From a virus: a stretch of 50,071 bases of DNA. Position 1 is the first letter of the stretch, and the number at the start of each line of letters is the position of its first letter. The position numbers were made by a program, and so were the translations under genes. The notes beneath the pieces are model-generated. The model saw nothing but the letters and a program-made list of their open reading frames with translations, did no database searches and had not been told where the DNA came from. Below, one piece after another: positions 1 through 50,071 of the stretch. The stretch is taken from positions 1 to 50,071 of IMG/VR virus record IMGVR_UViG_3300028920_000008; one strand, 5' to 3'.

Positions 1-127
1 AACAAATTCTGAATCAGTCCACGCAGATCCACTCGTATCATATCGCCGCCATTTGGCGGTTGTCATCATGGAGTAAAGACCCTCTGCGATTGTGAAATCC
101 CAAAGGAATGCCATCGCGTCTTTCATA
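1..127. repeat. Terminal overlap, left copy (circular assembly)
   Basis: The first 127 bases are identical to 49945-50071. The repeat lies inside the capsid gene and keeps its reading frame, so it is the k-mer overlap left by an assembler closing a circle, not a biological terminal repeat. The unique genome is 49,944 bp. A circular map fits a circularly permuted, headful-packaged genome or a circular replicative form; the sequence does not tell these apart. Confidence 0.95.
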
Positions 128-927
128 TCCATGATGTAGTCTGCTCGAACATTGATGAAGCGTGAAAGCATCTGGATTAATTCTACTGTCAATCCAGCGT
201 GACGCAGATATTTCCATCCGTTCACGAGCCACTTGTCGTAGCTGATGGCGAATTCTGTCCCTGCACGACCTTCCGGCGTCGGAGCTGTTGCGGCTGCGAT
301 ATCGGAATTGTCAAGAGGAACCGATGTCTTGAGCGGATAGTAGAATGTCATCGAAGGCATCGGAACGATGTTCGCAAAGTTTTTGAACATCGCCTTTGCC
401 CCGGCTTTCTCAAGAAGCATGTTGACATACTCAGGAGCGATTACACCAGTGCTGTCACCGAATCCAGTGTCGATCCCGCGATGGTCAAGCAGAGCATCCC
501 CTTCACCGAGGATGTCGCTTCCTGTGGTATGCTCTGTCTGCGCGAGAGAGATCTTTCTTTCGATATCTTTGTCCCGCATGACCTGTGCTTCCGTCAATTC
601 GCCAGACGCAGGCTCCCACCTTGTCTTGACGTACTGAGCAATCGGATCTGCCCCAACGCCACGGTTTCCATCACCGCCAACGATGAATCTTCCGCGAACG
701 CTGTTTTTGAGCTTTCTCGTGCGTCCGCTCTTTGGATCTCGATGATACTCAATCTCATATCCACGAGCAAGGTCACGAGATGTTACGCCAAAGTGGGCTT
801 TTTCATAAAGCCTGTTCAGCGCAACAAACTTTTCTGTTGATGTCAGATCTGGATGATCCTCGCAGTACCGAAGAAACTTCTTCTGAAGTGCTACGAATTC
901 ATCCTTCGTCAGTTCTTCCCTGAACAT
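1..927 (-). CDS. Major capsid protein, N-terminal 309 codons (gene continues at 49944)
   Basis: Encodes the shell subunit of the head. The ATG at 927 sits behind a TAAGGAGGG ribosome binding site and the frame is open to base 1 with no stop. 927 nt is exactly 309 codons, and the frame continues without a break into 49944-49246, giving a 541-aa protein. I assign the HK97-type major capsid role from size, from position downstream of terminase, portal and protease, and from the sequence: a long polar N-terminal arm of about 150 residues, then a core with segments such as GVIAPEYVNMLLEKAG and FYYPLKTSVP that resemble the N-arm/E-loop region of capsid proteins. Residues before about 150 may be a delta domain removed by the protease encoded just upstream. 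That cleavage is inference. Confidence 0.8.
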   Translation of the reverse strand, partial: MFREELTKDEFVALQKKFLRYCEDHPDLTSTEKFVALNRLYEKAHFGVTSRDLARGYEIEYHRDPKSGRTRKLKNSVRGRFIVGGDGNRGVGADPIAQYVKTRWEPASGELTEAQVMRDKDIERKISLAQTEHTTGSDILGEGDALLDHRGIDTGFGDSTGVIAPEYVNMLLEKAGAKAMFKNFANIVPMPSMTFYYPLKTSVPLDNSDIAAATAPTPEGRAGTEFAISYDKWLVNGWKYLRHAGLTVELIQMLSRFINVRADYIMDMKDAMAFLWDFTIAEGLYSMMTTAKWRRYDTSGSAWTDSEFV

Positions 928-952
928 TTTCCCTCCTTAATAGGTAAGATTG

Positions 953-2392
953 TTAAATTTCGGTTTTCACGGTTGTCGGGTCGATCTCCTCGATGGAAGC
1001 GCCATATCCCTCTTTCTTGGAGTTGGCTACCTTTTTTACATCTTCTTTCGAGAACATGCCAGATACGCCACCAAGTCCGTTCGAGAATTTTTGCGCCGCC
1101 TGACAAAGACCGAGAATCTCATCTTCTGATTCCTCGCCCGTCAAGTTGTTTTTGACCATGAACATTTGATCTTTTGTGAGTTCGATCTTGTTCTTTTTTG
1201 CGATCTGCGAAACATCCTCGATTGCACGATCGATCGCTTCTCTGCGCTCCGTGACCTTCGAGTTGACGATTTTCGCAACCTTCTCGCTTGAGCTTACATC
1301 TTCATCTTTGATGTTCTCAAGAGAGGCAAGGATAAAATCCTTGTTACGAGAAAGATCTTCCTTCTGCCTGTCAAGAGAAAGCTGGAGATGCGAATCAACA
1401 GCTTCCTTAAATTTCGGGATTGACAGGAAGTCAGAAAGAGCAATTTTCTCTTTCCCCTCCAGCTCTTGCAGGATTTCGGAGATAGTCAACTTCTTTCCTC
1501 CTTCTTTGCTAAGAATTGTTATTGGTTCATCTCCATCGATGTCTTGCTGAGAGTTTACAACCTGGACTGCACGACTACCTTGAATAGCTCCCTCATCAAC
1601 ATAGTCAAGTGATGTTGGATTCCATTTGAACAAAAGGATCCTAGCGCCATCTTCCTTGTGCCATCTGTCCTCTTCAACTGATTCATATTCAACTGGATCT
1701 CCAAACATAGAGACTTCGTAGCTGTCAAGATATCCTTGCGCAGACGCTATTGCAAGATTCTCTCTGAATTCTCCTGCCTCGCCATGAGGATAGATATAGG
1801 TATACGCAGCAGGATTTCCCTGCTCATCTACGTATGATCCTATTGTATTTCCAACTCTCTTGTGATATGAGTCGAAATAATTCCTGTGCCCTAACCTTAC
1901 TGCGAGATTTGAGAATTCATCAATCATTGCTACCGTTTTGTCGCGATAGTATTTGATGCCATTTGCTACAACAAAATCTTTTCCATTGAAGTCCATAGCA
2001 ACAACACGAGCAACAAAAGGCTTCTCTGATCCGTGGCGATTCTCTATTTCGAGAATTTTATCATACGCACCAGAGCCAAACAAATCTTTTATTTCAGACT
2101 TGCTTTCTTCTGAATTACTAACCTTATCGACTCTAGCCGAAAGGCAAACATGATTCATAAAAACTTTTCCATTATCTAGCATTCTGTAATATATTTTATT
2201 AAGCTTTCTGTTTTTTACCCATTTCCTTGCGGATTCATCTGTCCAACCTCCGTCGCCAGAAAAAACAAACCTTACAATCCGCGACGTTCCAGATTCAAAA
2301 TCAGCAGACACGCCCTTGTCGTTGTCTATGGCCTCCCTTACAATTGGCCCATTGTATAGATCGTCAAGGCTTATAACAACAGAATTCTTCAT
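953..2392 (-). CDS. Prohead protease with C-terminal scaffold-like region
   Basis: 479 aa between portal and capsid genes, the standard place for the head maturation protease. The N-terminal half has features expected of a prohead serine protease: His169 in RLGHRN and Ser228 in YEVSMFG, separated by a beta-rich stretch with QGNPAAYTYIYP. From about residue 295 the protein becomes highly charged and helical (KEKIALSDF, SLDRQKEDLSRNKDF, KVAKIVNSKVTERREAID), as in scaffolding domains. The likely role is to guide capsid assembly, then to cleave the scaffold and capsid arm. The start ATG at 2392 follows GGAGTAAAG. The third catalytic residue is not assigned, and the protease-scaffold fusion is inference from these two regions. 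Confidence 0.6.
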   Translation of the reverse strand: MKNSVVISLDDLYNGPIVREAIDNDKGVSADFESGTSRIVRFVFSGDGGWTDESARKWVKNRKLNKIYYRMLDNGKVFMNHVCLSARVDKVSNSEESKSEIKDLFGSGAYDKILEIENRHGSEKPFVARVVAMDFNGKDFVVANGIKYYRDKTVAMIDEFSNLAVRLGHRNYFDSYHKRVGNTIGSYVDEQGNPAAYTYIYPHGEAGEFRENLAIASAQGYLDSYEVSMFGDPVEYESVEEDRWHKEDGARILLFKWNPTSLDYVDEGAIQGSRAVQVVNSQQDIDGDEPITILSKEGGKKLTISEILQELEGKEKIALSDFLSIPKFKEAVDSHLQLSLDRQKEDLSRNKDFILASLENIKDEDVSSSEKVAKIVNSKVTERREAIDRAIEDVSQIAKKNKIELTKDQMFMVKNNLTGEESEDEILGLCQAAQKFSNGLGGVSGMFSKEDVKKVANSKKEGYGASIEEIDPTTVKTEI

Positions 2393-2394
2393 CT

Positions 2395-3858
2395 TTACTC
2401 CTCTTCGCCCTTCCTATCATCGGTTCCAGCATCCCCAGGCGTAAGCTTCTCTCTTTGATCTTCTATGTCAGCTTGATCGCCCTGCGTTCCTGATTGTGGG
2501 TTTTTCATACCAGAAGCCCTTGATAGAATTTTGACAGCATCAGGATATTTGTCCGCCAATTCTTGAATTGAATTAAGATCCTTGTCTAGTTTTGAAAGCT
2601 CTTCTTCCCATCCAATTTCTGGATTGTTTTCTTCGTGGAATGTGCTTGGAGATTTTGTTAGTGCCTGAATTTCGCCAAGCCCCCTCTTTGATCTTTTGCT
2701 TTGATCCTCAAAAGACACTGGAAGGGTGGTAATCCTATAGTCATCGCCAGTAAACTTGCCAGCAAGAAGAAGCTCTCTATTTATTAACGGCCTTAATATT
2801 TCATGATTTTCTTTTTTTATGATAGACTGTATAGCTCTTTTAAGCACTACTTCTTTTCTAAATAATTCTTCTCCCCCGCTTCCGTTGTTTATCATTCCGC
2901 TAAGTAGGTCTATTGGATAGTCTATCGCAATCGATAGAACCGACATAACCATCATAATATCTTCAACAGAACTCATTACTGTTTTTGTCCCACCAAACTC
3001 GTCTATCTCGTGTTTTCCATCTATGAACAAATCTGTTGTGTTTGATCTTAGCTGTTGACCAACATTCCTCATGTATTGACTGATCAGCGCGGGGTCTGTT
3101 CCAGAGTTTGATTTCCTTCCAACATAATGAACCCGAAGCTTCTGTGCCGCAAGATGTCTCATTATTGCAGAATCTTCAAGTAACATCATCGCCATGTTGA
3201 ATATCTTTATTCCGCTCGCCCACATCGACCAGCCATACCTGAAGAATCTTCCCTTGTACGGATCGTTCCTTCCGTGAATAATCTTCGCCCATCCAAACCA
3301 CGAAATAACATCATCAAACAATCCATTTGATATGTCTTGAACCTGAGCAAAAGATCTGGAGAATGGTGGTGAAAACCTGTCGAGATCGTCTGTGTTCCTG
3401 AGCATTGTTTCTGTTGGCATTGGTATTACATTTGATATGTATGCAACCCTGCCAGGACTGATCGACTCAACAAATTCGAGTTGCCCCCAAAAATCTCCGT
3501 CGCGCAACATCATATAGAGGAATTCTTTCCTCTTTTCTTGATACTCTGTCCTTTTTAGCAGATCGTGTATTATTTTTTTCTTTCTGCTTGGTGCGTCGAT
3601 TTTGACTTCATTTGCTGTTGCATCTTCGCATAGCTTTTCAAGTGCCTTGTCAGCGATGGCACCTTCTCTGCCCATGTCTCGCAAGTCGGAAATCATTTTT
3701 TTTCTGTCAACCTGGCCGACAGTATTGGCTATCTTGTCAAAGCCTTGCATGAGAATTTCTTGGGAAGATCCAAACCCTCTTGCGCTATACTTTTCTACCG
3801 GCCTCTCATCTGTAGCGGTTGGCCTTAGCATTTCTGTGATTCTTTGGACGATGCTCAT
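2395..3858 (-). CDS. Portal protein
   Basis: 487 aa, directly downstream of the large terminase with an ATGA overlap (portal ATG overlaps terminase stop). Portal subunits form the dodecameric ring at one head vertex through which DNA is packaged and ejected. Recognisable features are the early helical segment ALEKLCEDATANE, the wing-like stretch FLYMMLRDGDFWGQLEFVES, and a long helical middle followed by an acidic, disordered tail after about residue 420 that ends in GEEE. Length and position fit the portal family. Confidence is good on context and moderate on sequence alone. Confidence 0.75.
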   Translation of the reverse strand: MSIVQRITEMLRPTATDERPVEKYSARGFGSSQEILMQGFDKIANTVGQVDRKKMISDLRDMGREGAIADKALEKLCEDATANEVKIDAPSRKKKIIHDLLKRTEYQEKRKEFLYMMLRDGDFWGQLEFVESISPGRVAYISNVIPMPTETMLRNTDDLDRFSPPFSRSFAQVQDISNGLFDDVISWFGWAKIIHGRNDPYKGRFFRYGWSMWASGIKIFNMAMMLLEDSAIMRHLAAQKLRVHYVGRKSNSGTDPALISQYMRNVGQQLRSNTTDLFIDGKHEIDEFGGTKTVMSSVEDIMMVMSVLSIAIDYPIDLLSGMINNGSGGEELFRKEVVLKRAIQSIIKKENHEILRPLINRELLLAGKFTGDDYRITTLPVSFEDQSKRSKRGLGEIQALTKSPSTFHEENNPEIGWEEELSKLDKDLNSIQELADKYPDAVKILSRASGMKNPQSGTQGDQADIEDQREKLTPGDAGTDDRKGEEE

Positions 3859-5585
3859 TTTCTTATGATTCCCAATCTTTTAGCAGACTGATTTACTAAC
3901 GATTGATATTGCGAAATCGAGAAAGAAGTTATTATTCCGCCAGAAAAAGAACCAGTATCAGCAATTGGTATCGAGTCAAGACCATAGTCCTCTATAATTT
4001 GCTGATACGCAAACGATAGGCAGTCCATCAAGTCGCTTGTATATCCCTGCCCCCACTTCCCTTTGTGGTCAAGTCTTGGCACATTCTGGCCTGATTCTGA
4101 TGGATCTTTTGGAATGTAACATCTTCTTTCGTCCTCAAATGCTGATGATTCTGGTTGTTTGTATGTGCCGTGAACCATGTCAACTTTTGCGAGAGACATC
4201 GATCTTAATATCTTTGCTGTTTCGTTGCTTCCTGGGATCACTTCCCCAAACTCACCGCGGAGTACAGATATATATCCGCTATTGCCACAACATATAATCT
4301 TTGCTCGTTGAAAAACTGCCTTGATTTTTTTGACTCTATCAAGGAATGTATCCTCTAAGTCCATCAGATACTTTCCGTGAGATATTGCCCTTATGTGTTC
4401 TCTGTTTCTTGACACTTGAAGCAGAAGATATGCAGAAAAATCTCCTTCTTCTAGTTGTTTGAACCTATTTGGATCTAGTGCAAGATAAAAGTTTCCGTCG
4501 TGTGTTACGCCATCTTCTGCTAATTGCTTGATTTCCTCATAGTCGAGCCAGTCAATCGAGTCGTCTATTGACTTTGCCCATACCGGCCACGGGAAGAAAA
4601 GACCTTCTTCTGATTGGAATTGCCCTCTAACCTCTCTGTTATATATAGGGGCGGCACCCGCTCTTTGTAGCCTCTCCCTAAAGTCGAGCAGTATATCAAG
4701 GTTGGTAAACTTGTTGTGGTAAGAAGCAAAGTTGTATTTCATCACAGAGTCTCCTGGGTTCTGATACATCTCGTATATCTCGCCAGATTTGCCCCACGGA
4801 GTAGAAGTGATAAATATGCCGCTAAAGCAATTCCCAACCTGAAGTGATGGCCTCATAACCTCATTGATTATACTTGGCGCTCTTGTAAAGCACGCCTCAT
4901 CAAAAAGATAGACAATTGTGCATCTAACATCATCACCATATCTGTTCTTTATTACATCTGCGTGAAAACCGCGAGTTGTTCTTCCGTCAACACCAGCGGT
5001 TCTAATGAATATCTCAGATCCATTTATGAATTTTATATATGTTTTTGTATCTTCGGAAACAAAAGAATACAGCGTTTCATTTGACTCAAGCGCCTGATGT
5101 ATTGAATTTCTCAGAAGAAGCGCTGTATCCTTTGTGTTTCCTACTACAATTACTTTTGTCGGAACGGGCCTGTCGCACTTAAACATCAAAGCCCTAATGT
5201 AAGGCTCTATTGTCGCCTCCATTATCGCTTTCTGCGTGTTCATTATCGCTGACTTTCCAGTTCCACGGCCTGTAATCATCAGCGTAATTGGCTTTTTGCC
5301 CATAAGCGAATTTGATATCACAGCCGACTGATACGGCGTTCCGACAAAAAACGGGCACCCGTTTTTATAATCAAGCTTAGATACATTTGGGCAATCCTTC
5401 TTCATATCACCGGCAGGGCATTTTTCTGATGCGTAATATGCACAGTCCTCGTTTGCGCAATACGCAAGAGGCTTTTTCATGCCAAACGCATCAGCGAATA
5501 TACGCGGATTGTGAAGTTTCACAATATCGCTTATAGCTTCCCTGTCGTTAAATATGAATCCGGATTTAGCCAAACAGCTTTCCAA
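3855..5585 (-). CDS. Terminase large subunit (ATPase-nuclease)
   Basis: 576 aa. The packaging motor: the ATPase pumps DNA into the head through the portal and the RNase H-fold nuclease cuts the concatemer. Walker A is GRGTGKS (residues 106-112), Walker B is TIVYLFDE (223-230), and the coupling motif is TSTPWG (260-265). In the nuclease domain, LALDPNR (D371), GDFSA (D382) and SDLMDCLSFA (D518/D521) are visible. The segment that usually carries a D-x-x-G-x-G acidic residue reads CCGNSGY instead. Residues 43-77 hold five cysteines (C43, C48, C56, C65, C77), an unusual N-terminal metal-binding-like insertion. The start is a TTG (5585, or 5573) with no strong ribosome binding site, overlapping the previous gene by 20 bp, which suggests translational coupling. 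Confidence 0.9.
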   Translation of the reverse strand: MESCLAKSGFIFNDREAISDIVKLHNPRIFADAFGMKKPLAYCANEDCAYYASEKCPAGDMKKDCPNVSKLDYKNGCPFFVGTPYQSAVISNSLMGKKPITLMITGRGTGKSAIMNTQKAIMEATIEPYIRALMFKCDRPVPTKVIVVGNTKDTALLLRNSIHQALESNETLYSFVSEDTKTYIKFINGSEIFIRTAGVDGRTTRGFHADVIKNRYGDDVRCTIVYLFDEACFTRAPSIINEVMRPSLQVGNCFSGIFITSTPWGKSGEIYEMYQNPGDSVMKYNFASYHNKFTNLDILLDFRERLQRAGAAPIYNREVRGQFQSEEGLFFPWPVWAKSIDDSIDWLDYEEIKQLAEDGVTHDGNFYLALDPNRFKQLEEGDFSAYLLLQVSRNREHIRAISHGKYLMDLEDTFLDRVKKIKAVFQRAKIICCGNSGYISVLRGEFGEVIPGSNETAKILRSMSLAKVDMVHGTYKQPESSAFEDERRCYIPKDPSESGQNVPRLDHKGKWGQGYTSDLMDCLSFAYQQIIEDYGLDSIPIADTGSFSGGIITSFSISQYQSLVNQSAKRLGIIRK

Positions 5586-5817
5586 TCAGCTTGTGCCCAA
5601 TAGATGCTACTGTTGCGCCGGCAAAGCCAGCGACCATCATCATAGGATCGTCTGCTGCGCCACCTGCAACAATGCCGGTTGTGCCCCAAGTTGCATTTGT
5701 TTGTGTCGGAATCGTGTCATTGGGAATACTTGTCCTGTGCTTGATGATTGCACCTTGAACAGCAGACCCGGCAAGCGAAATTCCGAACATCAGCATTGGT
5801 TTGAGATATTCTTCCAT
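5566..5817 (-). CDS. Small membrane-like protein upstream of terminase
   Basis: 83 aa from the ATG at 5817, chosen because TAGGAGG lies 3-9 bases upstream; a longer reading to 5925 lacks such a site. Two hydrophobic glycine/alanine-rich stretches (MLMFGISLAGSAVQGAII and MMMVAGFAGATVASIGHKL) flank a short polar linker, so a two-helix membrane or lipid-associated protein is likely. It could be a holin, since a peptidase gene lies upstream in the same operon, or a small virion membrane component. It overlaps the terminase start. Not recognised by family. Confidence 0.6.
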   Translation of the reverse strand: MEEYLKPMLMFGISLAGSAVQGAIIKHRTSIPNDTIPTQTNATWGTTGIVAGGAADDPMMMVAGFAGATVASIGHKLIGKLFG

Positions 5818-5824
5818 AATCCTC

Positions 5825-6259
5825 CTATTCAGAAAGAAGTGCAATCCTTCCGCGTATCCATCCTGCGTTTTGGTCTGAAGCTGGAGACATTGTAATTTTA
5901 ATCTGATCGAACAACAGCTTTCCAAAATTCGACGTGTCTGTCGGCGTAATCAGATATGTTTTGCCACCAGTTCCGATTCCGGCTTGAACGGTGTGTGGAA
6001 GTGTTTTTTCAAGGCCGTCAGAATAATCAATGAGGGTCAGGGCGACTGTGTTTGTTGGGTCAGATACAGTGCCTATCACTGATAAAACTTGAAAGTTTCC
6101 AGATCCAGCATCTATGTCCCACTTTAGGGACAAAACCGCTTTTGTTGGTAGTACCAATCCGGACTTAACACAGTTGAAAGAATATTTTTTCTCTTTTGCG
6201 GCCTTGTCTACGGACAGATCATCCCACGAAAAAAAATCATCCTGGGAAATTAGGTACAT
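5825..6259 (-). CDS. Unknown structural-type protein
   Basis: 144 aa, ATG at 6259. The sequence is beta-rich, with alternating hydrophobic residues and Gly/Thr turns (GSGNFQVLSVIGTVSDPTNTVALTLIDY, shown in part), no charged helices and no membrane segment, as in small head-decoration or tail-adaptor proteins. It ends 8 bases before the next small gene. Its place in the late operon supports a virion role, but I do not recognise the family. Confidence 0.5.
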   Translation of the reverse strand: MYLISQDDFFSWDDLSVDKAAKEKKYSFNCVKSGLVLPTKAVLSLKWDIDAGSGNFQVLSVIGTVSDPTNTVALTLIDYSDGLEKTLPHTVQAGIGTGGKTYLITPTDTSNFGKLLFDQIKITMSPASDQNAGWIRGRIALLSE

Positions 6260-6276
6260 AATCTGCTTCCTTCTGT

Positions 6277-6510
6277 TTACGGAACGACCGGGGGATTAAC
6301 CCTGTCATCTCCAAACCTGTCGGCAAGCTGAGAAAGAATATGAGAGACTGCGGCGTCCCAATCTTCTCTCAATTCATTTGATGCTGCCGGCGCAGCAAGG
6401 AGCGCACTCGTGAGATTTGCGAAATCATCACTTCCAACGCCATCCTTGAGGCCAACGAGAAGGTCGTAAATCTTATCGGCAAGATTTTTAACTTCCTCTT
6501 TGCTATACAT
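6277..6510 (-). CDS. Unknown small helical protein
   Basis: 77 aa from the ATG at 6510. This start is chosen because GGAGGATAGT immediately precedes it and because the stop of the upstream small gene overlaps that ribosome binding site. Mostly helical and amphipathic (EEVKNLADKIYDLLVGLKDG, then an alanine-rich stretch and a Pro-rich end). Unknown function; probably a minor virion or assembly protein. Confidence 0.55.
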   Translation of the reverse strand: MYSKEEVKNLADKIYDLLVGLKDGVGSDDFANLTSALLAAPAASNELREDWDAAVSHILSQLADRFGDDRVNPPVVP

Positions 6511-6511
6511 A

Positions 6512-6682
6512 CTATCCTCCTTCGGTTTCGGTACTTTTTGCACACTCTGAAAAATGCCTTTTAGATACTCTTGCTGGCACCTTTCTTCCATTATGATCTT
6601 TCGACCATTTCTCGTTCTTCCGCTTCACACATCCCAACAGGGCTTTTCTTTTCTCAGGTGAAAGCCTATCTGGATTTGGCAT
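6512..6682 (-). CDS. Small basic protein (56 aa)
   Basis: A 57-codon frame from the ATG at 6682 to the TAG at 6512. It begins MPNPDRLSPEKRKALLGC and is strongly basic (KRKNEKWSKDHNGRK). It fits exactly between two neighbours: the upstream gene stops 5 bases before its ATG, and its own last codons (GGA GGA TAG) form the ribosome binding site of the next gene. Such tight packing supports a real, translationally coupled gene. Function unknown; a nucleic-acid-binding or capsid-interior role would fit the charge. Confidence 0.6.
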   Translation of the reverse strand: MPNPDRLSPEKRKALLGCVKRKNEKWSKDHNGRKVPARVSKRHFSECAKSTETEGG

Positions 6683-6686
6683 TTAG

Positions 6687-6887
6687 CTACTCACTTGTAG
6701 TTTGGCCCTTAATAAGGCTTATCACTTCCATAAACTCACTGGAGGGGAGAGAGCCAATCGGATTGTCTGCTTGGTATTGTGTTTCGTTTGCATAGATAGT
6801 GACATTGTTATCTACGCGGTTCAGTTTGAAAACTCTCCCTCCGCTTGTCTTCATAACGATTACATTTTCGAGAATTATAGCTGCCAT
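6687..6887 (-). CDS. Unknown small protein
   Basis: 66 aa, ATG at 6887, two bases downstream of the peptidase stop. The N-terminal half is a predicted beta-hairpin (MAAIILENVIVMKTSGG, RVFKLNRVDNNVTIYAN) and the C-terminal half a short helix. No family recognised. Confidence 0.5.
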   Translation of the reverse strand: MAAIILENVIVMKTSGGRVFKLNRVDNNVTIYANETQYQADNPIGSLPSSEFMEVISLIKGQTTSE

Positions 6888-6889
6888 AT

Positions 6890-7348
6890 CTACTCCTCAA
6901 GAAATGGATCTACAAAAGCAACAATTCTTGGCCTTGTCATAAACGGCCTTATTTTGATATATGCGTTTTGATTTATAGCATCTTGCGTAGTTTTTGTCCT
7001 TGACCCTCCGCCAGATGCTCCAATAGAAAGCTCGTCGTTTATGCAGTATTCGATGTGAATTACTGCTCCAGCTTGATTTGCCCAAAAAACAAGACATCCT
7101 TCTCTTGGCTCTTGCATCGAAAGATCTTTGAATCTCTCGTACAACCCACTTGCAGTCCAATCGCCTTTTCGCGGAAGAATTCCCACGCTTTTTAGTATCT
7201 CTATGCAAAAACCAGAGCAATCAAAACCAGATGGATCGTCCCCTCCCCACAGATATGGCACGCCAAGAAATGACATAGCAACGCTTGTTGCAATTTTTCT
7301 TCTATCCCATTGTTGCATCGTCTGAACCGTTTGTTTCGATGTGTCCAA
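6890..7348 (-). CDS. NlpC/P60-type peptidase (endolysin or tail hydrolase)
   Basis: 152 aa. The family uses a papain-like Cys-His pair to cut peptide stems of peptidoglycan. Visible motifs are SFLGVPYLWGGDDPSGFDCS with catalytic Cys44, and AGAVIHIEYC with His98. It follows a membrane-anchored coiled-coil gene, so a lysis cassette is plausible; release from the tail tip as a wall-opening hydrolase is the alternative. The start is uncertain: a TTG at 7348 overlaps the upstream gene by 47 bp, while ATG 7315 (MQQWDRRK) also keeps the whole domain. No signal peptide is seen, so an endolysin would need a separate holin. Confidence 0.75.
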   Translation of the reverse strand: MDTSKQTVQTMQQWDRRKIATSVAMSFLGVPYLWGGDDPSGFDCSGFCIEILKSVGILPRKGDWTASGLYERFKDLSMQEPREGCLVFWANQAGAVIHIEYCINDELSIGASGGGSRTKTTQDAINQNAYIKIRPFMTRPRIVAFVDPFLEE

Positions 7349-7727
7349 GAATTCTTTCGAAAACTTCTGTTTGCCTTTTTAAGACATCTTGTACTAGCGT
7401 TTCGTTCAGCCCAACAAGCCTTTCAAGCGTACATACTTGAGACTCTACTGTTATTTTGACTTCTCTTATCTCTCCGATTATGCTTTTTACATCAGAGTCA
7501 AATCTTTCTGTGTTTTCATCGTGATTGTAGATCTCTCTTTTTAGGTCAACTGTTTTTTCTGATAGATTGTTTAATGCTCCGCAAATATCTTGCGAACACT
7601 CTTTAAGTGCGCTCACATATGATGGGAGCCACTTCTGTACCGCCCATTTAAATAAGCTCATCCCAGAGATGACTATTACCCCCAAAATGCCAAGTGCCCC
7701 AAGTTGTATAGCATCAGGTATCGTCAA
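7302..7727 (-). CDS. Membrane-anchored coiled-coil protein (holin- or spanin-like)
   Basis: 141 aa, TTG start at 7727 behind GAAAGG. One N-terminal transmembrane segment (about residues 7-30, QLGALGILGVIVISGMSLF) is followed by a long heptad-rich helix with many charged residues (about 40-130). This layout is typical of inner-membrane spanins and of some haemolysin-like holins encoded next to endolysins. The neighbouring NlpC/P60 gene overlaps its 3' end. The assignment to lysis is inferred from topology and context only. Confidence 0.55.
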   Translation of the reverse strand: MTIPDAIQLGALGILGVIVISGMSLFKWAVQKWLPSYVSALKECSQDICGALNNLSEKTVDLKREIYNHDENTERFDSDVKSIIGEIREVKITVESQVCTLERLVGLNETLVQDVLKRQTEVFERILGHIETNGSDDATMG

Positions 7728-7797
7728 GACTGGCCCTTTCTCGATATCCCAACATCACAATTAACTGTATTCCCCAATCGCTGCGCTTAGTGATGTA

Positions 7798-8199
7798 CTA
7801 CAGATCTCCAAATCTTCCTGGCATCTTATTGGTTACGTCAAAAAACCAAACTTCTTCGTGATGGAATTTTTTACCATCCGACCTCTCAAACTCAATTCTG
7901 ACATACCACTTGCCAGCTTTGTTGATCTCATCTGAACCAAAAACATAATGATATACACCGTTACCATCAGAAGTAAGATTCGCATAGATATCATCTTTTG
8001 TGTGGTCATCAACATCTTGATTGTTCGACTCGTGCCTTGCGCAAAACTTGATTGCCGTATAGTTTGTCGGGTCGAGTTCAACATCAACAAGCCTTTTGTG
8101 CGTAGAGTCATATTCCTTGTCGGTGAACACAAAATACGGATATGGATATCTGTCTCCTATCGCGTACGTTCCAAGATCTTGATAGCTATTACGCTTCAT
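7798..8199 (-). CDS. Baseplate/BppU N-domain-like or Ig-like structural protein
   Basis: 133 aa from the ATG at 8199; a TTG three codons upstream at 8208 is also possible. The sequence reads as a single beta-sandwich: YPYPYFVFTDKEYD, VDVELDPTNYTAIKFCAR, GVYHYVFG, WYVRIEFERSDGKKFHHEEV. The order of strands resembles the N-terminal domain found in baseplate upper proteins (BppU). It lies in a run of small late genes and overlaps the preceding gene by about 11 bp. The family link is a resemblance only. Confidence 0.4.
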   Translation of the reverse strand: MKRNSYQDLGTYAIGDRYPYPYFVFTDKEYDSTHKRLVDVELDPTNYTAIKFCARHESNNQDVDDHTKDDIYANLTSDGNGVYHYVFGSDEINKAGKWYVRIEFERSDGKKFHHEEVWFFDVTNKMPGRFGDL

Positions 8200-8428
8200 C
8201 AAGCTCAACTTTCTTTATATGTCCTTGAACGATCGCATATGACTCATACAACCCAACCCTCGCGCTAACCGCCTTGCCATCAACGGACGAAAAAACAGGC
8301 TTACAGCCGACATTGGCCATCACTGTCTTACCGTCAATCTCCGCAAAAACCTTCTTTTTTACGCCTCCACCAAGCGTGTATCTTATTAAGCCTTGCACGG
8401 CTGTTATAAGTATTGATGCTGTTGCCAT
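8189..8428 (-). CDS. Unknown small protein with two repeated beta-hairpins
   Basis: 79 aa, ATG at 8428 overlapping the stop of the upstream gene (TAATG). After a hydrophobic N-terminal segment (SILITAVQGLIRYTLGGG) come two similar units, FAEIDGKTVMANVG and FSSVDGKAVSARVG, that suggest an internal duplication. Possibly a small virion protein; function unknown. Confidence 0.5.
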   Translation of the reverse strand: MATASILITAVQGLIRYTLGGGVKKKVFAEIDGKTVMANVGCKPVFSSVDGKAVSARVGLYESYAIVQGHIKKVELDEA

Positions 8429-8922
8429 TAGTCTGTTGGTTGTTGTTTATATTTCGGATCTCCCCATCCAGCCCCAGTCGCAGGAACAACTGTTTTGTGC
8501 AGCATTATTCTCGGCCCAGAATACCAGTCGTCGCCAGAAATATCAACAACCTGTTCTATTTGGCCCTCTGTAAGCAGGCCGTTTGTGTTTACGTTTATAT
8601 CTACAGAAAACCTGAGTATTGATTTAACCCAAAGCTCAAACGTAACACCAGGATTGTCTGGAATTGCTTGTCCCGCATATCTGAATTGCCACCAAAATTC
8701 AGTAATCCTTTCAATTCCGGCAACATTTCCAGCCGATAAAAAATACCCATCAATCTTCCCATCTCCACCTGCAAGAACAAAATCCGCGTCATTCGGGCCG
8801 GTCGGCGGTTCGAGTCCCTCATCTATAGTGGCATAGTGCGGGCCTGCGGGGACAGCCGTAGTCCACTCGGCTTGTGAGTCCCCTACTACATAGATATACT
8901 CCCAACCAGCCGGTAGCGTCAT
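8428..8922 (-). CDS. Unknown late protein (beta-rich, virion-type)
   Basis: 164 aa, ATG at 8922. Tryptophan- and glycine-rich with beta-type alternation (MTLPAGWEYIYVVGDSQAEW, FWWQFRYAG, FELWVKSILRFSVDINV), as in tail-tip or carbohydrate-binding proteins, but no family is recognised. Its leader is remarkable: a potential 12-bp plus 7-bp pseudoknot lies 20-67 bases upstream, and the sequence ATATAAGCGC overlaps the start codon. Confidence 0.5.
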   Translation of the reverse strand: MTLPAGWEYIYVVGDSQAEWTTAVPAGPHYATIDEGLEPPTGPNDADFVLAGGDGKIDGYFLSAGNVAGIERITEFWWQFRYAGQAIPDNPGVTFELWVKSILRFSVDINVNTNGLLTEGQIEQVVDISGDDWYSGPRIMLHKTVVPATGAGWGDPKYKQQPTD

Positions 8923-8941
8923 ATAAGCGCCTATCCTGTGA

Positions 8942-8989
8942 GGGGGGACAGGATTGCGGCACTCCTGATCCCCCCATCATGTTGCCGCA
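8942..8989 (-). other. H-type pseudoknot in the leader of the 8922 gene
   Basis: On the transcribed minus strand, 8975-8963 (GGGGGGATCAGGA) pairs with 8953-8942 (TCCTGTCCCCCC), giving 12 bp with one bulged base and a 9-nt loop. Seven of those loop bases (TGCCGCA, 8961-8955) are complementary to TGCGGCA at 8989-8983 just upstream. The order is b-a-b'-a', a classic H-type pseudoknot or two competing folds. The rest of the 142-bp spacer 8923-9064 has no gene. A role in translation control or transcript processing is inference. Confidence 0.55.
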
Positions 8990-9064
8990 TGACGGGAACG
9001 AGAGGTTTTGATATGATACTGACCCGCGTCATTGTGTGCGACAACAAAAACTGTGATATTATCA

Positions 9065-9790
9065 TTATAATGTCTTGCTTCTCTCAAGCTCTGCGTCAAC
9101 AATCTTCTCTTTAGAACCCCCGCCCATCTCGTTCTCTGTTTCCTGATATGATTTCATCGGCTTTTTGAGCGTGGCAAGGACAGATCTGTTGTGTTGATTT
9201 ATCTCAGACATAGGACTCGCAACCCCACCATCATTATCTTCGCGTGGATCACCTCCATGACCCATCCTTGCCATATCCGCTCTTGCTGCTAGAAACTCCA
9301 TCTGCAATTCGGGAAGTGTCTCTGCTTGCAAAGATGCAGTTTTCAAGAATTCTGCCAACGCATCATTGTCAGGCTCGTCTGGACGTTTATTCCCTGTTAC
9401 GCCCAAATACGACAAAGCCTGATTAATACTTGCTACGGCCCGATTGAATGAAGTTGTCAATTTCGTAAGGCTATCAATAGATGCATCTTCCCCACTTACA
9501 CCGGCGGCGACACTCTTGTAAATTTCCTGAATTGTCAGGACGCCCGTTATAATCAGGTTCGCTTGAAATCGGTCTGCCATCCGGAAAAGTTCATTTTTGG
9601 ATCCTCGTAATTCTACGAGCTGCATCCATTTGATAATGTCCTTCTCGTCAATCTGGATAGTAGCAAGTGCGGATTGGAGAGTCCCCTTCTTCGGTCGCCC
9701 GCGCTTTGCCCCGACACGAGAGCCACTGGAAGAAGTAGTGTCTTTAGGATCTCCGGTTGGATTCTTTCTTGGTCGGCCTGGCTTCGCCAT
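9065..9790 (-). CDS. AT-hook protein in the small-terminase position
   Basis: 241 aa from the ATG at 9790, preceded by AGAAGGGAAG; a TTG at 9832 would add 14 residues. It is the first gene of the late operon, where a small terminase subunit is expected. Two AT-hook-like minor-groove-binding motifs, KPGRPRKNP and KRGRPKKG, lie in the first 40 residues. A helical core follows (about 50-150: IKWMQLVELRGSKNELFRM, FQANLIITGVLTIQEIYKS), with an acidic/polar tail. DNA recognition followed by a helical oligomerisation core suits a small terminase, but the ATPase gene is 3.5 kb downstream rather than adjacent, so the name stays tentative. Confidence 0.45.
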   Translation of the reverse strand: MAKPGRPRKNPTGDPKDTTSSSGSRVGAKRGRPKKGTLQSALATIQIDEKDIIKWMQLVELRGSKNELFRMADRFQANLIITGVLTIQEIYKSVAAGVSGEDASIDSLTKLTTSFNRAVASINQALSYLGVTGNKRPDEPDNDALAEFLKTASLQAETLPELQMEFLAARADMARMGHGGDPREDNDGGVASPMSEINQHNRSVLATLKKPMKSYQETENEMGGGSKEKIVDAELERSKTL

Positions 9791-9865
9791 CAGAGGCACT
9801 TCCCTTCTGATGGCAACATCCCAGAAACTCAATATATAGTCAATACTTATCTTCAGTTGAGTGTA

Positions 9866-9885
9866 GCTTATAAGCGCTTATAAGC
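9866..9885. promoter_or_regulatory. Two tandem GCTTATAAGC boxes before the late operon
   Basis: Perfect head-to-tail repeat of the palindromic decamer GCTTATAAGC at 9866-9875 and 9876-9885, 76-95 bp upstream of the first late gene. The same 10-bp spaced motif recurs at 18177-18196 and 34395-34414. One helical turn between boxes on the same DNA face is expected for an operator or activator site. Late-gene control is inferred. Confidence 0.5.
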
Positions 9886-10237
9886 ATATCTCTCTCGATT
9901 TTTTAGATAATAGATTGTATTCTTGTTATTTTGATCGGATCTTTGTTGTTACTCGATCGGTACATTATTTGTTTATCGGTGGTTATGAGATTAGATGGAG
10001 ATATTGGATGCTAGATGAAAAATTGGTCGAGCGTGTGATGTGGACTAGGTAGAGGAGATCTTTTCCGGTAAAGTGTAAGAAAATACCATATACACCGTTT
10101 TTTACGTTTAAATTGTAAGATATAGTGAAACAAAGTAAGCGCAACAAAAACAACATTTTACGCAGGATGTCGCATAACATATATTATGTTAACTAAGTAG
10201 GCTAAGCGCTTTATTTACAACGTGTTATGGTATGGCG

Positions 10238-10341
10238 TGCGGTATAGTGTAGAATATATGCTATTGTTGTATGATATGGCTAACATGTTGCACTATAATA
10301 CACTATGGCGACACATGGCGTAACTAGTCAACCATACCGCA
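10238..10341. repeat. Nested inverted repeats in the control region
   Basis: Outer arms 10238-10245 / 10334-10341 (8 bp) and inner arms 10244-10251 / 10299-10306 (8 bp). TATGG words repeat between them. The arms can form a cruciform or serve as paired binding sites. The location between divergent operons fits an origin or operator. Confidence 0.4.
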
Positions 10342-10698
10342 ATAGTCCGTTTTCACCTATGCAATTATTATGCCAAAACAAATAAACCGCCGCTTTTTTC
10401 AAAAAACATGCCAAAAAGACACCTATTTTTAACCGCTTTCGCCGTTTCACGTAAACCGCAAAAAATAGTTTTTTTCTTGCTTTACATACCGCTTGCCGTT
10501 TGGTACGCTTTCTATACGTAGAAAAATAGGGAAACCGTTAGATGGTAAGAATTGATTTTTTCCTACTTTCGGGTTAGCGGTTTCATTCCTATTGTTCTTT
10601 GACAACCGAACCGAACCGAAAGCGCCGTTTTATTTAACTAAGCGGTTAACATTAAATTAGTGTACTAGTTTTTTAGTGTTAACTTAGGGGTTAATACA

Positions 10699-11421
10699 AT
10701 GGCGAATAAATTCGACGTTCTACGTGAAGAACGTGAAGAGTTGTTACTTTCTATTGAAGCGCTGAAAGCGTCAACACACAAGAACGCGCCCGCGCTTCTT
10801 AAGAAAGTAGAAACTAAATTAGCAGACGTTGAAAGCGAAATCGAAGCGAACCGCAAGGAATTTGAATTGTCCGAAGTTTGCAATTCGCTTTCCAACGTCA
10901 AAGGGAACCCGTCCGAAGTTTTTGCTTCCGCTTGTAAAAAAGCGGGAATAGATTATAACTGTCGGTTGTACGTTGACTTCACCTTTTCAACGGGAACCGC
11001 GGTTATGGCTGTTAAACCCGCAATTATTCGGACGTCCCGTGAAAGTGTCATTTCGTGGAATGGAATGCCACTTCCGAAAAAATTGTCGGTGAATTTGTCG
11101 GACAACAAAGCGGAAATGACAGAATTCACGCGAACCGCAAGTTTCGATGGAGAAACCGACTTCGCTTCGTGGGAAACCGCTTTCCGCGCTTTGCTTTCCT
11201 GTTATGGCGAATTGCCGAAAGCGTATGATTCCTACAACGTAGACTTTCAAGCACGGCAAGGGAAAAAATCCCGCTTTGAAAGCGCAAGCGCAAGGAACAA
11301 ACTGGAGCGGTTAACACGTTCTACGGTTTCTATGGGTTCATTCTTCGAAGTGACACCTACGGGAAAGCACGGTGAAGCAACCGAAAGCGCAAGCAAAGAA
11401 ACAACCGACAAAAAGCCGTAA
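10699..11421 (+). CDS. Unknown first early protein (coiled-coil N-terminus)
   Basis: 240 aa, ATG at 10699 behind TAGGGG. Residues 8-55 form a charged coiled coil (EEREELLLSIEALKAS, KKVETKLADVESEIEANRK). The remainder is mixed alpha/beta with a polar C-terminus (SKETTDKKP). No family recognised. The gene is first in the early unit and is flanked by non-coding DNA on both sides. Its codons repeat words such as AACCGC and GAAAGCG that also fill the flanking spacers, so the stretch 10.4-11.8 kb has a base-word bias unlike the rest of the genome, which may point to separate acquisition. Confidence 0.6.
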   Translation: MANKFDVLREEREELLLSIEALKASTHKNAPALLKKVETKLADVESEIEANRKEFELSEVCNSLSNVKGNPSEVFASACKKAGIDYNCRLYVDFTFSTGTAVMAVKPAIIRTSRESVISWNGMPLPKKLSVNLSDNKAEMTEFTRTASFDGETDFASWETAFRALLSCYGELPKAYDSYNVDFQARQGKKSRFESASARNKLERLTRSTVSMGSFFEVTPTGKHGEATESASKETTDKKP

Positions 11422-11433
11422 ATGTCAACCGAA

Positions 11434-11475
11434 CAATTGACACAATTAATACGGTTTTTGCCGTTTGTGTCAATT
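11434..11475 (+). terminator. Long hairpin after the first early gene
   Basis: AATTGACACAA (11435-11445) pairs perfectly with TTGTGTCAATT (11465-11475). Inside it ACGG (11451-11454) pairs with CCGT (11461-11464) around a TTTTTG loop. There is no T tail, so it may be a protein site or 3'-end stabiliser rather than an intrinsic terminator. Confidence 0.45.
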
Positions 11476-11650
11476 CACGGTTTTGCGGTTGCGGTAGTTT
11501 GTTTCTGGTTGTTTCTTGCGCTTGTTTCGGTTGCTTCTGGTAAAAACCGCAATAGTTAAATTCGGTTGTTTTCGGTTCGGTTTCGGTTGTTTTTGGCACA
11601 GTTTTTTTTGTCTTGCTATTACAAAATATCTGATTTTTCTTTATATAGTG

Positions 11651-11673
11651 AAACCGTGTGAAAGCGGTTTTTT
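11651..11673 (+). terminator. Possible intrinsic terminator
   Basis: AAACCG (11651-11656), loop TGTGAAAG, then CGGTTT (11665-11670) running into a T tract to 11673. A short hairpin with a T tail in the 448-bp non-coding gap 11422-11869. The gap otherwise holds many CGGTT words and the long hairpin at 11434. Confidence 0.45.
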
Positions 11674-11701
11674 GTGTTTTAAGCATATAATTAAGTTAAA
11701 A

Positions 11702-11848
11702 ATGATTCGGTTTTACCGCAAAAAAGCGGAAATATCAAAACGGTTTGGCGACAAGGGAAAAAGAGAATCTTTTGCTACCATTGGAAATATATCGAGTTTT
11801 TCGTGGGGTTTTTGGGCGGTGGCTGTTTTGTTGTGTTTCGAAATCTGA
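11702..11848 (+). CDS. Possible small membrane peptide (48 aa)
   Basis: Frame from the ATG at 11702 (MIRFYRKKAEISKRFG) with a basic N-terminus and a hydrophobic end (FSWGFWAVAVLLCF), as in a single-pass membrane peptide. No ribosome binding site is seen, so it may be chance. Bases 11779-11803 inside it match the TTGG-N17-CGTGG signature seen in later spacers. Confidence 0.25.
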   Translation: MIRFYRKKAEISKRFGDKGKRESFATIGNISSFSWGFWAVAVLLCFEI

Positions 11849-11869
11849 AAACTTGAAAGGAGGTGAAGT

Positions 11870-12061
11870 GTGGAAAAGATATCAAATTCTCGCGAGCCTC
11901 GACGCGGCGACAATGTGATGGTGCCGAACGGTGAAGAAAAGCCGATATTTGGCACTATTGAAAACATTGACGTTGATTCGAAGGTAGCGATAATTAAATT
12001 AGAGGGATACGGATACCGTGTCTCTATTCCGGTTGTTGCCGTTACACAGATATTAGTGTAG
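11870..12061 (+). CDS. Unknown small beta-barrel-like protein
   Basis: 63 aa, GTG start at 11870 directly behind AGGAGG. The pattern REPRRGDNVMVPNGEEKPIF then GTIENIDVDSKVAIIKLEGY resembles an SH3/KOW-type small barrel. No family assigned. First of a run of small overlapping genes. Confidence 0.55.
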   Translation: MEKISNSREPRRGDNVMVPNGEEKPIFGTIENIDVDSKVAIIKLEGYGYRVSIPVVAVTQILV

Positions 12062-12089
12062 CGGTTTCTTTTTGTCATGGAGTTTTGAT

Positions 12090-12476
12090 ATGAATCCGGA
12101 TGAAAGAAAGCTACTGGAAAGATGTGAGCAAGGCGACCCACAAGCAATTATGGATTATCTTGCTACACCGCACCGGCCAGATGTTGTTGTGCTTTTCAAG
12201 ACTATCTTTGGATATTCAATTCAAGCACACTATTCTCGTGCATCTGGTGCAACGTATGATACGTGTTCACTGTCGTGCAAACCGAAACTTTCGTGGGAAC
12301 CGACAGATGGTCACGACCGCGTACTCTGGACGGAATCGAGCGGGAAACCATATCTGTTTCCGACAGACGCGGAGCTGATGAATCCTGACCGCGTGATTAC
12401 TGACAGCTATTATATCATTCGCAACGGCAAAGTCCTTGAGTATGATGAAAGACGTGCGGTTGAGGGTTCAATATGA
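12090..12476 (+). CDS. Unknown protein
   Basis: 128 aa from the ATG at 12090 (MNPDERKLLERCEQGDP), chosen because GGAG lies 9 bases upstream; a TTG at 12072 would add six residues. Starts with a helix, followed by a mixed region with several Tyr and Cys residues (THYSRASG-like and TCSLSCKP stretches). Ends in an ATGA overlap with the next small frame. Not recognised. Confidence 0.5.
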   Translation: MNPDERKLLERCEQGDPQAIMDYLATPHRPDVVVLFKTIFGYSIQAHYSRASGATYDTCSLSCKPKLSWEPTDGHDRVLWTESSGKPYLFPTDAELMNPDRVITDSYYIIRNGKVLEYDERRAVEGSI

Positions 12477-12556
12477 ACATCAAAGAGATGTTCTTCTCGT
12501 GGATTGCTTCTATTGTTTGTTGTTTACTTAAAGCATTGGAGGCGATTGATGGATAG
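12473..12556 (+). CDS. Tiny hydrophobic peptide (27 aa)
   Basis: ATG at 12473 overlaps the stop of the previous gene (ATGA), and the frame ends at 12556 overlapping the next start. The peptide MNIKEMFFSWIASIVCCLL is one membrane-spanning helix. Coupling at both ends supports translation. Function unknown. Confidence 0.4.
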   Translation: MNIKEMFFSWIASIVCCLLKALEAIDG

Positions 12557-12686
12557 GTTTACGATGCGTACAAGGCTTGTGGCACTGGGAATCATATTGT
12601 CGGCATGTTTGATGCCTTTCAATTGGTTCGGCTCTCTGCTCCTACTTGTAACGTGGATGATAGTTACCTTCACAGTGGAGGGATAA
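12549..12686 (+). CDS. Small membrane protein (45 aa)
   Basis: ATG at 12549 behind GGAGG (12537-12541). After MDRFTMRTR come one or two hydrophobic stretches (LVALGIILSACLMPF and GSLLLLVTWMIVTF). Basic start and hydrophobic body predict insertion in the host inner membrane. Stop overlaps the next start (TAATG). Possibly a host-membrane modifier. Confidence 0.5.
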   Translation: MDRFTMRTRLVALGIILSACLMPFNWFGSLLLLVTWMIVTFTVEG

Positions 12687-12979
12687 TGAAAGACACAACA
12701 AAGTCATCATTCCAGAGAATACTGGATGAAGATGGCAACGTGTGGCGGTATGCTAAAGAGCCGATCATCGACAGCTCTGGATATGGAAACTGTTCAGAGT
12801 GTAATAGATGTGACTGCGACGATACTACCGTACAATGTGATGTTCAGTTTGACCCAAGCGGTCATCACTGTCCGGGTTTAAGGGAAGCGTATATCTTGTG
12901 GATGTATGGAAAGCCACTCATAACGCTTTGCCCTAGATGCTTCAACCTAAACGTAAGAAACGGGATGAAGCATTACTAA
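12686..12979 (+). CDS. Cys-rich, zinc-binding-like protein
   Basis: 97 aa from the ATG at 12686, coupled to the upstream gene by TAATG. Cysteines are clustered as CSECNRCDCDD near residues 35-45 with further Cys and His in VQCDV, GHHCPG and LCPRC. Two CxxC-type pairs suggest one or two zinc sites. Function unknown. Confidence 0.5.
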   Translation: MKDTTKSSFQRILDEDGNVWRYAKEPIIDSSGYGNCSECNRCDCDDTTVQCDVQFDPSGHHCPGLREAYILWMYGKPLITLCPRCFNLNVRNGMKHY

Positions 12980-12988
12980 AATCGGATA

Positions 12989-13170
12989 GATGTTGCCGGA
13001 GATGGAAACCCTCCTCGGACTCCATCGTGTGCGGTATTATGTGGGGACATCGATATCGCACACGGCAACATCAACGCGCCCCGGTGATGCGCGGACGTAG
13101 AGATGGTTGGTTCGCCTCCGGCCATCAACTCCTTGACGCATCACTTGGGGCGCTTGTCGTTTTTTTCGTA
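12989..13170 (+). ncRNA. Two-domain structured RNA with three-way junctions
   Basis: The whole 217-bp spacer folds. Domain A: GATGTTGCCG (12989-12998) pairs with CGGCAACATC (13063-13072). It encloses GATGGA/TCCATC (13001-13006/13021-13026) and CGTGTGCG/CGCACACG (13026-13033/13057-13064). Domain B: GCGCCCC (13076-13082) pairs with GGGGCGC (13147-13153). It encloses GTGATGCG/CGCATCAC (13084-13091/13137-13144). A T run (13160-13166) and CGTAG follow. All listed stems are perfect. The 3' part carries the shared ATCACTTGGG signature. It could be a regulatory leader with a terminator or a free ncRNA. Confidence 0.55.
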
Positions 13171-13196
13171 GATGCCCAGGAAGGACTACAAACAAG

Positions 13197-13502
13197 ATGA
13201 ATGATGAATCTGGAAATGATTTTTCTTCTCGCTCAGAAAAAATGACGCCGCGTGCGCCATCAAAGCTGGAAGAGAAAGAGCTGATGAAGGCATTCTCTGA
13301 TGAGTATGGAACAGACAGTGATTACAATGATATGTGGGGCGCATATATCGCAATCTTTGACAATTACATCACCGGAGGGCCGGGATGGTTTGGGAAGCTT
13401 GCGGTTGTTGTTTATGATGGAAGCCCAGATTTTGTTCAAAGCTGGAGATGGATCCAGGCCGAGCAAAGATGGACTTTGTGTGGAGACTACAAAGATATCT
13501 GA
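13197..13502 (+). CDS. Unknown acidic protein
   Basis: 101 aa, ATG at 13197 after AGGAAGGA. Polar N-terminus, helical EEKELMKAFSDEYG, then a Trp/Gly-rich part (MWGAYIAIFDNYITGGPGW, SWRWIQAEQRW). First gene after the structured RNA. No family recognised. Confidence 0.5.
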   Translation: MNDESGNDFSSRSEKMTPRAPSKLEEKELMKAFSDEYGTDSDYNDMWGAYIAIFDNYITGGPGWFGKLAVVVYDGSPDFVQSWRWIQAEQRWTLCGDYKDI

Positions 13503-13516
13503 AAGGTTGATGTGAA

Positions 13517-13750
13517 ATGTTCGGATGTAAACACAAATTTGAAGAGCAATCGAGGACATTCTCGATGCCAAATCCGAACAGATTTGGGAAGATACGAGTC
13601 GAAGATCTTTCGATGGACGAAAGGGAGAGGTTTCTTCAATCAATTCTGTTTGGAATCACTTCGATAGTATCTGTTTGTGTAAAGTGTGGCAAGATTGAGT
13701 CTTGCCTTGTAATTGGAGATCATTCAACACTATCAAACGAAAGGGGGTGA
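13517..13750 (+). CDS. Unknown small protein with CxH...CxxC pattern
   Basis: 77 aa, ATG at 13517. MFGCKHKFEEQ near the start and VCVKCGKIESC near residues 53-63 give a C-x-H...C-x-x-C set, plausible for one zinc ion. A helix (DLSMDERERFLQSILFG) separates them. Function unknown. Confidence 0.5.
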   Translation: MFGCKHKFEEQSRTFSMPNPNRFGKIRVEDLSMDERERFLQSILFGITSIVSVCVKCGKIESCLVIGDHSTLSNERG

Positions 13751-13752
13751 TT

Positions 13753-14055
13753 GTGGACAATGACTCTCCGCTGAAAAAAAGGATATGGATCACCCGTGAT
13801 TCAAAAGCGCTGCCATATTCCGTTTGGGAAGATGGTAGGCCCGAATGGGGTGATGGATCGCAAAGATGGGGATACTATAAAACTTCGATGTCAAGTGAGA
13901 AAAGAGTTCTCACGATGAAGGGAGATAGGCTGCCATCTTTTGTGATGTACCTGTCCTCAGAAGATGCTGCGAATTTCTTCGGCGTAAGCGGGATGGAAGG
14001 AGGCAGCGATTCAATTGTAGAGATGGAGGTTTCAATCAAAGTCATTGGAGGATGA
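13753..14055 (+). CDS. Unknown protein
   Basis: 100 aa from a GTG at 13753, chosen because AAGGGGGTGA lies just upstream; this ribosome binding site overlaps the end of the previous gene. Composition is mixed alpha/beta with several Trp residues (VWEDGRPEWGDGSQRWGYY) and a C-terminal strand (VEMEVSIKVIGG). Not recognised. Confidence 0.5.
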   Translation: MDNDSPLKKRIWITRDSKALPYSVWEDGRPEWGDGSQRWGYYKTSMSSEKRVLTMKGDRLPSFVMYLSSEDAANFFGVSGMEGGSDSIVEMEVSIKVIGG

Positions 14056-14056
14056 C

Positions 14057-14464
14057 TTGAAACAATCAAACGTGTTCAAGATCGATGCTCTCATTCAAAA
14101 GATTGAGAACAAGATTAAGCCAGATCTCGACAAACTGGAGGAGCTGAAGATAGCCCGCAAGGTTATTTCCGATCTTCCAGATACCGTCGAAATGCCTGGC
14201 TCAAAGACAGTCCCGCCGCCATCAAAAAGGCGGCGAAAAAAGAGATACGGTAGCAAGAGCGTTCTGTCCTACGTGAGCGCTCTTATATCAAATCGTATAC
14301 TCATCGGTTCTTTCAACGCGAAAGATGTTCGTCGAAAAGTCAAGAATACTTACGGGTATAACGTAAATATCAAGACAATCGGCGTTGCACTTTCTCGTTT
14401 GTGCAAGGAAGGCAGAATCAATCGCGTTGGTCGCGGATTGTATCGCATTCCGATTGATAAGTAA
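14057..14464 (+). CDS. Coiled-coil plus winged-helix DNA-binding protein
   Basis: 135 aa from the TTG at 14057, preceded by GGAGG; the frame is open four codons further upstream. Residues 1-45 form a coiled coil (IDALIQKIENKIKP, DKLEELKIARKV). A basic linker (PPPSKRRRKKRYGSKS) follows. The last 70 residues read as a winged helix (VLSYVSALISNR, FNAKDVRRKVKNTYG, TIGVALSRLCKEGRINRVG, GLYRI) with the wing at the end. A dimeric transcription regulator of early or middle genes is the natural guess. It is the best candidate to bind the phage's repeated operator-like motifs, though nothing links them directly. Confidence 0.6.
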   Translation: MKQSNVFKIDALIQKIENKIKPDLDKLEELKIARKVISDLPDTVEMPGSKTVPPPSKRRRKKRYGSKSVLSYVSALISNRILIGSFNAKDVRRKVKNTYGYNVNIKTIGVALSRLCKEGRINRVGRGLYRIPIDK

Positions 14465-14493
14465 CAGCAACAACAGAATAGAAAGGGGATATC

Positions 14494-14667
14494 ATGGATT
14501 TCAAAAAGTCCATTCAGAACCTGAAGTATCGCGATAGAAAGGAAAGAGCCGAAATGCACAAGGCATCTCCGGAGCATCGCGCAGATGTAATGCGGCATTC
14601 GATTTCGAACGACAAATGGATTTCCGCTCTCCAGAGAGCAGGTGAATCTGATGTCACTTCGAGGTAG
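14494..14667 (+). CDS. Small basic protein (57 aa)
   Basis: 58-codon frame from the ATG at 14494, behind AAAGGGG. The protein begins MDFKKSIQNLKYRDRKERA and is rich in Arg, His and Lys, mostly helical. Its 3' end overlaps the next start, as is common in this operon. Function unknown. Confidence 0.55.
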   Translation: MDFKKSIQNLKYRDRKERAEMHKASPEHRADVMRHSISNDKWISALQRAGESDVTSR

Positions 14668-14860
14668 GATTTCAAAAATCAAAAAGCATCTTTATGATGC
14701 TCAGGGAAAACTGAGAGCGTTGCCGAACGATGTGTTCAATCCGATGGATGAAACACAAATAATGCGTAAGGACGTGATACTAAATCAAATCGGACTTACG
14801 CTTATGTCGTTAGATGAACTCAAAAACGATGTCATCGAGGGCGCAAAAGACAGCAAGTAG
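14651..14860 (+). CDS. Small helical protein
   Basis: 69 aa from the ATG at 14651 (MSLRGRISKIKKHLYDAQG), preceded by AGGTGA. Two amphipathic helices separated by a Pro-containing linker (LPNDVFNPMDETQ). Overlaps the previous gene by 17 bp. Unknown. Confidence 0.5.
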   Translation: MSLRGRISKIKKHLYDAQGKLRALPNDVFNPMDETQIMRKDVILNQIGLTLMSLDELKNDVIEGAKDSK

Positions 14861-14870
14861 TATCGGCAAC

Positions 14871-14942
14871 CGCAGACATCCTCCTGAGATGGTGCAACCA
14901 AGAAGGCTTGCATCACTTGGGAGGATGTCCGGTTTTTCGTGG
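14871..14942 (+). terminator. Structured spacer with shared signature (copy 2)
   Basis: GACATCCTCC (14875-14884) pairs with GGAGGATGTC (14920-14929), and CCG/CGG extends the stem across a bulge. Inside, TGGTGCAA (14890-14897) pairs with TTGCATCA (14908-14915). TTTTT (14933-14937) and CGTGG follow. A GC-rich stem with a T tail looks like an intrinsic terminator, and the next gene's GGAGG starts at once. It shares ATCACTTGGG-N16-CGTGG with copies at 13140 and 17210. Confidence 0.55.
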
Positions 14943-14950
14943 AGGTTTTG

Positions 14951-15304
14951 ATGCTAAAAAAGAATCGAGAAGTTTCTAAGTATGATTTTGTTGAGATTGA
15001 AGATACAAGCGAGCCGAGATGTCGGCACTTCGGGGTTGTTGTGAATTATGTATATACATCAAAGGAAGTTGTTGAAGAAAAAGGACAGCTTCTTGAGATA
15101 GAAAGATTCATCAACGATCCTAGCACTGGTGAATTTGCCTATACTGGACTATCGTACTACTACGAAAAAAACGTGGTGGTTATATCGAAGGCCGAAAAGC
15201 CGGTTGATCCCAAGTTGGCTGTCAAGTTTTTGCTTTTCGATATAAATAGGGAGTTGTCCAGGGTCACATCAAAAGAGGGGGAATCAGATGTATGTGTATC
15301 GTAG
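14951..15304 (+). CDS. Unknown protein
   Basis: 117 aa from the ATG at 14951 (MLKKNREVSKYDFVEIEDTS) with GGAGG at 14941-14945. Mostly beta in the first half (FGVVVNYVYTSKEVV) with a C-terminal helix. Overlaps the next gene by 17 bp. No family recognised. Confidence 0.5.
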   Translation: MLKKNREVSKYDFVEIEDTSEPRCRHFGVVVNYVYTSKEVVEEKGQLLEIERFINDPSTGEFAYTGLSYYYEKNVVVISKAEKPVDPKLAVKFLLFDINRELSRVTSKEGESDVCVS

Positions 15305-15788
15305 GATGTCTCCTTTTGATAAGGTTGATAAGGAGAACCCGCAATACTTTGTTGGATTTTATGATCCACAAGGAAAGTGGTATCTCGAATCAGGCCCGTT
15401 TGCAAGCACAGAAGAAGCAGCAAATAGAGTTCACTATCTGAACAGTCTATCGTCTGTCACAGAGAAAATAGCAACAGAGATATATAATACGGTATATGAA
15501 GCCGTAGAGAAATATATCGAGAAGGCAAAGAATGATGGATTGTTTTCTCCGCAGGTCACCGATGATGGTGAATTTCTCGACAGATGGAGTATTCGCGGAT
15601 GGGATGGAAAAAAATGGACAGAGGTAACCCTTGATGTTGCCATAGAATCTGCGGAAAAATATCTGTCGGCCTGGAAACAAGTTGGTGACACAATAAGAAA
15701 CTCTATCGATGGAAACTCGATGGAGCTAAGGGTATTCAATGAGATTGGCGAACACACTGACGCCTGTTGTATAATCAAACTAGATTGA
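15288..15788 (+). CDS. Unknown protein
   Basis: 166 aa, ATG at 15288 after AGAGGGGG. N-terminal strand pair (QYFVGFYDPQGKWYLESGPF), a long central helix (IYNTVYEAVEKYIEKAKN) and a Trp-rich segment (WSIRGWDGKKWTEV). Not recognised; expressed with its neighbours as one operon. Confidence 0.5.
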   Translation: MYVYRRMSPFDKVDKENPQYFVGFYDPQGKWYLESGPFASTEEAANRVHYLNSLSSVTEKIATEIYNTVYEAVEKYIEKAKNDGLFSPQVTDDGEFLDRWSIRGWDGKKWTEVTLDVAIESAEKYLSAWKQVGDTIRNSIDGNSMELRVFNEIGEHTDACCIIKLD

Positions 15789-15807
15789 CCGGAAAGGAGA
15801 TGGTCAA

Positions 15808-16068
15808 ATGGCAAGCTATCAGGAAACTGGAAAAAAGATAGCGGACAGAATATCCACCCCGCTGTCAAAGCTCGATGAAACAGACCGAAGGGATGTTATC
15901 GACGCTATTTTGTTCTTCGGACAAACTGCAAAGTTTAGATGTCGAAACAACAGCGCGTATGACAATTTTTGTCGTATCTGTTTTGGTCGAGTCGCAAGGC
16001 TTGAAAGATCAGATGTTGGGCTTGGATTCGACATGCTTCATGTTGATTCTCTGAAAGAAAACGAATAG
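15808..16068 (+). CDS. Unknown small helical protein
   Basis: 86 aa, ATG at 15808 behind AAAGGAGA. Helical, with a Cys/Arg cluster in the middle (KFRCRNNSAYDNFCRICFG). Three Cys in that span could bind metal. Unknown function. Confidence 0.5.
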   Translation: MASYQETGKKIADRISTPLSKLDETDRRDVIDAILFFGQTAKFRCRNNSAYDNFCRICFGRVARLERSDVGLGFDMLHVDSLKENE

Positions 16069-16077
16069 GAGGATGGC

Positions 16078-16626
16078 ATGTCATCAAATGATTTGCTTAA
16101 AGTCAAACTTGTTTTGACAGATAAGAGTGAGGTTGTTTGTCGCGATGTCAGACAAGAAACAGTGGCAGATAGCCCGACGTGGAACAGATATCGTGCGCTG
16201 CTCCAAGAGTGGAAGATGAAACAGGAGCCTACAAACGAGCTAATCGAGCTTCTGATTGAGTTTCTTCCGATTGACATCGAGCTGTTGCTTTGGGAGAAGT
16301 ACGATGGAGGAGATAGTGACGGATATCAAAGAGCAGTTGATAGATTTAGTCACGAGCTTCCATGCGAGAACGGTCTGATGGAGTTTAGGGATGAGCTTGT
16401 AAGGCTCTACTCTGACGCAGATCTTGCTGATAGATCAATCGAAGATCTTGAGGAGATGTTGCTTGAAATGAAGGAGTACAAAAACATAACTGTAAGTTTG
16501 ATTTGTGATAAAATCAAACGCGCAGTTGAAAGTGCTTGTGCGCTCATCAATCAAGCAAGAGATGTTGGAGGATATGATTCTGATATTGAATCATATATTG
16601 ATCTCCTGAGAGAGATAAGGACATAA
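16078..16626 (+). CDS. Unknown acidic helical protein
   Basis: 182 aa, ATG at 16078 behind AGGAGG. Strongly acidic and leucine-rich (NELIELLIEFLPIDIELLLW, RSIEDLEEMLLEMKEYK). DNA-mimic or host-inhibitor proteins of phages are often like this, but there is no specific evidence. Not recognised. Confidence 0.5.
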   Translation: MSSNDLLKVKLVLTDKSEVVCRDVRQETVADSPTWNRYRALLQEWKMKQEPTNELIELLIEFLPIDIELLLWEKYDGGDSDGYQRAVDRFSHELPCENGLMEFRDELVRLYSDADLADRSIEDLEEMLLEMKEYKNITVSLICDKIKRAVESACALINQARDVGGYDSDIESYIDLLREIRT

Positions 16627-16643
16627 TAACTAGGGGGCATCAC

Positions 16644-17093
16644 ATGCCAAGAGAGCGAAAATCATACGATATCCGTATGATAAAAAAATACAGAATACTC
16701 GAAAGGCCATCAATAAAAGGCCCAAGAGATGCTGTGAATCACGCAATTAAAATCGGGATGTTCAAAAAAGATCCCGACAAGGAGGTTTTCTACGCCTACT
16801 ATCTCAGCACAAAGAACGAGATAATAGTGGTTGATACTATCTCAATTGGATCTCTAAATGCGTCAATTGTTCATCCGAGAGAGATACTCAAACCTGCGAT
16901 ATTAAATTCTGCTGCGGCGATTCTTATGATGCACAATCATCCAACAGGAGACCCCGCACCATCAAAAGAGGATATAGAATTTACGCGCAGATTCAATCAG
17001 TGCTGCGAGCTGATTGGAATTCAGTTGCTAGATCATGTTATCGTTGGAGCTGATGGTAAATACCATAGCTGCAAAGAGAACGGATCCATCTAG
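16644..17093 (+). CDS. RadC-like JAB/MPN-domain protein
   Basis: 149 aa, ATG at 16644. Covers the C-terminal MPN(JAMM) domain of RadC proteins without the helix-hairpin-helix part. The JAMM ligands are visible: Glu47 in KEVFYAYYLS, His97 and His99 in MMHNHPTG, and Asp110 in PAPSKEDIEF, the full E...HxHPxGxxxPSxxD signature. The family is a putative zinc metalloprotease or deubiquitinase-like enzyme with unknown bacterial substrate; despite the name it is not a proven DNA repair factor. Phage copies are known to occur. It sits at the end of the small-gene run, before a structured spacer. Confidence 0.85.
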   Translation: MPRERKSYDIRMIKKYRILERPSIKGPRDAVNHAIKIGMFKKDPDKEVFYAYYLSTKNEIIVVDTISIGSLNASIVHPREILKPAILNSAAAILMMHNHPTGDPAPSKEDIEFTRRFNQCCELIGIQLLDHVIVGADGKYHSCKENGSI

Positions 17094-17123
17094 CACAGAA
17101 GTACATAGTCCTTGAGAGCATCA

Positions 17124-17240
17124 GGGGCCAGGGTGCCGGATAGATGATGGTATCCCGAAAACTGTCATCTGTCTAGTAAACTGGCCCCTTTTCGCGTGGA
17201 TAAATATATATCACTTGGGCCGGCATTCAGATTTTCGTGG
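17124..17240 (+). terminator. Structured spacer with shared signature (copy 3)
   Basis: In the 214-bp gap after the RadC-like gene, GGGGCCAG (17124-17131) pairs with CTGGCCCC (17181-17188), followed by TTTT: a good intrinsic terminator. GATAGATGA/TCATCTGTC forms an inner stem. TGCCGG (17134-17139), inside that hairpin, can pair with CCGGCA (17220-17225), part of the downstream ATCACTTGGG-N16-CGTGG element. The two outer pairings interleave, so they form a pseudoknot or exclude each other, as in an attenuator. Confidence 0.5.
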
Positions 17241-17307
17241 CGTTTTTTAATATGGAAAATTATATTTCAATTCTCTAATCTGAAATATAAAAACTGTAGG
17301 GAGAGAG

Positions 17308-17847
17308 ATGAACAGAAAAGAATTGCAGAAAAAAATTGATGCGATCAAAGAGTTTACCCCGTCGCAAAAAAATGCCATACAAACAATGTTAAGGCAAATA
17401 GCGTCTGTTTGCGACGGAGCGCAAGATCTTGATGGCTTTGGATTCAACAAGCACGACTCATCTTTTGGTAAGAGCCTTGCAAGCCAAACATCGCGCCTCT
17501 CACATAGGCAGGCACTTGCGGGGATCAGACTTGCCTACAAGTACAGGAGACAGCTATCAAGCTCTGCGCAATCTTTGCTAAACAGAATCCTTGACGGGAA
17601 AGACGACCAGCCAACACTTGGATTGGGGCAAGCGGGGCCACACGAACCAAACGACATAATGATCTTCCCTGTTTTTGTGTCCGGCACATGTGAAAGAATT
17701 CATGTTGTATCAAGGTCTGCGGCAAAAGAAATCGCCTCATTCCTTCCAGAAGAATGGTCTGATTCTGTGCAAAAAAATCTTTATGAAAAAGGCTTAAAAA
17801 GTGTTGACATAGAGGAAATCGAAGGTATACTTTCAATTAACAATTAG
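17308..17847 (+). CDS. Unknown protein
   Basis: 179 aa, ATG at 17308 behind GGGAGAGAG. A helical N-terminal half (KKIDAIKEFTPSQKNAIQTM; SHRQALAGIRLAYKYRRQLS) and a C-terminal half with a Pro-rich loop. A central zone DGFGFNKHDSSFGKSLASQT resembles short segments in phage proteins that bind DNA or cofactors, but no family is recognised. Confidence 0.5.
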   Translation: MNRKELQKKIDAIKEFTPSQKNAIQTMLRQIASVCDGAQDLDGFGFNKHDSSFGKSLASQTSRLSHRQALAGIRLAYKYRRQLSSSAQSLLNRILDGKDDQPTLGLGQAGPHEPNDIMIFPVFVSGTCERIHVVSRSAAKEIASFLPEEWSDSVQKNLYEKGLKSVDIEEIEGILSINN

Positions 17848-17869
17848 GCCAACAAACGATTTTTTGGCC
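17847..17869 (+). terminator. Hairpin at the gene end
   Basis: GGCCAA (17847-17852), overlapping the stop codon, pairs with TTGGCC (17864-17869) around an 11-nt T-rich loop. No T tail follows, so it is more likely a stabilising 3' hairpin than a terminator. Confidence 0.4.
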
Positions 17870-17905
17870 GAAGGAATGCACCCATAAACAACAGGAGGTA
17901 TTGAG

Positions 17906-18094
17906 ATGTTGGTGAAGAAAGACGGAAAGACTTACAAGGTGACAAAGAAAAATTTTCGCAAGATCCTTCTGAGTCACGCGGTCGGCGGCAAGTATGACAT
18001 CTCCAAGATCGGCTCGGAAGTCGGATCTGTCGAGCATGACCTTGACAAGATGTCACCCGAAGTTGCCATGAAGGAAGTCGAGAAGTTCATCTAA
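17906..18094 (+). CDS. Small basic protein
   Basis: 62 aa, ATG at 17906 behind ACAGGAGG. Starts MLVKKDGKTYKVTKKNFRK; basic N-terminus, acidic C-terminal helix (SPEVAMKEVEKFI). Function unknown. Confidence 0.5.
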   Translation: MLVKKDGKTYKVTKKNFRKILLSHAVGGKYDISKIGSEVGSVEHDLDKMSPEVAMKEVEKFI

Positions 18095-18098
18095 GTCA

Positions 18099-18196
18099 AT
18101 ATAAGCGCGAGGGTTACAACCTAAGCGCCTATTGATTGCAAGCGTAGGGGTTGGGGCGTGTTCCCGGCCCCTACGCGCTTATATACGCTTATATAG
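18099..18196. promoter_or_regulatory. Operator-like cluster of AAGCGC/GCTTATA boxes with hairpin
   Basis: ATATAAGCGCG (18099-18109) and CGCGCTTATAT (18174-18184) are perfect inverted repeats. A third box, TAAGCGCCTAT, lies at 18122-18132 and is identical to 8924-8934. Two 10-bp tandem copies (GCTTATATAC, GCTTATATAG) lie at 18177-18196. GCGTAGGGG (18142-18150) pairs with CCCCTACGC (18168-18176). The array lies before an early gene and shares motifs with sites at 9866 and 34337. Confidence 0.55.
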
Positions 18197-18213
18197 AGTC
18201 ACTAGGAGTAGAT

Positions 18214-18471
18214 ATGATAAGAACAAAAGCAGAAGTTGACCTAAGCATAGAGATCCTGGGAAAGATGTCAGAGCTTGTTGATCTGGAGAAAGAGCTTGTA
18301 GCAACAAAAATAAAGGGACAAATCAAGAGCAACAAGGCGTCGGAAAAAAATCACACAAAGCAAACAATCATAAGCGATGGCGTTGCTGAGTTTCTTGCAA
18401 AGATCGACAAAACAATCAATCGAATAGACTCAATCCTATCAGTAAGAGATGGGAGAAAGACAGCTAGGTAG
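18214..18471 (+). CDS. Unknown small helical protein
   Basis: 85 aa from the ATG at 18214, behind TAGGAGT. Predicted nearly all helix (EVDLSIEILGKMSELVDLEK; EFLAKIDKTINRIDSI), with a basic linker. Directly downstream of the operator-like array, so it may be separately controlled. Not recognised. Confidence 0.5.
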   Translation: MIRTKAEVDLSIEILGKMSELVDLEKELVATKIKGQIKSNKASEKNHTKQTIISDGVAEFLAKIDKTINRIDSILSVRDGRKTAR

Positions 18472-18513
18472 CGGATATTTACGGTATTCCGCAAAACTTA
18501 GTCTATAATTTTG

Positions 18514-18543
18514 TTGACGGCACAAGCTGTTACGTGCTATAGT
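18514..18543 (+). promoter_or_regulatory. Sigma70-type promoter
   Basis: TTGACG (18514-18519), 18-bp spacer, TATAGT (18538-18543), each one mismatch from consensus, in the 101-bp gap before the 18573 gene. The spacer contains GCAC...GTGC arms that could be an operator. Confidence 0.55.
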
Positions 18544-18572
18544 TTTATCATAGTGTAAGAAAGGGGTTTTTC

Positions 18573-18842
18573 TTGATACAAGAATCTTCATCTGTTGGCC
18601 GCTTAAATCCGCGAGTCCCCGTGAGATTTAAAAACGAGCGGGCACAAAAAGTATATCAACAAATAACCAAAAGAATAGAAGTCCATCAAAGATCGGCTGA
18701 TGAAGCTGAGGCTTTCGAGTCTTTTGGCAAGATGGTTGATAGAATCTCCAGGATGGAGGAGCTTGATTGGGTAGTCGCGCATCTTAAGAGACTATTCAGC
18801 TTCGAGGAAATAGAAGAAGATACAACCGATCGAGAGGGCTAA
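18573..18842 (+). CDS. Unknown small helical protein
   Basis: 89 aa, TTG start at 18573 behind AAGGGG. Basic N-terminus (RLNPRVPVRFKNERAQKVYQ), then acidic helices (EELDWVVAHLKRLFSFEEIE). Follows a good promoter. Unknown function. Confidence 0.5.
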   Translation: MIQESSSVGRLNPRVPVRFKNERAQKVYQQITKRIEVHQRSADEAEAFESFGKMVDRISRMEELDWVVAHLKRLFSFEEIEEDTTDREG

Positions 18843-18949
18843 ATCCTATAGCTGGCAAGCTGATCCTTTCTGTGTCTTTTCGGTCGGTTTTTAATTGATG
18901 GGCCGGGGCCACTCTCTCCCGAAACCCCTTGCTCGACGTGGCTCCGGTT
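18826..18949 (+). terminator. Two long-range stems in the spacer after the 18573 gene
   Basis: ACCGATCG (18826-18833, inside the gene end) pairs with CGGTCGGT (18882-18889), followed at once by a T run to 18893. Then GGCCGGGGCCAC (18901-18912) pairs over 12 positions (three G-T) with GTGGCTCCGGTT (18938-18949). The first looks like a terminator with a large loop; the second is a 12-bp hairpin ahead of the next gene. Confidence 0.45.
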
Positions 18950-18980
18950 CCATCTTAACTCTTAAAAATAGGAAGGTGAT

Positions 18981-19343
18981 ATGTATACGATAAGAATAGA
19001 CAATCTTGATGAGTACACCGGGAGTGATGTAGAAAAGGATCTCACCGAGACAATGAATCAAATGCTTGCAGAGCATGGGATGAAGTCTGGTGGGATTCAT
19101 TTTTTCCCTGGAAGGGACGATCTTTTTGTCCTTGTTGATGTTGAGATGATCGAACCAAGAATTAGGCCGGGCCAAAGATCAAAGGATTGCCTGCTTAGTT
19201 TCCCGGACTGGATTATTGTCAACAACACGGTTAACGACGTGCTTGATAAATTTAAATTTTATGCCACCGTAAAATCAAGCAAGTTCGTTGTGCGGATAGG
19301 GAAGCGCAGAAGGGAAGATTATAAAGGTGGCAGGAGGTTCTGA
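18981..19343 (+). CDS. Unknown protein
   Basis: 120 aa, ATG at 18981 behind AGGAAGGTG. Alternating beta strands and helices (MYTIRIDNLDEYTG, DLFVLVDVEMIEP, KFVVRIGKRRRED) with a very basic C-terminus. Not recognised. Confidence 0.5.
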   Translation: MYTIRIDNLDEYTGSDVEKDLTETMNQMLAEHGMKSGGIHFFPGRDDLFVLVDVEMIEPRIRPGQRSKDCLLSFPDWIIVNNTVNDVLDKFKFYATVKSSKFVVRIGKRRREDYKGGRRF

Positions 19344-19344
19344 T

Positions 19345-19548
19345 ATGCCAGCAAACTCTGTCGGATTTGTCTTTGCTATGATAGGTGTTGCAGAGATATT
19401 TACAATGTATGATAACGATCATGCAGATGTGTACCTTTGTGGCGGCTGTCGCAGGGAGGCAAGATGGAAGGACAGGCGACAGACTCCGATGTGTTTTAGG
19501 TGTGGATCTTCTGACCTGACACTTATCAGGAAGAGATCTGAATACTAA
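19345..19548 (+). CDS. Small zinc-ribbon protein
   Basis: 67 aa from the ATG at 19345, behind CAGGAGG. A hydrophobic N-terminus (SVGFVFAMIGVAEIF) is followed by two CxxC knuckles, LCGGCRRE and MCFRCGSS, 20 residues apart, the signature of a zinc ribbon. Probably binds nucleic acid or RNA polymerase; the target is unknown. Confidence 0.55.
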   Translation: MPANSVGFVFAMIGVAEIFTMYDNDHADVYLCGGCRREARWKDRRQTPMCFRCGSSDLTLIRKRSEY

Positions 19549-19560
19549 AGAGAGGTGTAT

Positions 19561-20547
19561 ATGCCTAAAGATAGCAGAGAAGAAAAATCCATCGACGAGA
19601 TGGAAAAAGAAGCTTCTGCTTCCGAAGATATTCCGGCCCCCCCAGACTCAGATGATCCGTGGGCTGGAGAAGAAAGGAAACAGGACAAGTTTTCGGATCG
19701 CGATGGCGAAGCAAAGGTAAAACTTTACACGCTATCAATTCCGAACGAGCCTGTTGTTGGCGGCAATCCAAATCCTGGATTTAGAAAGCTATGTCTCGAC
19801 CGGGATATGGCTATTGAGCCGCGTGATCACATTAGAGCTGTTGTTCTTGACAGGATAATGCCAAACATCGCGCAGGTTCCATACAAAGAGGCAAAAAAGA
19901 TTCCAAAGGATGAGCCGTGGAGAAAGTATCTTGGATACTCTTTCGATGGTGTCGCGCCTTCCGCGGATAAGGAGGGCGTATTTTTTCGGAAGTGTCTCGA
20001 TGTTGACGGAAATCCATTCAAGTCCTGTTCTCTCAACCCTGGCTTTGATAGCGATGGATCTCCGCGCGTCAAAGAACTAGGAGATGGCGAGTGTCCGTGG
20101 GGTAGATGGACAAACAGCCTAACGGAATCAGACAGAGAAAAGTACAAGATCAAGGATGATGACGCACCGCCAATGTGTAACAACAACATCCTTCTGTACT
20201 GTTGGGATCTTGATATCTCTGTTCCGTTTGTCGCATACTTCAAGGTAACAACAATCGGATACGCAAAAGACTTCTTGGCTTCTTGCACAAGAGGATTGGG
20301 CGAGGAGCAGAAGCAGTATCCGTTCTATGCGTTTGAGGTACTGTTTAGTGTTGTCGATAAAGGAGAGTACGCAACAGCAAAAATCGTCAACACAAACAAA
20401 TTCAGCAACCCTGGGCGCATCAAGCCTGTTGTATCGTGGTTCAACGAAAACAGAGAGTTGATGGTTCGAAACGTGGCAGTCCAGATGGGAGAGTTGAAGA
20501 AGAAAGCAGAAGATGCTGGAGACTTCAAGCCGGAGGACTACGAATAG
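19561..20547 (+). CDS. Cys-rich protein at the head of the replication block (possible ssDNA-binding role)
   Basis: 328 aa from the ATG at 19561, behind AGAGAGGTG. A 45-residue acidic, disordered start (SIDEMEKEASASEDIPAPPD) is followed by a globular domain with conserved-looking Cys and Trp (FRKCLDVDGNPFKSCSLNPG, GECPWGRW, PPMCNNNILLYCWDLD), then beta strands (VPFVAYFKVTTIGY) and a C-terminal helix. It is first in the block that encodes nuclease-like, helicase and primase proteins. A single-strand-binding or annealing role would fit that position, but the sequence match is not strong enough to name it. Confidence 0.45.
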   Translation: MPKDSREEKSIDEMEKEASASEDIPAPPDSDDPWAGEERKQDKFSDRDGEAKVKLYTLSIPNEPVVGGNPNPGFRKLCLDRDMAIEPRDHIRAVVLDRIMPNIAQVPYKEAKKIPKDEPWRKYLGYSFDGVAPSADKEGVFFRKCLDVDGNPFKSCSLNPGFDSDGSPRVKELGDGECPWGRWTNSLTESDREKYKIKDDDAPPMCNNNILLYCWDLDISVPFVAYFKVTTIGYAKDFLASCTRGLGEEQKQYPFYAFEVLFSVVDKGEYATAKIVNTNKFSNPGRIKPVVSWFNENRELMVRNVAVQMGELKKKAEDAGDFKPEDYE

Positions 20548-20748
20548 ATGCCGAAGGTCGTCAATGACGATATGGTTCCTGTCTCTGAGGAAATGAAGAT
20601 CATAATTCGGAGGCTTGGATACAAGGAATGCGCAAGGCTAACTGGAAAAACAGATAGCTATATGCGATCTCTTGCGTCTAAGGGAGAAAAAAGAATCCGA
20701 AGGTCTGATCTGAGAATAATCGACATGGCAAGGACGGCATCTATGTAG
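20548..20748 (+). CDS. Small helix-turn-helix protein
   Basis: 66 aa, ATG at 20548 directly after the previous stop. The core IIIRRLGYKECARLTGKTDS then YMRSLASKGEKRIRRSDLRI reads as a compact HTH with a basic recognition helix. Probably a sequence-specific DNA-binding protein regulating the replication block. Family not assigned. Confidence 0.5.
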   Translation: MPKVVNDDMVPVSEEMKIIIRRLGYKECARLTGKTDSYMRSLASKGEKRIRRSDLRIIDMARTASM

Positions 20749-20836
20749 TTGATTGGGTGGATGGGCGTAGCAAAACGGCAGGGCCAACTTTTTTGGCAAG
20801 GTAATCGCCACTCCATCTACGCCCCCACCCTATCAA
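20749..20836 (+). ncRNA. Long hairpin RNA before the Cas4-like gene
   Basis: The 103-bp gap folds into one rod. TTGAT/ATCAA (20749-20753/20832-20836), GGGTGG/CCACCC (20755-20760/20825-20830) and GGGCGTAG/CTACGCCC (20763-20770/20817-20824) stack with one mismatch and a 2-nt bulge. An apical hairpin GCCAA/TTGGC (20783-20787/20793-20797) has a T-rich loop. No T tail follows, and the ribosome binding site AAGGAGG lies just outside the stem. Too long for a simple terminator. Role unknown. Confidence 0.55.
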
Positions 20837-20851
20837 TTAAAAGGAGGACTT

Positions 20852-21916
20852 ATGAAGCGAGAGGTAAATCTTGATAGCCTGCAAAGGCCGGCTGTTTATT
20901 CTCCAGACTGGTTTAAAATATCAAGCAGCATGTCAGATACGTTCTCTGAGTGCAGGCAAAAGTTTTTGTATTCATATGTATACAAGATAAAACAGAGAAA
21001 AGTAGACCACAAACTGCTACGACGTAGCTGTGTGATATTTGCCTCTAATGGAGAAATAGTCAAAAAATTTGGAGAGGCCACCAATCTTGATAGAGTTGCG
21101 TGGTTTCTTGCATCTGAGGCAAAGCAAGCCGTAAAAGATCTTGGGCTTGCTTTTTCGTGGAAAGAATGGGTTTCGATCTGTGGACAGAATGGAGAGCATC
21201 CAATAGAATCTGCAATAAAGAAAGTATATGATTTCCCATCCCCAGAAAACAAAAGATGGTATTTTTCCTTTGATGACTTTATGACTCAATGCATCAACGC
21301 GACAGCAACAATAAGAATGTTTCTTACGAGAAATGAAATCGTGCCACTAAAGAAAGATGGCAGGACATTCATACAACAAACACTTGAGGCTCCGCTTGTA
21401 ATAGATGGCCAGATTCTTGATGAGACAAACGGAAGCCCAACAATAATGCGTGCGCAGGTTAATTTTATCGACAAAGATATGAATGTGTATGTGTGGAGGA
21501 TTTCTTCAAAGAGGTCGTCCGAGAACGAAATGGTTGCAAAGATATCAGAGTCGATAGATGCTCAGGCCGCTGTTGTTGCGCATCACTTTCAGGGAAGCGT
21601 AGATTTTCCGATTCACTTTGATCTTAGAAAGATAGTTGTTAAAAAAGATGGAGATATTTCTGAGGTAGAAAGCCACCAACGAGATGTATCACGAGAGGAG
21701 GTTGATGACACAAAAAGACGCCTTGCTTACAAGGCTAAAGAGATAAGGTCTATGAATATCTTTAGGGAGAGATCATGGACTTGTCCAAGATGTAGTCATT
21801 ATGACGTATGTATTAGGCGCGATACGTCAAACTTCATACAGGAAGTATGGGGAGATGAAGCGCAGGTAGCACCGAAAAAGAAAGAAACCAACGACATAGA
21901 TGATATGCCGTGGTAA
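20852..21916 (+). CDS. Cas4/RecB-like PD-(D/E)XK protein, catalytic acids replaced
   Basis: 354 aa, ATG at 20852. N-terminal ISSSMSDTFSECRQKFLYSY matches the start of Cas4/AddB-type nucleases, with Cys34. Near the end TCPRCSHYDVC (C311, C314, C320) supplies the other three ligands for a 4Fe-4S cluster. QAAVVAHHF fits the QxxxY region. The catalytic strands do not fit: where G-x-I-D is expected the protein reads AQVNF (N204), and where D-x-K is expected it reads SSK (S218, K220). It is therefore probably a DNA-binding, non-cleaving relative, or the active site has moved. The neighbouring Fe-S helicase suggests joint action on DNA ends. Confidence 0.65.
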   Translation: MKREVNLDSLQRPAVYSPDWFKISSSMSDTFSECRQKFLYSYVYKIKQRKVDHKLLRRSCVIFASNGEIVKKFGEATNLDRVAWFLASEAKQAVKDLGLAFSWKEWVSICGQNGEHPIESAIKKVYDFPSPENKRWYFSFDDFMTQCINATATIRMFLTRNEIVPLKKDGRTFIQQTLEAPLVIDGQILDETNGSPTIMRAQVNFIDKDMNVYVWRISSKRSSENEMVAKISESIDAQAAVVAHHFQGSVDFPIHFDLRKIVVKKDGDISEVESHQRDVSREEVDDTKRRLAYKAKEIRSMNIFRERSWTCPRCSHYDVCIRRDTSNFIQEVWGDEAQVAPKKKETNDIDDMPW

Positions 21917-21931
21917 GAGAGGAGCTTTGAT

Positions 21932-22507
21932 ATGTTGGTAGAGACATATGAAGTGACTGAGGCTGTAGATCCTGATTCCGCGACAGAAGAAAACGAAAAA
22001 GCACGCGCTCTGATAGAGGAGCTTGGCCTTTCTGGTCAAAAAAAATTCATTGGCGAAGTCGGAGAAACCGTGCCGTTCAGAAAGATGTCGCAACTTGAAA
22101 CAAACGTGTATAAAACGCTTTTGGGTTCAAGAACATCTGTCGATGAATACTCGGCAGGTATGATTCCGGCAAGGGTTCTTGATATTGTAAAGAGACACAG
22201 GGATTCTTTTGAAAGAATCGACGTACTCTACTCCGAAAACGATCCAGACCCCGTCCTTGTTGGTGTGATGAAAAGAGAGAACTCTACATGGCAAAAAGAC
22301 GACTTCATTCTCGCCAGATGGGGAGATGAGCTTGAGTCGATCGAGTCTCTCGCAAACAAGGCGCTTGACATCATAAGGGGCAACGTGACTACCGCCCTTC
22401 AAAAAGCAAAGACTGCTATAGACGCAGACATCGAAGCGGCAAAAAGTATTGGTATGCACACGCTCCACAAGTCGATTCCGAACCCTCGTTATTATTCTGA
22501 ATTTTAG
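21932..22507 (+). CDS. Unknown protein of the replication block
   Basis: 191 aa, ATG at 21932 after GAGAGGAG. Acidic helical N-terminus (SATEENEKARALIEELGLSG), a central mixed part (SAGMIPARVLDIVKRHRDSF) and a C-terminal helix (LANKALDIIRGNVTTALQKA). Lies between the Cas4-like and helicase genes. Not recognised. Confidence 0.5.
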   Translation: MLVETYEVTEAVDPDSATEENEKARALIEELGLSGQKKFIGEVGETVPFRKMSQLETNVYKTLLGSRTSVDEYSAGMIPARVLDIVKRHRDSFERIDVLYSENDPDPVLVGVMKRENSTWQKDDFILARWGDELESIESLANKALDIIRGNVTTALQKAKTAIDADIEAAKSIGMHTLHKSIPNPRYYSEF

Positions 22508-22522
22508 AAAGGGATTATTGAT

Positions 22523-24115
22523 ATGTGCGACGTAGTAGAAAAATATTTCCCAAAGCAACCGCCATTTAACGGAAAACCACGCGATGCCCAGGGAGATGTG
22601 ATAGAGCGCATGTATCAGGCCGTCGTTGGGGGTAAGCGATTCTTAGTAATCGCTGCCCCCACCGGAGCTGGTAAAAGCGCGATACTATACACTCTTGCAA
22701 ATGCTATTTGCGATCTGAATGGCGTTGACCACAGACTTGATGGAAGCGGTGCGATATTCACAACGTCACAAAAAGTCTTGCAAGATCAGTATGAAGAAGA
22801 TTTTCAAGACATGTTTGTAATGAAGGGCAGGGGGAACTATCCATGCAAACAGCCAGTCGAGTCAGAAGAATCGAACAACTGTGATGCAGGGATATGCCTG
22901 TTCAGAGAAACAAAACCAGACTGCGATACCTCTTGTCCATACAAGCAAGCAAAAATACAAGCACAACTTAGCAAGTTGATTGTAACAAATTTTGCTTACT
23001 TTATCGGAGAAAGCAACAACGTAAACGCCTTTGGAAAGAGGCGTGTTTTGATGATAGATGAAGCGCACAACATAGAGTCTGCATTGATGAGCTATGTTGA
23101 GTGTGGCATATCAGAGGCCGGCCTGAAGTTTTGCGGGCTGGAGAGGATAGTGCCAATATTTGATCGCTTCGGCCAGTACGAAGATTTTCTTGTCCAGCTA
23201 TCAAAAGATGCAAAAGAAAGAGCAATTGACCTTAAAGGCGAGATGGAGCAAAATCCTAGCACTGTCTTTACCGACAAGGCAAAGCAATACGATAGGGCCA
23301 TGAAGCTTTTTCAGAAAACATCTTTCATAAGATTTCACGCAGAAACATGCAAGTGGATACCAGACGCCGATGCAGACAAAAGGAAGGTTGTTTTTAAGCC
23401 GATAAATGTAAGCCCATTTGCAAGAAATCTTGTGTTTGCATTTGGCGACATCAACATTCTTTCTTCTGCCACAATCAGCAAGAGCTACGTCAAAAACTGT
23501 CTTGGAATCCCAGATAGCGACTTCGAATATTTCGAGGTTCCATCTACGTTTCCCGTAGAAAACAGGCCAATCTACGCCATGAACGCTGGAAAGATGGGCT
23601 ACAGATATCTTGAGAAATCGCTTCCAAATATAGTCAGGAAAATAGATGCGATTATAGATCAATTCCCCGACAGCAAAGGGATAATACATGCTACTTCATA
23701 CAAGATAGCAAAGTATGTCTCGTTGCACTCAAGACATGCTGAAAGATTTATATCGCACAACTCTGTAGATAGGATAGAGAGGCTAAGGGATCATATGAAA
23801 TCTCCAGAGCCAACAATACTTCTGTCTCCATCGATGACAGAAGGTGTAGACCTGAAGGGCGATCTTTCTCGCTTCCAGATTATTGTAAAAATCCCATACG
23901 CTTCACTTGGGGACAAACAGATAAAAGCCAGAATGGAAGAAGATAAAATCTGGTATGCCAATCTCGCCGCCGTCACCCTGATGCAAGCATATGGAAGATC
24001 AATAAGGAGCAAATCTGATACGGCGATTACTTTTGTTCTTGACTCTGCATTCAAGTATTTTGTAAAAAGCAACGATCATCTCTTTTGCAATTGGTTTAAG
24101 GAGGCAATTAGATGA
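22523..24115 (+). CDS. XPD/DinG-type Fe-S DNA helicase
   Basis: 530 aa, ATG at 22523. Superfamily 2, 5'-to-3' helicase family. Walker A APTGAGKS (45-52). Fe-S-domain cysteines between motifs I and II: C108, C120, C125, C134, C138 (YPCKQPVE, NNCDAGIC, PDCDTSCPY). IVTNFAYF precedes the DEAH box MIDEAHNIE (177-185). SATIS, MTEGVDLKGD and the arginine-finger motif AYGRSIRS are in the second RecA domain. It likely opens forks, R-loops or recombination intermediates. Its stop overlaps the next ATG (ATGA). Strong family assignment; the precise role is inferred. Confidence 0.9.
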   Translation: MCDVVEKYFPKQPPFNGKPRDAQGDVIERMYQAVVGGKRFLVIAAPTGAGKSAILYTLANAICDLNGVDHRLDGSGAIFTTSQKVLQDQYEEDFQDMFVMKGRGNYPCKQPVESEESNNCDAGICLFRETKPDCDTSCPYKQAKIQAQLSKLIVTNFAYFIGESNNVNAFGKRRVLMIDEAHNIESALMSYVECGISEAGLKFCGLERIVPIFDRFGQYEDFLVQLSKDAKERAIDLKGEMEQNPSTVFTDKAKQYDRAMKLFQKTSFIRFHAETCKWIPDADADKRKVVFKPINVSPFARNLVFAFGDINILSSATISKSYVKNCLGIPDSDFEYFEVPSTFPVENRPIYAMNAGKMGYRYLEKSLPNIVRKIDAIIDQFPDSKGIIHATSYKIAKYVSLHSRHAERFISHNSVDRIERLRDHMKSPEPTILLSPSMTEGVDLKGDLSRFQIIVKIPYASLGDKQIKARMEEDKIWYANLAAVTLMQAYGRSIRSKSDTAITFVLDSAFKYFVKSNDHLFCNWFKEAIR

Positions 24116-24546
24116 GCAAGAATAATACTGACTCCATAAAGATTGTCAGTATTCCATACAATCACGATATGGAGAAAATCAGCGAGACAACATCAAAAAT
24201 CGACGGAAGAACTCTTTCGTCAAGCGTGGCTGTTGGGCTTGGAAGTTTGTGCAATCTTTTGGAACCGTTCATATCTTATAGAGAAGTGTTGATGAGAAAT
24301 AGAATATCAAAGGCAAGGTCGCTTGCGCTCAAGGTAGATGCAACAGACGGTGTAAGCGAAAAAGAAAAAGAAAAAGCGATGAGCGATATAAATTCAATAA
24401 TATCTGGGGCAGAGAAAACGCTTGTTGCGCTTAGACACTTGGAACCAATAAGAGAAGCGATAATAAAATATACAAGAGATTTGCCAGGAAGCGGTGTGTA
24501 CGATCTCAAGCAAAAAGTAACCATATGGATCGATATAGACGAATGA
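24112..24546 (+). CDS. Unknown helical protein
   Basis: 144 aa, ATG at 24112, coupled to the helicase stop. Long helices (EVLMRNRISKARSLALKVDA, KEKEKAMSDINSIISGAEKT) and a short C-terminal strand. Possibly a helicase or primase partner. Not recognised. Confidence 0.5.
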   Translation: MSKNNTDSIKIVSIPYNHDMEKISETTSKIDGRTLSSSVAVGLGSLCNLLEPFISYREVLMRNRISKARSLALKVDATDGVSEKEKEKAMSDINSIISGAEKTLVALRHLEPIREAIIKYTRDLPGSGVYDLKQKVTIWIDIDE

Positions 24547-24558
24547 GGAGGTTCTTCT

Positions 24559-24786
24559 GTGATACCAAAAGAAAAGGTCGAAGATGTAATTGTCGTAACC
24601 GCCAGGAGCAAGAATCAATTTCAGATACAGCTAAGGCAGGTTATAAACACTTTCGGGATGGACAGGATAAAGATCATTGGATCTGGTGTCCAGCATATAA
24701 GGCAGGCGATAAACCTTCACGCAATCATAGTTGTGAAGGAAAAATCAGATACGCGCAAAAAAGTCTCAACAGCATCTAATGGGTAA
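24559..24786 (+). CDS. Candidate Alba-like nucleic-acid-binding protein
   Basis: 75 aa, GTG start at 24559 behind GAGGAGG. The order strand-helix-strand-helix-strand reads VEDVIVVTARS, NQFQIQLRQVINTFG, DRIKIIGSG, VQHIRQAINLH, AIIVVKEKS. The G-S-G turn before the second helix and the basic end resemble the Alba fold of archaeal chromatin and RNA-binding proteins, though helix lengths are short. It sits just before the primase. The Alba link is a fold-level guess and needs a profile search or model. Confidence 0.4.
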   Translation: MIPKEKVEDVIVVTARSKNQFQIQLRQVINTFGMDRIKIIGSGVQHIRQAINLHAIIVVKEKSDTRKKVSTASNG

Positions 24787-24798
24787 TGGAGGGTTTAG

Positions 24799-27363
24799 TT
24801 GATATCTTACACCATACAGGGTGTAGATGTTCTTGAAGAAAAGTCTGTGTCTGGAGATAATGAATCTCTTTGCACTTGTCCTTCTTGCGGAAGACAAAAA
24901 CTGTATATTAATAAATCTGGCGGAGAGAAAGATGGGCTTTTCGAATGCAAAGTCTGCGGACTCTCTGGAAAAGTAGAAAACCACAATAGCACTTCGCGAA
25001 AAAAGAGCATCAAGCCAGAAAAGAAAAAAGACCAAATAAGCGATGAGGTCGTACACAGATATATAGACAAGCTTGTAAACTCATGCAAGATTAATGAGTT
25101 TGTCAGATCCTATTTCTCAAAAAAGAAGATACCAATTGGATTGGTGGAACAATACAGAATAGGATATTCTGAAGAGCTACCAGATTACGATGATATGAAA
25201 ATCGCAAGGCGGTTGGGCCTTGTGAATGAGAAGCTAAATAACCGCTTTTACAAGCGAATTGTTATGCCGGTTATGGCGAAGGGGCGTTGGGTGTATTTAA
25301 CGTCAAGGGCTGTTGGTATTTCAAGTCCAGCGAAGTATATGGACATAAGTCTAAAGAAAAGAATATTTCGCGAGGATGCAATAGATAGTAATAACAGAAT
25401 ATTTTTATGCGAGGGCATACCAGACACGCTATCAATGATAGCAAATGGATATGATTCTGCAATAGGAATACTTGGCTCTCAAGTTTTCAAGGAAGATTAT
25501 AAGGAAAAGTTAAGAAACAAAGAAATCATTATTTGCTATGACAATGATTTTGCCGGAAGAAGAAGCACTGTTCATATCGCGAACATAATGTCTGCCGCTG
25601 GATCTAGGGTATCATCAATAACACTTGGGGAAGGGCAGGATGTATCTGATTTCTTTGCCGCAAATAAGGGCAAAAAACTAGAGATAGTCCCAATAGAAAA
25701 GATAGAAAAAGAGCAAAAGATACTCCTGTTCTCCAGGGCAGAGCCAAATCTGTTGGTGTATTCGTTTGGTCATTATGAAATCAGGGCAAGTGACATCACG
25801 CCAAGAAAGGGATCTCTAAGGGCTACGGTGTCGGTATTTAATAGTACAAAAATACTTGCATCGTCAAATTTTGATCTTACTTCAATGAGGCTTCGCGCAA
25901 CATACGCAAAAGAGTTTGTTGCAAATGCAAGCGATGTCGCAGAGCCAGAAGCAAAATCGATGTTGATGGATCTTGCAAACGCAATAAAGCAAAATCTGCA
26001 AGAACAGGAAGAAACAGCAGAAGAAAAACAAGTATATATAATGAGCGATAAGGAGAAGGAAAGCGCACAAAAGATGTTGTGCGACCCGCTCCTACTATAT
26101 AGGATAAAACGCGCACTTGATAGACAGGAGGTTGTTGGGGAGGATATAAACAAACTGTTGTTATATTTGATATACACATCTCGCCTAATGAAAAAGCCGA
26201 TATCGTGTCTAATCAAAGGACTCTCAAGTTCTGGAAAAACATATTTGATGGGCAAGGTTTTGAGCCTTATTCCACCAGAGGGCCACATCACAATCCAACA
26301 GGCAACTGGCCGTGCGCTGTATTATATGGGAGAGCTTGATTTAAAACACAAGATGATAATTATAGGCGAGATGCACGGAGCAGAAGAAACACAATATTCT
26401 TTGCGAGAGGCACAGGATGGAATTGGTGAGGGCGACCTGATTATTGCTACCGTAGAAAAGGATCCTGATACAAACCAGAATCAAACGGTAATAAAGAGGG
26501 TTGCTGGCCCGTGCGGATTTGTTTCATCGACAACTTCGGTTGAAATTAATCCAGAAAACGAGACAAGAAACTTTTCTATATATGTAAAAATAGATGAAAA
26601 CAAAGTAAAAGATACTGCATCAACGCTTGTAGACAAATATCTTGGCAAGTCTAACGTATTATCGCAAGATGAACTTCTGTTGTTTCACAACGCACAGAGA
26701 AGCCTACAAACAAATATGATGGTGCGTATTCCTTATATAAAATACGTGCTAGATAGATTTCCGTCGTCGCCAATCAGGGTCATGCGGGACAGGGTTAGAT
26801 TTTGTGTGTTGCTTGAGACAATAGCAATAATACATCAGTTCCAAAGAGAAATATCAGAAGATGAAGATGGACAAAGATGGATAACAGCTTCAATATCTGA
26901 TTACAACATAGCACTCGCCTTGATGAACGAGATCTTGGTTGAGACAATCTATGAATTGCCAGCCAAGTCAAGAGAGATATATAGTGTTGTTGTTGAGATG
27001 AGAGATGAATTTGTAGAAAACTCAGACACGTCGTCCATAATAGACGATGAAGATAAGGCAAAATTATTCAACGCAACATATAAGCAAATAGGCGAAAGAA
27101 TGAACATGAAGGCGGCTGATATCAGAAGGTGGTCAAAGCCGCTTTTTGAGGCCGGCTATTTCGAATATGCCGATACTGGAGAAAAAAACTCTGGAGGAAG
27201 GGGGAAGCAAACAAAATTGATTCCTGTTGACAAGGAATTTTACCACGGATTCCTTCCTTCTCCAGATGAGATTGCAAATTATTTCGGCATGTTTGATGAG
27301 ACACTATACAATCCAATAACAGGAGAAACAAGAGAAATAGAAAGGATGGAGGTAGACCTTTGA
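24799..27363 (+). CDS. Primase-helicase (zinc finger, TOPRIM and AAA+/SF3-like ATPase)
   Basis: 854 aa, TTG start at 24799 behind GGAGGG. Residues 25-55 hold a primase zinc ribbon (CPSCGRQ with C27, C30; ECKVCG with C50, C53). TOPRIM follows, with Glu205 in FLCEGIPDT and the DND acids at about 248-250 in IICYDNDFAGRR. After a linker comes a C-terminal NTPase: Walker A GLSSSGKT (474-481) and Walker B MIIIGEMHG (519-527), where Glu stands at the usual Asp position. A C-terminal winged-helix-like region (KQIGERMNMKAADIRRWSKP) follows. It would prime and unwind at the phage fork. No separate replicative helicase or DNA polymerase was recognised, so host polymerase is likely used. Confidence 0.85.
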   Translation: MISYTIQGVDVLEEKSVSGDNESLCTCPSCGRQKLYINKSGGEKDGLFECKVCGLSGKVENHNSTSRKKSIKPEKKKDQISDEVVHRYIDKLVNSCKINEFVRSYFSKKKIPIGLVEQYRIGYSEELPDYDDMKIARRLGLVNEKLNNRFYKRIVMPVMAKGRWVYLTSRAVGISSPAKYMDISLKKRIFREDAIDSNNRIFLCEGIPDTLSMIANGYDSAIGILGSQVFKEDYKEKLRNKEIIICYDNDFAGRRSTVHIANIMSAAGSRVSSITLGEGQDVSDFFAANKGKKLEIVPIEKIEKEQKILLFSRAEPNLLVYSFGHYEIRASDITPRKGSLRATVSVFNSTKILASSNFDLTSMRLRATYAKEFVANASDVAEPEAKSMLMDLANAIKQNLQEQEETAEEKQVYIMSDKEKESAQKMLCDPLLLYRIKRALDRQEVVGEDINKLLLYLIYTSRLMKKPISCLIKGLSSSGKTYLMGKVLSLIPPEGHITIQQATGRALYYMGELDLKHKMIIIGEMHGAEETQYSLREAQDGIGEGDLIIATVEKDPDTNQNQTVIKRVAGPCGFVSSTTSVEINPENETRNFSIYVKIDENKVKDTASTLVDKYLGKSNVLSQDELLLFHNAQRSLQTNMMVRIPYIKYVLDRFPSSPIRVMRDRVRFCVLLETIAIIHQFQREISEDEDGQRWITASISDYNIALALMNEILVETIYELPAKSREIYSVVVEMRDEFVENSDTSSIIDDEDKAKLFNATYKQIGERMNMKAADIRRWSKPLFEAGYFEYADTGEKNSGGRGKQTKLIPVDKEFYHGFLPSPDEIANYFGMFDETLYNPITGETREIERMEVDL

Positions 27364-27530
27364 TTGGCGATGGGGAGCAAAAAAAAGGATCGCATCTTAG
27401 TCACGTTCTTGATAAGTTAGCAAGTCTCGACGAAGAAACAAAAAAAAGACTGGAAGAAGTGAAACATATTAGCGCTCCAGATGAAAACAAGAATACATTT
27501 ATCTTCAACGACAAAAGGAATGCCAAATAA
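27360..27530 (+). CDS. Small acidic/basic protein (56 aa)
   Basis: Frame from the TTG at 27360, behind GGAGG at about 27349, overlapping the primase stop. It ends at 27530, overlapping the next ATG (TAATG). Helical and charged (LSHVLDKLASLDEETKKRL). Coupling on both sides supports translation. Function unknown; perhaps a primase partner. Confidence 0.5.
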   Translation: MIGDGEQKKGSHLSHVLDKLASLDEETKKRLEEVKHISAPDENKNTFIFNDKRNAK

Positions 27531-27727
27531 TGGAAAGACTAGAAACATCGATATACTTAGATGAAAGCCTTGACGATGGATGTGTAAGAGTTTCGTTTGA
27601 CGCAAAAACAAAAGAAAGAATGATATTTGTGTCGGCAGATTTGTTTGAAGAAGTTGAGGCGGGCAACATTCCGGATGTTCTGGCGGATGAAATAAAAAAG
27701 GGAAGGAACGGGAAAAGCCCGATATAA
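27530..27727 (+). CDS. Unknown small protein
   Basis: 65 aa, ATG at 27530 coupled to the previous stop. Beta strands first (RLETSIYLDESLDDGCVRVS), then an acidic helix (ADLFEEVEAGNIPDVLADEI). Last gene before the 580-bp repeat-rich spacer. Not recognised. Confidence 0.5.
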   Translation: MERLETSIYLDESLDDGCVRVSFDAKTKERMIFVSADLFEEVEAGNIPDVLADEIKKGRNGKSPI

Positions 27728-27730
27728 TGT

Positions 27731-27765
27731 ATCACTTGGGGGAAAATTTGAATTTTTGTGGAGAT
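27731..27765 (+). other. Shared spacer signature (copy 4, primary sequence only)
   Basis: ATCACTTGGG (27731-27740), 16 nt ending in a T run, then TGTGGAG: matches the elements at 13140, 14912 and 17210. The flanking stems seen there are not found here; only a small CGGG-AAAAG-CCCG hairpin lies just upstream (about 27709-27721). Confidence 0.4.
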
Positions 27766-27821
27766 TTTTACCGCAAGATATCTCAGATGATAGCCAAATC
27801 TGGAATGGGCATCTATCTAAA

Positions 27822-28200
27822 CTTTGTGAATTGTTTCACAGAAAACCGTTCAAACCGTTCAAATCGGCTGTACGGTTTAGTTAGGTGCAACTAACTTATA
27901 TATATGTTTGATATATATAGGATTAACAGTTTGTGAATTGTTTCACAGAAAACCGTTCAAAAGATCCGGGAGGTTCAAGGGTATAGTTAGAGAAGCGAAA
28001 AATAACCCATCCTCTTTCCAGAGATTTTTGGCAATCGGGGGAAAAAACTTAACTCGTTATTTTTCAACGACCTTCCAGTTGCCCCCGCTTGATACCGTGA
28101 ACGGTTTAACAGTTTTGTTAACTTGTTTGTTTTCAATGACTATAAACCGTACAAGCGATTTGAACGGTTTGAACGGTTTTCCGTGAAAAGATTCACAAAG
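27822..28200. repeat. Repeat-rich non-coding block with 60-bp inverted ends
   Basis: Bases 27822-27881 and the reverse complement of 28141-28200 match at about 54 of 60 positions. A third copy of 32 bp (27823-27854 = 27930-27961, exact) lies inside. Each copy has the palindrome TGTGAATTGTTTCACA or a variant plus tandem CCGTTCAAA units. The core also has a GTTAG/CTAAC hairpin at 27880 and TATATAT arms at 27898-27920. No gene is convincing in 27728-28281. An origin with iterons, or an operator cluster dividing two gene blocks, is likely. No target-site duplication is seen, which argues against a recent insertion. Confidence 0.55.
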
Positions 28201-28281
28201 TCGGGCGGGTTCGGCGCTCAACTAGAGAATCCGCGTTCAATATGCGTTGTTAACTGACTTGTTAACATAGATGGGGTTTTG

Positions 28282-28314
28282 ATGAACAAACCAAAGGAAA
28301 GGTTGAGATGTTGA
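28282..28314 (+). other. Possible 10-aa leader peptide
   Basis: ATG at 28282 opens MNKPKERLRC and stops at 28314, overlapping the next gene's ATG at 28308. Two GTTAAC palindromes lie upstream (28240-28257). A short frame overlapping a start codon may couple or attenuate translation. Confidence 0.3.
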
Positions 28315-28547
28315 AACCTATCATTAGATGGGGAGTTATGTGGAGTCACAAGAATAGAAAGGATGGTGCTTGCAAGCATATTATTTGCGAGAACGGGATA
28401 CCGCCGTTGTTTAGAACGCGAAAAGAGGCCAGAGAATTTATAGCCAAAACCTACGGTTACATAAAAGATAGTCCGACATTAAGAAAAGAACCTCACGGAT
28501 GGCGTATGCCCGTTCCTATTAGGGTAGAGATAAGACGCTGGTCTTAA
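28308..28547 (+). CDS. Unknown small basic protein
   Basis: 79 aa, ATG at 28308 behind AAAGGTTGAG. Basic (WSHKNRKDGACKHII; RTRKEAREFIAKTYGY), with a strand-helix pattern reminiscent of small AP2/integrase-type DNA-binding modules, though not enough to name. First gene after the repeat block and of the more GC-rich accessory cluster. Confidence 0.45.
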   Translation: MLKPIIRWGVMWSHKNRKDGACKHIICENGIPPLFRTRKEAREFIAKTYGYIKDSPTLRKEPHGWRMPVPIRVEIRRWS

Positions 28548-28582
28548 TGACCGCGCCCACCCGTGGATGAAAGGAGAGAACG

Positions 28583-28960
28583 ATGGACGCAGTAAACGCT
28601 GCTGGCTTCTACAACAGGGAAACTATCGAGTCTTTGCGCGAGCTTCACCCGAGCGCTGTGAACGTAACATGCTTGATCGACTCGCATGAAGCTATTCGCG
28701 CCGAGCTTGAAGCGCGTGGAAGGGATCTGGATGAGTCTGAAATTGATATAGTCAATATCCGTGCCAAGCTCAAGGCGAAGGACAAACAACTCAAGCGGGC
28801 GATTGAGATTGCAAGGGAGGCGCTTAGCCCGAGGCCAGAATGTGAACACGACAACGTTGGTATATGTTCTGCTTGCCGCTCTCTGTTTTCGTGGGGAGAA
28901 AGAACACGAGATAGAAAGCTATCCGAACTCGACGAGATGGAAAAGGACGGTGGAATATGA
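28583..28960 (+). CDS. Tandem paralog 1 (coiled-coil protein)
   Basis: 125 aa, ATG at 28583 behind AAAGGAGAG. It carries the family core IRAKLKAKDKQLKRAIEIAR (about 52-71) and the tail KLSELDEMEKDGGI that recur in the next three genes. A CEHDNVGICSACRS stretch between core and tail has four Cys/His that could bind zinc. The untranslated leader (28551-28576) is repeated almost exactly before paralog 2, direct evidence of duplication. Function unknown; coiled coil suggests oligomers. Confidence 0.6.
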   Translation: MDAVNAAGFYNRETIESLRELHPSAVNVTCLIDSHEAIRAELEARGRDLDESEIDIVNIRAKLKAKDKQLKRAIEIAREALSPRPECEHDNVGICSACRSLFSWGERTRDRKLSELDEMEKDGGI

Positions 28961-28967
28961 CCACGGG

Positions 28968-29156
28968 GCTGTGTCCGCGAAAGCGGTGGGCATGGGAGTT
29001 GCCGGTTCGCAAAGTACACGCGGGCGAAGTCAAACGCAAGCGTTGGTGATTGAGGCAACACACAGCACGGGCGCGGGGATTGTCCGAGTGCAACGGGCAG
29101 CGCAGAGACATTTGCACCCGCAGTGATGCGCGATTCACAGAAGCGCACCCGCGCCC
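28968..29156 (+). ncRNA. Two-domain structured RNA between paralogs 1 and 2
   Basis: Domain A: GCTGTGT/ACACAGC (28968-28974/29060-29066) encloses the hairpin CCGC-GAAA-GCGG (28975-28986, a GNRA tetraloop). It also encloses GTTGCC/GGCAAC (28998-29003/29054-29059), which holds TTCGC/GCGAA (29006-29010/29024-29028) and AACG/CGTT (29033-29044). Domain B: GGGCGCGGG/CCCGCGCCC (29069-29077/29148-29156) encloses GTGCAA/TTGCAC (29088-29093/29112-29117) and TGCGC/GCGCA (29127-29131/29143-29147). Every listed stem is perfect, and the architecture parallels 12989-13170. Confidence 0.55.
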
Positions 29157-29178
29157 ACCCGTGATGAAAGGAGAGATG

Positions 29179-29511
29179 ATGAGCGAACGGACTCAAGAGC
29201 AAAAACAGTACGATTGTCCGACGTGCCAACGCGCAGACGCCGCAATCGCTATTTCGTCTGCGTGCAGCCTGTCGGTCACAGATGCGGCGATTCTGTTGCG
29301 CGATCTAGGTGGGTGGGCTGACCTTGAGCGCGAAATATCCACACTCCGCGCCAAGCTCGAAGCGAAGGACAAATATCTCAAGCGGACGATTGAGATTGCG
29401 AGAGTTGGCCTGGAAAAGTGGGCAGAAGAAACAAGTGTTTACGAACACGGGCTTGCGGCGGCAAAAATGCAATCCGAACTCGACGCGATGGAAAATGGCG
29501 GTGGAGAATGA
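29179..29511 (+). CDS. Tandem paralog 2 (coiled-coil protein)
   Basis: 110 aa from the ATG at 29179; the in-frame ATG at 29176 is too near the AGGAG site. CPTCQRAD near residue 13 is a CxxC knuckle. The family core is LRAKLEAKDKYLKRTIEIAR (about 55-74) and the tail is SELDAMENGGGE. Couples to paralog 3 by an ATGA overlap. Function unknown. Confidence 0.6.
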   Translation: MSERTQEQKQYDCPTCQRADAAIAISSACSLSVTDAAILLRDLGGWADLEREISTLRAKLEAKDKYLKRTIEIARVGLEKWAEETSVYEHGLAAAKMQSELDAMENGGGE

Positions 29512-29993
29512 AAACACCAAAAGAGCTTGAATGCGCCATTAGGCAATATAGACACAATGACGATAATACAAAACTATTGCCAGGAGATGTCGGGCAATTT
29601 GTTATTGGGCTTGACCACGATAAGACTGTCGTGGTGTTCAACACCATCTACGCCAAGCTCGAAGCGTGCGAGAATGAGCTTGCCGAAATGGATGCGAGTT
29701 TTGAGCTTTACGACCAATCAATACGAGAGCTAACGACGTTCTATCACAAGGAACACCCAAAAGAAAAAGAGGAGCGGCGGTACCCTAGAACATCGAAGTT
29801 GGTCGCATGGGCGGTGGCGATAATAGAGCGAGAGCGCAAAGACAAGCGACTGGCAATTGAGATTGCAAAGAAACTAGTTGGACATATTCGGAAGATACCC
29901 GTTGGAATTTCAACTGTTGAGTTTTCGGACTTCAATGAAGTAAACAGACTGCGGGATCAACTCGACGCAATGGAAAAGGACGGTGGAGAATGA
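29508..29993 (+). CDS. Tandem paralog 3 (diverged, longer)
   Basis: 161 aa from the ATG at 29508, overlapping the previous stop. The family core is diverged (ERERKDKRLAIEIAKKL, about 110-126) but the tail RDQLDAMEKDGGE is kept. An additional N-terminal region contains VVVFNTIYAKLEACENEL. The ATGA junctions tie it to both neighbours. Unknown function. Confidence 0.55.
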   Translation: MKTPKELECAIRQYRHNDDNTKLLPGDVGQFVIGLDHDKTVVVFNTIYAKLEACENELAEMDASFELYDQSIRELTTFYHKEHPKEKEERRYPRTSKLVAWAVAIIERERKDKRLAIEIAKKLVGHIRKIPVGISTVEFSDFNEVNRLRDQLDAMEKDGGE

Positions 29994-30292
29994 GCATACC
30001 AAAACAAAGTGATTTTTTTGGCATCCCTGTTTTTGTCAGCGAATATGTGGACAATGTTTATCTTATTGCAAAGAACATAGAGCAAATTGACGCTATCAGT
30101 GCGAGCCTGAACGTAGAAAATGAAAATGCCAAACTCCGCGCCAAGCTAGATGCGAGGGACAAGTTCCTCAAGCGGGCGATTGAGATTGCTAGGTGGCGCG
30201 GTGAAGCCATTCCGATAGAAGCGTTTGAAAGTAGCCGAATCAGGCGAGAGAACTTCGAACTTGATAACATGGAAAAGGAGCTGTCAAAATGA
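29990..30292 (+). CDS. Tandem paralog 4 (coiled-coil protein)
   Basis: 100 aa, ATG at 29990 overlapping the previous stop. Core LRAKLDARDKFLKRAIEIAR (about 49-68) and tail ELDNMEKELSK match the family. N-terminus SDFFGIPVFVSEYVDNVYLI differs from the other copies. Ends in an ATGA overlap with the next gene. Confidence 0.6.
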   Translation: MSIPKQSDFFGIPVFVSEYVDNVYLIAKNIEQIDAISASLNVENENAKLRAKLDARDKFLKRAIEIARWRGEAIPIEAFESSRIRRENFELDNMEKELSK

Positions 30293-31140
30293 ACGAGCAA
30301 AATATAAATGTTTTCATCCCAAAACAATACAATGTTTTGTTGCGCAGCCCGCTAAACGACACGGAAAGCGTTTTTAGAAACAGGCACGATGCGATGTTCG
30401 GGCGACTACGAGACATCAACTTTGACAGCGCATCGTTGCGTTACGAGTATGCGCTTTTCTGGCGTGTTACTGGTACATATCGGCGCTTTATGCGAGACAA
30501 CGGCTACACAGAAGAGCTTTTACTACACGATGAAAACGGCGACGTATTGCTTTTTTACAAGTGCCCGCTTTTAAATTTTTTACATCCAGAGGCCGAGCAG
30601 TATATTGTGCGATTTTTGTCAACGCACGCAATTGGCTTGCATTACAGGACAAATCCGTTTCCACAGCCTGTTGACGGCATTTTGATAGACGAGCCAGTAT
30701 ATCACGCAGGCTACAACGTGGCATCGGTAGAGAGAGCCGTAGAGGTTAGCAGCCCGCAACAATATCAAGATGCATCTAGTGCTATTTGGTCAAAAGTGGC
30801 ATCGCGCTGTGGATTTGATATTGTAGTCAATGGCTCAAGCTCATTTGATTATTGTACAAACTATGGCATACAAAGCGCGGTGAACGCATCTACTGCGTGC
30901 ATGATTGAGGTGGCATTAGAATACGGCAAAACCGATAAGCATTTTGAATCAATGATAGATACGATACCGCAAGACACGCTTAAATTTTTTGGCTTGATTG
31001 GTGGCAACGCAGCATGGGCGCGGTCTGTTGTTGATTACTACATCACTAACGTGCAAAATGTTTTCTGGATGCATAGGCTTGCATATAATTATAGGGACGC
31101 TAGGCCAATATACAGTTGGGGCCACAATCCGCTTCTTTAA
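30289..31140 (+). CDS. Possible glycosidase-like TIM-barrel protein
   Basis: 283 aa, ATG at 30289 coupled to paralog 4. The middle reads like the catalytic face of GH-like barrels: LHDENGDVLLFYKCPLLNF, then PEAEQYIVRFL, then VDGILIDEPVYHAGY with an Asp/Glu pair after a strand (DGxxxDEP). Further strands are CGFDIVVNGSSSF, MIEVALEYG and FFGLIGGNAAW. The resemblance to uncharacterised GHL-type families is only moderate. A sugar-acting enzyme expressed early, away from the tail genes, would be unusual; modifying a nucleotide, the host surface or a defence metabolite are alternatives. Confidence 0.35.
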   Translation: MNEQNINVFIPKQYNVLLRSPLNDTESVFRNRHDAMFGRLRDINFDSASLRYEYALFWRVTGTYRRFMRDNGYTEELLLHDENGDVLLFYKCPLLNFLHPEAEQYIVRFLSTHAIGLHYRTNPFPQPVDGILIDEPVYHAGYNVASVERAVEVSSPQQYQDASSAIWSKVASRCGFDIVVNGSSSFDYCTNYGIQSAVNASTACMIEVALEYGKTDKHFESMIDTIPQDTLKFFGLIGGNAAWARSVVDYYITNVQNVFWMHRLAYNYRDARPIYSWGHNPLL

Positions 31141-31167
31141 CACGATAGCACAAGGAGGATGTGCAAA

Positions 31168-31374
31168 ATGAACAATTCGTTGCTTTGGTATCTTGGTGCT
31201 TTCGCTGAAATCTTGATGTTTCTGATGTTCTTTTTTGCTATGGCTGTTATGTTTCTTGAGGTTATTGCTTCAATTGGCGCAGACAACACAAACAAGATAG
31301 CCAGCCCAACAAAGAATCTTTATATTCGCGGATACATATGCACGCTTATTGTTGCGATGTGGTTACTGCGATGA
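31168..31374 (+). CDS. Small membrane protein (two helices)
   Basis: 68 aa from the ATG at 31168, spaced 8 bases from AAGGAGG; the ATG at 31159 is too close to it. Hydrophobic LLWYLGAFAEILMFLMFFFA continues through AMAVMFLEVIAS, and a second segment GYICTLIVAMWLLR closes the protein. Inserted in the host membrane; role unknown. Confidence 0.5.
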   Translation: MNNSLLWYLGAFAEILMFLMFFFAMAVMFLEVIASIGADNTNKIASPTKNLYIRGYICTLIVAMWLLR

Positions 31375-31407
31375 TCGACAACGAAAAGAACGGAGGCAAA
31401 AAATACA

Positions 31408-31911
31408 ATGAAGATAAAGCATGATACAATTCCACAGCCATCATATCTATGCGGCCCAATGTCTGGGATAGAAGATTACAACTATCCAGTGTTTAACGAG
31501 GCAGAGGATAGTCTGAGGGGAGCTGGATTTAGTATATTAAATCCGACGCTTGGATTTTCTTCTCCCCCAGTTTTGGTCACAGATCAAAAAGAGCAGGAAT
31601 TTTTTGCGAGAAGCATAAGGCTGATGGTTAATAGGGCATCTTCTGTGATTGTGCTTCCAGGATATGACAAAAGCTATAACGCTGGAAATGAAATAGCGAT
31701 AGCAAGATCTATGGGGCTTCCAATATACAAGTATCCAACACTTGAGCCACTCGAAGGATTTGGATGTATCTTGCTTGACGCAAGGTTTCTTGCGATGAGG
31801 CCAGAACATAGCGCCAACGAAATCAAAAAGAAAAGTCTTGTTTATGAGTTTTGCATTGATGTACTTATAAGGACAAGGCAAGTACAGACGGAGTATGGTA
31901 GCGATGAATAA
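31408..31911 (+). CDS. DUF4406 / nucleoside 2-deoxyribosyltransferase-like protein
   Basis: 167 aa, ATG at 31408 behind GGAGGC. The N-terminal motif YLCGPMSGIEDYNYPVFNEA followed by EDSLRGAGFSILNP is the hallmark of DUF4406, a phage-associated relative of nucleoside 2-deoxyribosyltransferases. SSVIVLPGYDKSYNAGNEIA matches the second conserved block, with Glu in the NEIA position. Likely acts on nucleosides or nucleotides during infection. The exact substrate is unknown. Overlaps the region upstream of the next gene. Confidence 0.75.
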   Translation: MKIKHDTIPQPSYLCGPMSGIEDYNYPVFNEAEDSLRGAGFSILNPTLGFSSPPVLVTDQKEQEFFARSIRLMVNRASSVIVLPGYDKSYNAGNEIAIARSMGLPIYKYPTLEPLEGFGCILLDARFLAMRPEHSANEIKKKSLVYEFCIDVLIRTRQVQTEYGSDE

Positions 31912-31960
31912 AACGGTAGATGCATGTATTAATTTTGTAAATTACATCAGGAGGATTGAA

Positions 31961-32674
31961 ATGCAATCGACAAAAAAAGCAATCCATCGAAAAATAAATC
32001 AACCAAGCAGATACTCAAGTGCGTTAGATCTTGACACCGACATACAACATCTAATTGTAGCACTACAGAGATCTGTTGAAAAATGGAGATTGATATTAGA
32101 TGATTGCGGAAAAGACAGAGGAGCAGATGATTGTGCGTTGTGTCAGATATTTAACATCAGACAATCAGTATTTTCAAATGAAGAATGTGTTGGATGCCCT
32201 GTTTTTATCGCCACTGACAAAAAATTCTGTGAAAAAACTCCATACGCCGAATGGGTAGAACATCAAAGAATTACGCACAAATCTCCACTCCGTGAATTTA
32301 GAAAGATCGAGTGCGATGAATGTAGGAAAATCGCAGAGAGAGAAAAATCTTTCCTAAACGGGCTTTTAGAAATGTTTGTGCGAGGTATCGGGGTCGGAAG
32401 GGATACGCAGACAGCCAATAATAAGCAAAAACAAACGACAATAACAAAAATAACAGTATCTCCAGGTGATGTTGTTCTATGTGTTACTGGAAGGAGATAT
32501 GTGATAAGGTCTAAGGCGAGATTCAAAACATCAAACAAGGATCTAATTCCTGTTGTGTTTATTGGTGACAGCAGCAAAGAAAGTGCGACAGAGATACATC
32601 CCGATGCCATCTTGCGCAAGATTGGCATAGAATGTGAGGGGGCAGGCGTAAAGTTTGTCTATGTAGAAGAATGA
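31961..32674 (+). CDS. Unknown Cys-rich protein
   Basis: 237 aa from the ATG at 31961, behind AGGAGG. A Cys-rich block reads DDCALCQIFNIRQ, EECVGCPVFIA, KFCEKTPY, then ECDECRK: seven Cys in CxxC-like spacing, probably zinc-binding. The C-terminal half is beta-rich (VSPGDVVLCVTGRRYVIRSK, VVFIGDSSKESA) and barrel-like. Proteins of this layout occur in phages without known function. Ends in an ATGA overlap with the next gene. Confidence 0.5.
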   Translation: MQSTKKAIHRKINQPSRYSSALDLDTDIQHLIVALQRSVEKWRLILDDCGKDRGADDCALCQIFNIRQSVFSNEECVGCPVFIATDKKFCEKTPYAEWVEHQRITHKSPLREFRKIECDECRKIAEREKSFLNGLLEMFVRGIGVGRDTQTANNKQKQTTITKITVSPGDVVLCVTGRRYVIRSKARFKTSNKDLIPVVFIGDSSKESATEIHPDAILRKIGIECEGAGVKFVYVEE

Positions 32675-32994
32675 ACAAAGATCATGCGATAAGAATATAT
32701 TGCACGCTGATTGCGACCACTATAAAGTTTGCAAGAGCCGTGCCACAAGGTATGATACCAGAGGCAATCGAATTCATAACCGGAGAGGGAGATAATGCTC
32801 CGCTTCTTCCAGTTGGCCTCCAGCCGTATAGGGAAAATCTTGAGTTATTGCGAAACATATTAAAGCTATCTGAATATATGGAAAAGATAGAGATTGAAGA
32901 TCAGGCTTTATTTAAAAACATTATAGCCGAGATTGGGCAGATGTCAGAAGATGAATTCATAGAATACTATAAAAAAAGAAAGCAGGCCAAATAG
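32671..32994 (+). CDS. Unknown helical protein
   Basis: 107 aa, ATG at 32671 coupled to the previous stop. Helical throughout (RIYCTLIATTIKFARAVPQG, FITGEGDNA loop, LELLRNILKLSEYMEKIEIE), basic end KKRKQAK. The last 16 bases form the 5' arm of a hairpin. Function unknown. Confidence 0.5.
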   Translation: MNKDHAIRIYCTLIATTIKFARAVPQGMIPEAIEFITGEGDNAPLLPVGLQPYRENLELLRNILKLSEYMEKIEIEDQALFKNIIAEIGQMSEDEFIEYYKKRKQAK

Positions 32995-33040
32995 ACGCTT
33001 GGCGACTATCGTCCTGCTTTCGTGTGCCGAGCAAGCACGG
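32979..33040 (+). terminator. Hairpin spacer before the methyltransferase
   Basis: AAAGCAGG (32979-32986) pairs with CCTGCTTT (33013-33020); inside, GCCAA pairs with TTGGC around the stop codon. CGTG (33021-33024) follows the T run, and can pair with CACG at 33036. Weakly resembles the shared spacer elements (CTTGG, 18 nt, CGTG). Confidence 0.4.
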
Positions 33041-33084
33041 TGTAAATTTAGCAAAAACAAAAACGATTGTCAAGGAGAATTTTA

Positions 33085-33837
33085 TTGCCGTTTAGAAAAA
33101 TTGATTCAGATTTCTCTGAAGAAATCTTTTATCGCGAAAAAAACTGCATTATTATACGGGGAGACTGCAAAGAGGTTGTAAAGAAACTATCCGGTATAGT
33201 TAAAATTGATTTGATATTAACAGACCCGCCATACGAGTTTCAACCAAAGGGCGGCGGTGTATTTAAGGATGACTCAAACATGCAAGAAACGCTTGATGCT
33301 GGAACGCATGAGTTTGATTTCGAGTCCCATATCCCGCCAATAATAGAGTCGATGCGCAAAACAACTGGAATGGTGAATGCGTATTTCTTTTGCAATAAAG
33401 CGTTGGTGTATAAGTATATATCGCTGGCAGAAAAACTTGGGTTGACATATGATTTGTTGATACTAAGAAAGAAAAGATTCAGACCGGCGCACAACGTACA
33501 CTACGCACCGGATCTTGAGTATGTGATATTTATGAAATCGCCTGGCGCTAAATTTAACGGAGACATAAAAGGATGGGATGGTCTGTATTCAAAGGTGTAC
33601 GACCAAGAGGTTGAGATAAAAAATCAAATGCACCCAAATCAAAAGCCTCTTGGGATTTTAAAAAAATATATATCTATTAGCACAGAACCTGGCGATGTTG
33701 TCATTGATCCATTTTGTGGTTCTGGTCAGACTATGCTCGCCGCCAGAGAGCTTGATAGATTTTCTATTGGAGTAGAGAAGAATTCCATGTTTGCAGATGT
33801 CGCAAGAACAGTCCTTTCACAGATGTCGCTGTTTTAA
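33085..33837 (+). CDS. DNA methyltransferase (N4-cytosine/N6-adenine, beta-type order)
   Basis: 250 aa from a TTG at 33085, with AAGGAG 8-13 bases upstream. Catalytic motif IV TDPPY (about residues 46-50 in LILTDPPYEF) comes before the SAM-binding motif I DPFCGSGQT (about 214-222), which is the beta-class order. The target-recognition region would be the part between, including KKRFRPAHNVHYAPD. No restriction enzyme gene is adjacent, so this is an orphan enzyme, probably shielding phage DNA from host restriction or marking it. Sequence specificity is not deducible. Confidence 0.9.
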   Translation: MPFRKIDSDFSEEIFYREKNCIIIRGDCKEVVKKLSGIVKIDLILTDPPYEFQPKGGGVFKDDSNMQETLDAGTHEFDFESHIPPIIESMRKTTGMVNAYFFCNKALVYKYISLAEKLGLTYDLLILRKKRFRPAHNVHYAPDLEYVIFMKSPGAKFNGDIKGWDGLYSKVYDQEVEIKNQMHPNQKPLGILKKYISISTEPGDVVIDPFCGSGQTMLAARELDRFSIGVEKNSMFADVARTVLSQMSLF

Positions 33838-33864
33838 CATTGACCACAACAGATAGGAGATACA

Positions 33865-34302
33865 ATGCCGGTGCTTGAAGCGCAATATCTTGTAGATCAG
33901 TTTCATCGTTCAATGAATCATCCTGTTGGCGACTACACAGAGCCAAGAATGATAGACAGAAAAAGAATGGAGCAAAGAGCGAAGTGGATATGCGAGGAAG
34001 CAATAGAGGCCGTGTCTGCATCAAATCTTGTAGATCAAGCAGATGCCATGATAGACGCAATATATTTCTGTCTTGGAACGCTGGTAGAGATGGGAGTTGA
34101 CGCATCCCCAATAATGGAGATAGTACATATGCACAACATGAAAAAAGTTGCAGCAGGAAAGGATGCGAATTCCAAACAGAACAAGCCAGAAGATTGGGAG
34201 GGGCCAGAAAATGACATCTGGAAATATATATCATCTGTAAGAAAAGCAAAAAACAGAGTGGAAACAGCGTATAGGCCAAGCGAGGAAAAACTAAAATCGT
34301 AA
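33865..34302 (+). CDS. PRA-PH/MazG-like nucleotide pyrophosphohydrolase
   Basis: 145 aa, ATG at 33865 behind ATAGGAGAT. All-alpha; the metal-binding motif is split as WICEEAIEAVSA and QADAMIDAIYF, the EExxE...ExxD/DxxxD arrangement of the MazG/PRA-PH superfamily, and VHMHNMKKVAAG is the typical C-terminal helix. Such enzymes hydrolyse NTPs, dNTPs or signalling nucleotides and are common in phages. Substrate unknown. Confidence 0.75.
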   Translation: MPVLEAQYLVDQFHRSMNHPVGDYTEPRMIDRKRMEQRAKWICEEAIEAVSASNLVDQADAMIDAIYFCLGTLVEMGVDASPIMEIVHMHNMKKVAAGKDANSKQNKPEDWEGPENDIWKYISSVRKAKNRVETAYRPSEEKLKS

Positions 34303-34336
34303 CTCGTTTAGTTTCAACAGCTTGCTCAAAATTCAA

Positions 34337-34414
34337 ATATAAGCGCGTAAAATATTAGTGCCCTACCAACGAATCAAGGTGGTCTATTATGCGTGCTTAT
34401 ATTCGCTTATAAAG
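34337..34414. promoter_or_regulatory. Operator-like boxes before the resolvase gene
   Basis: ATATAAGCGCG (34337-34347) is identical to 18099-18109. Two 10-bp tandem boxes GCTTATATTC and GCTTATAAAG (34395-34414) match 18177-18196 and 9866-9885. They fill the 127-bp gap before the RuvC-like gene, whose ribosome binding site GAGGAGG follows at once. The boxes may act as an operator or an activator site. Confidence 0.55.
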
Positions 34415-34429
34415 AGGAGGATTTGGGCC

Positions 34430-35074
34430 GTGAAAACGATCGGAATTGACATTGGCAGAGCAAACACGGGATTGGTAATTTTTGACAATGATGAAAAGTC
34501 CATCGTTGCAAATGCCACAATTCAATTACCAATAGCGAAGGTTCGCAAGGTTTCTCCGTTTAATGCGACTTCGCACAGGCTTTATTTTCTACAGCAGAAT
34601 CTGAAAACTTTTATACTTGGCCCTGGTGGATTCAAGAAGGGCGATAAGGCTCTCGCGGTTATTGAGGACTATGCCTATGGCGATCAAAGGATGACGCTTG
34701 AGCAATTCAGAAAAATGGACAAAATGTCACTGGAGGTGGGTGAAGCCCACGGGATTGTGTATGCAGCACTAGCAGAGATTGGAATACCGATGATTAAGGT
34801 GGCCCCATCTCAAATGAAATATTTTATTGCCGGCGATGGCCAATGTGAAAAAACACAGATAATCAAAACAATGCACAAAACATATAGGGTTCCGCTTGAC
34901 GATGACCATCAATATGATGCACTTGCCCTGTGTCACATGGGGAGATATTATATCATATTTTGCTCAAGCCCAGGAGTAATAAAAGAGGGCACGTACGAAT
35001 ACAACACAATGATCAACATCGCATTTGACATGAGACACGCGGCGGTATCTAAAATATTCGGGCTAAAGCTGTAG
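34430..35074 (+). CDS. RuvC-like Holliday-junction resolvase
   Basis: 214 aa from a GTG at 34430, behind GAGGAGG. RNase H-fold nuclease. Catalytic acids are visible as IGIDIGRANTGL (Asp7), AVIEDYAYG (Glu79) and DDDHQYDALALC (Asp159/Asp163). APSQMKYFIAGDGQCEKTQI matches the DNA-binding loop and K-rich helix of RuvC. It would resolve branched DNA before packaging, which fits its separate regulation. Last gene of the early unit; it runs 12 bp into the 3' end of the convergent late operon, with no terminator between. Confidence 0.85.
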   Translation: MKTIGIDIGRANTGLVIFDNDEKSIVANATIQLPIAKVRKVSPFNATSHRLYFLQQNLKTFILGPGGFKKGDKALAVIEDYAYGDQRMTLEQFRKMDKMSLEVGEAHGIVYAALAEIGIPMIKVAPSQMKYFIAGDGQCEKTQIIKTMHKTYRVPLDDDHQYDALALCHMGRYYIIFCSSPGVIKEGTYEYNTMINIAFDMRHAAVSKIFGLKL

Positions 35075-38000
35075 AAAGTTTCCCAGGACAGTCTTTAGTC
35101 CATCCGACAAGGAAAGCAGGCTTTTTGGATTTGTCACATAAAACATGTTGCCATCAAGTCCTTCAAACTCAGATGTTACTTTTACGATTGCGCCTGGACG
35201 CAAGCGAGGATCGAACGGTACTGTTTTTGAAAATCTAATTCTTTCTTTACCCCAGAAGTCGTGTAGCATCATGGCTGTTCTGTTTGCGATTGCATCCACT
35301 TGTATTAGATCGTTATCAACTAGAAGTGTTTTTGCATCTGCGTGGAGATATCCGTCGTTTCTTCTTTCCGCCTTAATGTCGAGTTGTTTATTTACAGGGT
35401 ATCCAGTTACCTGCATTTCAAGAAATCTCTTGTATTTGACCCCAAAATTGCTATAAATAACATCTACACCAAAGGCAGATATATCTGCTCTGTCAATTTT
35501 ACAGGCATGGTATTCCTTGACATTAAAACTCATTGACGAGTCATACCCATCTTTTCCAGAGACTCCGTGGGCTGCGAACATCGGATTCCCAGCGAGATCG
35601 CTTGGCGTTAGTAAGACATAGATTATCTTGCTTGGAAAAACAGACCCAAGATGGTTCTTTGGCCCAAGCGGATCATACGAATCATCTTCTATTAAAACTC
35701 CATTTGCGTCTACATAAAATCTTTTTTCTTCTGATTCGTATGCTATATATTGCGCTTGGCTTTCTCCGAAGGCATTGTTCATATGCTTTAAGTAAAAGTG
35801 ATCTGATGTTTTGACGTCACTTGCCGATGTTGGTGCAGTCCCTACGCAATTTCCAGACATATCTGGATAATCTGCGCTTGTCGCCAATCTCCACTCTTTG
35901 TAGCAGCTTGGATGTAGCATAACATGATATGAATCATCAGCAAATCCAACAGAAGCATTTACTCTGTAAAACAAAGGAACATCATGGGTTGATAGATAAT
36001 TTGCGGTGCCGGATGCTATTTTGTCAGAAGAAAGACCTTTGCCAGTCCTTACAATGTATCCTGTCGTTCCGGTGACAAAAGGATCTTTGAATTCAAAATC
36101 AAACTTTGATGAGTTTTCGCTATTCGCGTCTCGCAAATCCCATGTCTTTGTTTTTTCGTTCCAGTCGTACATAGAAGATGCTTCAGCTTTTTGCTGGTGC
36201 ATATTTTCTGATTCTATTCCAAGCAGTATGCCAGGATATAGGTCAAACCTTTTGTTTATTCTTGCAGGCGCATCTGTTGGTGACAGCTTTGTGCCTTTTA
36301 CAATTGTTCTTAGATATGTTGTGTGATCTCCAAATTCTGATTGTTCTTCTACTATATCATCTATGTCCGTAAGAGTTAGAAGGTCTGTCTTGCTGTCAAA
36401 CCAAGAAACAATTACAACATTATCAATTGAATCAAGTATTGCGCTTCCAGATATGTCAAAGTCAACGTAAAACCTTCCACCAGAATATGTTATTTGATAA
36501 TCATCAGACGCGCCCCTGTCATATTCTACTGTTAGATCTGAGTTTCTTACCCTTATCGATGTATCATCGCCTGCGTCAATGCTGCTAAATCCGGATGAAA
36601 TATTTGGATTTAGCGAGTCTACGATGTCCACGCTTTTAAGCTCCTGCTTTGTGCGTTTCATCTGCACAACACCAATCGCAACAGATGGTGATGTGTCTAT
36701 CGCGCCCATAACCCAACTGGAAGAAGAAATAGCTGTTATACTAGATCCGTTTGTGATTCCACTCTGATATGTAATAAACCTATTGTTCGAATTTGATACT
36801 ATTTTTGCGAGTATCCTGTATTGCAAATAGGTTCCTGTCGATGCACACCTTATTATAAGGCCATAGTTTTTATCTGCATATACTTTGTGCGATGCTGACG
36901 ACAGATCAAACGACATCCAATAATAATCAGAGTCGTACGTGCTTCCACTTATAAGCTTTGTTGCCCGCGCAACAGATATATACATTGTATCAGAAATAAG
37001 CGTTTGTATATCAGCAGATGTTGGTGGAGAAACAGGCTTATTGCCATCGGTACTCATATAGTCAACTTCGCCTGTTGTTTCATCTGCTATATAAATGTCA
37101 ACATCTATTGGAATGTCAGACCCGCCTGGCACCGTTCCGCTTTTTAATATCTTGACTGGTATCCTGAAACTTTCAAGATAGCCATCAAATTTAGGAGTAA
37201 ACTGGAAAGACGTAAGACAGTCATTACTGCTAACATAGTCATAAGATAGCCTTAAGCCATAAATTCCACCGTCTGTTTTTTCTCCGAGATCTTCTGATAC
37301 TTCAGAATAATCGTTTATTACGTGCCTGACTGGTATCTCTTGTGTTTCTATAAATTTCAGCCTTTCAATCATGCCGGCTTCATTTATAAAATAGTTTCTG
37401 TCGCTGGCAGATGCAAGCTTTCCAAGCCCATTGTCGTCGAGTCTGGATTCTGCATCTGCTTGATAGAACATAACAGATCTGTAAAAATCATAACTTGCTG
37501 TCACTTCAAGTGGATCAAGAGATGCATATGCTTGCCTGAGTATAAGCTCTCCTGTTTTTAGATTTAACGCCCATCCCATAGTAACATAATGTTCTCCATC
37601 AACATATTCTCCCAAATATTTAGCAACATCATAACTGATTGGGTTTCCACCTATCATTATGTTTGGCTCTGGATTTGAAAGAAAGTCGTTTCTTTCTTCA
37701 TGCTGATAGTGGCAAATATTGAATCCGCCCAACTGGAAAACACAATTGTATTTTTCCTTTATGCCATCTGCTGCTTCGCTTTCATTTGTATAGTTGTATA
37801 CGCCGCCATCATAATAATTTCCGGCTGCATATATTCCATTAAGTATAAATTGCATAGAATAAAACCATTCTGACAACATAGCAGATCCATACGATGCTAT
37901 AGAAAAATCACCAGAATATGACCTTTCTAGCAATCCTAAATACCTTGATTGCAAGACACCAGATGACCACGTAGACCAGTGGACAAACATAAGAGAGTCA

Positions 38001-39751
38001 AGAAATACAGCTATCGCCTCAACTCTGACGGTAGACGCTGTAGATCCGCGTTGCGTCATTGATGAAAAGTCTTTGTTGCATACCCAAAACTCAGACCCAG
38101 TTGTTGTTGGATTATTTGTGTTGTTTCTATTTCTTTCTTTTATGAATAATATTTTTTGAACACCAGAATCATCAAATAGCAATAGGCTTCTTATTACGCC
38201 AGCCCAATATGAAGATGCATCTATAACATCATAATAATCATAAGTATATCCTGTTGTCACCCCGTTGTATATTGATGCCCAAAACCCGAGACTATATACA
38301 TGTGATGCTGTATAAGTATTTTTCTCGTATTTTGTTTCGTTTATTGTTACATTTGGGCCAACAAGAGCAGCCCATCCACTTCCGTCTTTCGGCAATTTAT
38401 ACAATAATGATTCTCCAACCCATGCGGCACTTCCAAGCGGAGATGGCTCTGTAAATATCTGATTGCAAACAGTAGATACTGAGATATAAAGATTTTCTCC
38501 ATCGACGGCCATTCCATAGCAGGCACGTACTGTGCGTTGAAACGTGTTGTTATTATTTATATGGGTGAAATTTGCAGAATAAAATGCACCAGTAAAATTT
38601 AGATCATATCCAGCAGATGGATCATAGACAACAGCCTGTGGGACTGCGTATATTCTGCCTACATACTCATCACCCTCTCCAGATGTAAGCATTTTCCTTA
38701 TTTCTATATACCCACCCTCAAATGTATTTGGTGCATATATCTTTTTTGAGTAGTATATGTAATTTCCGTCGGTACAAAAAGAATGTGTCTTTACGCCATC
38801 TATAAGTTTCTTTGGAATGGCAGGTTCAAGATATGTTTCTCCTACTATTTCAGACGAAACCGTTACAATCTCAGGATCTTCAGACTTTACTATTTGAATC
38901 AGCATGTCCCCGTCTTGCCTACATATATATTTATCAATTATTTCATGGATCTGACCGCCTTCAACAAGCGGGACTTGATAGATTGTCTTTGCAACCCATC
39001 CGGATTCACCGGCAAGAAGATTTACAGACCACTTTCTTACATTAAAAGACGCAAGAAGGATCCAATTTTTTTCTTCCCAATCAGGGCCGAGAAATCTTAT
39101 TTCAACGGTGACACGAACACCGGCCCTTTTTGGTATTGCGGCAGACCCAGATATTGTTCCGGTTGGGCTTGTCTTTGTTTGAATATATCTGGGAAGGGTG
39201 AGAGTCTTTTGCTTGCCCCAACTTCCGTCCATGTTGTTTATAGATATAGAAACAAATGGCAACCTAATAGAGCCAAGCATATCTCCGCAGTTATTTTCTA
39301 TCCTTATGTCGTTTCCTATATAATCAGAAATATCCGACCATGCTTCTGCATTTATCCAGACGTAAGATGGGTGTGTTGTGTCTGTCGGGTCTGATTCTTT
39401 GTATTCTGTAAATCTAAACTTTTTGCCCCAAACAGAATATTTCAAAGCTATGTTTGTTGATCCGCCATGCTTGATTGTTTTTGCAACAACCCAATTACCA
39501 TCTATGTCCTCATACTCTGCCTTTATTACATCGTACCCACTAGAAATTACAAGCGAAAAAGACTTTAGCCAAATCTCCGTAGTTATTGAATATTCACCGC
39601 TTGAAGATGAATAATCTGTCGGGGTTCCCGATTCGTACGTAGATGGAGATGCCTCGCTGTACATCTTTACGCGCACTTCGTACTTTTTTGTAAAGCGTTC
39701 TATTTCAGATATTTCTGTACTTGTCAGATTTGAAGGCAGTAATGTTCCCAT
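35063..39751 (-). CDS. Very large tail protein (1,562 aa), tail-tip/central-fibre type
   Basis: ATG at 39751 overlapping the previous stop (GTTTGATGG); a TTG one codon earlier is possible. Beta-rich and Ser/Tyr/Asp-rich, with no long helices. The N-terminal about 300 residues (ISDYIGNDIRIENN, VRVTVEIRFLGPDW) and the last about 150 (DPRLRPGAIVKVTSEFEGLD) resemble tail-hub proteins in which baseplate strands flank a large insertion. The middle holds lectin- or carbohydrate-type beta modules. Last gene of the late unit, so it probably forms the tail tip and may bind the host receptor. Function assigned by position and composition, not by a named domain. Confidence 0.55.
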   Translation of the reverse strand: MGTLLPSNLTSTEISEIERFTKKYEVRVKMYSEASPSTYESGTPTDYSSSSGEYSITTEIWLKSFSLVISSGYDVIKAEYEDIDGNWVVAKTIKHGGSTNIALKYSVWGKKFRFTEYKESDPTDTTHPSYVWINAEAWSDISDYIGNDIRIENNCGDMLGSIRLPFVSISINNMDGSWGKQKTLTLPRYIQTKTSPTGTISGSAAIPKRAGVRVTVEIRFLGPDWEEKNWILLASFNVRKWSVNLLAGESGWVAKTIYQVPLVEGGQIHEIIDKYICRQDGDMLIQIVKSEDPEIVTVSSEIVGETYLEPAIPKKLIDGVKTHSFCTDGNYIYYSKKIYAPNTFEGGYIEIRKMLTSGEGDEYVGRIYAVPQAVVYDPSAGYDLNFTGAFYSANFTHINNNNTFQRTVRACYGMAVDGENLYISVSTVCNQIFTEPSPLGSAAWVGESLLYKLPKDGSGWAALVGPNVTINETKYEKNTYTASHVYSLGFWASIYNGVTTGYTYDYYDVIDASSYWAGVIRSLLLFDDSGVQKILFIKERNRNNTNNPTTTGSEFWVCNKDFSSMTQRGSTASTVRVEAIAVFLDSLMFVHWSTWSSGVLQSRYLGLLERSYSGDFSIASYGSAMLSEWFYSMQFILNGIYAAGNYYDGGVYNYTNESEAADGIKEKYNCVFQLGGFNICHYQHEERNDFLSNPEPNIMIGGNPISYDVAKYLGEYVDGEHYVTMGWALNLKTGELILRQAYASLDPLEVTASYDFYRSVMFYQADAESRLDDNGLGKLASASDRNYFINEAGMIERLKFIETQEIPVRHVINDYSEVSEDLGEKTDGGIYGLRLSYDYVSSNDCLTSFQFTPKFDGYLESFRIPVKILKSGTVPGGSDIPIDVDIYIADETTGEVDYMSTDGNKPVSPPTSADIQTLISDTMYISVARATKLISGSTYDSDYYWMSFDLSSASHKVYADKNYGLIIRCASTGTYLQYRILAKIVSNSNNRFITYQSGITNGSSITAISSSSWVMGAIDTSPSVAIGVVQMKRTKQELKSVDIVDSLNPNISSGFSSIDAGDDTSIRVRNSDLTVEYDRGASDDYQITYSGGRFYVDFDISGSAILDSIDNVVIVSWFDSKTDLLTLTDIDDIVEEQSEFGDHTTYLRTIVKGTKLSPTDAPARINKRFDLYPGILLGIESENMHQQKAEASSMYDWNEKTKTWDLRDANSENSSKFDFEFKDPFVTGTTGYIVRTGKGLSSDKIASGTANYLSTHDVPLFYRVNASVGFADDSYHVMLHPSCYKEWRLATSADYPDMSGNCVGTAPTSASDVKTSDHFYLKHMNNAFGESQAQYIAYESEEKRFYVDANGVLIEDDSYDPLGPKNHLGSVFPSKIIYVLLTPSDLAGNPMFAAHGVSGKDGYDSSMSFNVKEYHACKIDRADISAFGVDVIYSNFGVKYKRFLEMQVTGYPVNKQLDIKAERRNDGYLHADAKTLLVDNDLIQVDAIANRTAMMLHDFWGKERIRFSKTVPFDPRLRPGAIVKVTSEFEGLDGNMFYVTNPKSLLSLSDGLKTVLGNFLQL

Positions 39752-41439
39752 CAAACTTCCTTGAGAGTAAATGTACCTTGCCAGAGAAAATCAGGCGCTT
39801 CTCTCCATGATATAGATCCTGTCGAATTTCCTTCTGGTGTAAGCGATTCTTCTTGCCCAGCCGTATTCCATGTGATACTGCCAGGAGAAACAATAAAATC
39901 AGAGAAATTGCATTGAGAGTCTATCATGCCAAATGCTTCTGTTCTTGCGTGTAAATCAGATATAAAGTTTTTCCAAGCAGACGACCCAATCATCGAAAGA
40001 ACACGCTCAACTTTTATTCCAGATCGCGGAACAAACTGAGTCATTATCCTTCCATTTGCATTTCTAAGGACGGCCTTTCCAAGCTCTGAATCAGATACTG
40101 TTATTGGATTTCCTGTTGCAAATCCAGACAAGTCCTGTGTTGGGGTTTGCGCTCCTTTTGTTTTTGATGTTGCGACCTCAAACTGATGAAACCCTATGCG
40201 TTTTATTTTTGCAGTCCCGCTCATGTCAATATAATTTGGCATGTTTAGCAGTATTCCAGCATATGTAAATGTTTCAAAATCACTTGCCCTTGCTGGAATG
40301 TTAGAGCAGTTGTGTATCGCAACATCATCTATTTTATACTCACACGCCTTAAAAGACGAATCATACTCAAGCTTAAATCTGACAGCAAATGATTTCGCGC
40401 CATCTGGCACTTCATGTTGACAGTCCCTACCAGCCGGATTGTCTCCGCTTTTTCTCTTTGCATCTATTGGATCGAAGTAGTTGATGAAATGGCGCTCTCT
40501 TGTCCATGAAGAATCCATGCCAAAATGCTTTGATAGTGTGTATGTGCCAAGACTAGATCCAGCATTTGAGTAATAAGTTATTGTTGTTTGATATCCATAT
40601 ATAGAGCTAAATCCGATCCTTTTTGTGTTATACTGAAAAAGGTATGTGGCATCATCAAGCGTTGCCCACTGTATTGTCCTTGACAACTGATCCTGTTGAT
40701 GCCCGCCCGTTCCAGAGTCGGTAAATAATTTCATATGATTGTTGTTTGTCCCAAAATCATTTATTGGGTCAGACGTTGACAGCACCTCATCAACGGCACC
40801 ATACCACAATCCATTGTCAAACGTGCCATCCCATCCAACAACATTTCTGCCAACACCACGAAAGCTAATTTTTATATACGGCCTGTCATAAGATATCGGA
40901 TCGTCTAGTGTAACTAGAATATATCTACCATCAAGACCGTCAGGCATGTCTTGATTCTGCCTTGAATACACCCTCTTTCCATCAACTAAATTCCAGATGC
41001 CCCTAGCATAAAATGCGAATGGTGATGTATAATAGTAAGGATAGCTATGATTATGTGACTGCGCTCCGACAGAAAAGTTTGAGTCTGTATACGATGTTAT
41101 TTTAAAATTTCTCATTGGATAGTTTGGGTCATTTTCTATTACAATAAAATCTATCTGGTTTTCTGTGTTATCATTAAATCCACTGGCAGCTATATCAAAC
41201 TTGACATCCATATAATTAGACCCACCAGATGGCGACATGTGCCCAATTTTCTCAAACTGGCAAAACGAGGATCTATTCCCATCTATCATGTGTGATGCAG
41301 GATATGATGAATTTATAGACGCAACGCCAGCGGTATAAGATCCGTTTATAAAAGATCCATACTTTGCAAGCGCATAGTTTTTAGAACAAAAAATAAATGG
41401 AAGAGGTCGATCCCCTGAAATTCTTATCGGGTTTGACAT
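39751..41439 (-). CDS. Distal-tail-like protein with F5/8-type discoidin N-terminus
   Basis: 562 aa, ATG at 41439 overlapping the tape measure stop (TAATG). Residues 35-110 resemble an F5/8 type C (discoidin) fold: INSSYPASHMIDGNRSSF, then MDVKFDI and IDFIVIENDPNYPMRNFKIT. The rest is beta-sheet rich; the C-terminal part (WREAPDFLWQGTFTLKEV) is typical of a tail protein of the Dit kind. Placed between tape measure and the giant tip protein, the expected Dit position. It probably joins the tube to the tip and may bind sugars. Confidence 0.5.
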   Translation of the reverse strand: MSNPIRISGDRPLPFIFCSKNYALAKYGSFINGSYTAGVASINSSYPASHMIDGNRSSFCQFEKIGHMSPSGGSNYMDVKFDIAASGFNDNTENQIDFIVIENDPNYPMRNFKITSYTDSNFSVGAQSHNHSYPYYYTSPFAFYARGIWNLVDGKRVYSRQNQDMPDGLDGRYILVTLDDPISYDRPYIKISFRGVGRNVVGWDGTFDNGLWYGAVDEVLSTSDPINDFGTNNNHMKLFTDSGTGGHQQDQLSRTIQWATLDDATYLFQYNTKRIGFSSIYGYQTTITYYSNAGSSLGTYTLSKHFGMDSSWTRERHFINYFDPIDAKRKSGDNPAGRDCQHEVPDGAKSFAVRFKLEYDSSFKACEYKIDDVAIHNCSNIPARASDFETFTYAGILLNMPNYIDMSGTAKIKRIGFHQFEVATSKTKGAQTPTQDLSGFATGNPITVSDSELGKAVLRNANGRIMTQFVPRSGIKVERVLSMIGSSAWKNFISDLHARTEAFGMIDSQCNFSDFIVSPGSITWNTAGQEESLTPEGNSTGSISWREAPDFLWQGTFTLKEV

Positions 41440-44400
41440 TATCCGTTCGCTTTCTGAAGTTCTTGCAATTCGTCAAATATCATTTCTGCAATATCTCTTT
41501 GCTGGTCTGCCGAAAGCTGCCTTGCATCAAGAAGCTGGAAGGTGGGAACAAGGGTTATTCTGTTGTTGATTACCCTTGCTTGCCCATAATCGGGCGACAC
41601 AGCCCTTGAGTTTTGTTCATCAAGATATTCTTGCTGGAGCGGTGCCCTTCTTTCTTCCTCTTTCCCAAATGCAGACTTTATTGCTCCGGCGAGGCCAACC
41701 GCAATCCCAACCACGCCAAATATCGCATTGACAGCAAGCGCGGTTCTTGCGGCCTGCGTTTCAACTTGTTCGAGTGCTATTATGTATTGAGTATATATAT
41801 TGATCAGGCCAGAAACGGCGTCTGCAACAGAGCTAAAGAAGCCAAGCATCTTTTCTTTTTCCTCATCGCCAGTAAACGCCTTGATCTGCTGAAATATGTT
41901 TGATATTTCATCTGCTGTTGCAGCTATTGCATCCGACTCTGTTTGTATCTCAAGCATAGCCTGTTTATATGTGTCTGCTAAAAGTCGAATCCTTTCGTTT
42001 GACTCATCAAGCGTTCTGTTTAGCTTTTCCTCTATTGATCTTTTTACGCCTTCTGTTGACTTGTCTACGTTCTGCTGGTATTGCGCCCAAGCATCTACGG
42101 CTGCGAGAATTATTTCTTCTCTAAGTTTTTGATTTGCCGCCCTTATGTCATCTATGTCCTTTATTACGGTTGGCGTTTGTGGCTTGCTTTGAAGTCCTTT
42201 TATTGTTTCTTCGTTTAATTTTATCTGCTCTTCTGCTCTTGCCTTCGTAGATTCAATAAGTTCGCGATCTGCTAAATAGTATTGCTCGACAATCTTTCGT
42301 ATAGATCCTTCCTCCAGATCTACTCTGTCTAGTATCGCTTTCCTTTGAACCTTTGTTATTTCGTTTACGGTAGCGCCATAGCTAGTGTACCTTGCCTGAA
42401 TATCACCCATTACCTGATCATTCGCGCTATTTAACAAGTTAAGATATCCAACTTGAGCATTCAGTCTTGCACTTGATGAATTTTTTATGTATTCGTTTAT
42501 TTCATCTTCTGCGCCTTCTATGAGGCCAGACTGAATATCTAATAGCTCCTTGAACGAATCAATATTTACACGCTCTGGAAGAATAGAGATCTCGCCCATC
42601 TCAGAGATCGGCTTTCCAGACTGGAGGAAATCAAATGCGGACTCTCCGCCGATTGTTGTTCTTATTAGTTTTTGCGCTAATTTATATTCGTTTAGTATTG
42701 CATCGTTTGCCTGTCTTACAGAATCGAGCCTGCTCTTGTTCCCTTGATTGAGAACAGCAAGTTTCTCCTCCTCTCCCTTTATGTAGATCTTTACCATATC
42801 CGCAATAAACTGTAGCTCATACTGTTTAATCAAATTGTCTGCATCTGCAATTACTGGTGGGATCTCTCTTATCTTATCCATCATTGCATTATATGCGCCA
42901 ATATATTGATATCTTATTTTCTCTTCTATAGCATCAATTGTTTCAGATGTCGATCTTTCAATAGAGGAAAGAACTCTTTCTATTTGTGTGTTTAATTCAT
43001 TTGTTCCAATGTCAACATCTTCGAGTGGTGCCAACAGTCCGGCGATCAAGCTTCTATCCCCAAACAAATCGTTAAATGCTCTTGTTAAATCTATCTCACG
43101 TCCAAACTCATCGATAACTTTTCTTGTAGTAGAGATCGCATCGCCAAAAGCTGTTACTGTATTCTTTGTTGCCGCCATCTCCTCTTGTTGTCTTTTGAGC
43201 GCGGCCTCATTATCTCTAAGCCCATTCTTCATCAGGCCAATTTCGTATTCAACCCTTGATATCTCCCCCGTCGCATACTTAAACGTAAGCGAAAGATTGT
43301 CCCATATCTTTTTTACGTTACTTAGCGTTTTTTCGTGATCATTAAATGTAAATCCAAGCTTCTTGGCAATTCCATCAAGCCCCCACATCTTTAGCTGCAT
43401 TCCAACTACGCCTCTTTGTCCAAGAAGCATCGCGGCGTTAACTGCGGTCATAACACCAATAAACCCTGCGGCAATCCTTGTGAAAGACTGTAGATTGGTA
43501 TTGATATCTTTAAGCATCGCACCATAGCCAACGCCACCAGTTAAGAATAGCTGGAAGAACATGCTTGCGATGTTTTGTAGGTTCTGAAATCTTTGCTCTT
43601 GCAGTTTTATGCTGTCAGAATTTGCTTCAAATGCATCTGCAAGATCCAGATTTGCTGTCTTTAGCTGTTCCTCTTTTTCAATAAGCTTGTCAATATCGTC
43701 TGCCATAGCGATTATTGACTTTTGGCTTCTGATGTTGTATGTCTGCAACAAGCGGAACATAACAATGCTTCTATCAGATGCCGCATCCATTTGCTGCCTT
43801 ATTGGGAGTACTACCTCTCTCAATAAGCTAAATCCGTCTGATAGCTCGCCTATTTCAATTCCAAAGTTTTTCTTTAGCTTTGCAGAGTTTTGGATTGTCT
43901 CTCTTAGCGCATTTGCATAAGATGTGCCGGCCTTAGACCCTTTGATCATTTGTGTGTTGAGTCCGGCAATTGATACAACAAGCTCCTCTACAGATATATT
44001 CATAGCTTTTGCTTGGTTTGCCGAGTATTGCAATCCAGCGGCAAGCTCTGTAATAAGGATCTGTTCTGTTTTGAAAACTCCGAAGAAAACACTTGCAAGA
44101 TGCTCCGCTCGCTCCATAGCATCTGCGCCGTCTTTTATTGATTCGCCGTAGATATTCAGAAGCCCAACAAATGTTTCTACTAATTGTTTGTTGTCTCCCA
44201 TTGTTGTTGTCATATCTTTTGATGTTGCAACAACAAGCTTCTGAACAGCTTCAACTTCTTGAAGGATCTGTGCGTGATTTCTTCCAGCAGACGCGAGATA
44301 GAACATTGTGTCAGAAAGCTGCTCAATAGACACGCCATAAGATGCAGCAAAGTTTAGCATCTCAAGCCTTAGATCTATCATGGCGTTTCTTATGCTACCA

Positions 44401-44873
44401 AACGCCGGGACAACTATTCCCTCTAGCTTTCTTGATGCGGTATCAAACTCTCTTGTAGCATCCTTCATTGACTGGGTAAAACGCCTTATTGCGTCTATTG
44501 CGCCAAAAAGAATAATCATAGTGCCAAATCTAGAAATCATAATGCTCATGGCTGTATTCAAAAACCCAACAGCCGAGAACATATCTTTTAATAGTATGAG
44601 CATTCCCTTTGCCGCTTGCGATGCGCTTTCAAATCCCTGCCTCATAGCAAGCATTCTTACGCTGTTTATCGCAAACTCTCTATTTCCTTGCTTTAAGGCA
44701 AGTGAAGCAGCATCCATATCGTGTGTTATTCCACGCATCGATGTTGAAAGGCCAGATTGAGCAATTGCCGCGCCCTGTTTATTGAGCGCGGCAAGTTGCT
44801 GTTTTACAACCTGGACATTCTGATCGGGAATTTTTCCAAGATATGTTTCAATCGTTATTCTTGGATTTGGCAA
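41439..44873 (-). CDS. Tape measure protein
   Basis: 1,144 aa, TTG start at 44873 behind GAGGAG, overlapping the chaperone extension by 26 bp. Residues about 180-360 match the TP901-type core (MFYLASAGRNHAQILQEVEA, TFVGLLNIYGES, LITELAAGLQYSANQAKAMN). Helical heptads continue to about residue 1000, then a hydrophobic stretch (ALAVNAIFGVVGIAVGLAG). It sets tail length and enters the host envelope on ejection. At about 1.5 angstrom per residue the tail would be near 170 nm, an estimate from a general rule. Confidence 0.85.
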   Translation of the reverse strand: MPNPRITIETYLGKIPDQNVQVVKQQLAALNKQGAAIAQSGLSTSMRGITHDMDAASLALKQGNREFAINSVRMLAMRQGFESASQAAKGMLILLKDMFSAVGFLNTAMSIMISRFGTMIILFGAIDAIRRFTQSMKDATREFDTASRKLEGIVVPAFGSIRNAMIDLRLEMLNFAASYGVSIEQLSDTMFYLASAGRNHAQILQEVEAVQKLVVATSKDMTTTMGDNKQLVETFVGLLNIYGESIKDGADAMERAEHLASVFFGVFKTEQILITELAAGLQYSANQAKAMNISVEELVVSIAGLNTQMIKGSKAGTSYANALRETIQNSAKLKKNFGIEIGELSDGFSLLREVVLPIRQQMDAASDRSIVMFRLLQTYNIRSQKSIIAMADDIDKLIEKEEQLKTANLDLADAFEANSDSIKLQEQRFQNLQNIASMFFQLFLTGGVGYGAMLKDINTNLQSFTRIAAGFIGVMTAVNAAMLLGQRGVVGMQLKMWGLDGIAKKLGFTFNDHEKTLSNVKKIWDNLSLTFKYATGEISRVEYEIGLMKNGLRDNEAALKRQQEEMAATKNTVTAFGDAISTTRKVIDEFGREIDLTRAFNDLFGDRSLIAGLLAPLEDVDIGTNELNTQIERVLSSIERSTSETIDAIEEKIRYQYIGAYNAMMDKIREIPPVIADADNLIKQYELQFIADMVKIYIKGEEEKLAVLNQGNKSRLDSVRQANDAILNEYKLAQKLIRTTIGGESAFDFLQSGKPISEMGEISILPERVNIDSFKELLDIQSGLIEGAEDEINEYIKNSSSARLNAQVGYLNLLNSANDQVMGDIQARYTSYGATVNEITKVQRKAILDRVDLEEGSIRKIVEQYYLADRELIESTKARAEEQIKLNEETIKGLQSKPQTPTVIKDIDDIRAANQKLREEIILAAVDAWAQYQQNVDKSTEGVKRSIEEKLNRTLDESNERIRLLADTYKQAMLEIQTESDAIAATADEISNIFQQIKAFTGDEEKEKMLGFFSSVADAVSGLINIYTQYIIALEQVETQAARTALAVNAIFGVVGIAVGLAGAIKSAFGKEEERRAPLQQEYLDEQNSRAVSPDYGQARVINNRITLVPTFQLLDARQLSADQQRDIAEMIFDELQELQKANG

Positions 44874-45207
44874 TTTGCTCCTCGTATTCTTTTGTTGTCA
44901 ACAACGTAACTATTGCATTTGCATCTTCTGGAAATTTTGCAGCAAACAATATGTCATTGACATTTTTTGATCCAATTACAAGATTGCCGCCTTGTTTTTT
45001 ACTTGCCATCTCTTGTTGCCTAATATGCTCTTTTTCTATCTCATTGTCATAAACCAAAGATTGTGCGCATATCTCTTTCACTGGCTGAGAAAAAAGCTCG
45101 TCAATAGAAAACTTGCGACCATACAGAATTTCCATCATATGGCATCCACCGGCCATTCCGTACTTCACAAGCTGAAAGGCCATCCTGACCGATGGATGCC
45201 TTGCTAC
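44848..45207 (-). CDS. Tail assembly chaperone, frameshift extension
   Basis: Shown from the slip site: it is in the -1 frame relative to the upstream chaperone and open from 45207 through to the stop at 44848. A free-standing start at ATG 45183 (111 aa, MAFQLVKYGMAGG) has only a weak AGG site. In lambda (G/GT) and many other phages the second chaperone segment is made only by -1 frameshifting and binds the tail tube. The gene order here (tube, chaperone, extension, tape measure) is exactly that arrangement. A product of about 270 aa is predicted. Confidence 0.7.
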   Translation of the reverse strand, partial: VARHPSVRMAFQLVKYGMAGGCHMMEILYGRKFSIDELFSQPVKEICAQSLVYDNEIEKEHIRQQEMASKKQGGNLVIGSKNVNDILFAAKFPEDANAIVTLLTTKEYEEQIAKSKNND

Positions 45208-45662
45208 TTTTTTGCTTCACCCTCAGCTATGACATATCTGTTTTGCCCAACAATCATTCTTAGGGCGTTAAACAGATCGCTTGGGCACCTGTCCATCACT
45301 TCGGATGCAGACTCGAAAACCTTTTCGGTTTCGTCGTTCGGATTTCCGCTATCCGGTGGATAGTAAACACTGGAGGATATCAATGTAGCGTCGTATTCAA
45401 ACGCAAGCTGAAACGCCTCGTTTCTCTTTTCGTCATCAAGATCTGACATTTTCTTGCCAATAATATCGGCCTTCCCTTCAAATCTCTTGTTGACAAATTC
45501 CATAATCTTGATCGTATCTTTTGGAGATGGCTTTCTAATGAGAACCGTAACTTCAATCGTGCCTCCGATTTCTTCAGGATCAGGAATTGCTACGTTCATA
45601 ATCCTGTTTTTCGAATCGATGAAATCTCCAACTGCTATAACTTTTTTCTTCTTCTCGCTCAT
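45204..45662 (-). CDS. Tail assembly chaperone (gpG-like)
   Basis: 152 aa, ATG at 45662 behind GAGGATATC. Starts MSEKKKKVIAVGDFIDS and has a mixed beta/alpha body (GGTIEVTVLIRKPSPKDTIK) with an acidic centre, consistent with tail-chaperone proteins. The family name is assigned by position between tube and tape measure and by the slip site at its stop codon, not by strong sequence motifs. It would bind the tape measure and keep it soluble during tail assembly. Confidence 0.6.
   Translation of the reverse strand: MSEKKKKVIAVGDFIDSKNRIMNVAIPDPEEIGGTIEVTVLIRKPSPKDTIKIMEFVNKRFEGKADIIGKKMSDLDDEKRNEAFQLAFEYDATLISSSVYYPPDSGNPNDETEKVFESASEVMDRCPSDLFNALRMIVGQNRYVIAEGEAKK
45207..45213 (-). other. -1 ribosomal frameshift site A AAA AAG
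   Basis: On the minus strand the last sense codons of the chaperone gene read GCA AAA AAG TAG, containing the canonical heptamer A AAA AAG in the correct phase, the sequence used by E. coli dnaX. After a -1 slip the codons run GTA GCA AGG into the open frame of the extension with no stop. Confidence 0.7.
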
Positions 45663-45694
45663 TGATATCCTCCTCGTGTTTGTTTGTATCTATC

Positions 45695-46621
45695 CTAGCT
45701 TGTCAGGAACGCCGAGTAATCAGGATGCGGATGCTTCGATCTGAACTCAACCGTCTGGAGAATGGGATCTGAGGCATCACCGCTAATATTGCTAGGAGGC
45801 GCGATATTCGTCAACTGGCAATGATAGATGTAATATGCCGAACCCCAAACATAACCCGGATCTCCTTGACTGTATGGCTTTCCGGATTTTGTAACAATAC
45901 AGATACCAAACGGTTTCGAGTTGTAGTTTAGCCGAATCCTGTCATTGAAGTCCGGATTCTGCGTCCAGTCGCTTCCGTAGATTCTTGCGAAAAGCTCATC
46001 TCCGGCATAGTTTCTTGGCGTTGTGTCGCCATCAAACATGATCGAAGTAAGCGACAGAATCATCGAAAGAGATCCGGTGGCCTCTGCATCTCCTCGCGTT
46101 TCAGTAGAAACAACAGGCTCAACATGACCGACAGCCTTGTAAGAGCTTGATTCAATCGGAAGAGAAACTCCACCGACCTCTGCGCTTTGCAAGATGCCAA
46201 GAACATGATCGCTGTAATACACAACGTAATCACTGGCATCCGTTCCGTATGTTGTCGTTGTTCCAGAAACGAGAGTAATTTCCCCACTTGAGGTTGCAAC
46301 GCTATCATACAAAGAATACGGAATTGGTTCGCCCTTATAAAGAACGAGCGGATGTGCAATTTCAGCGGTGATGTTTCCAAGCGTAAGCTCTATTGTCCTG
46401 CCTGTCCCACCATCATCGCTGATGGTGAGAGATGTGCCAGTTACGCCAAGCCCCATCTCATCAATAACGGGAGACTGAGCAACCATTAGATGCTTTTTCA
46501 GCTCTGTCTCGTAAGCTGCTCTGTCTGCTGTGAAATCATTTTCATCCCCATCGTAAGAGAAAACATAGACATAGGTATTGTCAGCTTTCCCGGGGATAAC
46601 TGCAAATGGGCGTTTATCCAT
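45695..46621 (-). CDS. Major tail tube protein (probable)
   Basis: 308 aa, ATG at 46621 behind AAAGGAGGAAG. Beta-sheet rich with many Thr/Ser/Gly turns (VSTETRGDAEATGSLSMILS, GVTGTSLTISDDGGTGRTIE), no long helices, lying just upstream of the chaperone and tape measure genes. This is the usual place for the protein that polymerises into the tail tube. The length is larger than the simplest tube proteins, suggesting an additional outer domain such as an Ig-like fold. Confidence 0.55.
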   Translation of the reverse strand: MDKRPFAVIPGKADNTYVYVFSYDGDENDFTADRAAYETELKKHLMVAQSPVIDEMGLGVTGTSLTISDDGGTGRTIELTLGNITAEIAHPLVLYKGEPIPYSLYDSVATSSGEITLVSGTTTTYGTDASDYVVYYSDHVLGILQSAEVGGVSLPIESSSYKAVGHVEPVVSTETRGDAEATGSLSMILSLTSIMFDGDTTPRNYAGDELFARIYGSDWTQNPDFNDRIRLNYNSKPFGICIVTKSGKPYSQGDPGYVWGSAYYIYHCQLTNIAPPSNISGDASDPILQTVEFRSKHPHPDYSAFLTS

Positions 46622-46823
46622 CTGCTTCCTCCTTTTCGGTAATTTCGCCCGGAATAATTGTTATAGAAGAAACCTTTTCATTCTCGATCACTTTCTGCTT
46701 GATCTTGCTTGAGTGAACTGGCCCCATTTTAGATCCTTTTGCGTTCTCAAAAGTGACAAAAACATTTCCAGCTATCAATCCACTCATTTCAACAAGATCT
46801 TCAATGAACGTCTTTATGTCCAT
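46614..46823 (-). CDS. Small protein upstream of the tail tube gene
   Basis: 69 aa from the ATG at 46823, behind GGAGATC; a GTG one codon earlier also fits. A helix (IKTFIEDLVEMSGLIAGNVF) and beta strands (KVSSITIIPGEITEKEE). Its stop overlaps the tail tube start. Role unknown; perhaps a tail-assembly accessory. Confidence 0.5.
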   Translation of the reverse strand: MDIKTFIEDLVEMSGLIAGNVFVTFENAKGSKMGPVHSSKIKQKVIENEKVSSITIIPGEITEKEEADG

Positions 46824-46832
46824 CACGATCTC

Positions 46833-47372
46833 CTATATGTTAAAGTTTACGTCGTACGTGAACTCGATAGCATTTACCCTGCTGTTACTCATAACATCTT
46901 TGCTTGGTATGCTTTCGATCAGCTTCATAGAAAACGCCTTCCCAGATGGCACAGGAACAATATCTGGAGAAGAAAAATTATAGATCTGGAGCGAGTTGCT
47001 TTGGTCTAACTTTGTAAAGTTTTCTACGATTAAGTCGTGAATAAAAAGCAATTGTCTATTTGTGCTTTGTACTCCAAACTTTGCTCTTGGGTCTAGTCTT
47101 ATAATCTTGCCTACATATCTTACAACAAAAAGATCCATAAGACCTTCTGGCTCTGTTCTTTTTCCTAGATAGTCAACGCCAAATGCCGGTCTTTCTGCGC
47201 TATCAATATCAAGAGAGTCATAAAAATGATCATCTTCTAATCCGTCCGGCAATTCTTCGTCGAATATTCCAGACCTGTTAATGATGTGCTGTATATGTTT
47301 TAGTATAGTCCACTTTATATTATATGCTCTTTCTTTTTCATCAACAGGATATGAGAATAAATTAGTAGGCAC
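46833..47372 (-). CDS. Head-tail joining or tail terminator protein (probable)
   Basis: 179 aa, ATG at 47372, overlapping the upstream gene by 11 bp. Alpha/beta, with helix WTILKHIQHIINRSGIFD and strands (FVVRYVGKIIRLDPRAK; VNAIEFTYDVNF). In the late order connector genes precede the tail tube, so a tail terminator or neck role is expected. Assigned by position. Confidence 0.45.
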   Translation of the reverse strand: MPTNLFSYPVDEKERAYNIKWTILKHIQHIINRSGIFDEELPDGLEDDHFYDSLDIDSAERPAFGVDYLGKRTEPEGLMDLFVVRYVGKIIRLDPRAKFGVQSTNRQLLFIHDLIVENFTKLDQSNSLQIYNFSSPDIVPVPSGKAFSMKLIESIPSKDVMSNSRVNAIEFTYDVNFNI

Positions 47373-47919
47373 GACATACCCCGCTTGTTAGTTGTGATAG
47401 CTTTAATATAAGATTTGAAAGGTCTGGTTCGTATCTTATATTTCCACCACCATCTGTTCCAAAATTGACCCGCGTATTCAGTGCTTCCTCGATAGATGTT
47501 GCAAGCGCCCTCCTCCTTGCAGATCTGTTTGATAGATATGTTTGTCCATATCTTGAATACAAATCCACTGGAACGCGAGAACACTTTGCGTTTCCCCTGT
47601 CATCAAAATGCTCGCGTCTTGATGTGTGAACATTGTCGGTTGCGTCAAATTCCTGGTGATACGCTTGGTTGTTTGATGTTGGAGAATATCCACAAACAAA
47701 TCTAGTAGAACCCCTTGAGTGTCTTGCTATCTTCATAAACAGCTTAGATCTAAGCTCTCCAGTTGCAACCATCGTCCTTGCCCTGGTAAGCTTTTCTATT
47801 CTTTCAAATCTTCCTTGCACATAATCTTCCTGAAATTCAAACACAAGATCACATATACCCTTAATATCCTTAACTGCCATAACAATACTTCTTGGAGATA
47901 TTGCGTATCTAGTCAACAT
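47362..47919 (-). CDS. Head-tail connector protein (probable)
   Basis: 185 aa, ATG at 47919 overlapping the previous stop; ATG 47880 (MAVKDIKG) is the alternative. Basic, with an N-terminal helix (DLVFEFQEDYVQGRFERIEK) and many Arg (ARRRALATSIEEAL), as in HK97 gp10-like neck proteins. Assigned by position and charge, not by sequence identity. Confidence 0.45.
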   Translation of the reverse strand: MLTRYAISPRSIVMAVKDIKGICDLVFEFQEDYVQGRFERIEKLTRARTMVATGELRSKLFMKIARHSRGSTRFVCGYSPTSNNQAYHQEFDATDNVHTSRREHFDDRGNAKCSRVPVDLYSRYGQTYLSNRSARRRALATSIEEALNTRVNFGTDGGGNIRYEPDLSNLILKLSQLTSGVCRAY

Positions 47920-48835
47920 ATCTTATCGTTCTTCCGATAATCTCGTTTCCAACAACCTCAACCCAATCGCCGTCAGCCGCAACAGAATCAAAAGCACGAT
48001 CCGCAAACTTGTTTCTATCGTAATCATGCTTCATTGACCCGGCGCTTGAAACAGGAGAAATACCAGCACCGATCTTGCCTTGTATGTCCTCTACAAGCTC
48101 TTTTGCGCGGGCCGTAAGGAACGACGTATAAGATTCGGCCTGCCCGTCTTTGGCGGCGGCTAGTGCCTCGTTTTTGAGAATATTTGACGCGGCAATTCTG
48201 GCTATGTCGTATTGATTGTTTACGAACATAGATGAGTCAACAAGGAATATCTTTGCTATTGTGTCTTTGATTTTATAATCAGAGTTTGCAGGAATAGTCC
48301 ACTTAATTGAAAACGTACGAGAAACTATCATGCTCGTGTCAAACATGACGCCATTCTCAATTGGATTTATTCTACTATCATCAACAAGGAATGTGCCACG
48401 CAGAGATGTGCCGTTTTCAACGTCCTTGTCAAAGGAAATATCTATGGTTGGCTCAAGCGATGACCCTTCAAGATTCCAGTAAATTGCAACAAGCGCAACT
48501 TGCTTGTCTACAACATATCTTGCGATTGTCTCTACTTTTGCCTCTTGTGTTGTGTCAACCGCTTCAAGCTGAAAGTCCATCTTTACATTAGAATCGTTTT
48601 CATATATTCCGCTATCTATGACGGTTGGATCACTTGCGCTCATCGGCCTGAATGCATACTTCATAAGCCTTGTTGACATAATCCCCTTCACATCATTTAT
48701 TGATATGATCGCATTTTTTAGATGTGAAAGAATGTCCGTCCTGGAATACTTGCTCTTGTCGAACACGTCAGCGATCAATATTTTTGTCTCGCTAACGCAC
48801 TCCTCGAACATCGAAAATCTTCCGGCTACTGGCAT
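47909..48835 (-). CDS. Unknown head-tail region protein
   Basis: 308 aa, ATG at 48835, three bases after the previous stop. Mixed: N-terminal helices (TDILSHLKNAIISINDVKGI), central beta strands (VALVAIYWNLEGSSLEPTID, TFSIKWTIPANSDYKIKDTI), C-terminal helix. Position between capsid and tail genes suggests a neck or connector protein. Not recognised. Confidence 0.45.
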   Translation of the reverse strand: MPVAGRFSMFEECVSETKILIADVFDKSKYSRTDILSHLKNAIISINDVKGIMSTRLMKYAFRPMSASDPTVIDSGIYENDSNVKMDFQLEAVDTTQEAKVETIARYVVDKQVALVAIYWNLEGSSLEPTIDISFDKDVENGTSLRGTFLVDDSRINPIENGVMFDTSMIVSRTFSIKWTIPANSDYKIKDTIAKIFLVDSSMFVNNQYDIARIAASNILKNEALAAAKDGQAESYTSFLTARAKELVEDIQGKIGAGISPVSSAGSMKHDYDRNKFADRAFDSVAADGDWVEVVGNEIIGRTIRYVD

Positions 48836-48837
48836 TT

Positions 48838-49149
48838 TTATTCACCGTCCGAATCTTTTTCCTTTTCATCATCTTCAGATGATGTTTCGGGATCTTCTGG
48901 AGGAGGAGAAAGCTCTTTGGCCTCTTCTGCACCAAGACATCTTACCACAAGTCCGTAGTTTTGCACAAGAGATTTTTTTACCGCAGGCATGATTTCTGGA
49001 TCGCTAAGGCCGGTTACATCCAAAAAACTTTCTGGAAGCTTTACCCATTTTTGATACCTGAACCCAACACCGTGTAAAAGAAGTTTTTTATTCCCCCATC
49101 TTTTTGGTGTCTTTTTGCCAACCTGTCTTAGCATGGCATAAAATTCCAT
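48838..49149 (-). CDS. Small head-region protein
   Basis: 103 aa, ATG at 49149 behind AAGGAGATG. Basic N-terminal half (KKTPKRWGNKKLLLHGVGFR) and a strongly acidic C-terminus (PPPEDPETSSEDDEKEKDS). First gene after the capsid gene, the usual place of a head completion or connector protein. Family not assigned. Confidence 0.5.
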   Translation of the reverse strand: MEFYAMLRQVGKKTPKRWGNKKLLLHGVGFRYQKWVKLPESFLDVTGLSDPEIMPAVKKSLVQNYGLVVRCLGAEEAKELSPPPEDPETSSEDDEKEKDSDGE

Positions 49150-49245
49150 TTCATCTCCTTGCTATGCTGATGCGATGGGGGAGGGCGGCGGTTTGCCGAG
49201 GAGGATTGCACCCGGCCACCACCGCCCATCCCATCAGATTAGGTT
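49150..49245 (-). other. Strong hairpin in the spacer after the capsid gene
   Basis: GGGCGGTGG (minus strand, 49227-49219) pairs with CCGCCGCCC (49191-49183), flanked by further pairs (GATGGGA/TCCCCCATC) for a long imperfect stem. No T tail follows, so it is not a clear terminator. A role in keeping the abundant capsid mRNA stable or in lowering readthrough is plausible. Confidence 0.45.
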
Positions 49246-50071
49246 CTAGGTGTGGTCAACGCTCGTGTTGACAAGACCAAGAACAAGGTGATGCATATCA
49301 CCGGGGAATGAAGATCCGCGACTACCAACGGTGATAACGCGAGTCTCGTTCGGCCTGATGACGTCAGTGTTTGTTCCACCGACTCCGATATCGGCCTTGA
49401 CCTCCATGCCATCATCTACGCGCATGTAGGTTGGGCTGTAGATTCCCATATTCCAGAAACGATTGTAAGAACCAGCAAAAATCGGATAGACAGTGATCGG
49501 CGTCGCATCCGCTGTCTGTTTGGTTCCAAGAACATCCGTTTCGTACTCCCAGACATCAACCTTTTGGTTCGAGCCGCCAATGGAGATCTGTCCAAGATAT
49601 CCACTTTCTGACTGGAACGCCGGATTTCCTGTGGCCTGGGTCATGTCAAGGAATCTCGAATCGCGCTGGAAGAATTCAGTAACAATCGGAGGAGCCATGA
49701 TGAACTCCATTTTTGATCGATTGTTCTTCAGCATAGTACCGAGAGCAACGACAAACTCAAAGAGATCGTCGTTAGCCTCAGATCCTGCGCGAACCGTCGA
49801 GCTGTGGAATTTGAGATGGTTCGGGCTATCTGCTGCCTCATAGATGAGTCCGTAGTCACTCGAACCAGCCTTGAGATTGATGTACGAGATGAAATTCTTC
49901 GCATTTCCTGCGCCGGTCAAAATTGCACCAGCCTCAGAAAGTGGAACAAATTCTGAATCAGTCCACGCAGATCCACTCGTATCATATCGCCGCCATTTGG
50001 CGGTTGTCATCATGGAGTAAAGACCCTCTGCGATTGTGAAATCCCAAAGGAATGCCATCGCGTCTTTCATA
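49246..50071 (-). CDS. Major capsid protein, C-terminal 232 codons and stop (gene starts at 927)
   Basis: This is the C-terminal part of the 541-aa capsid protein; bases 49945-50071 duplicate the stretch at 1-127. The frame runs from 49944 to a stop at 49246 and ends in SVDHT. The segment includes a likely P-domain with a long spine helix (about 49.7-49.8 kb) and a beta-rich end typical of capsid proteins. It is followed by a 96-bp spacer with a strong hairpin and then the head-tail connector genes. The apparent internal Met start near 50070 is an artefact of the contig end; the true start is at 927. Confidence 0.8.
   Translation of the reverse strand, partial: MKDAMAFLWDFTIAEGLYSMMTTAKWRRYDTSGSAWTDSEFVPLSEAGAILTGAGNAKNFISYINLKAGSSDYGLIYEAADSPNHLKFHSSTVRAGSEANDDLFEFVVALGTMLKNNRSKMEFIMAPPIVTEFFQRDSRFLDMTQATGNPAFQSESGYLGQISIGGSNQKVDVWEYETDVLGTKQTADATPITVYPIFAGSYNRFWNMGIYSPTYMRVDDGMEVKADIGVGGTNTDVIRPNETRVITVGSRGSSFPGDMHHLVLGLVNTSVDHT
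49945..50071. repeat. Terminal overlap, right copy (circular assembly)
   Basis: Exact copy of bases 1-127. Position 49944 therefore continues into position 1, and features touching either end should be joined across this point. Confidence 0.95.

Follow-up and report, generated by a model that had tools for sequence, protein, structure and literature searches.

A two-block intergenic repeat with the layout of a phage-specific promoter in a virus record without close relatives in searched collections

A short two-block repeat occurs five times in the plus-strand early/middle region of a 50,071-base virus record (IMGVR_UViG_3300028920_000008; the entire record is the window analyzed here). The repeat is probably a phage-specific bipartite promoter, distinct from the sigma70 -35/-10 pair, found where transcription units meet, next to or overlapping hairpins that resemble terminators. 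A preliminary description of this DNA had proposed that covarying stems define an RNA element. Its broader conclusion, that a conserved and repeated intergenic element in the plus-strand early unit likely controls expression, is supported by the present analysis, and its account of the stems is replaced.

The genes of the window run on the minus strand from 1 to 9832, on the plus strand from 10699 to 35074, and on the minus strand from 35063 to 50071. Recognizable genes include a terminase, a tape measure protein, a Rad3-type helicase, a Toprim primase, RadC, a RuvC-like resolvase, and a DNA methyltransferase. The window contains no Rfam families and no tRNAs, and the absence of tRNAs led us to drop a phage tRNA-like RNA as a candidate. 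The sole match of the terminase is to Halogranum tailed virus 1 (HGTV-1), at 28% over one third of its length, and relatives of the helicase are at most 39% identical. The loci of these helicase relatives carry none of the early genes adjoining the repeat and have almost no other gene in common with the window, and no relative with shared early genes was found among them. A blastn search of positions 12500 to 18500 against phages returned no matches. By the terminase and helicase values, the virus belongs to a lineage without a close relative in the searched collections.

Exact copies of ATCACTTGGG are present at 13140 (E1), 14912 (E2), 17210 (E3), and 27731 (E4), all on the plus strand and all intergenic, and nowhere else in the window on either strand. 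At each of the four sites ATCACTTGGG is followed by 16–17 nt ending in a T run (TTTT) and then by CGTGG, CGTAG, or TGTGG. Both observations agree with the preliminary description. The ATCAC core strand is invariant across these four copies. A two-block scoring matrix (PSSM) trained on the other copies identified a fifth, weaker copy at 11774 (E5). The five aligned copies share an (ATCAC)TTGG(G) block and a TTTT-CGTGG block at a fixed distance of 16–17 nt, and a second T run follows in all copies except E1. All five are on the plus strand and none is on the minus strand.

The significance of the repeat was estimated by leave-one-out scoring with 30 simulated 100-kb sequences as the null, whose highest scores were 18.6–20.2. 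The copies scored 19.4 (E1), 36.4 (E2), 30.3 (E3), 30.9 (E4), and 21.3 (E5), and any other site in the window scored 15.2 or less. E5 exceeded the simulated maximum of 19.2. E1 was the only copy that did not by itself exceed the simulated peak (19.9), a shortfall due to the CGTAG in its second block and to the missing downstream T run. An independent repeat finder paired E5 with E2 (family D9; 72% identity over 43 nt) and gave similarities of 68–75% over about 44 nt among the copies. As a five-copy set, the two-block motif is beyond chance.

The copies are confined to gaps between genes, and non-coding sequence makes up just 9.9% of 10699–35074. In a manual gene map, four of them occupy the largest gaps (580, 448, 217, and 214 nt), and E2 is in a gap of 90 nt. 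Some small ORFs of this map are doubtful, chiefly 28308–28547 with its weak coding signal. E5, the most divergent copy (11774–11814, plus strand; GCTACCATTGGA-N16-CGTGGGGTTTTTG; detected by the PSSM and the repeat finder), lies in the non-coding gap 11422–11869 with no hairpin through the motif; a terminator-like hairpin (GAAACCG..CGGTTTTTT) on the plus strand at 11650–11676 is about 100 nt upstream. E1 (13138–13171, plus; GCATCACTTGGG-N17-CGTAG) is in the gap 12980–13196. E2 (14910–14950, plus; GCATCACTTGGG-N16-CGTGGAGGTTTTG) is in the gap 14861–14950, and E3 (17208–17249, plus; ATATCACTTGGG-N16-CGTGGCGTTTTTT) is in the gap 17094–17307. E4 (27729–27770, plus; GTATCACTTGGG-N16-TGTGGAGATTTTT) begins directly past the stop codon of 27530–27727, upstream of an origin-like inverted repeat. 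The copies were said to lie just upstream of a gene, which fails at E4, since the first probable gene downstream begins at 28308 (the weakly supported ORF) or at 28583.

Two other repeat arrangements occur downstream of E4. A 59-nt inverted repeat (27821–27879/28143–28201, 92% complementary) occupies the 580-nt non-coding gap, and the 27821–28201 region also contains two direct copies of TTTGTGAATTGTTTCACAGAAAACCGTTCAAA plus copies of AAACCGTTCAAA; it resembles a replication origin or another protein-binding region of that type. Diverged repeats are also shared among the neighboring small genes at 28583–30292, with a 78-nt unit at 28739, 29326, and 30116 and related repeats of 24–46 nt, a pattern that suggests tandem gene duplication.

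The pairing of each motif strand with the 110 nt upstream was compared with 1000 dinucleotide shuffles of the upstream sequence. Pairing was -39.0 kcal/mol at E1 and -40.9 kcal/mol at E2, and none of the 1000 shuffles was as good in either case. In both copies a long hairpin with few interruptions takes in the motif as part of its 3′ arm, and a constant internal loop between variable stems is therefore absent. The E1 hairpin (13076–13153, plus; -42.6 kcal/mol, z = -5.2) has a 7-bp outer stem, GCGCCCC/GGGGCGC, its 3′ arm overlaps the first block, and a T run starts 6 nt beyond the stem. The terminator-like hairpin at E2 (14868–14934, plus; z = -5.7 to -6.2) is a near-perfect stem running into TTTTT, and its 3′ arm overlaps the motif. 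The pairing at E3 (-20.6 kcal/mol) was ordinary, with 125 of 1000 shuffles as good, and the helices proposed there, TGCCGG/CCGGCA and TGGTAT/ATATCA, cross a far stronger terminator-like hairpin at 17123–17189 (plus; GGGGCCAG..CTGGCCCC-TTTT; -41.7 kcal/mol, z = -6.0) that stops 19 nt upstream of the motif. E4 and E5 have no stem, as 807 and 646 of the 1000 shuffles, respectively, paired as well. Thus, the helices described at the first three copies hold at 13140 and 14912 and not at 17210.

Long hairpins with strong z-scores are also found in motif-free gaps at about 18095–18190, 20749–20838, and 12989–13070. These fill their inter-gene gaps with no T run after them, and they are possibly processing or stabilizing structures. 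Conversely, the motif at E3, E4, and E5 has no hairpin running through it. The motif and the hairpins are separable, and it is mainly for this reason that a single structured RNA element is rejected. The paired changes taken as evidence of selection on RNA structure fall outside the invariant ATCAC, in hairpins that are wholly different between copies. A common structure with covariation, the mark of a structured cis-regulatory RNA, was not found across the five copies, and pairing is significant in two of them.

A cis-acting RNA leader, with a transcribed hairpin and conserved single-stranded blocks that control early expression by attenuation, put/nut-like antitermination, or processing, nevertheless draws on real features of the window: strong hairpins include the core at E1 and E2, T runs follow the hairpins, and every copy is on the transcribed strand. 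We consider it rather improbable. Two copies are stemless, a third pairs at chance level, in competition with a stronger hairpin, and the core strand is invariant, which leaves the claimed covariation outside the core. RNAalifold found no base pair common to the copies, a result of little weight given a MAFFT alignment with the 5′ arms out of register. Rfam 15 gave no match at the gathering score and only sub-threshold noise (E 2.4–2.9), in agreement with the earlier statement that no known riboswitch or ribozyme was recognized, and known self-cleaving ribozymes were dropped for lack of an Rfam match. N4-type hairpin promoters were dropped for lack of a small hairpin common to the copies.

The bipartite promoter accounts better for the geometry. 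The repeat has two blocks at a fixed spacing within 15–19 bp, lies upstream of genes, and has one orientation. The spacing stays at 16–17 nt irrespective of stem length, as would be expected of a promoter more than of an RNA core. Fixed spacing, a single orientation, placement at the borders of gene groups, and nearby terminator-like hairpins together give the layout of promoters with the terminators of preceding units. (ATCAC)TTGG(G) would be the -35-like block and (TTTT)CGTGG the -10-like block, separated by a 16–17 bp spacer ending in a T tract and followed in four copies by what may be a T-rich start region. The copies would mark the borders of units beginning near 11870, 13197, 14951, 17308, and 28308. 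A terminator-like hairpin would close the prior unit at three of these five borders, just before the promoter or over its first block and spacer, and at E5 a simple hairpin of that type lies about 100 nt upstream. The stems would then be terminators of the upstream units, or hairpins that fold only when transcripts read through, and in either case would lie outside the conserved element.

The Pfam and PHROGs scans, which covered a subset of the ORFs and could miss a divergent protein, recognized no gene for a sigma factor, an RNA polymerase, or an activator, and none of the proteins made a convincing sigma-factor candidate. We therefore infer that the motif is read by a host RNA polymerase that the phage modifies, together with a specificity factor, and promoter activity and termination at the hairpins are likewise proposed from the sequence. 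A start site 5–10 nt downstream of the second block is geometrically possible at all copies. At E2 the -10-like block overlaps GGAGG, which doubles as a plausible Shine-Dalgarno sequence of the ATG at 14951; an mRNA initiated from a promoter there would have no leader or almost none. It also counts against a promoter that the -10-like block is rich in G+C and that we could confirm no promoter consensus matching it. The overlap of stem and motif at E1 and E2 is also left partly unexplained. Classical sigma70 promoters are not enriched in the window (45 found versus 37.8 expected), and two good-looking sigma70 sites, at 17804 and 18514, therefore carry little weight. The 867-nt A+T-rich non-coding region at 9833–10698, from which the minus-strand genes and the plus-strand early region diverge, lacks the motif on both strands, and minus-strand transcription must therefore use other signals.

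Known phage systems share parts of this arrangement. The sigma-factor promoters of phage 7-11 are bipartite, GTAAtg-(16)-aCTA, precede gene groups, and have start sites 6–9 bp away; the phage-encoded sigma-factor promoter consensus of phiEco32 is tAATGTAtA (PMC8948821). The present repeat resembles these in being bipartite with a 16-nt spacer, in being unlike sigma70, and in having several copies upstream of gene groups (PMC8948821). It differs in sequence, in its position in the early/replication region where theirs lie upstream of late genes, and in that this window has no recognized sigma-factor gene. The G+C-rich hairpins followed by T runs at 14868–14937 and 17123–17191, and less typically at 13076–13166, resemble intrinsic (rho-independent) terminators. 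In contrast to a plain terminator, the 3′ arm of the E1 and E2 hairpins coincides with the conserved motif, and simple termination gives no reason for a shared sequence to be kept.

A further likeness concerns the promoter early stem-loops (PeSLs) of T4-type phages, reportedly the subject of Arbiol 2010 and Comeau 2014. PeSLs are reportedly also repeated intergenic cassettes of a promoter-like part and a stem-loop at the borders of small, mostly ORFan early modules. Here, motif and stem-loop share one gap at E1, E2, and E3, E5 has a simple hairpin about 100 nt upstream, and the combination is absent at E4. In contrast to PeSLs, the promoter-like part of this repeat is not a host-like early promoter; two copies have no stem-loop or a distant one, and in the others it sits ahead of or on top of the first block. 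Two papers describe PeSLs as promoter/stem-loop cassettes of T4-type phages and mention a similar motif in the archaeal virus HGTV-1 (PMC4503421, PMC3950731).

A mobile or recombination cassette, in which short conserved linkers promote the shuffling of early modules and promoter activity is secondary, is suggested by the way the copies divide small modules of ORFan genes and by the shuffling attributed to T4-type PeSLs (PMC4503421). It is very improbable, as 68–75% likeness over about 44 nt is too diverged to favor homologous recombination, and no relative sharing the early genes was found in which swaps could be seen. The asymmetry of the repeat, its single orientation, and its restriction to gaps would also suit an intergenic repressor, stoperator-like, or activator site, bound by a phage protein that is not RNA polymerase, and the region encodes a winged-helix-type protein (14045–14464; AbiEi_4, E = 2.3e-6). 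However, a pair of blocks separated by 1.5 helical turns and a T-tract spacer is seen more typically in promoters than in sites for a single protein, and no tie between the winged-helix protein and the motif was seen. We give this alternative a low probability.

Motif scans of viral contigs and species genomes returned none or single matches, at chance level by estimate and mostly inside open frames, and no homologous element that would show conservation was found in the genomes scanned, which also counts against a promoter. It is unlikely that the repeat represents a new class of promoter, in which an isolated lineage would use ATCACTTGGG-16/17-CGTGG with an unrecognized phage specificity factor and would deliberately place terminator hairpins over the -35 block at some borders, coupling read-through and re-initiation. 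The repeat is novel in sequence and is best filed under a kind already known, the phage-specific promoters at terminator-bounded borders. The analysis corrects a likely misreading, since stems beside a conserved block in two copies do not make a covarying RNA when other copies are stemless. If the promoter reading is right, the repeat marks the transcription-unit borders in a phage lineage without close relatives in the searched collections and points to a transcription specificity factor.
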